This document shows positions 1 to 64,000 of a stretch of DNA of 64,000 bases, piece after piece. Each line of letters begins with the position of its first letter. Within the stretch, counting starts at the first letter, position 1. Source of the DNA: Megaustenia siamemsis (taxonomy: Eukaryota > Mollusca > Gastropoda > Stylommatophora > Ariophantidae); the NCBI GenBank assembly GCA_032433765.1, contig JAVIAB010000092.1, forward strand, positions 65,351,666 to 65,415,665, written 5' to 3'. The translations under genes and the position numbers were made by a program. The notes beneath the pieces are model-generated. The model made no database searches. It was not told the origin of the DNA and was given only the letters and a program-made list of their open reading frames with translations.

Positions 1-1481
1 AATAACACAAACCTTCACTATCACCTTCCGTGCTCTAAGAGTTAACGGCTTGTGCAAGCCCTAGGGCATTAGATCGTCTTCATCTCGATCGCGTAGCTGC
101 TCTTCTATGTTGACATTTGGATCATACACTCATTCAAAATGGCAGGAACCATTGAAGGCTATGTCAGAAAAGTTTTCCTTCTTGCAGTTTCCTCATATTC
201 CAAGTCCGGCTTGTTGCAGGAGCTACTGAGTTAAGTGCTCTGTGCACACCGTGAGCTGTGTGTCTCATCCGTTTTGATCCTTCTTCGATATCCCGCTTGT
301 TTACGATGAATGATGATATCGTATGACGGGGAACAGTTGGCTGTGTTCACTTTCTGCGCGGTTTCGCCTTATGTCTTTTGGCGTGTGCTGAGACTGCTAC
401 GATGGGGACTACAGTTACCTTTCTTTGTTTGGGAGATGAATTAGTAATTCGGATGATTCCACTGGCACGGGCGGTTGAGCAATTATGGATTTTAATTCGT
501 TTGCTGTGAAACCGAGGCCTTCCATAACCAATAACAATAACTCATTCAATAGTCACCAGACAATGACATATCGTGCAAGCATATATTGACTTACCAATAC
601 AATAGGTAGATTTTCAAACAATGGCTATGTCGTAAACGTTCACATGGTGTATTCAATGGCGTCAAGATGTACAATGAGTTCGTCAGAGACTAGAACAACC
701 AGTGATGTCTCAGATTTATAGTAAATTTTACTGAAACATCAATATTGAAACTGCGCTCTGAAAAATCAATGAACATCAAAAGAAAACAATAGGCAGCCCT
801 GCCCATGTGTTAAAAAAATGTAAAAGGCGGGAGATTAGAAAAACATCATTCGCAGTAACGGCTGTGAGCTGAAATGCAGGTCTCTCGCAGAAAGGTGTTG
901 TGCCAAGGAGTGTGGGGATGGTTCCCCTTCGGACTGTAAATTGTAATCTATGTTTTCTTTTGTTGCTTATTTGTGATTTTTTTCCTAAAGTAAATATTCC
1001 TGTCTCCCAAACTTATGTCTTGATTAATCATCTCGGAATTTTCCATTCGTATCAATATTCATTTATTATTATTATTTGTGTTCAGCAATATCATTACGTA
1101 GTTAGCCAGAACCTCTGGCCTGGTGTCGCTATCAACACGAGCTCATACCGTGAACTCTGGTTCTTGTGCTTCCTTGTAGCTGATTACTGTTGTCCTGACT
1201 GCCACAGCTCGACTGTTAGCACATTTGTTTCTGCTAGAATTTGCTTGTCCGCAATACGAGCTAGTCAGCAGTAAAGGTAGGCTACGGTCAAAGGTAGTTC
1301 AAAGTACTTTACTTGATGCACTGTTTGATGGTCTACCCACTAGAATTAACTTCAGGAAGCGTAGTCTTCGCTATTATGTTTGTGGACAAGGAAAGAAGCC
1401 TGGCCTGAGTTGAAATTTTAGAGATTCCACTCACCACTGGGATGTCTCATGTAAAGCATATTTGCTGTCACTAAATGTAGT
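1..1481. other. Unassigned left flank
   Basis: No gene is supported here. Open frames at 900-1274 and 1225-1413 (124 and 62 codons) resemble nothing I know and show no splice or promoter context. The stretch ends at the target-site duplication of the palindromic element. Confidence 0.5.
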
Positions 1482-1487
1482 ATTGTA
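1482..1487. repeat. Left target-site duplication of the palindromic element
   Basis: ATTGTA lies directly outside the left terminus and recurs at 14592-14597 directly outside the right one. Sequence beyond both is unrelated, which places the boundary exactly. Confidence 0.8.
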
Positions 1488-1547
1488 AGTAGTATATCAG
1501 GAAGGATTTGATTAGCATTTGGCCCGTAAATTAACAAAGATATATAG

Positions 1548-1566
1548 TAGGCGCGCGGCGCGCCTA
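1548..1566. repeat. GC-rich 19-base palindrome near the left terminus
   Basis: Two 9-base arms (TAGGCGCGC and its complement) surround one central base, about 60 bases inside the end of an otherwise AT-rich element. The mirror copy is at 14513-14531. It could bind a protein at the terminus, but no function is proven. Confidence 0.6.
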
Positions 1567-1750
1567 ATGTACTGTAGGCGCAGGGGAGTTAACCGTGACC
1601 GCTGGTCCCAGTGACCCCGGAAGTGACCTGTTTATGTCTGGTTTTTGCTGACTTTGGAGTTCTTTATGTACTTGATCGTTAGTGATAGGTTAGTAGATTA
1701 TACAACATCAATGAAAAACAATCAATATAAAACAGAAGACAAAGATATAT

Positions 1751-1764
1751 TTTATTCTTTTATT
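1751..1764 (-). terminator. Poly(A) signals after the left polymerase gene
   Basis: Complementary TTTATT hexamers at 1751 and 1759, mirroring 14316-14329. Confidence 0.5.
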
Positions 1765-2086
1765 ATCTCAATAGGTGTATAACATACATTGATATTATAT
1801 AACATTACAAAAATATTCAGTACATTGAGTCAATATATAGTACATGGATAACATTTATTTATAGATAGGTAGTTGGATGTCTGCTTAGCGTTGTGTCATA
1901 AATGAATCATAAGGGGTGAAACTGTTAGAGATTCCTGGTTAGGCTAAGCTGGTAGTGTAAAGAGTTAAATATCTAGAGGCGTAGTCGAGACGTTATCATC
2001 AGCTACCTTTCTTTTTATATAGAAATAGGAAAGAGCATTTCTTGTTTGACTGTAGGAAAATATAGAATTATTTAAGACTTTGAAAC

Positions 2087-5000
2087 CTACATTTTTTTTT
2101 CCTTGGCCTTTTGCGTGGCGAGAACCTCTAAAAACATATCTTTATCTAATTTGTTGTGTTGCTTGCTTAGCCCTTTACAACTGATTTTATCGTAATCCCC
2201 ACTACAATGGTACGTCTTACTACATAAGCTAACAAGAGCTGTCCCTTCGTACTCTAGTTTAAAAAGACCGGGCGTTCGTTTGGTGTATGCTTTAACACCC
2301 TTACAGTTTATACAGTCTGTTTTGCTAATATGCTCATCGCAAAACTCGGCAGGAAACCAGTCTTTATATACACTATTAAACTCATCCCACAGACCTGACT
2401 TAACTATGTCCTCTAGCTTAGGTGCGCTTAAAGCCAAGTATAAACTATCAGTATCTGTTTCACATAACTGAAAGTTGGACCTATCTACAAACTTATCGAG
2501 GAAGTCATAATAAAATTCCAACATACGAAGTTTTGCATATTGATAGACGAAGAAACCGATTTGTAGGGGTAAGTCCCAAACAGTTTTCTTTTTCTCCATC
2601 TCAATTTCAAAAAGATCCTCCCCTATTTCAGTCATCTTTTTAAACCGGGAACTATTAACCATTTTCAATATCTCATCCCCCTGAACGTACGAGACAGCGC
2701 TATGATTGGCCTTATTGGTTAGAGTCTTCCCGTAGGCTGAGTTTCCTAAGAGCTTCATCGTATCGCTTACTATAGATTGACTTTCATCTAGATCACCAGC
2801 CCTCCTAGCGTCAGAAACCATTTCGCCAAACTTTCTAAAACAACTAGACGGTTGATATTCTATCACTTGATAAATTTTTGTTACCACCAATCCATGGTCT
2901 AAATACCATTTTAACAGTGGCGTTGCCAACAAAATTTTTCCCCGACATAACTACCTATTAGGGTGCGACGAGGGGTTGACAACAAGTTATGTTTGAGGGC
3001 ATATTCACCCATAAACGGGCCAATATCAGCACGCGTGACGTCAATATTTTTGAAAATTGGAGTCATCTCACTGAAATGTTCCTTCAGACGGTCGGGGACG
3101 TGTAGATCACATTCCACTAAACCAAAACATGTCCCATCTGAAACAGAAGCCAGAATCTGTTTATCACTGAGAGGGAGCCCTTCTTTAGAGTAAGAGGGTC
3201 TAGCTCTAGGGATGGCTTTAGAAAGGAAAGCCCTAATGGTTGGGTCAGCCTTTTTCAGAGCCTGCCACTCACATTCCCACATAACTTCTACTGGAACTTT
3301 TACCTCCTCGGTTAGGTAGGTGTGTATCTCACATGTTTTTTCAAACAGCTCGAACAAGGGCTTATTATTAACAGGGTTTCTATCTTTATCTTTGGTGAGG
3401 GGACAGTCTTTGTGACCATGGTACAGACAACCATGAAAATTGTAGCCTCTTCTATTGGATTTATCCCACCCATCCACGGGGATATTTCTAGCACCTAAGC
3501 GAAACTCCCTCCCGTTAAACTGAGTTTTCAACTCCACCCCTTTTTGGTGGGCGACCCACGTTAACCACTCTCTACTTTGTTGGACATAATAGTTATCTTT
3601 TTCGACCCTAAACCCGGTCTCCATTCTTCTAATAATTGGGTAATCTGTTGGCATTGGGTTCATCAGAGCCCAAAGATACAACGCGTTGGCATCGTAACCT
3701 TGGATGGATTTGACTACCTTTCCGCCCCTAATAAGCGTTTTGTCTACCTCGTGATACCTATGGAAAATTATAGAGGGACCCCCAACGATATTATCTCTAA
3801 TCATTTTGTGTAGACTCGCCTGTTTGCTCGAACATAAACTAAACATTACACCCCTATCAACGGTCTTGAAAAGATACTTTAAACAAACACCCGGAACCGA
3901 AATGGCGTCTTTAAAACAGTCTACACCCCGCTCCCCATAAAAGCGAACCTGCTGCGCCAAGGCTTCTAAAAGGGGACTACATCTTTGTTGTTATACCACA
4001 CCAAAAAGTCCCTAAGTGTGGTCATGTTATTGTCCTGCCATACCTTTTTGCACAGAGCGTACTCCTCCTTGGAAATATTGGAATTTTTAACGACGAATAA
4101 AACGCTTCGTGTGGGGTAGTTCTGTCTCCTCCAACTTTTGGGGGTCGTCTATATATTCATAACAAAAGTAACCCTTTGTCTCACTAATCTTATAAGCGGC
4201 CAGATATTTACTATAGCTAAACCCGGGGCTAGATAGTTTACTATATCTAAGAATTTTAGATTCGGCGTTGCAATACACATAAAGTTATTGTTTCTTTTAA
4301 CTATAAACTTGAACGGTTTTGGTACTTTGTAGTCTACGTCCATTTTATCCTCTTCTTCTTCTTCTTCTTCTTCTTCTTCTTCACCCACTTGGGCAGTGGC
4401 ATCCATGAAGTGCTTTATTAAATAAGGTTTAATGACGTTGACGTCATATTTCCCCGAGTTAAACCCTATTACTGGAAGCTCTTTTAAATACTCATCAAAC
4501 CTAACTACTATCTTGTCTTTATTCAGAGCATGGAGTTGATTAAAAATACTTTCAAACCGAGCTCGCAACAACGAGTATGCCTTAGCAGCTATACCAGTGA
4601 GATAATCAACCATCTGACTAACTAAACCTGTGGGTCACCCTTCGTTATGAAGCATATTGGGCCCTCCCACCCGGGGACATTTGACGCTATAGAGCAGGAG
4701 AGAGGGACGTGTTTGGCTACAAAGGTAGTCGAGTGCGTCTCTTTGGGAACATTCCCATTATCAAAATAACATTCATAATCGAATGTCGCCCTGAATGGGT
4801 AAATAAAACACGCTGGAGTACTTATTCCTTCAGCGCTGATTGCGTCCCATACACTTTCAGGTGAAGAATAAACACCACCTTTATATGTCTCTACAGCCAT
4901 ATCCCCATTACACGTTTTTTCGTGCTTATCCATACGCCAAAACTCTTTCCACAATTTCCCACATTTTCCACAAGAAAAGCTTTTACTAGCCCTGGAAAGA

Positions 5001-6271
5001 TCGTTTATAAAAGAAGTGATTTTTGTAAAGTAAAAGACGGAGAGTTTCACTATAACTACTACCACTTCTCAGGACAATACGCAAGGCTTGCTCAGTATCA
5101 AATTCAAAAATATCTATGTTTATTGAAAAACAATTTTCTAAGAGAGGCATTTCGGCAAGAGTTACACCCAGAAAGTTACCTAACTTTAGAGAGGGGTTAA
5201 ACTGTTTGAAAAGTAGTCTTGAAGCCTTCCTAACATCAGTATTTGAAGCGCCTCGATGGACAGCTAGACAACGGAAGAAGCAGAGATTATCATTGTAAAC
5301 TTTAGAATGGGAATCGGTTTGAAGGATATTAATACCATGATTTGATGCAATGTAGGGTGGGATATCTAGCAGACACCCTATAGGATAATCTTGAAGTTTA
5401 TAAATATAAACACTCGTACTGACTAAGGCTTCTAAAGTATATTTGGTTGTCTCCCTGTTTTTATTTGCATACCCTAATATATCACTTTCATTTAATCTAT
5501 CAACAAATGTTTCAAAATCATGTCTGTTGTTAACTAACAAAGGTTTGTCTAACCTTGTCGCATTATTCGAGCTGGCGTGAAAGTAACGCAGTCCCTGTGT
5601 CTCTCTATGTCTTAAGACTAGATGATGACTATAATTCACCTTGAAACGCTTTTTCTGGCCTTGGAAAATTGGGTTTACAAGGGTCTCCCAATCTATAGGA
5701 GTATCAGGCTGATGAAATATAGTGTACGTGTCCATGTATTTGTTCCTACGTTCATGTGTTCTAATAGCTAACCAGTTGTTCTTATATATCTTCTTAATAT
5801 CTTGAGGTAACTTATTTAAAGAGTCTATTTCATTAATAAGTCTTGGTCTCTTTGAGGGTTCTTGAGTCGAACTCTTTACTGCCCGCTTGCGTGAGGTTGT
5901 CGATACCAGGGGACCGGCTTGCGTTGAGGGTGTTGAGGTGTCCACAGCTATGTCATGGCTAGCAAGATGTACTCGCAGATGGCTTGTTCCAGTGAAGCTT
6001 TGTTGGCAGATATGGCAGATATGTGGGGTAACACTGGTTCTTTCGATGGTATATGATCGGCTGACACAGGAGTTGGTGACGCTGGAACTACTGATACAAG
6101 AGAGGCAGGATGCTCTGTCTTGATATGTTTGGCAAGATTGTCAGCTCTATTATAAATTCGTTCACAAACATCACATTTGTATTCCTGACGCCCATGTACA
6201 CTAGCAACATGGCGTTTTAGGTCTCGGCTCCGGGTGAAAGTTTTGGAGCAGATATGACAAGTGTTAGACAT
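2087..6271 (-). pseudogene. Protein-primed family B DNA polymerase with N-terminal C2H2 zinc fingers, left copy (six frame breaks)
   Basis: This is the mirror of the gene at 9785-13993. The start is the ATG whose complement lies at 6269-6271, right after the AG acceptor of a 5'-UTR intron. The product would copy DNA from a protein primer. Order: C2H2 fingers, a linker, an FRCL-type Cys motif, a CxxC...HxxxxC finger, exonuclease motifs, polyglutamate (11 residues), then palm motifs including DTDS. The frame breaks near 6036, 5008 (two bases), 4624, 4226, 4114 and 2937. At each place the right arm differs by one base in a short homopolymer (two bases, TA, at 5008) and stays open. That suggests long-read errors or very recent decay, so the gene may be functional in reality. 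As given it is broken. Confidence 0.8.
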
Positions 6272-6466
6272 CTGTAGAAAAGAAATTGAAACATTACAAC
6301 TAAAGAGTAAAGAACAGTAAACATCACAAGAAAAGTATATAACAAGATACACAACTTATCGAAATTAGGGCACAAAAGTAACACGTGGATACTAAACAAC
6401 CAACTTATCGAAAATAGGTTACTAAAGTAACATACTATAATATTAAAGAACTAAGATAACACTTAC
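6272..6466 (-). other. 5'-UTR intron of the left polymerase gene
   Basis: Mirror of 9590-9784: ACTTAC (donor complement) at 6461-6466, acceptor complement at 6272-6275. Confidence 0.7.
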
Positions 6467-6547
6467 TTTTTATGTGTTTGAAGGCACGAGACACGTCCGG
6501 CGGCAACAACTGTAAGCGAAAGTCTGATTAGAAGCTTCACAGTCGCG

Positions 6548-6554
6548 TTATATA
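6548..6554 (-). promoter_or_regulatory. TATA box of the left polymerase gene
   Basis: Mirror of 9502-9508 in the left arm. The two promoters fire outward from the centre of the palindrome. Confidence 0.6.
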
Positions 6555-6565
6555 TACGCCAGAAA

Positions 6566-6720
6566 CACCGGAAGTGTTACTAAAAATAGAACTGACCGCT
6601 GATGCAATACCGGAAGTGTTACTAAAAATAGCTTTTGACTGCTGACGTGATGCCCGTGGAGTTTCTAAAAATAGATTTTGACCTATGATGCAATACCAGG
6701 CAACTTTATAGGAGTTTTTC
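6566..6720. repeat. 42-bp direct repeats upstream of the left promoter
   Basis: Three decaying copies of CCGGAAGTGTTACTAAAAAT followed by a TGACC/TGCTGATGCAATA segment start at 6568, 6610 and 6652. Their place just upstream of the TATA box suggests enhancer or initiator-protein sites. Confidence 0.6.
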
Positions 6721-7870
6721 CCCTTGACCCTTTATGAGGGGACGCATATGAAACTGTTAGAAATAGTAAATTTAACCTAGTGGCATACCCCAGATGTTAT
6801 ATTAGACATCCCCATAGCAAAAATTTACTTAAAACTCACTTTTATGGTGGTTACCCCCTGACCCATTTTTGAGGGCTACGCCCATGAAACTGTTACAATT
6901 AGTAAATTTAACAGCTAGGGTTACTCCAAACTTTATATTAACCATCTCCGTATCAAGAATTTACATAAAAACAACTTTTGAAATTACTACCCCTGTACCC
7001 ATTTTTGGCGGTTACGCCCATGAAACTGTTAAAAATAGTAAATTTAACATCTAGACATACCCAAAACTTTATATTAAGCATCCCCGTATCAAGAATTTAC
7101 TAAAAAACCACTTTTATGAGTGTTGCCCCCTTACCCATTTTTGGCGGTTACGCCCATGAAACTGTTAAAAATAGTCAATTTAACAGCTAGACATACCACA
7201 AACTTTATATTAAGCAACCCCATATCAAGAATTTACATAAAAATCACTTTTGAAATTACTACCCCTGTACCCATTTTTGGCAGTTACGCCCATGAAATCG
7301 ATAAAAAAAATTGAAATTTAACACCTAGACATACCACAAACTTTATATTAAGCATCCCCGTATCAAGAATTTACATAAAAACAACTTTTGAAATTACTAC
7401 CCCAGTACCCATTTTTGGCGGTTACGCCCATGAAACTGTTAAAAATAGTCAATTTAACATCTAGACATATCCCAAACTTTATATTAAGCATCCCCATATC
7501 AAGAATTTACATAAAAACAACTTTTGAAATTACTACCCCTGTACCGATTTTTGGCGGTTACGCCCATGAATTCGATAAAAAATTGAAATTTAACATCTAG
7601 ACATACCCCAAACTTTATATTAAGCATCCCCGTATCAAGAATTTACATAAAAACAACTTTTGAAATTACTACCCCTGTACCCATTTTTGGCGGTTACGCC
7701 CATGAAACTGTTAAAAATAGTCAATTTAACATCTAGACATACCCCAAACTTTATATTAAGCATCCCCATATCAAGAATTTACATAAAAACAACTGTTGAA
7801 ATTACTACCCCTGTACCCATTTTTGGCGGTTACGCCCATGAAATCGATAAAAAAAACTGAAGTTTAACCT
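6715..7870. repeat. 136-bp tandem repeats in the left arm, about nine copies
   Basis: The landmark ACGCCCATGAAA (or a close variant) occurs at 6742, 6878, 7014, 7150, 7286, 7424, 7560, 7696 and 7832, a period of 136 with one interval of 138. Short 60-70 codon frames repeat with the units and share one peptide pattern; they are a by-product of the period, not genes. Confidence 0.85.
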
Positions 7871-7959
7871 ATTGGCATACATCAAACATAATATGTGACA
7901 CGCCCATGTATCAAATTTGCCTAAAAAATCAACCAAAAATTAGTAGTATACAATGTCAA

Positions 7960-8098
7960 ATAGGGACCCCAAAAGTGCGTTCAAACGCGCATAAATCCTT
8001 ATATAAATACTCTACACGCACATCAACGCACATTTTTTGGTGCGGTTTTTCCTTATATGAGAGTCTTCATTTTTTCTTATATGAGAGTCTAATCCTAA
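7960..8098. other. Unique central spacer (loop) of the palindrome
   Basis: These 139 bases are the only non-palindromic part of the element. They contain two copies of CTTATATGAGAGTCT 25 bases apart (8052 and 8077) and a TATATAAATA stretch. There is no open frame of note. Confidence 0.8.
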
Positions 8099-8187
8099 TT
8101 GACATTGTATACTACTAATTTTTGGTTGATTTTTTAGGCAAATTTGATACATGGGCGTGTCACATATTATGTTTGATGTATGCCAAT

Positions 8188-9340
8188 AGGTTAAACTTCA
8201 ATTTTTTTTATCGATTTCATGGGCGTAACCGCCAAAAATGGGTACAGGGGTAGTAATTTCAAAAGTTGTTTTTATGTAAATTCTTGATATGGGGATGCTT
8301 AATATAAAGTTTGGGGTATGTCTAGATGTTAAATTGACTATTTTTAACAGTTTCATGGGCGTAACCGCCAAAAATGGGTACAGGGGTAGTAATTTCAAAA
8401 GTTGTTTTTATGTAAATTCTTGATACGGGGATGCTTAATATAAAGTTTGGGGTATGTCTAGATGTTAAATTTCAATTTTTTATCGAATTCATGGGCGTAA
8501 CCGCCAAAAATCGGTACAGGGGTAGTAATTTCAAAAGTTGTTTTTATGTAAATTCTTGATATGGGGATGCTTAATATAAAGTTTGGGATATGTCTAGATG
8601 TTAAATTGACTATTTTTAACAGTTTCATGGGCGTAACCGCCAAAAATGGGTACTGGGGTAGTAATTTCAAAAGTTGTTTTTATGTAAATTCTTGATACGG
8701 GGATGCTTAATATAAAGTTTGTGGTATGTCTAGGTGTTAAATTTCAATTTTTTTTATCGATTTCATGGGCGTAACTGCCAAAAATGGGTACAGGGGTAGT
8801 AATTTCAAAAGTGATTTTTATGTAAATTCTTGATATGGGTTGCTTAATATAAAGTTTGTGGTATGTCTAGCTGTTAAATTGACTATTTTTAACAGTTTCA
8901 TGGGCGTAACCGCCAAAAATGGGTAAGGGGGCAACACTCATAAAAGTGGTTTTTTAGTAAATTCTTGATACGGGGATGCTTAATATAAAGTTTTGGGTAT
9001 GTCTAGATGTTAAATTTACTATTTTTAACAGTTTCATGGGCGTAACCGCCAAAAATGGGTACAGGGGTAGTAATTTCAAAAGTTGTTTTTATGTAAATTC
9101 TTGATACGGAGATGGTTAATATAAAGTTTGGAGTAACCCTAGCTGTTAAATTTACTAATTGTAACAGTTTCATGGGCGTAGCCCTCAAAAATGGGTCAGG
9201 GGGTAACCACCATAAAAGTGAGTTTTAAGTAAATTTTTGCTATGGGGATGTCTAATATAACATCTGGGGTATGCCACTAGGTTAAATTTACTATTTCTAA
9301 CAGTTTCATAGGCGTCCCCTCATAAAGGGTCAAGGGGAAA
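8188..9340. repeat. 136-bp tandem repeats in the right arm, about nine copies
   Basis: Reverse-complement counterpart of 6715-7870, keeping the same order of variant units. The arrays therefore arose before, or are homogenised with, the arm duplication. Confidence 0.85.
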
Positions 9341-9490
9341 AACTCCTATAAAGTTGCCTGGTATTGCATCATAGGTCAAAATCTATTTTAGAAACTCCAC
9401 GGGCATCACGTCAGCAGTCAAAAGCTATTTTTAGTAACACTTCCGGTATTGCATCAGCGGTCAGTTCTATTTTTAGTAACACTTCCGGTG
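9336..9490. repeat. 42-bp direct repeats upstream of the right promoter
   Basis: Mirror of 6566-6720 in the right arm. Confidence 0.6.
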
Positions 9491-9501
9491 TTTCTGGCGT
9501 A

Positions 9502-9508
9502 TATATAA
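9502..9508 (+). promoter_or_regulatory. TATA box of the right polymerase gene
   Basis: TATATAA lies 283 bases before the ATG and about 80 before the 5'-UTR splice donor. A TCAGACT initiator-like sequence sits about 30 bases downstream. Confidence 0.6.
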
Positions 9509-9589
9509 CGCGACTGTGAAGCTTCTAATCAGACTTTCGCTTACAGTTGTTGCCGCCGGACGTGTCTCGTGCCTTCAAACACATAAAAA

Positions 9590-9784
9590 GTAAGTGTTAT
9601 CTTAGTTCTTTAATATTATAGTATGTTACTTTAGTAACCTATTTTCGATAAGTTGGTTGTTTAGTATCCACGTGTTACTTTTGTGCCCTAATTTCGATAA
9701 GTTGTGTATCTTGTTATATACTTTTCTTGTGATGTTTACTGTTCTTTACTCTTTAGTTGTAATGTTTCAATTTCTTTTCTACAG
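9590..9784 (+). other. 5'-UTR intron of the right polymerase gene
   Basis: GTAAGT donor at 9590, then a pyrimidine-rich tract ending TTTCTACAG at 9784. The ATG follows at once. Length 195 bases, identical in the left arm. It explains why the frame reading through from 9704 is not a real N-terminus and shows that the gene is built for nuclear transcription. Confidence 0.7.
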
Positions 9785-10678
9785 ATGTCTAACACTTGTC
9801 ATATCTGCTCCAAAACTTTCACCCGGAGCCGAGACCTAAAACGCCATGTTGCTAGTGTACATGGGCGTCAGGAATACAAATGTGATGTTTGTGAACGAAT
9901 TTATAATAGAGCTGACAATCTTGCCAAACATATCAAGACAGAGCATCCTGCCTCTCTTGTATCAGTAGTTCCAGCGTCACCAACTCCTGTGTCAGCCGAT
10001 CATATACCATCGAAAGAACCCAGTGTTACCCCACATATCTGCCATATCTGCCAACAAAGCTTCACTGGAACAAGCCATCTGCGAGTACATCTTGCTAGCC
10101 ATGACATAGCTGTGGACACCTCAACACCCTCAACGCAAGCCGGTCCCCTGGTATCGACAACCTCACGCAAGCGGGCAGTAAAGAGTTCGACTCAAGAACC
10201 CTCAAAGAGACCAAGACTTATTAATGAAATAGACTCTTTAAATAAGTTACCTCAAGATATTAAGAAGATATATAAGAACAACTGGTTAGCTATTAGAACA
10301 CATGAACGTAGGAACAAATACATGGACACGTACACTATATTTCATCAGCCTGATACTCCTATAGATTGGGAGACCCTTGTAAACCCAATTTTCCAAGGCC
10401 AGAAAAAGCGTTTCAAGGTGAATTATAGTCATCATCTAGTCTTAAGACATAGAGAGACACAGGGACTGCGTTACTTTCACGCCAGCTCGAATAATGCGAC
10501 AAGGTTAGACAAACCTTTGTTAGTTAACAACAGACATGATTTTGAAACATTTGTTGATAGATTAAATGAAAGTGATATATTAGGGTATGCAAATAAAAAC
10601 AGGGAGACAACCAAATATACTTTAGAAGCCTTAGTCAGTACGAGTGTTTATATTATAAACTTCAAGATTATCCTATAG
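9785..10678 (+). CDS. PolB gene piece 1: three C2H2 zinc fingers and linker
   Basis: First open piece. Finger 1 is CHICSKTFTRSRDLKRH, finger 2 CDVCERIYNRADNLAKH, finger 3 CHICQQSFTGTSHLRVH, all with the C-x2-C-x12-H spacing of DNA-binding fingers. A basic, Ser/Thr-rich stretch follows (KRAVKSS...SKRPRL), which could be a nuclear localisation signal. After it comes a region I do not recognise containing FKVNYSHHLVLRHRETQG. The last eight residues are out of frame, after a one-base deletion near 10652. Fingers on the replicase could tether it to the element's own repeats or to chromatin; this is inference. Confidence 0.75.
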   Translation: MSNTCHICSKTFTRSRDLKRHVASVHGRQEYKCDVCERIYNRADNLAKHIKTEHPASLVSVVPASPTPVSADHIPSKEPSVTPHICHICQQSFTGTSHLRVHLASHDIAVDTSTPSTQAGPLVSTTSRKRAVKSSTQEPSKRPRLINEIDSLNKLPQDIKKIYKNNWLAIRTHERRNKYMDTYTIFHQPDTPIDWETLVNPIFQGQKKRFKVNYSHHLVLRHRETQGLRYFHASSNNATRLDKPLLVNNRHDFETFVDRLNESDILGYANKNRETTKYTLEALVSTSVYIINFKIIL

Positions 10679-12057
10679 GGTGTCTGCTAGATATCCCACC
10701 CTACATTGCATCAAATCATGGTATTAATATCCTTCAAACCGATTCCCATTCTAAAGTTTACAATGATAATCTCTGCTTCTTCCGTTGTCTAGCTGTCCAT
10801 CGAGGCGCTTCAAATACTGATGTTAGGAAGGCTTCAAGACTACTTTTCAAACAGTTTAACCCCTCTCTAAAGTTAGGTAACTTTCTGGGTGTAACTCTTG
10901 CCGAAATGCCTCTCTTAGAAAATTGTTTTTCAATAAACATAGATATTTTTGAATTTGATACTGAGCAAGCCCTGCGTATTGTCCTGAGAAGTGGTAGTAG
11001 TTATAGTGAAACTCTCCGTCTTTTACTTTACAAAAATCACTTCTTTTATATAAACGATCTTTCCAGGGCTAGTAAAAGCTTTTCTTGTGGAAAATGTGGG
11101 AAATTGTGGAAAGAGTTTTGGCGTATGGATAAGCACGAAAAAACGTGTAATGGGGATATGGCTGTAGAGACATATAAAGGTGGTGTTTATTCTTCACCTG
11201 AAAGTGTATGGGACGCAATCAGCGCTGAAGGAATAAGTACTCCAGCGTGTTTTATTTACCCATTCAGGGCGACATTCGATTATGAATGTTATTTTGATAA
11301 TGGGAATGTTCCCAAAGAGACGCACTCGACTACCTTTGTAGCCAAACACGTCCCTCTCTCCTGCTCTATAGCGTCAAATGTCCCCGGGTGGGAGGGCCCA
11401 ATATGCTTCATAACGAAGGGTGACCCACAGGTTTTAGTTAGTCAGATGGTTGATTATCTCACTGGTATAGCTGCTAAGGCATACTCGTTGTTGCGAGCTC
11501 GGTTTGAAAGTATTTTTAATCAACTCCATGCTCTGAATAAAGACAAGATAGTAGTTAGGTTTGATGAGTATTTAAAAGAGCTTCCAGTAATAGGGTTTAA
11601 CTCGGGGAAATATGACGTCAACGTCATTAAACCTTATTTAATAAAGCACTTCATGGATGCCACTGCCCAAGTGGGTGAAGAAGAAGAAGAAGAAGAAGAA
11701 GAAGAAGAAGAAGAAGAAGAAGAAGAGGATAAAATGGACGTAGACTACAAAGTACCAAAACCGTTCAAGTTTATAGTTAAAAGAAACAATAACTTTATGT
11801 GTATTGCAACGCCGAATCTAAAATTCTTAGATATAGTAAACTATCTAGCCCCCGGGTTTAGCTATAGTAAATATCTGGCCGCTTATAAGATTAGTGAGAC
11901 AAAGGGTTACTTTTGTTATGAATATATAGACGACCCCCAAAAGTTGGAGGAGACAGAACTACCCCCACACGAAGCGTTTTATTCGTCGTTAAAAAATTCC
12001 AATATTTCCAGGAGGAGTACGCTCTGTGCAAAAAGGTATGGCAGGACAATAACATGA
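10654..12057 (+). CDS. PolB gene piece 2: FRCL motif, fourth finger and exonuclease motifs I-II
   Basis: The frame is open from 10654 (YKLQDYPIG); the first ATG at 10906 is internal and not a true start. NLCFFRCLAVHRG resembles the Cys box of OTU-like peptidases reported in some PolB fusions, but I see no complete triad. Next is CGKCGKLWKEFWRMDKHEKTC, a CxxC...HxxxxC finger, then Exo I (DYE) and Exo II (NSGKYD) of the proofreading domain. A 17-residue polyglutamate run is encoded by GAA codons at 11677-11727. The last ~18 codons are out of frame after a one-base loss near 12010. Confidence 0.7.
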   Translation, partial: YKLQDYPIGCLLDIPPYIASNHGINILQTDSHSKVYNDNLCFFRCLAVHRGASNTDVRKASRLLFKQFNPSLKLGNFLGVTLAEMPLLENCFSINIDIFEFDTEQALRIVLRSGSSYSETLRLLLYKNHFFYINDLSRASKSFSCGKCGKLWKEFWRMDKHEKTCNGDMAVETYKGGVYSSPESVWDAISAEGISTPACFIYPFRATFDYECYFDNGNVPKETHSTTFVAKHVPLSCSIASNVPGWEGPICFITKGDPQVLVSQMVDYLTGIAAKAYSLLRARFESIFNQLHALNKDKIVVRFDEYLKELPVIGFNSGKYDVNVIKPYLIKHFMDATAQVGEEEEEEEEEEEEEEEEEDKMDVDYKVPKPFKFIVKRNNNFMCIATPNLKFLDIVNYLAPGFSYSKYLAAYKISETKGYFCYEYIDDPQKLEETELPPHEAFYSSLKNSNISRRSTLCAKRYGRTIT

Positions 12058-13121
12058 CCACACTTAGGGACTTTTTGGTGTGGTATAACAACAAAGATGT
12101 AGTCCCCTTTTTAGAAGCCTTGGCGCAGCAGGTTCGCTTTTATGGGGAGCGGGGTGTAGACTGTTTTAAAGACGCCATTTCGGTTCCGGGTGTTTGTTTA
12201 AAGTATCTTTTCAAGACCGTTGATAGGGGTGTAATGTTTAGTTTATGTTCGAGCAAACAGGCGAGTCTACACAAAATGATTAGAGATAATATCGTTGGGG
12301 GTCCCTCTATAATTTTCCATAGGTATCACGAGGTAGACAAAACGCTTATTAGGGGCGGAAAGGTAGTCAAATCCATCCAAGGTTACGATGCCAACGCGTT
12401 GTATCTTTGGGCTCTGATGAACCCAATGCCAACAGATTACCCAATTATTAGAAGAATGGAGACCGGGTTTAGGGTCGAAAAAGATAACTATTATGTCCAA
12501 CAAAGTAGAGAGTGGTTAACGTGGGTCGCCCACCAAAAAGGGGTGGAGTTGAAAACTCAGTTTAACGGGAGGGAGTTTCGCTTAGGTGCTAGAAATATCC
12601 CCGTGGATGGGTGGGATAAATCCAATAGAAGAGGCTACAATTTTCATGGTTGTCTGTACCATGGTCACAAAGACTGTCCCCTCACCAAAGATAAAGATAG
12701 AAACCCTGTTAATAATAAGCCCTTGTTCGAGCTGTTTGAAAAAACATGTGAGATACACACCTACCTAACCGAGGAGGTAAAAGTTCCAGTAGAAGTTATG
12801 TGGGAATGTGAGTGGCAGGCTCTGAAAAAGGCTGACCCAACCATTAGGGCTTTCCTTTCTAAAGCCATCCCTAGAGCTAGACCCTCTTACTCTAAAGAAG
12901 GGCTCCCTCTCAGTGATAAACAGATTCTGGCTTCTGTTTCAGATGGGACATGTTTTGGTTTAGTGGAATGTGATCTACACGTCCCCGACCGTCTGAAGGA
13001 ACATTTCAGTGAGATGACTCCAATTTTCAAAAATATTGACGTCACGCGTGCTGATATTGGCCCGTTTATGGGTGAATATGCCTCAAACATAACTTGTTGT
13101 CAACCCCTCGTCGCACCCTAA
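12054..13121 (+). CDS. PolB gene piece 3: Exo III and palm motif A
   Basis: It starts within the coding sequence. WYNNKDV is the Exo III motif (Yx3D), and GYDANALYLWALMNPMP is palm motif A, supplying the first catalytic Asp and the nucleotide-contact region. HGHKDCPL follows, within the segment where protein-primed polymerases carry their TPR1 insertion; I assign TPR1 by position only. The last ~13 residues are out of frame after a one-base loss near 13082. Confidence 0.75.
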   Translation: MTTLRDFLVWYNNKDVVPFLEALAQQVRFYGERGVDCFKDAISVPGVCLKYLFKTVDRGVMFSLCSSKQASLHKMIRDNIVGGPSIIFHRYHEVDKTLIRGGKVVKSIQGYDANALYLWALMNPMPTDYPIIRRMETGFRVEKDNYYVQQSREWLTWVAHQKGVELKTQFNGREFRLGARNIPVDGWDKSNRRGYNFHGCLYHGHKDCPLTKDKDRNPVNNKPLFELFEKTCEIHTYLTEEVKVPVEVMWECEWQALKKADPTIRAFLSKAIPRARPSYSKEGLPLSDKQILASVSDGTCFGLVECDLHVPDRLKEHFSEMTPIFKNIDVTRADIGPFMGEYASNITCCQPLVAP

Positions 13122-13993
13122 TAGGTAGTTATGTCGGGGAAAAAATTTTGTTGGCAACGCCACTGTTAAAATGGTATTTAGACCATGGATTGGTGGTAAC
13201 AAAAATTTATCAAGTGATAGAATATCAACCGTCTAGTTGTTTTAGAAAGTTTGGCGAAATGGTTTCTGACGCTAGGAGGGCTGGTGATCTAGATGAAAGT
13301 CAATCTATAGTAAGCGATACGATGAAGCTCTTAGGAAACTCAGCCTACGGGAAGACTCTAACCAATAAGGCCAATCATAGCGCTGTCTCGTACGTTCAGG
13401 GGGATGAGATATTGAAAATGGTTAATAGTTCCCGGTTTAAAAAGATGACTGAAATAGGGGAGGATCTTTTTGAAATTGAGATGGAGAAAAAGAAAACTGT
13501 TTGGGACTTACCCCTACAAATCGGTTTCTTCGTCTATCAATATGCAAAACTTCGTATGTTGGAATTTTATTATGACTTCCTCGATAAGTTTGTAGATAGG
13601 TCCAACTTTCAGTTATGTGAAACAGATACTGATAGTTTATACTTGGCTTTAAGCGCACCTAAGCTAGAGGACATAGTTAAGTCAGGTCTGTGGGATGAGT
13701 TTAATAGTGTATATAAAGACTGGTTTCCTGCCGAGTTTTGCGATGAGCATATTAGCAAAACAGACTGTATAAACTGTAAGGGTGTTAAAGCATACACCAA
13801 ACGAACGCCCGGTCTTTTTAAACTAGAGTACGAAGGGACAGCTCTTGTTAGCTTATGTAGTAAGACGTACCATTGTAGTGGGGATTACGATAAAATCAGT
13901 TGTAAAGGGCTAAGCAAGCAACACAACAAATTAGATAAAGATATGTTTTTAGAGGTTCTCGCCACGCAAAAGGCCAAGGAAAAAAAAATGTAG
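13094..13993 (+). CDS. PolB gene piece 4: palm motifs B and C, C-terminus
   Basis: KLLGNSAYGKTL is palm motif B (Kx3NSxYG) and ETDTDSLYLAL is motif C, with the two Asp residues that bind catalytic metal. A small Cys cluster follows (CDEHISKTDCINCKG). The piece ends in a lysine-rich tail at a TAG stop (13991-13993). All key residues are present, so nothing in this piece argues against an active polymerase. Confidence 0.8.
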   Translation: MLSTPRRTLIGSYVGEKILLATPLLKWYLDHGLVVTKIYQVIEYQPSSCFRKFGEMVSDARRAGDLDESQSIVSDTMKLLGNSAYGKTLTNKANHSAVSYVQGDEILKMVNSSRFKKMTEIGEDLFEIEMEKKKTVWDLPLQIGFFVYQYAKLRMLEFYYDFLDKFVDRSNFQLCETDTDSLYLALSAPKLEDIVKSGLWDEFNSVYKDWFPAEFCDEHISKTDCINCKGVKAYTKRTPGLFKLEYEGTALVSLCSKTYHCSGDYDKISCKGLSKQHNKLDKDMFLEVLATQKAKEKKM

Positions 13994-14315
13994 GTTTCAA
14001 AGTCTTAAATAATTCTATATTTTCCTACAGTCAAACAAGAAATGCTCTTTCCTATTTCTATATAAAAAGAAAGGTAGCTGATGATAACGTCTCGACTACG
14101 CCTCTAGATATTTAACTCTTTACACTACCAGCTTAGCCTAACCAGGAATCTCTAACAGTTTCACCCCTTATGATTCATTTATGACACAACGCTAAGCAGA
14201 CATCCAACTACCTATCTATAAATAAATGTTATCCATGTACTATATATTGACTCAATGTACTGAATATTTTTGTAATGTTATATAATATCAATGTATGTTA
14301 TACACCTATTGAGAT

Positions 14316-14329
14316 AATAAAAGAATAAA
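14316..14329 (+). terminator. Poly(A) signals after the right polymerase gene
   Basis: Two AATAAA hexamers (14316 and 14324) lie about 325 bases after the stop codon; another is at 14221. They would end an outward transcript inside the element. Confidence 0.5.
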
Positions 14330-14512
14330 ATATATCTTTGTCTTCTGTTTTATATTGATTGTTTTCATTGATGTTGTATAATCTACTAACCTATCACTAA
14401 CGATCAAGTACATAAAGAACTCCAAAGTCAGCAAAAACCAGACATAAACAGGTCACTTCCGGGTCACTGGGACCAGCGGTCACGGTTAACTCCCCCTGCG
14501 CCTACAGTACAT

Positions 14513-14531
14513 TAGGCGCGCCGCGCGCCTA
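14513..14531. repeat. GC-rich 19-base palindrome near the right terminus
   Basis: Mirror copy of 1548-1566, 60 bases from the right end. Confidence 0.6.
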
Positions 14532-14591
14532 CTATATATCTTCGTTAATTTACGGGCCAAATGCTAATCAAATCCTTCCTGATATACTACT

Positions 14592-14597
14592 ATTGTA
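14592..14597. repeat. Right target-site duplication of the palindromic element
   Basis: ATTGTA is the partner of 1482-1487. A 6-bp duplication is typical of Polinton integrase-type insertion. Confidence 0.8.
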
Positions 14598-16566
14598 TGT
14601 ATTTATGAATGTTTAGTAACCCATTCACTCAATCACTTATTCATCCAAACATCAACTCACCCAGTCTTTCACTCGCTGGTTCGCTCAAACATATTTTTAA
14701 CAGATAAATAAACAAGACTCTGATGAAGGCGTATTTGAACGAAAATAAAATATAAATTAGAGCAAGTACAAACAATTCTTGAATTCGTCGACAGCAAAGA
14801 AGGATGAACAAAAATCAACTTATACAATACACAATCAAATAAAGAATGTAACACATTAACTGCGATCAACCTCTATGGGAACCATTTAACGTGCAGTTGA
14901 ATTAATACCCCAGTATAGTGTGTTGACCACCGCACCTAATGTGCAGCAAGGCGCGTTGTTTCACGGATTTCAACAAGATAACTCCATCACTGAATGCAAC
15001 ATTCGTGTCATTGTTGTACTAGACAGAGTTAAAGTCAAGCATTTTTTCCGGGCTTTTTCCGAGGTTGGAAATCAGCAATGAGACAAGCTAATGTCGGCCC
15101 AGCACGGAATGTCTGCGGTGCATAATGATCACAGCTGCTTCCTCCACAGGGTACAGCTCCACATAAGATCAAGGGCCGTAATTACTATTGTCTGAAAGTT
15201 CTTCCCCCTGTTGCCTTTTAAGAAAAAAAATGTCCAGATTTTAGGACGTGCTTGCGTGTGGAAGGTCCATAGCAAGGAACTGGCTTGGGCCGGAGAGAAG
15301 GTGAGAAGACAAAAAATTACATACTCCAGAGATTCCGTCTGATACGAGACGAATAGTACACAGAAAGAAAAGCAGAGAGAGAGAGAGAGAGAGAGAGACA
15401 GGAAGAGCGTGACAAGAGAAAGAGAAGAAGAGAGAGCGGTGTTAGAGAAAGAGTAGGAAAGGAAAGAGCTAGAGAGATGAGAGTTAGAAAACGGTTAAAA
15501 GAGAACTTGAGTTCGAGGCAGTTTGGAAGAAAGCGTCTGAGAGGTGTAGGTATCAATGTGATGGTGATGTTTAGGCCAATGAGACTTGTTGTCACTCTAT
15601 TCCTCGAAGCAACACCGGTAAATGTACCAGTAACGAATTGTTAGTCTCTTCTTATTGCTACTGTTTTATTATTGTTCTTACTACTTATATCGAACAATGG
15701 TAACTGCTGCTGTAAATATTATTAAAACTATCATTACTACTGCGGAAATAGATTCAAAATTCTGTAAAGTCTGCCAGAGCATTAACAAAAACAAATCATT
15801 ATTTTTGGTTAACAAAGAAATCCCAACGCTACCAAAAAGAGCCCTCTGTAACATAATCTCTTCATCCCAAAGTTGTGTTCCCATTGCCCAACGCGTACAC
15901 TATATAGATTCTCCAACTATAAGCCAAATAACTACCTTCTACATACAAGAATAATGTGCCATTTGCGTAATGTAATGTTGGAAGTCAGCTTTGGAAGCCA
16001 ACGTTCAAAATGAAGAACTGATAAGAAGACAGACTTACCTTCGCAGTAGTATAAACATATAAAGATACAACAAATTAAATAGTCTGGCCACAAAAAGTAA
16101 ATAAATAAACAACATCCACTGTTATCAACAACGCTACAAAATCAACGAACTAGAGGACGGCATTAAAATGTAGGATAAATTGAATACTAGCCACAATCAA
16201 AACAGGTTAACAGAAGAGGCCAATCAATGAGCACAAGGCCGCAAATTTACTACTTTTTTTTTGCAATCATAGTTTACAATGTATGTCTTCACCCACCTCC
16301 TGCGTATTTAGGATATGTTTGAGTACCTGCTCAACATGTTGTGTCTTATTCTGAGTCAGAACGTCGTAGTGTGTTGTCCACTGTTCATTTTTAGTTGCTG
16401 GTAACATGGATATTATCAGTTCTTTGTCTCTATAAGTTGATCAATTTTCCTTTTCTGGTGTTCACTATTATTTAGAAACGTTTATTTTCAACACTTCTCT
16501 CATATTTTTATTGTTAAACGTTCAACTATTGGATATTTTACTTTGACTAGGGAAGCGATTCAATAG
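14598..16566. other. Unassigned stretch with a GA microsatellite
   Basis: (GA)n at 15374-15398 within a purine-rich tract. Frames at 15317-15595 (minus) and 15655-15954 (plus) are low-complexity or unrecognised and not supported as genes. Confidence 0.5.
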
Positions 16567-17348
16567 AAACCATCATCATCATCGAGTGCCATCTCCGCAT
16601 CGAAGGTTGGCTACCATGGAGCGCCATTCTGCTCTGTCTCTTGCTTTGATGCTGCAAGTTGTCATAGACTGACTTGTCTATCTTTTGATGTCACTCGTTC
16701 ATGTAAGTCTTGGTCTACCTCTGCCTCTTTTACTTTGTATTTTCCCCTCCAAGACTACTTTTAGTAGGCTGTTGTGTCTTTTAACATGCCGCAAAAATCT
16801 CATCTGTCTTGCTTGAATTGTATTTAGTAGTTCTCTTTATATTTTTAGTTGTTTTAAAACTTCATCGTTTGTTTTCTTTTCTTTCCATCCAATTCTACTT
16901 ATTCTTCTATATATATCCACATTTCAAAGGCTTCAATTTTATGTTCTGTTTTCTTGTCTAATGTTCATGTTTCTGCACCATATAGGAATGTTGAGAAGAC
17001 ATATCATTTTGCTATTCTTATTTTTAGCCCTGGTGTTATTTGTTTTGATGTTAGTATATTTTTCAAGACATTAAAATTAATTGTTGCCATTCCTATTCTT
17101 TTGTTTATTTCAGTTGTACATATTCCGTCACTGGTTATAATATGGCCAAGGTAGTTGTAGTTCTGAACTGTCTCCAAGTCTATTCCATCAATTTTGATAT
17201 CCACTTGTAGGTTTTGAGTATTTTCTTTGTTTATGATAATAGTTTTATCTTTTTGATATTCATATCTAATACATATTTTGTGCTTGTCATATTTATTTCG
17301 TTAATTAATTTTTGTTGATCTTTAGGATTTTCTGCTAGTAATACAGTA

Positions 17349-18087
17349 GAAATTATAGACATAATAGTAAAAGAAAGCAACAAGAAAGGTACTCAGTCTG
17401 AATAGTAAGAAAACAGAAGTAATGGTTATATCGAAGAAACAATCACCACCATCATGCAGCATAAAAATAAACGAGACAAATCTGAAACAAGTGCAACGTT
17501 TCAAATACTTGGGTACAATAATAACATCAGATGGGAGATGCACTACAGAAATAAAAAGCAGAATAGCTGAGACCAAAATAGCATTTCAGAAGGTTAAAAA
17601 TATCTTATGCAACAAATCTATGTCAATAAAAATGAGAAAGAGGGTTCATCGGTGCTATATAGAACCAATTCTGACCTATGGAAGCGAATCATGGACAGTG
17701 GACAAACAAATGAAAAGACGATTGGAGGCCACAGAGATGGGATTTCTCAGAAGAATGTTGAAAGTTCCCTGGACAGCTAAAAAGACCAATGAGGAAGTTC
17801 TCAAAAAGGCCAACACAAAAAGGGAGCTCTTTAAAAAACGTCAGAAAGAAGCAATCAACATTTTTCGGGCACATCATGAGAAGAGGAAAGTTGGAATACT
17901 TGGTTACAACTGGTAAAATAAAATGAAAGAGAGATCGCGGGCGACAAAGAGAGAAAATACTGGATAGCTTGGTGTCATGGCATGGAAAACAGTCAACAAC
18001 AGAACTGATATGATGCACTGTAGACAGAAGATTGTGGAGGGACATGATCACCTACGCCAACCGTTATGACACTTGATGATGATGACG
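17349..18087 (+). mobile_element. 5'-truncated LINE fragment nested in an older LINE
   Basis: It encodes the C-terminal end of a reverse transcriptase protein: FKYLGTIITSDGRCTTEI, ILTYGSESWTVDKQMKRR, RRMLKVPWTAKKTNEEVL, then after a frameshift near 17860 GKLEYLVTTGKI and LWRDMITYA. The open part is 17422-17916. It ends in GATGATGATGA. A 9-bp duplication AATACAGTA flanks it (17340-17348 and 18088-18096), so it inserted into the older LINE by target-primed reverse transcription. Confidence 0.8.
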
Positions 18088-18188
18088 AATACAGTATCAT
18101 CAACATATTATTGATTATCTTTCCTTTAATGTTTAGGCCTGGCAGCTCTATGATGGTTTCAAAGATTTACTCAGTGTATGGATTGAAC

Positions 18189-18821
18189 TCAATCAATATT
18201 GAAATCAATTCAATTGAGGAATTCAAATACCTAGGAAGTCTAATGACAAACGATAATTCTCAAACAGCAGAGATAGCGTCAAGATGCAACAAAGCTTGTC
18301 AAATCATCGGACAGTTATCGCCACTATTGTCCAACAAGGAAATAATTCTGGAGGCAAAACAAGCACTATACAATACAATCTTCATCCCAACGTTGCGCTA
18401 CCAATGCCAGACCTGGACCATAAATGCAAGAACAATAAGAAAAAAAATATAACCTCTACAGAGATGAAATGTATTAGACGAATGACAGGAAACAGTTTGA
18501 GAGATAAGATCAGAAATGAAGAACTGAGAAAAAAGCTAGTAATAGCCCCCGCCATAGAATATATAAGGAAACAACAGATAAAATGGTTTGGCCACGTGAC
18601 AAGGCAGAAAGAACAAACCACAACACAACGAGCCTTCAGCAAACGTCGTGAGAACACCAGACCCAAGGGTCGACCACGAAAAAGATGGATCGATGGAATA
18701 TTAGAAGCACTAGGAAACATAATAGCAGCAGAGGTGAACAGAAGAGCAAAAGACCGCAAATTATATCTCCCCTCGACGCTGAAAGGCAGATGAGGAAGGA
18801 AAGAAGGAGAAGAAGAAGATA
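18189..18821 (+). mobile_element. Second 5'-truncated LINE fragment nested in the older LINE
   Basis: A different LINE family: EFKYLGSLMTNDNSQTAEI, YNTIFIPTLRYQCQTWTI, then after a poly-A frameshift near 18435 ITSTEMKCIRRMTGNSLRDK, IKWFGHVTRQKE and RPKGRPRKRWIDGILEAL. The tail is purine-rich (GAAGGAGAAGAAGAAG). An 8-bp duplication GATTGAAC flanks it (18181-18188 and 18822-18829). The same family recurs at 31740-32760 on the minus strand. Confidence 0.75.
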
Positions 18822-18980
18822 GATTGAACAAGCTTGGTGATAGGATCCATCCCTGTCTTACTCCTCTTATTATATCAATGAGTATCGATTTCTCTTTGTT
18901 ATATTTAATTATTGCTGTCTGCTCCCAGTATAAATTACATATTACTCGTATGTCCATGTCATCTGCATGTATATATTTTA

Positions 18981-19873
18981 GGCATAGAAACCATCACATG
19001 TTTGGAATGTTAATTAAAGAACAAGTTTAATATTGAGATGGAAGCTGACGCTTACTCTCGCATCCATTTTTGTGTGACTTACGCACATATGCTATTTTGT
19101 TTTTGAGGAAAGACTACTTTCAAATTCACTTGTAATTTTCGAAGAGATTATTATAAGTGGAGATAACTCGGCATATAGTAAGTATTGTTTCTGGTTCTTA
19201 TAATGCCCCGAATGTTTACGAATTTATGGATATCTAACATACAGTACAACAACCATATATCATATATCGACCTTGCAATGTTAATGAGAACTAGGAGGTC
19301 ATTTCAGCATTTAGCTCCCTGGTTGCCATGACAACAGTTATTCAACTAATAATAAGATCTTTTCTTCCTCTTTATCCTAGTACACAGTCAAGACAAGAGG
19401 CAAATTTATTTACAGCCTATATAAATTAAAGTGATACGTTTACATGTACAAAATAATACAAACAATAAAAAAGACAAACCATAAAGAGATGTTAATTAGC
19501 AGCAGTATCATGTTGTTTCCATAACATAGAATGCAAATAACTAAAATAGCTTGATGTAATTATGATAATTTGGCAATAATTGGAATCACTATGTTATAGA
19601 GTGTACATTTCCGTAAATATTTGTGCCGCAAATTATCAGATTAAAGGTCAATCCTAAAATGTCGAAAGCAAACAGTGTATGTTTGAGTGAAGTTGCAAGA
19701 ATGGATGTGATAGATGATTCCAGATAATATTGTTTCCTTATTATGAAGTTGAGACGAGATCTGTTTTGCGGTAAAGTAGATCAACTCTAAAATTCTCACT
19801 TCTTATAAAGGAAAGAAAGGTAGGAGCAGAACACTTCAATCAAAGTGCTGCGATGAACACAAATGCTATCAGG
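18981..19873. other. Unassigned stretch
   Basis: AT-rich; I see no gene, long repeat or recognisable element. Confidence 0.5.
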
Positions 19874-19886
19874 CAGTAAGGTAGTA

Positions 19887-20143
19887 AACTAAAGTAAAGA
19901 GGCCAGTCACGCCAAGTGGCGTATAGAGAATATGGTGTTAGTGACCATAAATTCTACAGACCTTCAGCACATGAATTTTTGGGTAATGTTGTCGGTATTA
20001 CGCCCGTGCCGCTTTACTTTCCCAGAAAAAAAATCAGGGAACCCAATTAAGGCTGGGTGAACCTGGAAACCGTCGGTTGGGATCTAACCCTAACTCTTGT
20101 CCTTTTTAGTCCAGTTCATTAACCACTAAGCTATTGCGGCTCC
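19887..20143 (-). mobile_element. tRNA-derived SINE
   Basis: Read on the minus strand it has a tRNA-like head with A box (here TAGCTTAGTGG-like) and B box region (GGTTAGGATCCC-like), then a shared body (GGTTCCCTGATT..., GCGGCACGGGCGTAATACC, ACACCATATTC) and a CTTTACTTT end. A 13-bp duplication CAGTAAGGTAGTA flanks it (19874-19886 and 20144-20156). Confidence 0.8.
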
Positions 20144-20414
20144 CAGTAAGGTAGTACAACTAAGGACATTTTATTTTGTTGGTGTTGAAAAGAAAGATCA
20201 ATGAGTAGTTTTATTGTACAAGGATAGCCTAAATTAAGTATATGAGCAGTCTATGTATGTTTATATATGTAATGCGACAAATCATCACGTCCATGCCTCC
20301 AGCAGTTTCGAATCCACACTCCGTTGCTATGTCAGGCCGACCTTTTTCTCGTTTTGAAAAAGGAAAATTCTTCTTAGTCTTTGACTATGGGAATTTGATG
20401 TCAATCTAATTGAT

Positions 20415-20690
20415 GATGGAGCCGCGATAGCTCAGTGGTTAGTGAACTTAACTACAAAGGACAAGGGGTAAGGTTCAATCCCAACCGATGGCTTCCGGGT
20501 TCACCCATCCTTAAATGGGTACCGGATTTTTTATGGGAAAGTAAAGCGGCGCGGGCGTAATACCGACCACATTAACCCAAAAATCATGTGCCGAAGGTCT
20601 GTAAAATTTATGGTCACTAACACCATATTCCCTATACGCCACTTGGCGTGACGGGGCACTTAACTTTTTTTTTTAATCTTTTTTTTTTTA
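20415..20690 (+). mobile_element. tRNA-derived SINE
   Basis: Head GAGCCGCGATAGCTCAGTGG (A box), GGTTCAATCCC (B box), body ending ACGCCACTTGGCGTGAC and a T-rich tail. A 9-bp duplication CTAATTGAT flanks it (20406-20414 and 20691-20699). Confidence 0.85.
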
Positions 20691-20699
20691 CTAATTGAT

Positions 20700-21491
20700 A
20701 GTAATAGCCAATCAATAACAGTAAATTGTTGTATTTTTTTTACTTTACCATCTTTACTTGTGTTTCTTTCGAGTGAAGTTTAGGGTTGTATCAGAACAAT
20801 CAAAGAACGGGCGCCTTCTAATAAATCATATTTTTTTTTGCTAAAATAATAAAATTGTTACAAATATCTAATAGCACCAAGTTTACTTATCGATTATAGC
20901 GAGTATCGATTATTCTGTAACAAAAATAAGAGAACTCTTATCTGCAGTAAAATCACAATCACACCTGTCTCGGATTTTTTTCTCCTATCAAGATCTCTTT
21001 GTTTCATAAATCCGACAATCAAGGTCTAACGTCATCTTACTGACTATGTGGTGGCACCATATGGGAACTGTCGGCAAATTATAAATAAATCATTTACACC
21101 TTCCTACTTCATCAATTAATTCCGTCCGTAAATCAAAACTTAAACACTTATCCACATCATACAATCCAAAGCAAATCCCAGCTATATGGGCATGTGAAGT
21201 TTTGGTATGTATAATTAAAATATTTATTCATAATAAATTTATTTTTCCTCTGCAGACCTAAATTAACTTTCAGAAAATGAAATACAGACAAAATACACCA
21301 AATATTTTAATAGCTAATATAAGAGAGTGTTCTGAACCAAAAAAATCACATAGCAATACCACCAATGTTATTGTTAGTTTAAGAATAAATAAATGATAAT
21401 TTTGTTTAAAATATTTTCCTCTGGACAATGTTTAAAAAGGCAGCAAAATGGCATTAATTACTCTTACTCAAACCACATAAAGAATTGGACG
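20700..21491. other. Unassigned AT-rich stretch
   Basis: No gene or recognisable element seen. Confidence 0.5.
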
Positions 21492-21510
21492 ATATATATA
21501 TATATATATA
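21492..21510. repeat. (AT)n microsatellite
   Basis: Pure TA alternation abutting the SINE at 21511. Confidence 0.9.
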
Positions 21511-21753
21511 GGGAACCGCGATAGCTCAGGGGTTAGTGAACTGGACTACAAATGAGTTGGATCCTGATCGACGGCTTCCGAGTTCACCGAGCCTTAAATC
21601 GATACCGCATATTTTTCTGGGAAAGTAAAGGGCATAGGCGTGATACCGACCACATTACCCCAAAAATCACATGCTGAAGGTCTGTAAAAGTTATAGTTAC
21701 TAACACCATATTCCCTTACGCCACTGACGGTGACGGGGCTCTTTACTTTTTTA

Positions 21754-21755
<2 letters not shown>
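21511..21755 (+). mobile_element. tRNA-derived SINE between AT microsatellites
   Basis: GAACCGCGATAGCTCAGGGG head, diverged B box, and the family body ending ACGCCACTGACGGTGACGGGG. Because both flanks are (AT)n, the duplication cannot be fixed. Confidence 0.75.

Positions 21756-21821
<66 letters not shown>
21756..21821. repeat. (AT)n microsatellite holding the mariner insertion site
   Basis: About 65 bases of TA; its last TA is the left target duplication of the transposon that follows. Confidence 0.9.
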
Positions 21822-21824
<3 letters not shown>

Positions 21825-23232
21825 GGTGTTTTTAAAGTCGCAGTGCAGTGAATATTTCTAATATTCAGTAAATGACGTAATCATCATCTACGTGCCACAA
21901 TTTTGTAAACCACATTTATGAACAAACCGCTGCTTCCTTTAAGGTTTTATTTACGTAAAGGACGGGCACTACGCTACTTTCACTGTCTCATTGCTTGAAG
22001 GAAATGGTGTTGACGATTGAAAACAGGGTATTTCTGGTTGAGCATGTCTTTCGTAATGGCGGTAAATATACGGATGAGGTCATTAGACAATTCGTGAAGA
22101 AATTACCAGACTCACAAGTCCCTCACCGAAATTCTGTTACAAAATTGATCAAAAAGTTTCGTGAAACCGGTAGTGTGGTAGATGCATACCGATCTGGAAG
22201 ACCTTCAATTTCACAAGACCAAATTATGGAACTCCAAGACAGAATTACAATGAGTCCAAATGCATCTTTAAACCACTTGTCTCAACATGTGCAAATATCT
22301 AAGAGTTCTGTTCACAAGGTTTTAAGAAGTGAACTACACTATCGTCCATACAAATTAACTGAAGTGTCTCAACTCCAAGAAAGAGATTATGAATCCCGTT
22401 TAAACAACTGCATGTGGTTTCAGAATTTTATTTATGAACATGGCGCTGCCATCCTTGACGTCACTTTTTTCACTGATGAGGCCTGGTTTCATTTATCCGG
22501 TTATGTGAACAGTCAGAACAATCGGCTGTGGAGCAGTGAAAACCCCCATGAATTTCATCAAGTGCCGCTTTACGATCAAAAAGTCGGAGTGTGGTGCGCT
22601 ATAAGTCGTATGCGGATAATAGGACCTATATTTTTTAATGAAACAATAAATGCAGAACGTTACCGTACTTTAATTCTGGAACCGTTCATAGCACACCTTA
22701 CAGAACGGGAAATTATGGAATCCTGGTTTCAGCAGGATGGGGCAACAGCACACACAGCCACAACAACACTCAATTATTTAGAAAGCATATTTGCAAATCG
22801 CATTATTTCACGTGGAATCTGGCCTGCTCGTTCACCAGATCTAACACCCCCAGATTATTATATGTGGGGGGGGCATTGAAGGGGAAAGTTTATGAAAATA
22901 ATCCGCAGACAATTAATGACCTAAAGACTGAAATAGTAGACAAGATTAAACAAATATCACCAGACATTATTCTGAAGGTTTTCGCAAATATGGAAAGACG
23001 AATCACGACATGTCTTGAGGCCCGTGGTGGACATTTTCAACATATGCTTTAGGCACAACTTTATTGTGTTAATACCAACATTACCCATTATAAGCTCGCC
23101 GATAGCAGTCAAGTATATTTGAATAATACCATTTATTTTACAATTTGTGTGACGCATTAGTTAACCGCATTTCTGGTGACGTTTTTCTTCGAGAGTAGAA
23201 ATTCACTGCACTGCAACTTTAAAAACACCCTG
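21822..23232 (+). mobile_element. Mariner-like DNA transposon, nearly complete
   Basis: Terminal inverted repeats of 32 bp (21822-21853 and 23201-23232) match with one mismatch and begin CAGGGTGTTTTTAAAGT. TA flanks both ends. It carries one transposase gene of the same orientation. Total length 1,411 bp fits the mariner/Tc1 superfamily. Confidence 0.85.
22004..23052 (+). pseudogene. Mariner-like transposase with one frame break
   Basis: This is the cut-and-paste DDE transposase of the enclosing element. The first ATG is at 22004 (MVLTIENRVFLVEHVF); an upstream in-frame TTG is unlikely. The N-terminal ~110 residues form paired helix-turn-helix domains (NSVTKLIKKFRETGSV, GRPSISQDQIMELQDRI, ISKSSVHKVLRSEL). 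Catalytic residues: D in TFFTDEAWFHLSG, D in WFQQDGATAHTA, D in SPDLTPPDYYMWG. There are 38 residues between the second and third, more than the 34 of classic mariners. The frame breaks in a run of G at 22865-22872, after MWG, and continues in another frame to 23052. A one-base homopolymer error or mutation would explain it; otherwise the protein looks complete. Confidence 0.8.
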
Positions 23233-23426
23233 TATATCCAATTAGTTAACGTATTTCTCTTAGGGTGTATAATTTCGCCATTGACCTATATTAATTACTT
23301 GTATTCTATTTTAATGGATTTATGCCTATGTGTATGAGTGTATGTATGTGTGCTCCTTTGAAGGCTTTTTGACGAAATGTTAGTAAACGTTCTGTGGATT
23401 CGCCCCTCACCGTCAAGCCGTAAACA

Positions 23427-24766
23427 TCGTCATCATCAAGTACCGGGCCTACTGGCGTAGGTGATCATGTCTCTCCACAACTTTCCATCTCGGCAGTTAT
23501 TTATCATTTCTGTTGTTGACCATCTGCCAAGCCATTCTCTTAAGCTCTCTGTTATTTTTTTTCCACTTTGCTTCCCTCTATCTCTTCGTCCCTCAATTTT
23601 TCCAGTTGTTACAATATATTCCAGTTGTTCTCTTCTCATTACATGGCCAAAAAATGATGATTGTTTCTTCCTAAAATTGGAAATTAGCTCTCTTTTTGCT
23701 TTCACCTCTCTCAGAACATCTTCATTACTCTTCTTAGCTGTTCATTGTACTCTGAACATTCTTCTGTAAAACCACATTTCTACAGACTCCAGTGATTTTC
23801 TCGTCTGTTGTCCTACTGTCCATGATTCGCATCCATATGTTAAAACTGGCTCTACATAACATTTAAGAACTCTTTTTCTTGTGTCTTTTGTCAAAAATGT
23901 ATTACATAGTATCTTCCTCATTTTTTGGAAAGCTGCTTTTGCCTGAGCCATTCTGCATCTCACCTCTTTTGTACATCTTCCGTCTGAGGTTAACAAAGTT
24001 CCCAAATATTTAAATTCATTTACCTGTTTTAATATTCTTCCACTTGTCTTTATTTTGCACTGAGGTGATGTCTTTTTCTTTGTTGTTACCTCTGTCTTGT
24101 TGCTATTAAGGCTGAGTCCTTTATTTTTTCTTTCTTTCACTATAATGTCCAACATTTCTTGTAAGTCATTTTCACTCTTAGCGATTAAGACTGTATCATC
24201 AGCATACCTTAGATTATTTATATTATGACCTCCAATTGTTATTCCAGGCATGTTCCTTATGGATCTTAAAATAATCTCACTATAAATATTAAACAAATCT
24301 GGTGACAGCACACAACCTTGTCTAACACCCTGTTTTATTTGTTGAAACATTCCCAATTGGTTTCCAGTTCTTATGGCCGCTGTTTGTTGCCAGTACATGT
24401 TCTTTATTATTCTTAGATCTTTGCTGTCTACGTTTATGCTTTCTAAAATATTGATTATTTCTTGGTGCTTTACTTTGTCAAATACCTTGGTGTACTCTAT
24501 GAAACACAGATATAGATCTGTTTTCACCTCTATGGCTCTTTCTACTTAAGATGTTATGATATAAATGGCATTGTTTGTTCCTTTATCTCTAACAAAACCA
24601 CACTGTTTATCGCTAATTTCTGGACTGATTTTGTTTCGCACTCTTCGCATGATGATTCTTAGTAATATCTTAGTCATATGACTCATAAGGCAAATTGTGC
24701 GATGATCATCGCATCCAATCGCACTCGCTTTCTTTGATATGGCTATGAATATGCCCTACACAGTAT
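23427..24766 (-). mobile_element. 5'-truncated LINE with 12-bp target duplication
   Basis: The minus strand encodes the second half of a reverse transcriptase protein. A diverged start (24541-24760) is followed by YTKVFDKVKHQEIINILESI, GVRQGCVLSPDLFNIY, NLRYADDTVLIAKS (catalytic YADD), EFKYLGTLLTSDGRCTKEV, LTYGCESWTVGQQTRKS, then after a break near 23730 FFGHVMRREQLEYIVTTGKI and LWRDMITYASRPGT. It ends in a GATGATGA tail. AAGCCGTAAACA flanks it (23415-23426 and 24767-24778). Open pieces: 23742-24527 and 23436-23705. It is the best-preserved LINE here, but a stop at about 24545 and a frameshift kill it. Confidence 0.85.
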
Positions 24767-24957
24767 AAGCCGTAAACAGTTATTGCATAATGTGTGTATT
24801 CTTTATTGCAGAACCCAAAGTAGGTCACAAACCTCCTAAACTGTGAACTTAACGCACAAGAAATATTAAGCTTACCTGAAATGATGCACATAAATCCAAA
24901 TGTTTGTGCTTCTGTGTCCGTCCAGTCAACAGAAAAGAACTCTGTCATTCCAAGGTA

Positions 24958-25259
24958 AAAAGTAAAAAAAAAGTAAAGAGCCCCCGTGACGGGAGCTCTT
25001 TACTTTTTTTTTCTTTTTTACTTTTTACGTAATTGAATTGACATTATGGTGTTACCATAAACGTTACAGACCTTCAGCATATGTTTTTTTGGGGTAGTGT
25101 GGTCGGTATTACACATGTGCCGCTTTATTTTCCCAGAAAAAAATGCGGTACCCATTTAAGGCTGGGTGAAACCGGAAGCCGTCAGTTGGGATCGAACCCT
25201 ACCTCTTGTCCTTTGTAGTCCAGTTCACTAACCACTGAGCTATCGCGACCTGGACATTG
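24958..25259 (-). mobile_element. tRNA-derived SINE with an inverted tail
   Basis: The minus-strand head has A box TAGCTCAGTGG and B box GGTTCGATCCC. TCCAAGGTA flanks it (24949-24957 and 25260-25268). At the 3' end a second, inverted copy of the terminal 20-25 bases gives a hairpin at 24964-25012 (GTAAAGAGC... facing ...GCTCTTTAC). Confidence 0.7.
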
Positions 25260-25268
25260 TCCAAGGTA

Positions 25269-26142
25269 GTTGTAAAAAACAATATAGTCGTTATTTTCTT
25301 GAAGACCACTTCCAATCTGTAACAAATAACTGTATTCACTATTTTATTATTTTGATTGAACGCTAAATAATTACAATAAAAATATATTGAAATCATCACT
25401 ATCAAGAGTCGAGAGTCGTGGGTGAACATTCCACTTGGTCGTCTATTTTTGAGTAATTCATCACTTCTTATATTTTCCTTTTCATCTTCTGTTTAAATTG
25501 TCTGTTCCAGGACTATTATCCTGTTCTTCTTCTGATTTCGTAAACTCAATCTTTTTTATTTCCCCTGTTTCTGTTCTCCAAGTCAATTTCCCTAATTTGT
25601 GCGATGTATTTTGCATATCCTCCTTACTCTCTATCAACTACTGTTCGTGAAATACTATTTTTTTTAAAATATTTATTCTTTTCTAACTTTCGACCGCACG
25701 AAAACGTTTCTTTTTTATTTTTAGAAATCACAAATTTAACGGACTGATGTTGTCTCTCCTATTGTATATGCATTACCAATAATTCACAGCTAAAGCAGGA
25801 TTAATATTTGTAAAAGGATAATATTCTACGTAGTACTCTGAGGGTAACTATTAAGGTGACCGGTAAATAGTCATCTTAGAATTAGCATATAGGTCAGTAC
25901 CTAAACAATTATTGTTGTCAGATCAGAAAATATTTGTGTAGAAAGCCATTGAGGACAGAATAATACTGTAGAAGTTATTGAAGGCTTGAAAACTGAAATC
26001 CTCAGGCTCAACCATACAGTTAAGTGTCAACTATATGTGGATCGAACCAATATTTAAGGGCGTGTGGGAGTGTTAGTGTGAAATTTGATGCACTAGAACC
26101 CAATTAGCATAACAAAATGTCTACGACTTCATAGATTTAATA
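25269..26142. other. Unassigned stretch
   Basis: No gene or repeat recognised. Confidence 0.5.
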
Positions 26143-26289
26143 CAGCGAATCAATTCAGAGGAAGAGGTATGTTTACAGTACTCGGAAAAATTGACAAATA
26201 ATCAACAACAGAAAAAAATATGGACCAAATTCGATCCTGCTTTGGTCCGAGTGCTGTAAACATAACTCTTACTCTGAATTGATTCGCTG
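26143..26289. mobile_element. Small fold-back element (MITE-like)
   Basis: CAGCGAATCAATTCAGAG at the left faces its complement at the right. The inverted match extends about 43 bases with a few mismatches around a ~55-base centre. Size and form fit a MITE, but no clear target duplication is visible. Confidence 0.5.
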
Positions 26290-27557
26290 ATTATCGACTC
26301 GGAAGTTTCCCTCTATAATAATATTCATTTATTATTATTTGTCTCCAAGATTTAATACACATGGACATCAAATATTCTCAGCAATAACCTCTTGATCGGG
26401 AATGTTTTTAGAGTCACTGACCACAACTTCGTTCAAAATAGCTAGAATAATATCTCTGACCCAAGCACAGGAGAGTTCAGGGGACGCAATGTATAAGAAG
26501 CCTAGATACCAAGAGTTCTATCTCTGACACCAGACAGAAGATTTATCAACGACTTATATGGAACAAGACTGATGGATAGTACTGAACCATCTATAGAATA
26601 GTATATGCATCGTCCCTCATAGATCAAGATACTGAAATGCCAGCTCAAAGATGGAGATATTGCAGAACTTTATATAATAGAATTACAATAGTTTAAGATT
26701 CAAGGACAGCTAGACCCACAGGGACGCGCACAATGAATCTGATGTACTTGCACAAATATTTGGATAAAATAAATAAAAAATACCTCACATATTATTCAGA
26801 TAAGAAACCCCTTTAACATTTGAATTGTGTTACGCCTATGCCGGAAAATGCCAATTGCTTAAATTACGGTAAACTATTTTCTTCAACCACAAAATAACTG
26901 CATCTGTCGTAAAGATCAAAGGAATTAGCCATTGCAGGTGAATGACACTATCTGCAATATTGCATTTTAGAAAACTTTTGGGACATTGAAAAAAAAAGAC
27001 CAAATGTAAAAAAAATAATCTTCTGGTGTGTTAAAGTTATGGAGATGTTTGAATTCAAGCGTGGACAAACCATTTTGAAACGAATAAAAATAGGTGTCTT
27101 ATTTGATGAGAGAAGAAACATACGACCATGGAAACGCACATCATAAACACCGACGATAGTCTAAACAATGCCAGTCAAAATAGTAGACAGAGAGAAGAGG
27201 GAAGCACGCACTAGACACATACTTCAATACCGAGAAGATGTTCGGTACGAACAACATATAAAACTGATCGTTTTATATGTTGTATACTGTATCATAGACA
27301 CCATCAAGTTAAGACATTCAGAACTTTTGATAGATTAAGATGGCTGCTATTTTTACGACAACCATGAGTTTGTTGATTGTTAGTGTGTGTACTTGTAATG
27401 AGAGAACACTCTACCTCCTAAAATATTTCACTCGCAACAAATTGATGTCTACGACTTTATTACAACACAACGATGGAGCATCATTGTCTCACAATAAAAG
27501 AGCGCAAAACCGTAACATATAATATTACTTACAATTTATGCTATTATAACATTACTA
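26290..27557. other. Unassigned stretch with one perfect hairpin
   Basis: ACAACATATAAAAC at 27251-27264 faces its exact complement at 27270-27283 across a 5-base loop. No gene recognised. Confidence 0.5.
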
Positions 27558-28059
27558 TAGTCCGTTCAGATTCGTTTGCCTAGACATTAATTAATTTTTT
27601 TCAAAAACTTATTGTTCATTTGCATTGATCTTTTGAAGTTAGGTTTAGAATACTAATGTCGCTATAAAAATATTTTTTTATCAAAGAAATGTGATCCAGT
27701 TTCAAAGATGCCTTATTTAACCTATATTAAAAAAAAGTTAATCGATATTATAAACACCGGCGGGATTATGTAGATGCTTACATCTCACAGCTGATTCTTT
27801 AACATATAGGCATGACCTTCACGGCTGAATGCGCACCGTCCTAAAATAGTTATGTTTCCACTATAAATTTTTATAAAGAAATGTTACATATGAAATTTCC
27901 CGTTTAGCACAAAATGACATTTTAGCCGAAACCGGAAATTATGTGACGTCAAAATCACTGCCGTAGACTCGAGTTCGAGTCATAATTCAGAGGCAAATCT
28001 CAATATTTACAGAAAGGAGGCGGCACTATCCATATTATCTTCTGCAAGTCTATGTGAGA

Positions 28060-29337
28060 ATGAATATAAAGGCAAAATATTTTACTGAGCATAACATTGC
28101 TATAAAGATTTATCAATACTTCTGCAGAGAGCGTAAAAAGGGACATCTTTATTGTTCTTTATCAAACCCTGAGAAGAGAACAATGCATATTTTAGGTTTG
28201 TGTAAACGTTCATTTGATCGAATAGTTAAAGGAAGCGGATATTTATTGCCAACAAATGCAAGAAAGCAAGGAATGAAAGAAACGTTAGACAGTTTTGATA
28301 AGGACCTAGTAAAAAGAGAAATCTGTCGAATGTTTGATATAAACGAAGAAATGACACTTAGAAAGTTGAAGCTTTGGCTGAAAACTAACAACGACATTGA
28401 AATATCAAAAACATCATTATGGAAAATATTAAGAAGTGCAGGCTTCACCTTTAGAAAGTATGCTGGTGGAAAAAAAATTATTTGTGAGAAGCTACATCTA
28501 GTAGCTCTTAGAAGCAAGTATTTACGTGAAGTGAAGGAAATGCGCGAAAATGATTATGATATTGTTTATTTAGATGAAACTTGGATCAACGCTCATCATA
28601 CAAATGAAAAGAAATGGCAGTTAGCAGATGGAAGTATTAAAAGATCAGTACCAAGCAGTAAAGGGCAACGTTTGATAGTTGCACATGCAGGTAGCAGACA
28701 TAATGGGTTGTTGCAGAATGCTCATCTCGTTTTCATTTCAAAATCCATAGACAATAGAGACTACCACTCCGAAATGAATGGGCACATATTTAAAGACTGG
28801 ATCGAGAAAAGTATCCTTCCAATATTAGATCGACCTTCTTGTCTGATAATGGACAATGCTTCATACCATAACGTAGTTAACGTAGAAGATAGAATCCCAA
28901 CATCATCAAGTACAAAAGATGCAATCAAAACGTGGCTCATAAAAGAACACATACAAGTTAACGACAGCTACTTGAAACCCGAATTACTTAGCCTTGTAAA
29001 ACAGACACAACGTACAAAGATATTTAAAATAGACAAATTAATTCAAGAACATGGCCATAGATGTTTGAGACTACTTCCATATCATGCACACTTAAATCCT
29101 ATAGAACTAGTTTGGGCAAAAGTTAAAGGACACGTAGCATATACAAATAAAACTTTCAAATTATGCGATGTTGAGACACTTACAAATCAGGCTCTATCAA
29201 ATATAAATAAAGACTACTGGGTAAAATGTGAGGATCATGTGTTACGACAAGAAGAGGAATATTGGAAAAAGGATGGTTTGTTGTTTGTTCAGCCGAAAGC
29301 AGTAATCGACCTATTTGACTCGTCTGATTCTGAATGA
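28060..29337 (+). CDS. IS630/Tc1-mariner-type DDE transposase, long-spaced (Sailor-like)
   Basis: An unbroken frame of about 425 residues. The ATG at 28060 is preferred over an upstream in-frame GTG at 28054. The N-terminal third holds helix-turn-helix regions (MTLRKLKLWLKTNNDIEIS, ISKTSLWKILRSAGFTFRK) for binding the transposon ends. Catalytic residues: D in IVYLDETWINAHH, D in CLIMDNASYHNV, E in HAHLNPIELVWAKVKGHV. Between the second D and the E lie 83 residues, far more than the 34 of Tc1. This is close to the DD82E spacing of the family named Sailor; that assignment is from memory and tentative. The C-terminus is acidic (DLFDSSDSE). Intact frame plus matching ends suggest recent activity. 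Confidence 0.8.
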   Translation: MNIKAKYFTEHNIAIKIYQYFCRERKKGHLYCSLSNPEKRTMHILGLCKRSFDRIVKGSGYLLPTNARKQGMKETLDSFDKDLVKREICRMFDINEEMTLRKLKLWLKTNNDIEISKTSLWKILRSAGFTFRKYAGGKKIICEKLHLVALRSKYLREVKEMRENDYDIVYLDETWINAHHTNEKKWQLADGSIKRSVPSSKGQRLIVAHAGSRHNGLLQNAHLVFISKSIDNRDYHSEMNGHIFKDWIEKSILPILDRPSCLIMDNASYHNVVNVEDRIPTSSSTKDAIKTWLIKEHIQVNDSYLKPELLSLVKQTQRTKIFKIDKLIQEHGHRCLRLLPYHAHLNPIELVWAKVKGHVAYTNKTFKLCDVETLTNQALSNINKDYWVKCEDHVLRQEEEYWKKDGLLFVQPKAVIDLFDSSDSE

Positions 29338-29429
29338 TCATTACTCTGATTAAGTCTACAGATAAATAGTTTGATTTGCAAAATTTCCTAGTTGATTTGT
29401 TAAACAGTTTATTGTTCAAGACCACCCAA

Positions 29430-29670
29430 GCAATCAAAAATATGTTATAAGCAAACCAACAACCATTACTTTGAATGGAAGCCTGCTTGAGTCAGTACAG
29501 AAGTTCAGCTATCTTGGATCCACTATTACAGCCACACTTTCCTTAGATAAGGAACTAAATGTACGTATTTGAAAGGCAGCGACAACATTTGGGAAACTCA
29601 CACCAAGAGCATGGAACTATATCAAATTGACTCTACGAACAAAAGTTCTATATATAATTTAAAATTTGTA
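29430..29670 (+). mobile_element. LINE fragment inside the DDE transposon
   Basis: The plus strand encodes ITLNGSLLESVQKFSYLGST and KAATTFGKLTPRAW, a C-terminal reverse transcriptase segment of yet another LINE family, with one stop. It lies between the transposase and the right inverted end. Confidence 0.55.
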
Positions 29671-29955
29671 TACTTGCCACCAAGTAAAATTTTATGGACA
29701 CGCCTATGGGTCATCGTTGCACTAGATTACTGTAAAACATTTTGATTAGGGTCAAAACAATAGTTACATGGGCAAAGATCAAAGGAATTCGCCGCTTTAA
29801 GAAAACCGTTATAGCTAGACATCGAGTAACACATATGTTCTCGTGACATGGACATTTTAACACCGTATGCCAAAAATCATGTGAAATCATCAAGAACTTT
29901 TTGAATTATAAATCATAACATCTCGGCAAACGAATCTGAACGGACTATACTCATA

Positions 29956-30363
29956 ATTATAGATGTGAATCATGGACAATAGGACAACAGTCAAGACAAT
30001 CACTGTAGTCTGTAGGGATGTGGTTTTACAGAAGAATGCTGAGAATACATGGACAGCTAGGAAGAGTAATGAAAATGTTCTGAAAGAGGTAAAAGCAAAA
30101 CGAGAGCTAATTTCAAATGTTAGGAAGAAAAAATCATCATTTTTTGGCCATGTAATGAGAAAAGAACAACTGGAATATATTGTAACATCTGGAAAAACTG
30201 GGAGACTAAAAGATAGAAAGAAGCAAAGAGTAAAAATACTAGACAGCTTAAGAGAATGGCTTGGCAGAAAGTCAACAACAGAAATGATACATAACTGTCG
30301 AGACCGAAAGTTGTGGAGAGACATGATAACCTACGCCAGCAGGCCCGGTACTTGATGATGATG
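29956..30363 (+). mobile_element. LINE 3' fragment beside the DDE transposon
   Basis: It encodes CESWTIGQQ, then NENVLKEVKAKRELISNVRK, FFGHVMRKEQLEYIVTSGKT and LWRDMITYASRPGT (30020-30355), ending in GATGATGATG. ACTCATA flanks it (29949-29955 and 30364-30370). It inserted almost exactly at the right edge of the transposon. Same family as 23427-24766. Confidence 0.7.
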
Positions 30364-30529
30364 ACTCATAGTTCATTGGTACTAAAAATGGTTTCTTATA
30401 TTGTTCTAATAATAATCTAATAATTATTCTCATATTATTTATCCTATTATTTCTCATATTCGTTTTCATTTAGATGTTATATGGTTTTCATTAAGCATTT
30501 TGTTGTCGTTCTTACATTGTATCTTATAA

Positions 30530-30783
30530 AGTAAAGTAAAGTGCCACTGTCAAGCCAAGTGGCGTATAGGGAATATGGTGTTAGTGACCATAATTTTTAC
30601 AGACCTTCGTCACATGATTTTTGGGCTAATGTGGTCGGTATTACGCCCGTGCCGCTTCACGTTCCCAGAAAAAATCCGGTACCCATTTAAGGCTGGGTGA
30701 ACCCGGAGGCCGTCGATCAGGATCGAACCCGACCTTTTGTCCTTTGTAGTCCAGTTCACTAACCACTGAGCTATCGCGGCTCC
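30530..30783 (-). mobile_element. tRNA-derived SINE
   Basis: Minus-strand head GGGAGCCGCGATAGCTCAG with A and B boxes and the full family body. A 15-bp duplication CATTGTATC(T/C)TATAA flanks it (30515-30529 and 30784-30798). Confidence 0.85.
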
Positions 30784-30798
30784 CATTGTATCCTATAA

Positions 30799-31169
30799 TT
30801 CTTTTTAATGTTTCCATATTGTGTTTACATTGACCCAAATAGTGTTTCTTTTATTTGATTTCTTCCTCTTCTGCGATCAGGACTCTTTCAGAGTAGGATT
30901 CCGGACTCTCTCGTTAAGACAGCTGTCAAAGTTTATTTAATTTAATATCCGTTGATACATTGTTTTTTTCCCCATATCCGTTCTAATTTTTCTTGCTTTC
31001 ATTGTGTTTTTCCTACATTTGTTCTAATTCTTCCGGTTCTAATTTTTTTTTTCGCATTAGCTTATTAGATTTTTTTCTCTTATATGGTGTCTTATTAAGA
31101 TATCTTGTATCATGAAAAACGTTAGACGATTTAAACATTTTTAGAAATGTGTTTCTTATAAACACCATT
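30799..31169. other. Unassigned T-rich stretch
   Basis: No gene or element recognised. Confidence 0.5.
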
Positions 31170-31400
31170 CTACAAAGGAAGTTAAATTACAATGGTCGCG
31201 TTAAAAGACACAGCAGACTGGAAAGAACAATAATGGAAGGCATGCTTCGTGTGCAACGCACCAGGGGCAGACCAAGCAGTAGGTGGTTTCAAGACATCAA
31301 GAAGACCTTCAACATGACAACAAAAGAAAGCGGGAGATCTGGCTGTAGACATAGAAACGGTTTGTGGCGAATGCAACCTTCTGCTAAGAACATCCGACCT
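31170..31400 (+). mobile_element. LINE C-terminal fragment
   Basis: Encodes RLERTIMEGMLRVQRTRGRP, SSRWFQDIKKTFNMT, a pattern typical of the end of LINE reverse transcriptase proteins. It lacks flanking duplications I can see. Confidence 0.5.
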
Positions 31401-31504
31401 GAGGGTGATGGTATTTGTTTTTATATCTGTTCCTATTCTGAATTTTATATTGAATCTAAAACTGGTGCTTATGATGGCTCTCACATTGATTATATTAGTA
31501 CTTT

Positions 31505-31650
31505 TGAGTCTTATTTCCGTTCTTATAGTGGTTAACATATTGATTCTTAAGTTGGGTCTTATTTCCGTTCTTATAGTGGTTAACATATTGATTCTTAAGT
31601 TGGGTCTTATTTCCGTTCTTATAGTGGTTAACATATTGATTCTTAACTGG
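31505..31650. repeat. 48-bp tandem repeat, three copies
   Basis: CTTATTTCCGTTCTTATAGT recurs at about 31510, 31558 and 31606, with near-identical units inside a longer TTCTTAT-rich tract (31400-31740). Confidence 0.8.
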
Positions 31651-31739
31651 CTGTTAAATCGAGTCTTATGCTAGTTCTTATGATGGTTCTTATATTGATC
31701 TACATACTGGTTTTTAGATTGATTCTTTTATTGGTTCTA

Positions 31740-32760
31740 GTTTGTTACTTTTCTTTCCTTCCTTTCTCATTCGCTTTTCAGCGTCTAGGTGCTATATAGT
31801 CTGAGGTCTTTTACTCTTCTGCTGGCTTCTCTTGCTGTCATGTATCTTAACTTTTCTAATATTCTACGAATCCATCTTTTTCGTGGTCTAACCTTAACTG
31901 GTGTTCTCCGCTTGATCTCTTGTTCTGTTTTTTTTCCGAAGGAGAGAATTATTTGTAGTTTGTTTCTCAGTTCCTCATTTCTGACCTTTTCTCTTAGGTC
32001 ACTTCCTGTTAAGAGCTTTACACATTTCATTTCTGAGGTGGTTATTTTTTTCTTATTGTTCTTGAGTCTAGAGTCAAGATCTGGCATTGGTAACACAACC
32101 TTGGAATAAAGACTGTATTTGTAGAGTGCCCGTTTTGCCTCTAGTGTTACTTCCTTGTTGTACAGCAGTTAAAAAAAGAAAAATTAAAGTACCCCCGTCA
32201 CGCCAAGTGGCGTATAGGTAATATGGTGTTAGTGACCATACATTTTACAGACCTTCAGCACATGATTTTTGGGTAATGAGGTCAGTATTACGCCCGTGCC
32301 GCTTTACATTCCCAGAAAAAAAAATCCGGTACCCATTAAAGGCTGGATGAACCCGAAGCCGTCGGTTGGGATCGAATCCTACCTCTTGTCCTTTGTAGTC
32401 CAGTTCACTAACCACTGAGCTATCGCGGCTCCCGTTGTACAGTAGTGGGGATAGTTATCCAATGATTTGACAAGCTTTGTTACATCTTGAGTCTATTCCT
32501 GAAGCTTGTGAATTTTCATGTGTCACTAGACTTCCTAGATATTTAAATTCCTCCACTTCATTTAATTGTATGCCGTCTTTCATTATGTTGATGTTCTGTT
32601 CTGCTTTGTCATATGACTTCTGCCATATTATTTTTATTTTTATATTGTTTTGAGTGTCTGTGCTGTTAACTCAATCAAAGTATTTTTGTTGGTTGTCTAC
32701 TATTCCATACACTAGTATCTGTAGGTCTGCGAAGAGAAACCCTAGTTGGTAACGAGTGTA
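31740..32760 (-). mobile_element. LINE fragment interrupted by a SINE
   Basis: Same family as 18189-18821. The minus strand encodes KITTSEMKCVKLLTGSDLRE and VKVRPRKRWIRRILEKL (31785-32096). Beyond the SINE (32447-32760) it continues with sequence matching the YLGSLVT and SRCNKACQIIG segments. Removing the SINE restores colinearity. Confidence 0.7.
32170..32433 (-). mobile_element. tRNA-derived SINE inserted in a LINE
   Basis: Full family body and tRNA-like head on the minus strand. GTTGTACAGCAGT (32157-32169) and GTTGTACAGTAGT (32434-32446) are its 13-bp duplication, with one change. Confidence 0.85.
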
Positions 32761-33795
32761 CAAAAGAAAAAATCCAATGGTTAGTTATTCCATGACATTA
32801 ATAAACATATTTCTTCACCTCCAAATGCAGTGACGTATATCTTGACTTTTCTTACCTTCGTCCATCTAATTGTCCTTTCAGTGTCGAGAGAAGCCAAGTG
32901 TACGCATCGATGCTCTATTGCATATCTCAGACATGGAGCTCATTGTGGTGTCTATTATTTCATTGTTCAATCATTTCCAAGACCTACTGTTCCCCTTTTC
33001 CTGTTAAAACCGGCAAGGAAAACTGTCAAGTAGTAACCTATCTTTAAGACATTGATCGCATTTCAGGAGTCGGCTTGGATTATATTACCCCAGAATAAAT
33101 GCCGCATGCCCAGTGCAGTCGCTAAGAGGTGTTAGGCCCAGAGTTTTATTTTCACACCTTCCCTCCCCACAATATAAAACAAAATTAAAACTCAGTTATG
33201 TTGCGTTTGTGTTATTCGTTCCAATGATGTTATTCTATTTTTATAAATATCATCCTAATATAATATACAGTATAATATAGGATATCGAAACTCAACCTAC
33301 TATAATATATCCTAATAATAATACAGCTTTTCATGTTGTTATTTATTGTTCTCTGTTCTCATATTATTTTCATACTCTTTGACTGTTAGTATCCAAATTT
33401 AACATCGGCATTAGAATGTTGCGAGCAAAACTGTTTATACTGATTTTTGTGCGTGCATAATACGTGAAATTTTATTCTTCAATCACTTAACACGTCATGA
33501 CATCATTGTTTCTTTATTTTATACACAACACGCGCATTTAAATGCCAGATTGTTTCTACTCCTACTAATTGAACACATTTAAAAGTTCTAAAAGTGGCCA
33601 TTCTTATTGTTCTAGTAAATCACTACGGTGCTATCGTAAAATTCAAATCGCTATTGATGCGAAGTCATCGTGGTCAATGACCTATTGATTAAAGCTGGCT
33701 CGTCAAGCCTGCTGTTACAAGCCAAGTCAGTAAACACACAATATTGGATCTCCTGTATCATATCATTTGCCTTGAAAGTGACGTATTAAACGCAT
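32761..33795. other. Unassigned stretch
   Basis: AT-rich around 33235-33330; no gene recognised. Confidence 0.5.
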
Positions 33796-34195
33796 CATCA
33801 TCATCACATTCATAATCATGTGCCATACCGGGTAGCTTTTGCGATCATGTTTGTCCACATTTTCTGTCCACAGTGCATCGTATCAATTCTCTTGTCAATA
33901 CCACGACACAAAGATATCTAGTATCTTATATCTGTGTTCTCCGCGATCTCTCTTTCCATGCAATTTTCCAGTTGTAACCAAGTACTCCAACTTTCCTCTT
34001 CTCATAATGTCCTTGAAAAAATGTCCACTTTTTCTTTCTGATGTTTTTAAGAGCTCCCTTTCTGTGTTAGCTTCTTTGAGAATTCCATTGAAAGTCTTTT
34101 TAGCTGTCTAGGGAACTCTCAATGTTCTTCTGAGAAATCCTATCTTTGGTACCAATGTTGCCTCCAATCGTCTTGTTACTTGTGGTACATAACTT
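33796..34195 (-). mobile_element. LINE 3' fragment
   Basis: It starts with CATCATCATCATC (tail complement). The minus strand resembles the end of 17349-18087: LWTKMIA-like end, GKLEYLVTTGKL and FKEANTERELLK segments with several breaks. Confidence 0.6.
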
Positions 34196-34198
34196 ATT

Positions 34199-34590
34199 TG
34201 TTATAACCTACATCATTTATATTATATAATATAATTATTTACATAACCTACATAAGTGATATTATATAATATCATTATTTATATAACCTACATAATTTAT
34301 ATTATATAATATCATTATTTACATAACCTACATAAGAGATATTATATAATATAATTATTTACATAACCTACATAAGTGATATTATATAATATCATTATTT
34401 ATATTATCTACATAATTTATATTATATAATATCATTATTTACATAACCTACATCATTTATATTATATAATATCATTATTTACATAACCTACATAAGTGAT
34501 ATTATATAATATCATTATTTACATAACCTACATAGTTTATATTATATATAATATCATTATTTATATAACCTACATCATTTATACAGAAGG
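34199..34590. repeat. 40-bp AT-rich minisatellite with internal palindromes
   Basis: About 9.6 units; ATAACCTACAT recurs every 40 bases and each unit holds ATATTATATAATAT, itself self-complementary. Confidence 0.85.
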
Positions 34591-34680
34591 TTACCGGCTC
34601 TACCTGTTGTTGTTTACATCTTTCGAAACTCAACAAGTCAGGCACCCGAACCTTTCCACCCAGATCGACTGGAGAGTATT

Positions 34681-34734
<54 letters not shown>
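34681..34734. repeat. (TG)n(AG)n compound microsatellite
   Basis: TG repeats to about 34704, then AG repeats. Confidence 0.95.
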
Positions 34735-34736
<2 letters not shown>

Positions 34737-35110
34737 CGGAGGGTTGGACCTCCACTTGTTTTTATCGCTAAACCAGGAAGCTATGACACACTGGTAGCGT
34801 CACTGGCGTTCTCAGATAGGATCTAGGGAGGAATCATGTTACAAATGGGTTATTCCAAGAGCAGTGCACGTTTCACTGAAACATAGGAAGTTCTGGACTG
34901 AAATTAATTTGTGGTTGTCAATAGAGAAATATAAAAGTTAGAGGTAAAGAGTTAAATGTAAGATCGCATTATTCTAACAGAAATATGACAATAATGTAAA
35001 CCATGCTAGAAAGAACACTTTTGTAAATGGGTTTTTATTCTCCGACGTCTTTGTTACTATCGACACAACTTCCTAATCTTCGCCTACTTATAATTACACA
35101 GATATAACAT
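34735..35110. other. Unassigned stretch
   Basis: No gene or repeat recognised. Confidence 0.5.
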
Positions 35111-35765
35111 TTTCTTTAACTTCCTACTGCTTTCATGTCTATCTGCACAAACATGATCTTTCTTTAATTTCCCATTTTTTGCCAATCTCTTACTATCTAT
35201 CTATCTATCTATTGTCCTATCGAGCCGAAGACGGCACATAGGGCAGAACCACAATCTTAAAAACAGAAACCTTGCATAACAAAATGGCACAAATTGCAGA
35301 GATCACTGCTTCCAAAATCTATGTCCGGTTTCCATAACATCATTTTTTACAATGACAGCTTGTCAAGCCAAATCTCTTACTACATAAACATAATTTTTTT
35401 CTTTAATCTCATATTCTTTGCCTATCTGTTACCATACATAAACGATTTCACCTTAACTTTATATACTTTGCTTATCTAATACTTACTACACATAAACGAT
35501 CTCACCTTAAATTTAAATTCTTTGCCTATCTATTACCACACATAAATGATCTCTCCTTAACTTCTTATTCTTTGCCTATCTATTACCACACATAAATGAT
35601 ATCTCCTTAACTTTATATTCTTTGCCTATCTATTACCACACATAAATGATCTCTCCTTAACTATATATTCTTTGCCTATCTATTACCACACATAAATGAT
35701 ATCTCCTTAACCTTATATTCTTTGCCTATCTATTACTACACGAAACGATCTCTCCTTAACTTTTT
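35110..35765. repeat. 50-bp minisatellite, interrupted
   Basis: Units containing TTTGCCTATCTATTACCACA recur at 35521, 35571, 35621, 35671 and 35721, with diverged copies from about 35110 and 35417. A ~170-base insertion splits it at 35195. Confidence 0.75.
35195..35366 (-). mobile_element. Probable short retroelement insertion in the minisatellite
   Basis: Flanked by GCCAATCTCTTACTA (35181) and GCCAAATCTCTTACTA (35367), a likely duplication. The left edge is (CTAT)n, as expected of a minus-strand LINE or SINE tail. The minus strand next to it reads VVLPYVPSSAR/FCPMCRLRLDR in two frames; neither is decisive. Confidence 0.35.
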
Positions 35766-37149
35766 CCCCTCAAAGTTTTTACTTGACTTCAGTTAATTTT
35801 CGACTGACGTCACTTTTCTTCCCGCTCTTCATTCATTTCCCGTTTGCATTAATTTTCACTTCCGACTCGTTTTCCTTTTCCCCGTAGCAGTTCTTCTCAA
35901 CTGCATATTTTCTGATGATTTTAGTTCCCCTCTCCTATATTTTAAGAAACTTCCTGTGCACAAACGAATGCATCAGCTAAATTCCCAGTCTTTAAAATGA
36001 GACGGCTAAAAAGATAGATTCTTGCGGGCTTGAGATATTCTGTTTCTTAAGAGTCCTCAAGTTTTCTTGTAAATCACTCTCACTGTGTAATTAAACTGAT
36101 GGCATCGCGTGTTATGGAAACGTCCACTCCGACTTCATTTGACAGCCGAATGTGGCCAGAAGAAATTGTTGCCAAGACCTTTCGTTTGTTTGGTAAACCT
36201 AGAAAAACGTTTGCACGTCCTAAGACTGCACGAATGACAGGCTGCGTTCTTAGTTTAATGTCGAGAGGTCATGAATGGACCAAATGAGAATTGTGAAGTT
36301 TTAATGTCGAGTAACTCGGACAACATGTATTTCTTGCAAATTATAAATTGCTCGTGGCTGTTGTAATACGTTCTTATCTGTTGTCTAAGCTTTTCATTGA
36401 TTTAATACGTTCGTCATTGTTATTGTTATCAGTTCTTGATTATTCTAGCATGTTCTTTGATGTTGCAATCAGTTTGTCACAGTTTTAGTCTTATCTTCGT
36501 TGTTGTAATCATTTGTTAACTGTTCTAAACTTTTCTTGACTGACGCAATCAGTTCGTCACTATTATTGTTCTGAATAATCTCACTAAACACTACTTAGAC
36601 CGTGTTCATCCTTCCCAGGTGACATCACATTCGTTCACTTGTTTTTTTCCAATTTTTGTTACCAATTCATCCGTTTATTTTTGTTCACTTCCTTTCCCTC
36701 TTTGGTAAATAACATAACCGTTTAAATGCTAGTGACTTGAATTTTAGTTTAGACTAGTCAAACTTAATGTTATATCTTCTTTAATGAAGACCTTTCTTGA
36801 AATATCTTATATTGCTAAATATGTTTGCATTTTTTTTTCAATTTAATTTGTCCAGGTACTAAACCTGGACACTAACTGAAATAGCTTACAAGAAAGTGTC
36901 TCCACTATGGAAGAAATGTTCTAAACAATTCTTCAAATATTCTAAGCAGACAAACGATCCAGTCGAAATGTTCTAAGAGAACAAAAATAACACAAAACTG
37001 ATCATTGAATTTAATTAAGTCAAGAAGATTTACATGATTTGACCATGGAAGAAAAATAATGGAGTTTGGGTGTAGGCGGCTTTGAAAATGATAGGCCGTA
37101 GAGTTCAATGATTTCATAGAGAAAATATTCACTATAGATGTACAACATA
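35766..37149. other. Unassigned stretch
   Basis: A 62-codon frame at 36099-36287 (MASRVMETSTPTSFDSRM...) is unrecognised and not supported as a gene. The rest is AT-rich. Confidence 0.5.
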
Positions 37150-37685
37150 ACTCACTGAGGTAAAAGACGTCACTGAGACAAACATCAGAGATAACTGAGA
37201 CAGGCAACAGAGATAATTGAGACTGAAACCATAGATCACTGAGACAGATAGCACAGCTCACAGAGCTGTCATAACTCACTGAAACAGACAACGCAGCTCA
37301 CTGAGACAGACAACAAAGTTTCCTGAGACAGAATAAAACAGCTCACTGAGACAGGCAACACACCTCACTGAAGCAGACAACAAAGCTCACTGAAACAGAA
37401 AATACAGCTCACTGAGACAGGCAACACACCTCACTGAAGCAGACAACAAAGCTCACTGAAACAGAAAATACAGCTCACTGAGATAGACAATAAAGCTCCC
37501 TGAAACAGACAACACGATTCACTTAAACAGGCAAAGAAGGTCACTGAGAAAGACAGCACAGTTCACTGAGACAAACAACACAGCTCACTGAGACACCCAA
37601 AAACAGCTCACTGAGACAGACAACACAGCTCACTGAAACAGACAACACAGCTCATTGAGACAGACAACACAACTGACTGGTAAGT
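37150..37685. repeat. 22-bp minisatellite
   Basis: CTCACTGAGACAGACAACAC-type units at 22-base spacing (for example 37342, 37364, 37386, 37408), about 24 copies, diverged at the left. Confidence 0.85.
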
Positions 37686-37840
37686 ATCAATCAGCTTTTG
37701 ACATCACTGAGAATACCTTTCAATGTTAGTAGATGATGAAGTGACATTATGTGGCACATAACTTAGAAAAGAAAATCTCTCTGTTATTTCGTTGTATATC
37801 TCTCTTCTTTGTATATCTCTCCTCTTCTTTTCATCTCAGT

Positions 37841-38095
37841 TTAAAGTTTGCCAACAATTGTGTAAATGGTGGTGATACGAAATGTATCGCTGGCATTCTG
37901 ATATACTTCTGATTCATCTCCGTCATTGGGTACCCGTACCTTCATTCTGTTACGTTTTTCCGTTGTTGCTGCCTTGTAATCAACATCTGGTAGCATTTCC
38001 TTTGATGCTGCTTCGTATCTTCCAAATTCATCTCTTAAAGTGCACATTTGATCAACTAATGATACATAGATATCTGAACATGTTTTTAAGTTCAC
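37841..38095 (-). pseudogene. hAT-type (ZMYM1/DUF4371-like) transposase fragment
   Basis: The minus strand encodes NLKTCSDIYVSLVDQMCTLR, DEFGRYEAASKEMLPDVDYK and YQNASDTFRITTIYTIVGKL, the pattern I know from DUF4371/ZMYM1-like hAT proteins in invertebrates. The first codons match the unit of the adjoining minisatellite (38045-39200). The piece at 39651-39840 is an earlier part of the same kind of protein. Only a relic remains. Confidence 0.6.
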
Positions 38096-39200
38096 ATTTG
38101 GTCAGTTAATAATACATACAGATCTGAACATGTTTTTACATTTGATCACTAATGATACATACATACATATCTGAACATGTTTTTAAGTTCACATTTGGTC
38201 AGCTAATAATACTTACAGATCTGAACATGTTTTTACATTTGATCAACTAATGATACATACATATCTGAGCATGTTTTTAAGTTCACATTTGGTCAGTTAA
38301 TAATACATACAGATCTGAACATGTTTTTAAATTCACATTTGGTCAGTTAATAATACATACAGATCTGAACATGTTTTTACATTTGGTCAACTAATGATAC
38401 ATACAGATTTGAACATGTTTTTAAGTTCACATTTGGTCAGTTAATAATACATACAGATCTGAACATGTTTTTAAGTTCACATTTGGTCAGTTAATAATAC
38501 ATACAGATCTGAACATATTTTTACATTTGGTCAACTAATGATACATACAGATCTGAACATGTTTTTAAGTTCACATTTGGTCAACTAATGATACATACAA
38601 ATCTGAACATGTTTTAAGTTCATTTTTGGTCTACTAATGATACATACAGATATGAACATGTTTTTAAGTTCACAGTTGGTCAGTTAATGATACATACAGA
38701 TCTAAACATGTTTATAAGTTCACAGTTGGTCAGTTAATAATACATACAGATCTGAACATGTTTTTAAGTTCACAGTTGGTCAGCTAATAATACATACAGA
38801 TCTGAACATGTTTTTACATTTGGTCAACTAATGATACATACAGATCTGAACATGTTTTTAAGTTCACATTTGGTCAGTTAATAATACATACAGATCTGAA
38901 CATGTTTTTAAGTTCACATTTGGTCAGTTAATAATACATACAGATCTGAACATGTTTTTACATTTGGTCAACTAATGATACATACAGATATGAACATGTT
39001 TTTAAGTTCACATGTGGTCAACTAATGATACATACAAATCTGTACATGTCTTTAAGTTCATTTTTGGTCTACTGATGATACATACAGATATGAACATGTT
39101 TTTAAGTTCACAGTTGGTCAGTTAATGATACATACAGATCTAAACATGTTTTTAAGTTCACTGTTGGTCAGCTAATGATACATACATATATGTACGTGTT
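38045..39200. repeat. 50-bp minisatellite derived from hAT transposase coding sequence
   Basis: About 24 units of GAACATGTTTTTAAGTTCAC plus ATTTGGTCAGTTAATAATAC plus ATACAGATCT, with ~42-base shortened variants. On the minus strand one unit reads NLKTCSDLYVLLTDQM, nearly the start of the hAT fragment at 38095. Because 50 is not a multiple of three, repetition destroys the frame. Confidence 0.8.
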
Positions 39201-39229
39201 TTTTTTTATTTCATATCCTCATTTTTTTA

Positions 39230-39650
39230 GAACTTCGCGACTTTTTAACATTCAGAAAAATATAATTTAAAAAATTCAACATAAAAACGAGTCTCCAGCT
39301 CTTGCATATAGTCCTTTTCGTCTTGTCAGACGGTCTAGTGGAGGCTATTGTGTATTCTTTTGAGGTTTTATTTTTGTCGAACAGCTTCTCTCGTGGCTAA
39401 TTCTACCAATGTTTGACAAACACACACGGTCACAGAATGAACAAGTCAGGTACATTGATGCACAGGCTTGTCCATCCTTTTTTATGAGTCTTTTCTCTTC
39501 TAAGTTTTGCCTTAGCACAGTCTCAAATTATGTTATACCATTCCTTATACATGCTCTCCATGATGTGCGATCGCTAGTCAGATGTTCCCAGTCACTTTCA
39601 CGGATGGAGAAGTCATTCAGAGATGATATACATATACACTGTATCTCTAT
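39230..39650 (-). mobile_element. LINE C-terminal fragment with a zinc knuckle
   Basis: Across frames the minus strand gives ESDWEHLTSDRTSWRACIRN, FETVLRQNLEEKRLIKKDGQ and CSFCDRVCLSNIGRISHERS. This matches the usual end of a LINE reverse transcriptase protein: a W...DR..WR segment, then a CxxC...H...zinc finger. It lies between two hAT relics. Confidence 0.6.
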
Positions 39651-39840
39651 ATCGTAGCTTGCATCTTACCTACATTATTATTTGCTTCTTTCCTAGCATT
39701 TCCCTTTTCTGACTGGTCTTCAGTTATATATTCTAATGCTTTAAAAATGTTAAGGAACGTTTTCAAAATTGCTGCTGTTGCCATATCATGTGCCTCCCAT
39801 CTGGTACCAGAGAGGGATTTTAGAGACACTCATTTCCAAT
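39651..39840 (-). pseudogene. hAT-type (ZMYM1/DUF4371-like) transposase fragment
   Basis: The minus strand encodes LKSLSGTRWEAHDMATAAIL and NIFKALEYITEDQSEKGNAR. The LKSLSxTRW motif is characteristic of DUF4371/ZMYM1-like hAT proteins. It precedes the fragment at 37841-38095 in protein order; a LINE fragment and a minisatellite separate them. Confidence 0.65.
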
Positions 39841-40586
39841 ACAACCTTTTAGAATTTTCAACCGGCTACTTGAGGCTTACCAGATTCCAATTCTAGTATA
39901 TTCAAAAGATTAATGTATATCATTAACCTCTATCATTAACCTTTATCATTACTAGTATTACTTTTTTACATAGACCAAGGAGGTCATGTTTTTGTCGACG
40001 TATTTGTATGTTTTTGTTTGTTAGTTTTGTTTTTTAACTGATGTTGTACAGAAAGTAAACACATTTGACAGACTGCATACAAAGTTTCCCCTTGCTTTTA
40101 TTTATGTGGTTTATTTTGTTTCCTTCAATTTCATGACCCTTAGAAGAGGACTGCACTCATTGACGGCGTATGCCTTTATTGTATGTATCTGTATATAATG
40201 TTACTATTTAATGTGAGGGCCCCTTTGTAGTACCCCCGATTCCCTCGATGCCCGAAATGTGTGCGTATTTTACTTAATGAATTACCCACCTCTGGTAACT
40301 GTAAACATTACAATTTATTATGGGCCACCCCAGAAAAGACAACAAGACGAGGATGATCCGGGGCGAATGTTGAGCGAACATAAAAATCCATCTCGATCCA
40401 CAAGTGCTACTTATAAGACATTAAGTTGATAAAAAAAACATACTTCTTTTTAACATAATCTTCAATCTCATTTTAATTTGTATAGCAACAGCAGAGGGCA
40501 TTATAATTTGATAAAACAATATGAAATGAGAACGATATAAGCATTATGTAAAATTATAAGAGAGTATTTACGTGAGAATTTTAAGA
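39841..40586. other. Unassigned stretch
   Basis: No gene or element recognised. Confidence 0.5.
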
Positions 40587-40760
40587 ACCTGTGGTTGAGT
40601 GAATAGTGCGATCGCTACTGATCAGAAGAGTCTGGGTTTATTCCCAGAAATGGTGATTTTTGTTTCGGACCATCATTCTAAGGAATTAACCATCCTCTCA
40701 GAAGAATGTGTACCGGAGATTTCACGTGGGAGCGACCTGGCGTGATATTAACCAAATCAC
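40587..40760 (+). mobile_element. Diverged tRNA-like SINE of a second type
   Basis: GTGGTTGAGTGAATAGTGCG resembles an A box region and GGGTTTATTCCC a decayed B box, 35-40 bases apart, followed by a non-tRNA body. Low confidence. Confidence 0.35.
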
Positions 40761-40837
40761 ATTGAAAGGTGCTATTGGTCCTAGAAAAATAAGAGCGCAA
40801 ATTGTTCTCCATAAACTTTAATGCGTACAGTAATGGT

Positions 40838-41025
40838 AAAGATTCTGCCTAAGCTAGCTAGGCGTATGTAGAATATGTTGTTAGTGACCATATGCTTTCA
40901 TGACCGCGGTAAATTATCGGTTGATGTGGTATGTATCAGTCAGCCAGACCAACTTCGCTTCCCAAAATGCTCCAGTGCCCATTTTTAATCGCTCGGTGAA
41001 CCCCGGAGCCATGTCAGTCCGAAAA
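40838..41025 (-). mobile_element. Old, diverged copy of the main tRNA-SINE
   Basis: AGGCGTATGTAGAATATG, GTTAGTGACCATA, then AGTGCCCATTTTTAATCGCT and GGTGAACCCCGGAGCC follow the family body in order; the tRNA head is lost. Confidence 0.6.
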
Positions 41026-41241
41026 AAATCCCCCTTTTTTTGAAAATAACCGCGGAGTCTTTTACTCAGGAAGCAAGATCTCAGCCACCGACTTTGTTGC
41101 ATATTTACATTACAACATTTTAGTCTACAGATGGACTTCATATTTTCTTTACATCGCACGTTGAAACATAATGAGGCTAGGTTCTTACTTATATCTTCCA
41201 TCATAACATTATGAATTATATACAAAAATAAAATAAAATGA

Positions 41242-41941
41242 TCGTCATCAAGTACCGTGTCTGCTGGCGTAGGTGATCATGTCACTCCACAACCTTCGAT
41301 CTCGACAGTTATTTATCTTGGATGGTATCCTCTAGCTTGGCTGGTTATCTTTAGCTGTATGGTATCTTTTCTCTTTTCTTCCCTCTATCTCTTCGTCCCT
41401 CAATTTTTCCAGTTGTTACAATATATTCCACCTGTTCCCTTCTCAACACATAGCCAAAAATTTATGATTGTCTCTTCCTAACACTGGAAAGCAGCTCTAC
41501 GTTTTGCTTTGATCCCTTTTAGAACGTTTTTATTTCGCTTCTTAGCTGCCCATGATGTTCTCAATATTCTTCTGTACAACCACATTTATACAGCCCCCAG
41601 TGATTTTCTTGTCTGTTGTCCTATTGTACATGAATCAGATCCATATGTTAAGACTGGCTCTAAATAACGTTTAAGAAAATTTCTATTAACAAAAATGGAT
41701 TGCACGGTATCTTACTCATTTTTTGAAAAGCTGCTTTTGCTTGAGCCTTTCTGCACCTCATCTTTGTTGTACATCTACCATCTGAGGTTAACAATGTTCC
41801 CAGATTTTAACATTCATTTACCTGTTTTAATATTGCTCCACTTGTCTTTATTGTGAACTGCGGTAATGACTTTTTCTTTGTTATTGCCATTACTTCTGAA
41901 TCCTTTATTTTTGCTTTCTTTTACTATAATGTCTGACGTTT
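41242..41941 (-). mobile_element. 5'-truncated LINE fragment
   Basis: Same family as 23427-24766: tail complement CGTCATCAAGTACCG, then sequences matching the EQVEYIVTTGKIEGRRDR, SWTVGQQTRKSLG and SDGRCTTKMRCRKAQAKAA regions on the minus strand, with many breaks. AAAATGA occurs at both edges (41235-41241 and 41942-41948). Confidence 0.65.
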
Positions 41942-41948
41942 AAAATGA

Positions 41949-42472
41949 AATACTTAAACCTGTAAATTGAAAATTATTCGTATAACTCATTACACTAATT
42001 TTCAACATAACACAATAACGTTGACGCAGAATCAGTATGACTCTATATATCTAAAATCCTGGCTCAAGGATAACAAGATCCGTGCACTTCTAATTTGCAT
42101 ACATGGCAAGTGATTTAGTGGATTCGTGATTCTCTGTGATATGACAAATTCCCCAGTCTAATTCTCCAGCGAGCTAACCGGCTTTGGCTGTTTATTATTG
42201 AGTGCTATTTGTTCTTAAACTGACACTCTTTTTTAAATGAAACATCAATTAACCTTTCTTATTATCATTTCTGCTTTCCTTCCTGTTTATGCTGCGTATT
42301 CTATTTTCGTTTATAACGAAAGTCGTGCGAAAGTTGTTTTCGTATGAGAGCGTTTTAAATGAAATGGATAAACAAGTCTATCTTTAAATAATGCCTCACA
42401 GCACGTGCAATGGGACTGAGGCTTTCATTAGCTAAACGGCTTCCATAAAATTTACAAGTATTTTATGGAAGC
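41949..42472. other. Unassigned stretch
   Basis: Contains a perfect 11-bp hairpin (CTTCCATAAAA, complement ending 42471). No gene recognised. Confidence 0.5.
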
Positions 42473-42481
42473 ATATCATAT

Positions 42482-42743
42482 AAGCCGCGATAGCTCAGTG
42501 GTTAGTGAACTGGACTACAAAGGACGAGGGGTAGGGTTCGATCCCAACCGACGGCTTCCGGGTTCACCCAGACTTAAATGGGTACCGGATTTTTTTCTGG
42601 AAAAGTAAAGCAGCACGGGCGTAATACCGACCACATTACCCCAAAAATCATGTGCTGAAGGTCTGTAAAATATAGGGTCACTAACACCATATTTCCCTAT
42701 ACGCCACTAGGCGTGACAGGGGTACTTTACTTTTTTTTACTTT
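42482..42743 (+). mobile_element. tRNA-derived SINE, first of a tandem pair
   Basis: Head GCCGCGATAGCTCAGTGG, B box GGTTCGATCCC, full body and T-rich tail. ATATCATAT lies before it (42473-42481) and after it (42744-42752). Confidence 0.85.
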
Positions 42744-42752
42744 ATATCATAT

Positions 42753-43014
42753 GTCGGGAGCCGCAATAGCCCAGTGATTAGTGAACTGGACTACAAAGGA
42801 CAAGAGGTAGGGTTCGATCCCAACCGACGGCTTCCGGGTTCACCCAGCCTTAAATGGGTACCGGATTTTTTTCTGGTAAAGTAAAGGGGCACGGGCGTAA
42901 TACCGACCACCTTTTCCCAAAAAATCATGTGCCGATGGTCTATAAGAATTATGGTCACTAACACCATATTCTTTATGCGCCACTTGGCGTGACCGGGGCA
43001 CTTTACTTTTTACT
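42753..43014 (+). mobile_element. tRNA-derived SINE, second of a tandem pair
   Basis: Head GGGAGCCGCAATAGCCCAGT, B box GGTTCGATCCC. ATATCATAT again follows (43015-43023). The second copy used the first one's duplicated target, so the site appears three times. Confidence 0.85.
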
Positions 43015-43299
43015 ATATCATATGTGCTAATAATAACTGGCAACAACTTGATTCAATAGTAGAGAATTAAGTAACATTTATTGTCTATATAACGAGAGCA
43101 GAGATCCCATTGATTCCGACATTTGTTTTTCTCTTCACTAAAAGTGCATATTGTAATTTTAAATTAATGTTGTAACCTTTTCTATACATGGTTGCTACCT
43201 ATATCATTGAGTGTCATATTACTATCAATTTACATTCATATAATGTATATGTATAACATTAACATGTGTTTCGTGTACTTATAATTAGGATTATCGTCA

Positions 43300-43775
43300 C
43301 AGTACTTGAACGGTGAATGTTAGTATAGTATTCGAACAGTGAATGTTTATACTCGAACAGTGAATGTTAGTACTTGAACAGTGAATGTTAATACTCGAAC
43401 AGTGAATGTTAATACTCGAACAGTGAATGTCAGTACTTGAACAGTGAATGTTAATACTCGAACAGTGAATGTTAGTACTTGAACAGTGAATGTCAGTACT
43501 TGAATAGTGAATGTTAATACTCGAACAGTGAATGTCAGTACTTGAACAGTGAATGTTAATACTCGAACAGTGAATGTTAGTACTTGAACAGTGAATGTTA
43601 GTACTTGAACAGTGAATGTCAGTACTTGATCAGTGAATGTTAATACTCGAACAGTGAATGTTAATACTCGAACAGTGAATGTTAGTACTTGAACAGTGAA
43701 TGTTAGTACTTGAACAGTGAATGTTAGTACTTGAACAGTGAATGTCAGTACTTGAACTGTGAACTTTAGTACTCG
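43300..43775. repeat. 21-bp minisatellite
   Basis: TACTTGAACAGTGAATGTTAG repeated about 22 times, with TACTCG variants. Since 21 is a multiple of three, the minus strand stays open as a 7-residue repeat (VLTFTVQ); this is not evidence for a gene. Confidence 0.9.
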
Positions 43776-44344
43776 AATAGTTTTTCTGACCACATAGGAA
43801 GAGATCGTCACAGTGTACGAACTCCGTACCACAGGTGAATGTCCCCAGATTGATGTCTGTCAAATCCGACATAATATACTTTATATGATGACAGATATTT
43901 CGCTCGTTCTAAAACAATGTTTTATTGCCACCTGCTAAGTGTTGCTTTACATTTTCAGTTAAAATACAAGTGATCTACGCTATAACTTAGAATCAATAAT
44001 CATGACAACTTAAATCAATCAAGCTATATAGAATTCTATCCGGGTATTTCTAAACTGGATGTGTAACCTTAACCTCAAACTACTGGTTCTCTTACCCTCC
44101 CGTCACACCACACCCACCCAAAATAACCACCTGCTCTGAGATATTTATTCTCTCTGATTATTGAGAATTAAATCAATTAATAATTTGTGAAGTTTGGCAG
44201 AATTGATATTCTATAGCTTTCAAAGCGTCTTATTTGGAACAGAATTTCGGGCATAAAGCGTCGAACTTCAAAAACATCATCCTTGTCAAAATTATATTCA
44301 TAATTAAAAACCTCTCGCTATGAAATAAAACGTTAAAGAGAAAA
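43776..44344. other. Unassigned stretch
   Basis: No gene or element recognised. Confidence 0.5.
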
Positions 44345-44590
44345 TATTCTTCTTCTACCTTTCAGCTCCCTGTGGAGCATAGGTCTTCAACAAACACTTT
44401 CCAAGCCGTTCTGTTTCTTGTCATTTTTTTAGGATCGTTCCATGTCTACCCCATCATCTTCATCTCTGTTTCTGTCTGTCTTCTCCAAGAATTCCTTGAT
44501 CTTCCTCTTTGACTTTTTCCCTGGGAGATTCCAAAAAGGGCCTGTTGTGTAATACTCTCAGTTGGCTTTCGCGGTGTGTGTTATATCCAG
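44345..44590 (-). mobile_element. LINE C-terminal fragment
   Basis: The minus strand encodes GKSQRGRSRNSWRRQTETEM, TWNDPKKMTRNRTAWKVFVE and DLCSTGS, the usual end of a LINE protein (RGRP...TW...W..FV..LC), then a GAAGAAGAA tail. It has one stop codon. Confidence 0.6.
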
Positions 44591-45024
44591 CGCCATCGTC
44601 TTAGAGAAAGAGAAAATATTGCAGAGCACAAAAATGATACCAACAGCACATAATAATATTTGGAAACTCTTGTCACATTCTTAAATATCAGAAACATTGA
44701 AACAAAGTAAATAGTGGATTCCAAACATCGACTAAATCTGAAGGAAAGTCAGTTAAAAGACGAGCTTAATAGTGGTAATGTGTCTTAGTGAACTATTTTA
44801 GTTTAGTCGGTAGATCGTATTCGTTACACGATTGACACCTCCGCGGTGCTCAGGTCCCGTCCTCAGCACGTTCCTCAGTATGAAGCCCATCCGCCACATA
44901 CTAGTCAATGCACTGATGATAGTTTCACCTCAGGTGCACGAATTCTGTTACACCGGTGAGAAAAGTGTCCGCAGCGTTATTAGTCGCCTGTTGCGACATG
45001 CTTTCCAGATGATAGTGGGTGTAT

Positions 45025-45330
45025 TCTTTACTCTTCATAATGTGGCTACTTCCCTTAGAGCCACGTGGTCGTGGCAGGTTGACAGTGGCTCTATTCTTTT
45101 ATATTCTTACTGAGGTCATGGCTCATAGAGCCACGTGGTCATGGCAGGTTGACAGTGGGTTAATTCTTTTCTTTTCATTCTGTGGTCACGGCCCATAGAG
45201 CCACGTGGTCGTGGCAGACTGACAGTGGCTCTATTCTTTTATATTCTTACTGTGGTCACGACCCCGTTAGTCACGTGTTCGTGGCTCATTTCTTTTCTCC
45301 GCCCACTGAGGTCAGGTTCCCGGTAGCCAT
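45025..45330. repeat. 70-bp tandem repeat, about four copies
   Basis: GAGCCACGTGGTCGTGGCAG recurs near 45061, 45131 and 45201, with a diverged copy at 45271; spacing is 70. Each unit carries CACGTG. Confidence 0.8.
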
Positions 45331-46071
45331 ATTGGAATGAGGATGTCGACTAATGTAAAATTCTAGGTGCAAAATACACTGAGCAATGGATTCATCATCA
45401 TTAACAAATATCGTGTTGACTGTCGTAGAAGATTATGCTTGTTCATATCTATCTCTTCAGCTGTTTATCGTTCCTCTTTTCGACATTCTTTTTTACAAAA
45501 GCCACATCAGGTTGCGACTGTTTTGCTACCTTGCAGGCATACTCGAGACAGCAAAACGTACAGGAATGTCGGGCACACTAAAATAAAACAAACTCAATGT
45601 CGAATGAAAAGCTAGCGGTGTCAACTGAAAATAGACCGCCGGAAGGCAACAGTAAAGCACCGTCGTAAATTATTTTTATAGTCGTGGATGTAACACAATA
45701 CGCGAAGCGATTGAATGATAGCCTCAATAATCTACATGTTAATGGTATTCTGGTGAACCGCAAAGCAAACGTTTGTTCTATATTTGTTGCTAGTTATCTA
45801 AAAATGATGAGTTTACTATCTTTATGACATGTGGACTTCCTTTTCAATGCAAGCATATTGGGACATGACTCAAATATGACTGTGAATTTCATTACTTTTT
45901 GTATTTTTTATTTCTTTGTCTACTTTATAACTACATCTTTTTTCAGCTATTATATTCATTTCTCTTCTTCTAATCAGCGAAAGGACGATGCAAACAGAAG
46001 GGACATATGTTGGATATTGTATCTTGTTGTATTTATGTAAATTAAAGGGAATCAATTTTTAACACTTGAGC
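45331..46071. other. Unassigned stretch
   Basis: Several frames of 60-80 codons, none recognised or supported. Confidence 0.5.
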
Positions 46072-46081
46072 CTATACATAT

Positions 46082-46437
46082 CATAATCATCAAGTACCGG
46101 GCCTTCTGGCGTAGTTGATCATGTCTCTCCATAACTTTCGATCTCGACAGTTATGTATCATTTCTGTTGTTGACCTTCTGCCAGGCCATTCTCTTAGCTG
46201 ACTGGTATTTTTTGCTCTTTGCTTCCCTCTATCTCTTCGTCCCTCAATTTTTCCAGTTGTTACAATATATTCCAGTTGTTCTCTTCTCATTACATGGCCA
46301 AAAAATGATAATTGTTTCTTCCTAATATTGGAAATTAGCTCTCTTTTTGCTTTGACCTCTTTCAGAATATTTTCATTACTCTTCTTAGCTATCCAGGGTA
46401 ATTTCAACATTCTTCTGTAAAATCACTTTTCTACAGT
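46082..46437 (-). mobile_element. 5'-truncated LINE with 10-bp target duplication
   Basis: The minus strand encodes NENILKEVKAKRELISNIRK, FFGHVMRREQLEYIVTTGKI and LWRDMINYARRPGT (46090-46410). The tail is GATGATTATGA-like. CTATACATAT flanks it (46072-46081 and 46438-46447). Close relative of 23427-24766 and 29956-30363. Confidence 0.75.
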
Positions 46438-46447
46438 CTATACATAT

Positions 46448-47516
46448 ATCAAACAGATAATATACAACTGTGGCTCCATCCATGCCTACAGCGATCGTTT
46501 TGTCGATATTTACGATAATTATTCTCACGTGTTTACAGTTCATACCAATAATGGTCTTTATTTGAATATCCATGATTTTATTTATAACTTTTAATTAATC
46601 ATTATTGAAAGAAACAGCAGTATGTGTTTCATATGAGCAATTAGTTTCCTTCACAAATAATCTTATGTTGTTGGTACTCTTCACTTTAGTACCTCAGATT
46701 ATCTTTTCTTGCAGGGCTTACTCATGACTTCCGGATAACTTATGTCTGTCTTCGTTACCATTACTCCCTAGGGGTTCTTTCTCTCATTGAGATGTAACAG
46801 ACATTTATTTCAATGTGCGTGTGAAAGTAACATAAAGAGTTCCTCTTACGTACTTTTTCAATTAAAAATCGTGCCCTCGTTTTGAGCTAGTGTTGGCACA
46901 GTAGAATCATTGTGATTAAATAGGAGGAGGCGAAGGCGCGCCTCCCAATAACCGGAGCTGGAGGTTGTCACGACCCACAGCTGATGGCTTGCGCCAGGAT
47001 CGTTGAACCAAACCATCTAGACCCTGCCAACCTCTCCGTGGTGCCTCCAGTAAAAGACTAACCTGTCTAGTTTGGCTAAGCGTGCAGGGATCGAAGAGGG
47101 AAGACACCCGGTACTCAAAAATATCGTGCTGAAGTGGGATGTGTTGGGCCGAAAGGCGCAAATATCACAGCTATACTGCAAACCACAGCACAACGCAGAC
47201 ACGTCCACTACGTCTTTGCAAGGGCGGATGATGAAGAGGAATATTCTAGTCTACCACGATACTCTAGAATACTTTAGTCATCGGGCGAACGCAACCAACC
47301 AATTAAATATGAGAACAAATGCAATATATAAGTCTAAACTACGTGTATCCGATTCTATAAGAAAAAGATAATGTTTTGTGAAATTCAATTCAAGGAAATA
47401 AACTGTTATAAACCTGAAGCTACGGTAGAGTAATTGATAGCGGAAAGAACTGGTCGGTCTAGGGGTGAGAAGTCGACCTATGGACAAGAACGTCTCGTGT
47501 TCGAATCCGCTATAGG

Positions 47517-47518
<2 letters not shown>
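46448..47518. other. Unassigned stretch
   Basis: A moderately GC-rich patch at 46920-47270 differs from its surroundings; open frames there (46916-47161 minus, 47072-47371 plus) are unrecognised. Confidence 0.4.

Positions 47519-47574
<56 letters not shown>
47519..47574. repeat. (AT)n microsatellite
   Basis: Pure AT alternation. Confidence 0.95.
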
Positions 47575-47576
<2 letters not shown>

Positions 47577-49609
47577 CTTCAAATTCGTGGTTTTACCCGT
47601 CTTCGATCGCAGAATAGCGAATAGCGAGATCCTATGTTTATCCCTGTCGAATAACGGCGTTAAAAGGTCATGTATGTCCTGTGACAATGTTAAATAACAA
47701 TTGGCAGTTAAAGTCGAAAGTAGTAGGCCAAAGGGTCCCTGCCTGGACAAAAGTGTCAAGTCTAATCGTCTGACCAAAAGCCGCAAATATCGGGGTTGCC
47801 CTAAATTAGTAATACAACACATTCACGCCCACTTAGCGGTTGAACGCCAAGAAGAAGAAATAATCAGTGAATTGGTCTATTGAGGATAAAAAATCTGGCT
47901 CGATTCTCGACACGTCGGTTTCTAATATCATCCCTTTTAAACGTGCACAGGGCATTTTTTTATGGAAAAAAGACAGCCTAGCCTGGCTTAGTGTTAACCA
48001 CATTATCCAAATATGTGCATCATAGCAATATTAAGCATAACACCATATTTCCTGTACACCTGACTTTCTTCATAACTGGATTATTTTTTTTTCTATAACG
48101 ACATAAAGTGACGAGGTACATCACGGTAATGTCGCTGATAGTTATCAGATCACTCGGATGAAAGAGATGGGGGTTACGACGGTTATAGCTACAAATGAGA
48201 GGCTTAGTGGGTATATAAGTGTACTTATCAGCCAACACAGAGATGAAATCGTCGGTTGCTGGACGCTGCGGGACATGCAGAAAAGGGGGATCTGAGCACC
48301 TATGAAAAATGTTTGGATTGCAATGATGGTAGCACACAAATAATTCAATAACTTTGAACTTTAGAGCGGAATGGCGTCACAGCAGGCGAGTCATTCCTAT
48401 ATTTTACCCAGCCCCCGTCCCAACAACAAAAGAGAGTGGAATTAGAGTGGTCATCTTGACCATTCATGCTGTTCTAGTGAGCCTGTTTTTTTTTTTGTTT
48501 TTTTTTGGGGGGGGGGAAGGCGCGCAGCTCCGGGTCAATAACTCAATCAAGATAATGTATCTACAATAGAAACAATGAAAGGGATTTGTTAAGATGTTAT
48601 TCTCGCTGTCACCTTCTTTTTTCTTATTCCTCTTCTTTCTTCTCACCCGATGAAGGCTCCTTAGCATTAACCCTTACAATAACTTTGAGTGGTCGTAATT
48701 TGCGTTGTATTGTGATTAACAACGCGCGTCCCTTTTGGCCCAGCACATTCAACTTTAGTGCTTCTTCTCTCCATTCATTAATAATTAGAATGGTTCCGAG
48801 GCAGCGGCAGGGAGTTACGGTGCCCTGATTCTAGCACCAGCAATCAGCTTTGAGTCACTGCCCATTCTAAGACCATGACTTGTTTTGGCCACTTTTGCAC
48901 TTTGGCAAAGTAAAATATAACTGCAACAATCATAAGAAAGCAATCCCGTTTTGATTTTTTAAAACAATACAATACATGAAAGTAACACGGCATTGCAGAT
49001 GATTATTACTGAAAAAAAACATGAAATGTTTACATAATTGACAATCGTCATTGGTTATTTCTCTTTTTGAAATGTAAAAAGGAAATATTTTCGTCGAACA
49101 TTTCTCTCTCAGTAAAATAAAAAGTCCGGCCACTTATCAAGTTTTAGCAAAATAACACACTAAATGCTCGTGAAGTGATATGGGTCGAAGAGACGACGTG
49201 GTAAACGTTATAACAGACGAATGTACTGGCAAGTGCTATGTTCTTGCTGTTTTTGACTGATTCAGTGTTTTTCACGCTTAGCTGTGACATTTTGATCTCT
49301 CTGCTTATATATAATTGGACATAGCCTCTGACATTTGGTATGTCGCAATTTGCACCCTTTTAGGTTTATTTACATACTTTCCCTCTTTGCGCCAACATGT
49401 AATTTACCAACAAGTGTTCGTTAGATAAGTGTACTTTCAGTGGCGTAGTGGTTTGGGTAGTGCCCTGGTGATAATGTTGACTTGGCTTCAATCTCTATCT
49501 AATGCTCAGCAGGTGACCAATAACAAGTGGATAGCAAGACTTGGAGATGCTAACTGAAGAGAAGAACTATCTCACTCTCCTTAAAATCCTTTAATTTAAT
49601 TACGGTGAA
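47575..49609. other. Unassigned stretch with a SINE remnant
   Basis: At 47980-48060 AACCACATTATCCAAA, GTGCATCATAG and AACACCATATTTCC follow the order of the main SINE body on the plus strand, heavily diverged. No gene recognised. Confidence 0.4.
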
Positions 49610-49624
49610 CTTTTCGTTGCCGTA

Positions 49625-49871
49625 GAGCCGTGATAGCTCAGTGGTTAGTGAACTGGACTACCAGAGGTAGAGTTCGATCCCAACCGACGGCTTCCGGGTT
49701 CACCCAGCCTTTAATGGGTACCGGATTCTTTTCTGGGAAAGTAAAGAGGCACGACGTAATACCGACCACATTACCTCAAAAATCATGTGCCTAAGGTCTG
49801 TAAAATGTATGGTCACTAACACCATATTCCCTATACGCCACTTGGCGTGACGGGGACACTTTACTTTAATT
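49625..49871 (+). mobile_element. tRNA-derived SINE with perfect 15-bp duplication
   Basis: Head GAGCCGTGATAGCTCAGTGG, B box GTTCGATCCC, body and CTTTACTTT end. CTTTTCGTTGCCGTA flanks it exactly (49610-49624 and 49872-49886), which defines both ends of the family. Confidence 0.9.
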
Positions 49872-50059
49872 CTTTTCGTTGCCGTATGCATTAGTTTGAT
49901 CCAATAATTGTATCAATTGTCCTGGTAGACAGACCAACAACCAAGAGTATCAGATGCTAGTGTAAATAAGAAAAACAACAACTGTAAATTCTGTATCATA
50001 CACAACATATTATGTAGCGTTTATTATTAAATTACCTCAAGTAATCTTATCTGTGTTGA

Positions 50060-50148
50060 GGAGTTTGTATAATGGGGTGAGAGTTTGTATAATGGGGTGA
50101 GAGTTTGTATAATGGGGTGAGAGTTTATATAATCGAGTGAGAGTTTCT
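50060..50148. repeat. 20-bp tandem repeat, about four copies
   Basis: GAGAGTTTGTATAATGGGGT repeats end to end, the last copy diverged. It lies just before the satellite. Confidence 0.85.
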
Positions 50149-50170
50149 TTGTTATGAGGTCGGTGAACAG

Positions 50171-53100
50171 ACGCTACTGGATAGTGCTAGAGAACAATGC
50201 AGGTTTCTGAAAGATGCTACTGGATAGTGCTAGAGAACAATGCAGATCCCTGAAAGATGCAACTGGATAGTGCTAGAGAACAATGAGGTCCCTGAAAGAC
50301 GCTACTGCATAGTGCTAGAGAACAATGCAGGTCCCTGAAAGACGCTACTGGATAGTGCTAGAGAACAATGCAGGTCCCTAAAAGACGCTACTGGATAGTG
50401 TTAGAGAACAATGCAGGTCCCTGAAAGACGCTACTGGATAGTGCTAGAGAACAATGCAGATCCCTGAAAGATGCTACTGGATAGTGCTAGAAAACGATGA
50501 AGGTCCCTGAAAGACGCTACTGCATAGTGCTAGAGAACAATGCAGGTCCCTGAAAGACGCTACTGGATAGTGCTAGAGAACCATGCAGGTCCCTGAAAGA
50601 CTCTACTGGATAGTGCTATAGAACAATGCAGGTCCCTGAAAGACGCTACTAGTTAGTGCTAGAGAACAATGCAGGTCCTTGATAGACGATACTGGATAGT
50701 GCTAGAGAACAATGCAGGTCCCTGAAAGACGCTACTGGATAGTGCTAAAGAACAATGAAGGTCCCTGAAAGACGTTAATGGATAGTGCTAGAGAACAATG
50801 CAGGTCCCTGAAAGACGCTACTTGATAGTGATAGAGAACAATGCAGGTCCCTGAAAGACGCTACTGGATAGTGCTAGATAACAATGCAGGTCCCTGAAAG
50901 ACGCTACTGGATAGTGCTTGAGTGTATTGGACGCCTGTAAAAGACGCCACTGGATAGTGCTAGAGAACAATGCAGGTCCCTGAAAGACGGTACTGTATAG
51001 TGCTAGGTAACAATGCAGGTCCCTGAAAGACGTTACTGTATAGTGCTAGAGAACAATGCAGGTCCCTGAAAGACGCTACTTGATAGTGCTAGAGAACAAT
51101 GCAGGTCACTGTAAGACGCTACTGGATAGTGCTAGAGAACAATGAAGGTCCCTGAAAGACGCTACTAGATAGTGATAGAGAGCAATGCAGATCCCTGAAA
51201 GACGCTATTGAATAGTGCTAGAGTATATTGGATGCCTGTGAAAGACGTTACTGGATAGTGCTAGAGAACAAAGCAGGTCCCTGAAAGACGCTACTGGATA
51301 GTGCTAGAGAACAATGCAGGTCCCTGAAAGACGCTACTGGATAGTGCTAGAGAACAATGCAGGTCCCTGAAAGACGCTACTGGATAGTGCTAGAGAACAA
51401 TGAAGGTCCCTGAAAGACGCTACTGGATAGTGCTAGAGAACAATGAAGGTCACTGAAAGACGCTACTGAATTGTGCTAGAGAACAATGCAGGTCCCTGAA
51501 AGACGTTACTGGATAGTGCTAGAGAACAATGAAGGTCCCTGAAAGACGCTACTCGATAGTGCTAGATAACAATGCAGGTCCCTGAAAGACGATACTGGAT
51601 AGTGCTTGAGTATATTGGACGCCTGTAAAAGACGCTACTGGATAGTGCTAGAGAACAATGAAGGTCCATGAAAGACGCTACTCGATAGTGCTAGAGAACA
51701 ATGCAGGTCCCTGAAGGGCGCACTGGATAGTGCTAGAGAATAATGCAGGTCCATGAAAGACGCTACTGGATAGTGCTAGAGAACAATGCAGGTTCCTGAA
51801 AGACGCTACTGGATAGTGCTAGAGAACAATGCAGGTCCCTGATAGACGCTACTGGATAGTGCTAGAGTACAATGAAGGTCCCTGAAAGACGCTACTAGAT
51901 AGTGCTAGAGAACAATGCAGGTCCTTGATAGACGCTACTGGATAGTTCTAGAGAACAATGCAGGTCCCTGAAAGACGCTACTGGATAGTGCTAAAGAACC
52001 ATGAAGGTCACTGAAAGACGTTAATGGATAGTGCTAGAGAACAATGCAGATCCCTGAAAGACGCTACTTGATAGTGATAGAGAACAATGAAGGTCCCTGA
52101 AAGACGCTACTGGATAGTACTAGATAACAATGCAGGTCCCTGAAAGATGCTACTGGATAGTGCTTGAGTGTATTGGACGCCTGTAAAAGACGCCACTGGA
52201 TAGTGCTAGAGAACAATGCAAGTCCCTGAAAGACGGTACTGTATAGTGCTAGAGAACAATGCAGGTCCCTGAAAGACGTTACTGTATATTGCTAGAGAAC
52301 AATGCAGGTCCCTGAAAGACGCTACTTGATAGTGCTAGAGAACAATGCAGGTCACTGTAAGACGCTACTGGATAGTGCTAGAGAACAATGAAGGTCCCTG
52401 AAAGACGCTACTAGATAGTGATAGAGAGCAATGCAGGTCCCTGAAAGACTCTATTGAATAGTGCTAGCGAATATTGGATGCCTGTGAAAGACGTTACTGG
52501 ATAGTGCTAGAGAACAAAGCGGGTCCCTGAAAGACGCTACTGGATAGTGCTAGAGAACAATACAGGTCCCTGAAAGACGCTACTGGATAGTGCTAGAGAA
52601 CAATGCAGGTCCCTGAAAGACGCTCCTGGATAGTGCTAGAGAACAATGAAGGTCCCTGAAAGACGCTACTGGATAGTGCTAGAGAACAATGAAGGTCACT
52701 GAAAGACGCTACTGAATTGTGCTAGAGAACAATGCAGGTCCCTGAAAGACGTTACTGGATAGAGCTTGAGTGTATTGGACGCCTGTAAAAGAAGCCACTG
52801 GATAGTGCTAGACAACAATGCAGGTCCCTGAAAGACGCTACTTGATAGTGCTAGAGAACAATGCATGTCCCTGAAAGACGTTACTGGATAGTGCTAGAGA
52901 ACAATGCAGGTCCATGAAAGACGCTACTTGATAGTGATAGAGAACAATGCAGGTCCCTGAAAGACTCTACTGGATAGTGCTAGATAACAATGCAGGTCCC
53001 TGAAAGACGCTACTGGATAGTGCTTGAGTATATTGGACGCCTGTAAAAGACGCTACTGGATAGTGCTAGAGAACAATGCAGGTCCCTGAAAGACGCTACT

Positions 53101-56100
53101 AGATAGTGCTAGAGAACAATGCAGGTGCTTGATAGACGATACTGGATAGTGCTAGAGAACAATGCAGGTCCCTGAAAGACGCTACTGGATAGTGCTAGAG
53201 AACAATGAAGGTCCCTGAAAGACGTTAATGGATAGTGCTAGAGAACAATGCAGGTCCCTGAAAGACGCTACTTGATAGTGATAGAGAACAATGCAGGTCC
53301 CTGAAAGACGCTACTGGATAGTGCTAGATAACAATGCAGGTCCCTGAAAGACGCTACTGGATAGTGCTTGAGTTTATTGGACGCCTGTAAAAGACGCCAC
53401 TGGATAGTGCTAGAGAACAATGCAGGTCCCTGAAAGACGGTACTGTATAGTGCTAGAGAACAATGCAGGTCCCTGAAAGACGTTACTGTATAGTGCTAGA
53501 GAACAATGCAGGTCCCTGAAAGACGCTACTTGATAGTGCTAGAGAACAATGCAGGTCACAAGAGACGCTACTGGATAGTGCTAGAGAACAATGAAGGTCC
53601 CTGAAAGACGCTACTAGATAGTGATAGAGAGCAATGTAGATCCCTGAAAGACGCTATTGAATAGTGCTAGAGTATATTGGATGCCTGTGAAAGACGTTAC
53701 TGGATAGTGCTAGAGAACAAAGCAGGTCCCTGAAAGACGCTACTGGATAGTGCTAGAGAACAATGCAGGTCCCTGAAAGACGCTACTGGATAGTGCTAGA
53801 GAACAATGCAGGTCCCTGAAAGACGCTACTGGATAGTGCTAGAGAACAATGAAGGTCCCTGAAAGACGCTACTGGATAGTGCTAGAGAACAATGAAGGTC
53901 ACTGAAAGACGCTACTGAATTGTGCTAGAGAACAATGCAGGTCCCTGAAAGACGTTACTGGATAGTGATACAGAACAATGCAGGTCCCTGAAAGACGCTA
54001 CTGGATAGTGCTAGATAACAATGCAGGTCCCTGAAAGACGCTACTGGATAGTGCTTGAGTATATTGGACGCCTGTAAAAGACGCTACTGGATAGTGCTAG
54101 AGAACAATGAAGGTCCCTGAAAGACGCTACTCGATAGTGCTAGAGAACAATGCAGGTTCCTGAAGGACGCTACTGGATAGTGCTAGAGAATAATGCAGGT
54201 CCATGAAAGACGCTACTGGATAGTGCTAGAGAACAATGCAGGTTCCTGAAAGACTCTACTGGATAGTGCTAGAGAACAATGCAGGTCCTTGATAGACGCT
54301 ACTGGATAGTGCTAGAGAACAATGCAGGTCCCTGAAAGACGCTACTAGATAGTGCTAGAGAACAATGCAGGTCCTTGATAGACGCTACTGGATAGTGCTA
54401 GAGAACAATGCAGGTCCCTTAAAGACGCTACTGGATAGTGCTAAAGAACAATGAATGTCACTGAAAGACGTTAATGGATAGTGCTAGAGAACAATGCAGG
54501 TCCCTGAAAGACGCTACTTGATAGTGATAGAGAACAATGCAGGTCCCTGAAAGACGCTACTGGATAGTGCTAGATAACATGCAGGTCCCTGAAAGACGCT
54601 ACTGGATAGTGCTTGAGTGTATTGGACGCCTGTAAAAGACGCTACTGGATAGTGCTAGAGAACAATGCAGGTCCCTGAAAGACGGTACTGTATAGTGCTA
54701 GAGAACAATGCAGGTCCCTGAAAGACGTTACTGTATAGTGCTAGAGAACAATGCAGGTCCCTGTAAGACGCTACTTGATAGTGCTAGAGAACAATGGAGG
54801 TCACTGTAAGACGCTACTGGATAGTGCTAGAGAACAATCAAGGTCCCTGAAAGACGCTACTAGATAGTGATAGAGAGCAATGCAGGTCCCTGAAAGACGC
54901 TATTGAATAGTGCTAGAGTATATTGGATGCCTGTGAAAGACGTTACTGGATAGTGCTAGAGAACAAAGCAGGTCCCTGAAAGACGCTACTGGATAGTGCT
55001 AGAGAACAATGCAGGTCCCTGAAAGACGCTACTGGATAGTGCTAGAGAACAATGCAGGTCCCTGAAAGACGCTACTGGATAGTGCTAGAGAACAATGAAG
55101 GTTCCTGAAAGACGCTACTGGATAGTGCGAGAGAACAATGAAGGTCACTGAAAGACGCTACTGAATAGTGCTAGAGAACAATGCAGGTCCCTGAAAGACG
55201 CTACTCGATAGTGCTAGAGAACAATGCAGGTCCCTGAAAGACGCTACTGGATAGTGCTAGATAACAATGCAGGTCCCTGAAAGACGCTACTGGATAGTGC
55301 TTGAGTATATTGGACGCCTGTAAAAGACGCTACTGGATAGTGCTAAAGAACAATGAAGGTCCCTGAAAGACGTTAATGGATAGTGCTAGAGAACAATGCA
55401 GGTCCCTGAAAGACGCTACTTGATAGTGATAGAGAACAATGCAGGTCCCTGAAAGACGCTACTGGATAGTGCTAGATAACAATGCAGGTCCCTGAAAGAG
55501 GCTACTGGATAGTGCTAGAGAACAATGCAGGTCCCTGATAGACGCTACTGGATAGTGCTAGAGAACAATGCAGGTCCATGAAAGACGCTACTTGATAGTG
55601 ATAGAGAGCAATGCAGGTCCCTGAAAGACTCTACTGGATAGTGCTAGATAACAATGCAGGTCCCTGAAAGACGCTACTGGATAGTGCTTGAGTATATTGG
55701 ACGCCTGTAAAAGACGCTACTGGATAGTGCTAGAGAACAATGCAGGTCCCTGAAAGACGCTACTAGATAGTGCTAGAGAACAATGCAGGTCCTTGATAGA
55801 CGATACTGGATAGTGCTAGAGAACAATGCAGGTCCCTGAAAGACGCTACTGGATAGTGCTAAAGAACAATGAAGGTCCCTGAAAGACGTTAATGGATAGT
55901 GCTAGAGAACAATGCAGGTCCCTGAAAGACGCTACTTGATAGTGATAGAGAACAATGCAGGTCCCTGAAAGACGCTACTGGATAGTGCTAGATAACAATG
56001 CAGGTTCCTGAAAGACGCTACTGGATAGTGCTTGAGTGTATTGGACGCCTGTAAAAGACGCCACTGGATAGTGCTAGAGAACAATGCAGGTCCCTGAAAG

Positions 56101-59100
56101 ACGGTACTGTATAGTGCTAGAGAACAATGCAGGTCCCTGAAAGACGTTACTGTATAGTGCTAGAGAACAATGCAGGTCCCTGAAAGACGCTACTTGATAG
56201 TGCTAGAGAACAATGCAGGTCACTGTAAGACGCTACTGGATAGTGCTAGAGAACAATGAAGGTCCCTGAAAGACGCTACTAGATAGTGATAGAGAGCAAT
56301 GTAGATCCCTGAAAGACGCTATTGAATAGTGCTAGAGTATATTGGATGCCTGTGAAAGACGTTACTGGATAGTGCTAGAGAACAAAGCAGGTCCCTGAAA
56401 GACGCTACTGGATAGTGCTAGAGAACAATGCAGGTCCCTGAAAGACGCTACTGGATAGTGCTAGAGAACAATGCAGGTCCCTGAAAGACGCTACTGGATA
56501 GTGCTAGAGAACAATGAAGGTCCCTGAAAGACGCTACTGGATAGTGCTAGAGAACAATGAAGGTCACTGAAAGACGCTACTGAATTGTGCTAGAGAACAA
56601 TGCAGGTCCCTGAAAGACGTTACTGGATAGTGATACAGAACAATGCAGGTCCCTGAAAGACGCTACTGGATAGTGCTAGATAACAATGCAGGTCCCTGAA
56701 AGACGCTACTGGATAGTGCTTGAGTATATTGGACGCCTGTAAAAGACGCTACTGGATAGTGCTAGAGAACAATGAAGGTCCCTGAAAGACGCTACTCGAT
56801 AGTGCTAGAGAACAATGCAGGTCCCTGAAGGACGCTACTGGATAGTGCTAGAGAATAATGCAGGTCCATGAAAGACGCTACTGGATAGTGCTAGAGAACA
56901 ATGCAGGTTCCTGAAAGACGCTACTGGATAGTGCTAGAGAACAATGCAGGTCCTTGATAGACGCTACTTGATAGTGCTAGAGAACAATGCAGGTCCCTGA
57001 AAGACGCTACTAGATAGTGCTAGAGAACAATGCAGGTCCTTGATAGACGCTACTGGATAGTGCTAGAGAACAATGCAGGTCCCTGAAAGACGCTACTGGA
57101 TAGTGCTAAAGAACAATGAATGTCACTGAAAGACGTTAATGGATAGTGCTAGAGAACAATGCAGGTCCCTGAAAGACGCTACTTGATAGTGATAGAGAAC
57201 AATGCAGGTCCCTGAAAGACGCTACTGGATAGTGCTAGATAACATGCAGGTCCCTGAAAGACGCTACTGGATAGTGCTTGAGTGTATTGGACGCCTGTAA
57301 AAGACGCTACTGGATAGTGCTAGAGAACAATGCAGGTCCCTGAAAGACGGTACTGTATAGTGCTAGAGAACAATGCAGGTCCCTGAAAGACGTTACTGTA
57401 TAGTGCTAGAGAACAATGCAGGTCCCTGTAAGACGCTACTTGATAGTGCTAGAGAACAATGGAGGTCACTGTAAGACGCTACTGGATAGTGCTAGAGAAC
57501 AATCAAGGTCCCTGAAAGACGCTACTAGATAGTGATAGAGAGCAATGCAGGTCCCTGAAAGACGCTATTGAATAGTGCTAGAGTATATTGGATGCCTGTG
57601 AAAGACGTTACTGGATAGTGCTAGAGAACAAAGCAGGTCCCTGAAAGACGCTACTGGATAGTGCTAGAGAACAATGCAGGTCCCTGAAAGACGCTACTGA
57701 ATAGTGCTAGAGAACAATGCAGGTCCCTGAAAGACGCTACTGGATAGTGCTAGAGAACAATGAAGGTTCCTGAAAGACGCTACTGGATAGTGCGAGAGAA
57801 CAATGAAGGTCACTGAAAGACGCTACTGAATAGTGCTAGAGAACAATGCAGGTCCCTGAAAGACGCTACTCGATAGTGCTAGAGAACAATGCAGGTCCCT
57901 GAAAGACGCTACTGGATAGTGCTAGATAACAATGCAGGTCCCTGAAAGACGCTACTGGATAGTGCTTGAGTATATTGGACGCCTGTAAAAGACGCTACTG
58001 GATAGTGCTAAAGAACAATGAAGGTCCCTGAAAGACGTTAATGGATAGTGCTAGAGAACAATGCAGGTCCCTGAAAGACGCTACTTGATAGTGATAGAGA
58101 ACAATGCAGGTCCCTGAAAGACGCTACTGGATAGTGCTAGATAACAATGCAGGTCCCTGAAAGACGCTACTGGATAGTGCTAGAGAACAATGCAGGTCCC
58201 TGATAGACGCTACTGGATAGTGCTAGAGAACAATGCAGGTCCATGAAAGACGCTACTTGATAGTGATAGAGAACAATGCAGGTCCCTGAAAGACGCTACT
58301 GGATAGTGCTTGAGTATATTGGACGCCTGTAAAAGACGCTACTGGATAGTGCTAGAGAACAATGCAGGTCCCTGAAAGACGCTACTAGATAGTGCTAGAG
58401 AACAATGCAGGTCCTTGATAGACGATACTGGATAGTGCTAGAGAACAATGCAGGTCCCTGAAAGACGCTACTTGATAGTGCTAGAGAACAATGGAGGTCA
58501 CTGTAAGACGCTACTGGATAGTGCTAGAGAACAATCAAGGTCCCTGAAAGACGCTACTAGATAGTGATAGAGAGCAATGCAGGTCCCTGAAAGACGCTAT
58601 TGAATAGTGCTAGAGTATATTGGATGCCTGTGAAAGACGTTACTGGATAGTGCTAGAGAACAAAGCAGGTCCCTGAAAGACGCTACTGGATAGTGCTAGA
58701 GAACAATGCAGGTCCCTGAAAGACGCTACTGGATAGTGCTAGAGAACAATGCAGGTCCCTGAAAGACGCTACTGGATAGTGCTAGAGAACAATGAAGGTT
58801 CCTGAAAGACGCTACTGGATAGTGCGAGAGAACAATGAAGGTCACTGAAAGACGCTACTGAATAGTGCTAGAGAACAATGCAGGTCCCTGAAAGACGCTA
58901 CTCGATAGTGCTAGAGAACAATGCAGGTCCCTGAAAGACGCTACTGGATAGTGCTAGATAACAATGCAGGTCCCTGAAAGACGCTACTGGATAGTGCTTG
59001 AGTATATTGGACGCCTGTAAAAGACGCTACTGGATAGTGCTAAAGAACAATGAAGGTCCCTGAAAGACGTTAATGGATAGTGCTAGAGAACAATGCAGGT

Positions 59101-62100
59101 CCCTGAAAGACGCTACTTGATAGTGATAGAGAACAATGCAGGTCCCTGAAAGACTCTACTGGATAGTGCTAGATAACAATGCAGGTCCCTGAAAGACGCT
59201 ACTGGATAGTGCTAGAGAACAATGCAGGTCCCTGATAGACGCTACTGGATAGTGCTAGAGAACAATGCAGGTCCATGAAAGACGCTACTGGATAGTGCTA
59301 GATAACAATGCAGGTCCCTGAAAGACGCTACTGGATAGTGCTTGAGTATATTGGACGCCTGTAAAAGACGCTACTGGATAGTGCTAGAGAACAATGCAGG
59401 TCCCTGAAAGACGCTACTAGATAGTGCTAGAGAACAATGCAGGTCCTTGATAGACGATACTGGATAGTGCTAGAGAACAATGCAGGTCCCTGAAAGACGC
59501 TACTGGATAGTGCTAAAGAACAATGAAGGTCCCTGAAAGACGTTAATGGATAGTGCTAGAGAACAATGCAGGTCCCTGAAAGACGCTACTTGATAGTGAT
59601 AGAGAACAATGCAGGTCCCTGAAAGACGCTACTGGATAGTGCTAGATAACAATGCAGGTCCCTGAAAGACGCTACTGGATAGTGCTTGAGTGTATTGGAC
59701 GCCTGTAAAAGACGCCACTGGATAGTGCTAGAGAACAATGCAGGTCCCTGAAAGACGGTACTGTATAGTGCTAGAGAACAATGCAGGTCCCTGAAAGACG
59801 TTACTGTATAGTGCTAGAGAACAATGCAGGTCCCTGAAAGACGCTACTTGATAGTGCTAGAGAACAATGCAGGTCACTGTAAGACGCTACTGGATAGTGC
59901 TAGAGAACAATGAAGGTCCCTGAAAGACGCTACTAGATAGTGATAGAGAGCAATGTAGATCCCTGAAAGACGCTATTGAATAGTGCTAGAGTATATTGGA
60001 TGCCTGTGAAAGACGTTACTGGATAGTGCTAGAGAACAAAGCAGGTCCCTGAAAGACGCTACTGGATAGTGCTAGAGAACAATGCAGGTCCCTGAAAGAC
60101 GCTACTGGATAGTGCTAGAGAACAATGCAGGTCCCTGAAAGACGCTACTGGATAGTGCTAGAGAACAATGAAGGTCCCTGAAAGACGCTACTGGATAGTG
60201 CTAGAGAACAATGAAGGTCACTGAAAGACGCTACTGAATTGTGCTAGAGAACAATGCAGGTCCCTGAAAGACGTTACTGGATAGTGATACAGAACAATGC
60301 AGGTCCCTGAAAGACGCTACTGGATAGTGCTAGATAACAATGCAGGTCCCTGAAAGACGCTACTGGATAGTGCTTGAGTATATTGGACGCCTGTAAAAGA
60401 CGCTACTGGATAGTGCTAGAGAACAATGAAGGTCCCTGAAAGACGCTACTCGATAGTGCTAGAGAACAATGCAGGTCCCTGAAGGACGCTACTGGATAGT
60501 GCTAGAGAATAATGCAGGTCCATGAAAGACGCTACTGGATAGTGCTAGAGAACAATGCAGGTTCCTGAAAGACTCTACTGGATAGTGCTAGAGAACAATG
60601 CAGGTCCTTGATAGACGCTACTTGATAGTGCTAGAGAACAATGCAGGTCCCTGAAAGACGCTACTAGATAGTGCTAGAGAACAATGCAGGTCCTTGATAG
60701 ACGCTACTGGATAGTGCTAGAGAACAATGCAGGTCCCTGAAAGACGCTACTGGATAGTGCTAAAGAACAATGAATGTCACTGAAAGACGTTAATGGATAG
60801 TGCTAGAGAACAATGCAGGTCCCTGAAAGACGCTACTTGATAGTGATAGAGAACAATGCAGGTCCCTGAAAGACGCTACTGGATAGTGCTAGATAACATG
60901 CAGGTCCCTGAAAGACGCTACTGGATAGTGCTTGAGTGTATTGGACGCCTGTAAAGACACTACTGGATAGTGCTAGAGAACAATGCAGGTCCCTGAAAGA
61001 CGGTACTGTATAGTGCTAGAGAACAATGCAGGTCCCTGAAAGACGTTACTGTATAGTGCTAGAGAACAATGCAGGTCCCTGTAAGACGCTACTTGATAGT
61101 GCTAGAGAACAATGGAGGTCACTGTAAGACGCTACTGAATTGTGCTAGAGAACAATGCAGGTCCCTGAAAGACGTTACTGGATAGAGCTTGAGTGTATTG
61201 GACGCCTGTAAAAGAAGCCACTGGATAGTGCTAGACAACAATGCAGGTCCCTGAAAGACGCTACTTGATAGTGCTAGAGAACAATGCATGTCCCTGAAAG
61301 ACGTTACTGGATAGTGCTAGAGAACAATGCAGGTCCATGAAAGACGCTACTTGATAGTGATAGAGAACAATGCAGGTCCCTGAAAGACTCTACTGGATAG
61401 TGCTAGATAACAATGCAGGTCCCTGAAAGACGCTACTGGATAGTGCTTGAGTATATTGGACGCCTGTAAAAGACGCTACTGGATAGTGCTAGAGAACAAT
61501 GCAGGTCCCTGAAAGACGCTACTAGATAGTGCTAGAGAACAATGCAGGTGCTTGATAGACGATACTGGATAGTGCTAGAGAACAATGCAGGTCCCTGAAA
61601 GACGCTACTGGATAGTGCTAAAGAACAATGAAGGTCCCTGAAAGACGTTAATGGATAGTGCTAGAGAACAATGCAGGTCCCTGAAAGACGCTACTTGATA
61701 GTGATAGAGAACAATGCAGGTCCCTGAAAGACGCTACTGGATAGTGCTAGATAACAATGCAGGTCCCTGAAAGACGCTACTGGATAGTGCTTGAGTTTAT
61801 TGGACGCCTGTAAAAGACGCCACTGGATAGTGCTAGAGAACAATGCAGGTCCCTGAAAGACGGTACTGTATAGTGCTAGAGAACAATGCAGGTCCCTGAA
61901 AGACGTTACTGTATAGTGCTAGAGAACAATGCAGGTCCCTGAAAGACGCTACTTGATAGTGCTAGAGAACAATGCAGGTCACAAGAGACGCTACTGGATA
62001 GTGCTAGAGAACAATGAAGGTCCCTGAAAGACGCTACTAGATAGTGATAGAGAGCAATGTAGATCCCTGAAAGACGCTATTGAATAGTGCTAGAGTATAT

Positions 62101-64000
62101 TGGATGCCTGTGAAAGACGTTACTGGATAGTGCTAGAGAACAAAGCAGGTCCCTGAAAGACGCTACTGGATAGTGCTAGAGAACAATGCAGGTCCCTGAA
62201 AGACGCTACTGGATAGTGCTAGAGAACAATGCAGGTCCCTGAAAGACGCTACTGGATAGTGCTAGAGAACAATGAAGGTCCCTGAAAGACGCTACTGGAT
62301 AGTGCTAGAGAACAATGAAGGTCACTGAAAGACGCTACTGAATTGTGCTAGAGAACAATGCAGGTCCCTGAAAGACGTTACTGGATAGTGATACAGAACA
62401 ATGCAGGTCCCTGAAAGACGCTACTGGATAGTGCTAGATAACAATGCAGGTCCCTGAAAGACGCTACTGGATAGTGCTTGAGTATATTGGACGCCTGTAA
62501 AAGACGCTACTGGATAGTGCTAGAGAACAATGAAGGTCCCTGAAAGACGCTACTCGATAGTGCTAGAGAACAATGCAGGTTCCTGAAGGACGCTACTGGA
62601 TAGTGCTAGAGAATAATGCAGGTCCATGAAAGACGCTACTGGATAGTGCTAGAGAACAATGCAGGTTCCTGAAAGACTCTACTGGATAGTGCTAGAGAAC
62701 AATGCAGGTCCTTGATAGACGCTACTGGATAGTGCTAGAGAACAATGCAGGTCCCTGAAAGACGCTACTAGATAGTGCTAGAGAACAATGCAGGTCCTTG
62801 ATAGACGCTACTGGATAGTGCTAGAGAACAATGCAGGTCCCTTAAAGACGCTACTGGATAGTGCTAAAGAACAATGAATGTCACTGAAAGACGTTAATGG
62901 ATAGTGCTAGAGAACAATGCAGGTCCCTGAAAGACGCTACTTGATAGTGATAGAGAACAATGCAGGTCCCTGAAAGACGCTACTGGATAGTGCTAGATAA
63001 CATGCAGGTCCCTGAAAGACGCTACTGGATAGTGCTTGAGTGTATTGGACGCCTGTAAAAGACGCTACTGGATAGTGCTAGAGAACAATGCAGGTCCCTG
63101 AAAGACGGTACTGTATAGTGCTAGAGAACAATGCAGGTCCCTGAAAGACGTTACTGTATAGTGCTAGAGAACAATGCAGGTCCCTGTAAGACGCTACTTG
63201 ATAGTGCTAGAGAACAATGGAGGTCACTGTAAGACGCTACTGGATAGTGCTAGAGAACAATCAAGGTCCCTGAAAGACGCTACTAGATAGTGATAGAGAG
63301 CAATGCAGGTCCCTGAAAGACGCTATTGAATAGTGCTAGAGTATATTGGATGCCTGTGAAAGACGTTACTGGATAGTGCTAGAGAACAAAGCAGGTCCCT
63401 GAAAGACGCTACTGGATAGTGCTAGAGAACAATGCAGGTCCCTGAAAGACGCTACTGGATAGTGCTAGAGAACAATGCAGGTCCCTGAAAGACGCTACTG
63501 GATAGTGCTAGAGAACAATGAAGGTTCCTGAAAGACGCTACTGGATAGTGCGAGAGAACAATGAAGGTCACTGAAAGACGCTACTGAATAGTGCTAGAGA
63601 ACAATGCAGGTCCCTGAAAGACGCTACTCGATAGTGCTAGAGAACAATGCAGGTCCCTGAAAGACGCTACTGGATAGTGCTAGATAACAATGCAGGTCCC
63701 TGAAAGACGCTACTGGATAGTGCTTGAGTATATTGGACGCCTGTAAAAGACGCTACTGGATAGTGCTAAAGAACAATGAAGGTCCCTGAAAGACGTTAAT
63801 GGATAGTGCTAGAGAACAATGCAGGTCCCTGAAAGACGCTACTTGATAGTGATAGAGAACAATGCAGGTCCTGAAAGACGCTACTGGATAGTGCTAGATA
63901 ACAATGCAGGTCCCTGAAAGAGGCTACTGGATAGTGCTAGAGAACAATGCAGGTCCCTGATAGACGCTACTGGATAGTGCTAGAGAACAATGCAGGTCCA
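50171..64000. repeat. 43-bp satellite array, about 320 units, open at the window edge
   Basis: The unit is GACGCTACTGGATAGTGCTA followed by GAGAACAATGCAGGTCCCTG and AAA (43 bases). Marked variants recur, such as CTTGAGTATATTGGACGCCT and GTATATTGGATGCCTGTGAA. They give a higher-order pattern: variants near 56030, 56333, 56721 and 57277 return about 3.65 kb later, and 52741-55560 returns about 8,423 bases later to the window end. Units are in one orientation throughout and no long open frame runs through the array. Function, if any, is unknown. Confidence 0.95.

Follow-up and report, generated by a model that had tools for sequence, protein, structure and literature searches.

A palindromic family of Maverick-like elements with a type B DNA polymerase gene in each arm in the genome of Megaustenia siamemsis

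The element at 1488-14591

The window analysed here, a stretch of 64,000 nucleotides from a Megaustenia siamemsis contig (JAVIAB010000092.1, positions 65,351,666 to 65,415,665), contains at 1488-14591 an element of 13,104 bp that is a palindrome in the assembled sequence. In a BLASTN self-comparison, the arms 1488-7964 and 14591-8094 align with 99.37% identity over 6,505 columns and 6 mismatches, and the 6-bp duplication ATTGTA is present at both ends, which bears out the initial annotation of a 13-kb palindrome with inverted arms. The unique spacer that it placed between the arms is also there, at a measured 129 bp (7965-8093) rather than 139 bp. Over the outer 5.1 kb, 2 mismatches and 15 indels separate the left arm from the right; 13 of the indels are single bases, mostly within short homopolymers. 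The features are as follows:

1482..1487: left 6-bp target site duplication, ATTGTA
1488..7964: left arm, 99.37% identical to the right arm; PolB on the minus strand, reading away from the centre
1488..1512, plus strand: left terminus, 5'-AGTAGTATATCAGGAAGGATTTGAT, with the (AGT)2 Maverick-type end motif
1548..1566: subterminal hairpin, TAGGCGCG CGG CGCGCCTA, with an inverted twin in the right arm
Within 2087..6271, minus strand: PolB frame pieces of the left arm (2087-2821, 2911-3846, 4149-4613, 4622-4933, 4986-5735, 5948-6271)
6748..7843: left-arm inner array, 8 tandem units of 136 bp
7942..8116: central module of 175 bp, bounded by AGTAGTATA...TATACTACT and containing the unpaired spacer
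8094..14591: right arm; PolB on the plus strand, reading away from the centre
8215..9315: right-arm inner array, 8.1 tandem units of 136 bp
9785..10678, plus strand: PolB frame piece, N-terminal part with C2H2 zinc fingers
10906..12057, plus strand: PolB piece with the presumed exonuclease motif FDYEC
12054..13121, plus strand: PolB piece with presumed motif A and a VSR-endonuclease-like insertion
13259..13993, plus strand: PolB piece with presumed motifs B and C (NSAYGK, DTDSLY)
14567..14591, minus strand: right terminus, ...TATACTACT-3', inverted copy of the left terminus
14592..14597: right 6-bp target site duplication, ATTGTA

PolB does lie in each arm, as the initial annotation had it, but the complete transcription unit that it described does not hold for this copy, in which the frame is broken in both arms. 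Across copies, 9 of the 21 arms scanned are open over a single stretch that measures 1,446-1,481 codons from stop to stop. The protein is 43-49% identical to ten aligned kin, and PF03175 matches five of the 11 members of the alignment, all five of them kin proteins. Pfam scans of the PolB pieces (four window ORFs) and of two natural full frames returned zinc fingers, with no PolB model and no transposase family, of the P or Mutator superfamily or any other, among the matches. The insertion matches VSR at a profile E of 0.005, and VSR was the top-ranked but weak match in a fold search (E 0.014, prob 0.99). One protein query against IMG/VR gave no relative. The dN/dS ratio of PolB is 0.19-0.29 in 32 of 34 between-copy comparisons, the remaining two values, 0.43 and 1.43, each deriving from few changes, and these codon comparisons indicate that the gene is under purifying selection.

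No integrase or capsid ORF was seen: all ATG-started ORFs of at least 100 aa in 1488-14591 fall inside the PolB gene by position. The open stretches of at least 150 codons in the arms of other copies likewise all lie within PolB, with no integrase, capsid, protease or ATPase among them. Capsid genes do occur elsewhere in the same genome, with 126 matches, and Polintons that bear them could be helpers if they have the same termini as the palindromes.

A family of palindromes across the genome

Inverted arms were found at 20 of the 22 loci inspected in the same 2.59-Gb genome. The initial annotation had raised the prospect that all other copies might be ordinary Polintons; they are not, as palindromes lie elsewhere in the genome too. 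A 6-bp target duplication accompanies 19 of the 20 palindromes. Sixteen of these are simple palindromes, each with its own duplication, and three (c124a, C98 and c1a) are rearranged and carry it at their outermost ends, in agreement with the earlier proposal that the element moves as such. The one palindrome without a target duplication, C123:42.1, has compared ends that are 97.4% identical. All 38 ends of 19 compared copies start with AGTAGTATA, a match that is partly by construction because the ends of later copies were located by this motif. One copy, C106:4.53, is a non-coding palindromic derivative with an identical replacement in both arms, whose comparison over 4,734 bp gives 17 mismatches.

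Exact matches to just one terminus pattern occur at 798 sites in the genome, which suggests that the palindromes may number in the hundreds. Among the first 100 of these sites listed, 82 make 41 inverted pairs of 4.7-14.3 kb, and in every one of the 41 the letters at variable positions agree within the pair; the other 18 lack a partner, and same-orientation neighbours exist (three --, one ++). In the DNA searches 40 matches were scored each, so that the following are not full genome counts. The best 40 of 4,903 candidates for the terminus include 28 that form 14 inverted pairs, and the best 40 of 1,921 candidates for a PolB segment include 16 pairs (32 matches), all of them divergent. Eight of the 40 PolB matches are unpaired, and the one inspected, C124:25.67, proved palindromic; no single-arm PolB copy was established among the 40 scored.

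Arm identity and the central module

Within ten copies the two arms differ by 0.02-0.26% (1-13 mismatches per ~5.1 kb), while the left arms of 11 copies differ from one another by 0.08-5.48%. The copy c1a is excluded from the within-copy range, because its right arm ends at 4.3 kb and makes its left-right figure of 6.3% meaningless; the matched 4.35 kb of this copy contain 0 mismatches. The tiny divergence within copies, set against up to 5.5% between them and the purifying selection on PolB, indicates that the arms are re-made from each other. This process is evidently incomplete in the inner array, which is unlike between the arms in 6 of the 12 copies compared along whole arms. When only the outer 820 bp of 19 copies are considered, the nearest arm lies in another copy for two (c26 and C124:25.67), and in the corresponding tree the arms of C124:25.67 are split and c91b and c26 are not resolved.

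The centre is a conserved module of 167-216 bp across copies, in which the end motif recurs together with repeats and a hairpin that covaries. The perfect pairing of this hairpin could be maintained by templated mutation instead of selection. In the copy at 1488-14591 the module contains three CTTATAT direct repeats with the hairpin, and all 31 centres compared (29 distinct) have a module of this kind as their turning point. The subterminal hairpin exists in three sequence versions among the copies, with paired changes. We also considered the central module as a free-standing mini-element, but none was seen among the 40 scored centre matches, which continue into arms.

Rearranged insertions

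Two palindromes are accompanied by mirrored host DNA. In c124a, an inverted copy of the host flank of ~3.4 kb with 0 mismatches (4 gaps) is joined by a 696-bp piece of the terminus, and in C98 the inverted flank measures ~1.44 kb, also with 0 mismatches, and the terminus piece ~460 bp. Both mirrored flanks stop at a second terminus, whose target duplication matches the far end. The mirrored flanks and extra terminus pieces thus point to DNA synthesis with template switching at integration. The third rearranged copy, c1a, has lost its centre and is missing part of one arm; it consists of three pieces, of which two are copies of one another in direct orientation, with 0 mismatches where matched. 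Two readings of c1a, one a plain palindrome and the other a nested insertion, were dropped because of the outer target duplication.

A proposed hairpin replicon and its alternatives

These elements combine a palindromic layout and Maverick-type ends with a selected PolB, near-identical arms and a conserved centre. We think it probable, with some reserve, that they constitute an inherited palindromic replicon, derived from Mavericks and retaining PolB only, which is copied as a hairpin by its own polymerase and integrated by a Maverick-type integrase acting in trans. Extrachromosomal copying as linear DNA by the element's PolB would start at the AGTAGT ends. The displaced strand, being self-complementary, would fold into a hairpin of ~6.5 kb with the central module as its loop, and either synthesis around the loop or repair of the folded duplex would let one arm template the other, so that both arms would be nearly identical after each cycle. 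Chromosomal joining by the integrase would follow, at a stagger of 6 bp. In occasional events, a still unjoined end of the element may pair with an already joined arm and extend into host DNA, and a jump back to an element end, followed by joining, would yield a mirrored-flank insertion. Counted against this reading is that an extrachromosomal form, a terminal protein and a helper integrase were not seen. The snap-back origin proposed at the outset is retained as regards a fold-back process, given the near-identical arms within copies and the two mirrored-host-flank insertions, but not as a one-off defective genome, given a layout and central module that are family-wide, a selected PolB and a palindromic non-coding derivative.

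The palindrome might instead move as an ordinary double-stranded element whose arms are homogenised after insertion by gene conversion, like the palindromes of sex chromosomes. Conversion works well between long inverted arms that lie within a few hundred bases of each other, and the tiny within-copy divergence recurs across different subfamilies. However, the differences between copies are selected at the protein level and therefore date from when the lineages were mobile, and the insertions appear to be young. Moreover, c124a acquired its mirrored flank on insertion, and this flank has no mismatch in its ~3.4 kb as compared with 1 in 5,148 in the arms, and the matched pieces of c1a, including the two direct copies, are equally free of them; we consider conversion an unlikely explanation. 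It is more improbable still that each palindrome arose separately, by an accidental snap-back of an ordinary element. Snap-back genomes are known for linear replicons, and the mirrored-flank insertions show that fold-back copying occurs here, but the same conserved module as turning point at every centre compared, and the failure to establish any single-arm PolB copy among the 40 matches scored, make such repeated accidents hard to credit.

The rearranged copies could also have been made by break and repair after insertion, not by transposition. Template switching at breaks can give inverted flank copies, and c1a, without its centre and part of one arm, would fit such a history. In c124a, C98 and c1a, however, it is the outermost ends of the entire rearranged structure that carry the 6-bp duplication, and the rearrangement therefore preceded or accompanied the joining of the ends, which leaves later repair with a small probability. 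We give almost no weight to an assembly artefact, with inverted copies arising from hairpin reads or mis-joins. Sequencing of amplified whole genomes is known to give artefactual palindromes (PMC6218980), 1-base indels are abundant in some copies, and the mirrored flanks of c124a and C98 would be compatible with an artefact if viewed alone. Yet the left and right host flanks of the 16 simple copies differ while sharing the 6-bp duplication, each arm has separate small differences, the terminus variants are concordant in all 41 pairs, C106:4.53 has its cargo replaced in both arms, and the mirrored flanks end at a second terminus that shares its duplication with the far end.

With regard to the origin of the proposed hairpin replicon, we hold it possible, although somewhat doubtful, that a capsidless, integrase-less lineage living in this form has grown by mirroring. 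The centre lies between Maverick end motifs, and mirrored sequence follows immediately beyond them; the c124a and C98 insertions, with an inverted copy of host flank beside AGTAGT/ACTACT, bear the same signature, which makes an origin by mirroring possible. A small palindromic element beside the PolB end of a Maverick may have mirrored that end, and the elements may grow as nested palindromes, incorporating host DNA. Once the arms are folded, mismatches between them could be nicked by the VSR-like nuclease of PolB, which would help to maintain arm identity.

Long palindromes are normally unstable, and here the whole-length palindrome is the working form of an element family, seen directly in 20 cases. 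The insertions are natural records of DNA copying and insertion by a Maverick-type polymerase, and suggest that a PolB and its ends can spread without capsid or integrase genes of their own. If the arms are identical at birth, their divergence provides a built-in clock for each insertion. The mirrored flanks also offer a route for mirror-image copying of host DNA beside a mobile element.

Comparison with known systems

Snap-back defective genomes of protein-primed linear replicons are palindromes of the kind expected from copying back along a new strand; here, in contrast, the palindrome is the inherited form, with a selected PolB and a conserved centre. Parvoviruses have hairpin-replicating DNA genomes (AAV2 by a rolling hairpin) and use a replication nuclease. 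If the hairpin mechanism holds, our elements would resemble them in using self-complementary DNA for copying, but with PolB in place of a nuclease of parvovirus type.

Foldback/Galileo-type transposons have long, internally repetitive TIRs with tandem arrays, as described in PMC3688188, and the palindromic element is like them in its very long TIRs with internal tandem repeats. It is unlike them in that almost all of the element is arm sequence, which encodes a DNA polymerase, with no transposase in the ORFs scanned. Published descriptions of Mavericks (PMC8097293 and PMC10328495) include the end motif 5'-(AGT)2//(ACT)2-3' (PMC8097293), 6-bp duplications and a VSR insertion, and the inverted repeats of intact vertebrate Mavericks are given as 46-1,447 bp in the former. 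With Maverick/Polinton group I the palindromic element shares AGTAGT...ACTACT ends, 6-bp duplications and a type B polymerase of PF03175 kin with a VSR-like insertion. Unlike that group, it shows no integrase, ATPase, protease or capsid ORF and, instead of single-copy genes between short terminal repeats, it has inverted repeats of ~6.5 kb, with PolB in both arms and a central module between them.

The palindromic element and its family

The initial annotation described a single giant palindrome with a polymerase gene in each arm, a reading borne out by the inverted arms and the host repeat that flanks them.

1488-14591: palindromic element
1488-7964: left arm, 99.37% identical to the right arm
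8094-14591: right arm, 99.37% identical to the left arm
Both sides of the element: target duplication ATTGTA

From outside to inside, each arm consists of the terminus (AGTAGTATATCAGG...), a G+C-rich hairpin, the PolB gene, a tandem array of eight 136-bp units and the centre, with PolB reading outwards from the centre. In this element, and in the genome stretches L041/L042, 1-base indels between arms are far more numerous than mismatches, an excess that suggests sequence errors in palindromes and not real decay. Elsewhere in the window, a 43-bp satellite (322 copies, 50157-63999, strong strand skew) reaches the window edge, and long ORFs at 22004-22879 (291 aa) and 28060-29337 (425 aa) appear DDE transposase-like by eye.

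The scale of the phenomenon had been underestimated: in the genome searched (2.59 Gb, 155 contigs), 20 of the 22 loci inspected carry inverted arms. These 20 are the window plus sets of ten, two, four and three loci (c1a, with one arm truncated, is among the ten), and the arms were compared whole in 12 of them and by end stretches or part of one arm only in the other eight. Of the other two loci, C103 has no established left end, and C47:66.33 had no partner in the stretches read. Sixteen of the 20 palindromes are simple insertions with a 6-bp target duplication, three are rearranged with the duplication at their outermost ends, and C123:42.1 has none. Of the 40 matches scored among 4,903 candidates for the first 1,013 bases, 28 form 14 inverted pairs. 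A PolB-segment query (40 scored of 1,921 candidates) returned 16 pairs, all of them divergent, and eight matches lacking a partner among those scored. Exact sites of one end pattern number 395 forward and 403 reverse, and its reversed control gives 0; the first 100 sites listed include 41 inverted pairs, all 41 agreeing in the letters at variable positions, with 18 sites left unpaired and four neighbours equally oriented. Taken by themselves, pairs of termini demonstrate inverted ends, not complete palindromes.

Homogenization of arms and selection on PolB

The arms of copies are re-made. Over the outer 5.1 kb, the two arms of one copy differ at 1 to 13 sites (0.02-0.26%; ten copies), whereas between copies the left arms diverge by 0.08-5.48%. 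A tree built from 820 bp of 38 arm ends places both arms as sister or identical in 16 of 19 copies, with weak support for some; those of c91b and c26 are unresolved, and those of C124:25.67, which have many 1-base indels, are split. Two copies, c26 and C124:25.67, have their closest match over the 820 bp in an arm of another copy. The inner array is the exception, with differences between arms in six of 12 copies compared, amounting to about one to three 136-bp units in five of the six. At C26:29.21 (L021/L022), one arm contains 170 inserted bp that look by eye like a PolB segment from another part of the arm, and the centre motif was not found in the left stretch; a template switch in one arm may have produced this copy.

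Nine of 21 arms scanned retain an open PolB stretch of 1,446-1,481 codons, giving 36 comparisons, 34 of them between copies. dN/dS is 0.19-0.29 in 32 of these 34, 0.43 for one c91b arm against c137 (14 changes) and 1.43 for c106 against c116 (4 synonymous, 20 non-synonymous). Synonymous divergence reaches at most 0.13 between copies, which, together with the low dN/dS, indicates that copy differences accumulated while PolB was needed; within two copies it is 0.001 and 0.0036, indicating that the arms of one copy have scarcely diverged. In the copy at C106:4.53, non-coding repeats substitute for most of PolB, alike in both arms (17 mismatches in 4,734 bp), and the copy carries its own duplication, GTGGCG; L039 3947-6363, from this copy, is a palindromic derivative with no long ORF.

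The central module

For a 341-base centre query, 40 of 1,696 candidates were scored, and these best 40 align over its full length at 92-100%. We compared 31 centres (29 distinct), excised at the bounds AGTAGTATA and TATACTACT. The loci described above supplied 13 of them and a further set of 20 supplied 18, two being left out because a bounding motif was changed. All 31 are 167-216 bp long, and in the first 13 the CTTATAT repeat occurs three or four times per centre, always in the same orientation. The first repeat is adjoined by a short hairpin whose sequence varies and whose pairing is kept. The 15 distinct 16-mers of the central hairpin (c137 left out) give 90 outer pairs, including 78 Watson-Crick and 8 G-T, against a mean of 58 and a maximum of 70 in 10,000 rounds of reshuffling the hairpin halves, a procedure that ignores relatedness among copies. 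Such pairing could arise from templated correction of imperfect palindromes. The subterminal hairpin occurs in three versions, with paired changes. The likeness of centres does not track that of arms: c106 matches the window at 127 of 129 spacer bases, yet their arms are 4.4% apart, which suggests that centres are swapped between lineages.

Rearranged insertions

In c124a (C124:80.41-80.43), one ACCGAG duplicate stands to the left of an additional terminus piece of 696 bp and the other to the right of the palindrome. Piece and palindrome are separated by about 3.4 kb of right host flank copied in inverted orientation (0 mismatches, 4 gaps). C98:24.73 has the same layout, with an extra piece of about 460 bp, the duplication GTTGTT and a mirrored flank of 1.44 kb (0 mismatches, one 16-base gap). 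C103 is a direct version: about 2.7 kb past a right end lies a second end piece, which matches the first with 0 mismatches and 1 indel over 1,326 bp, and the 147 bases compared beyond each of the two pieces agree. The c1a insertion has ATCGGC as its outer duplication and, inside this, a complete left arm, a right arm cut short and a third piece; stretches that match show 0 mismatches.

From the structure, we infer that one element end would first be joined to the chromosome; the free 3' end would then pair with the arm already joined, and copying would run on into host DNA before switching back to an element end, which would be joined last. The snap-back origin initially proposed is correct as to the kind of process, but the palindrome is inherited rather than accidental.

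Relationship to Mavericks

Among the papers listed by full-text searches of an open-access library, we recognised none on a palindromic PolB transposon family. The element showed no integrase or capsid gene and is therefore Maverick-derived, not a Maverick by definition. Full Polintons probably exist in this genome, as at least 126 scored matches (of 270 candidates) to the double jelly-roll capsid domain PF21738 (e.g. C137:64247239-64248243) lie mostly within open frames about 436 codons long; these frames also suggest a recent burst of full Polintons, and such elements could be candidate lenders of integrase.

Named organisms among the PolB kin are sea anemone, snails or slugs, and lancelet, with one record labelled bacterial MAG; on this basis the genome probably belongs to an animal. 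The element shares with group I Mavericks a VSR-endonuclease-like PolB insertion, given as their mark in PMC10328495. The insertion matches VSR structures by profile (E 0.005), and this stretch is modelled confidently within an otherwise poor PolB model (mean pLDDT 65.5), its top-ranked fold match being weak (E 0.014). With vertebrate Mavericks the element shares (AGT)2//(ACT)2 ends with 6-bp duplications, their commonest end type according to PMC8097293, whose authors relate the repeats to jumping back, a step in protein-primed copying.
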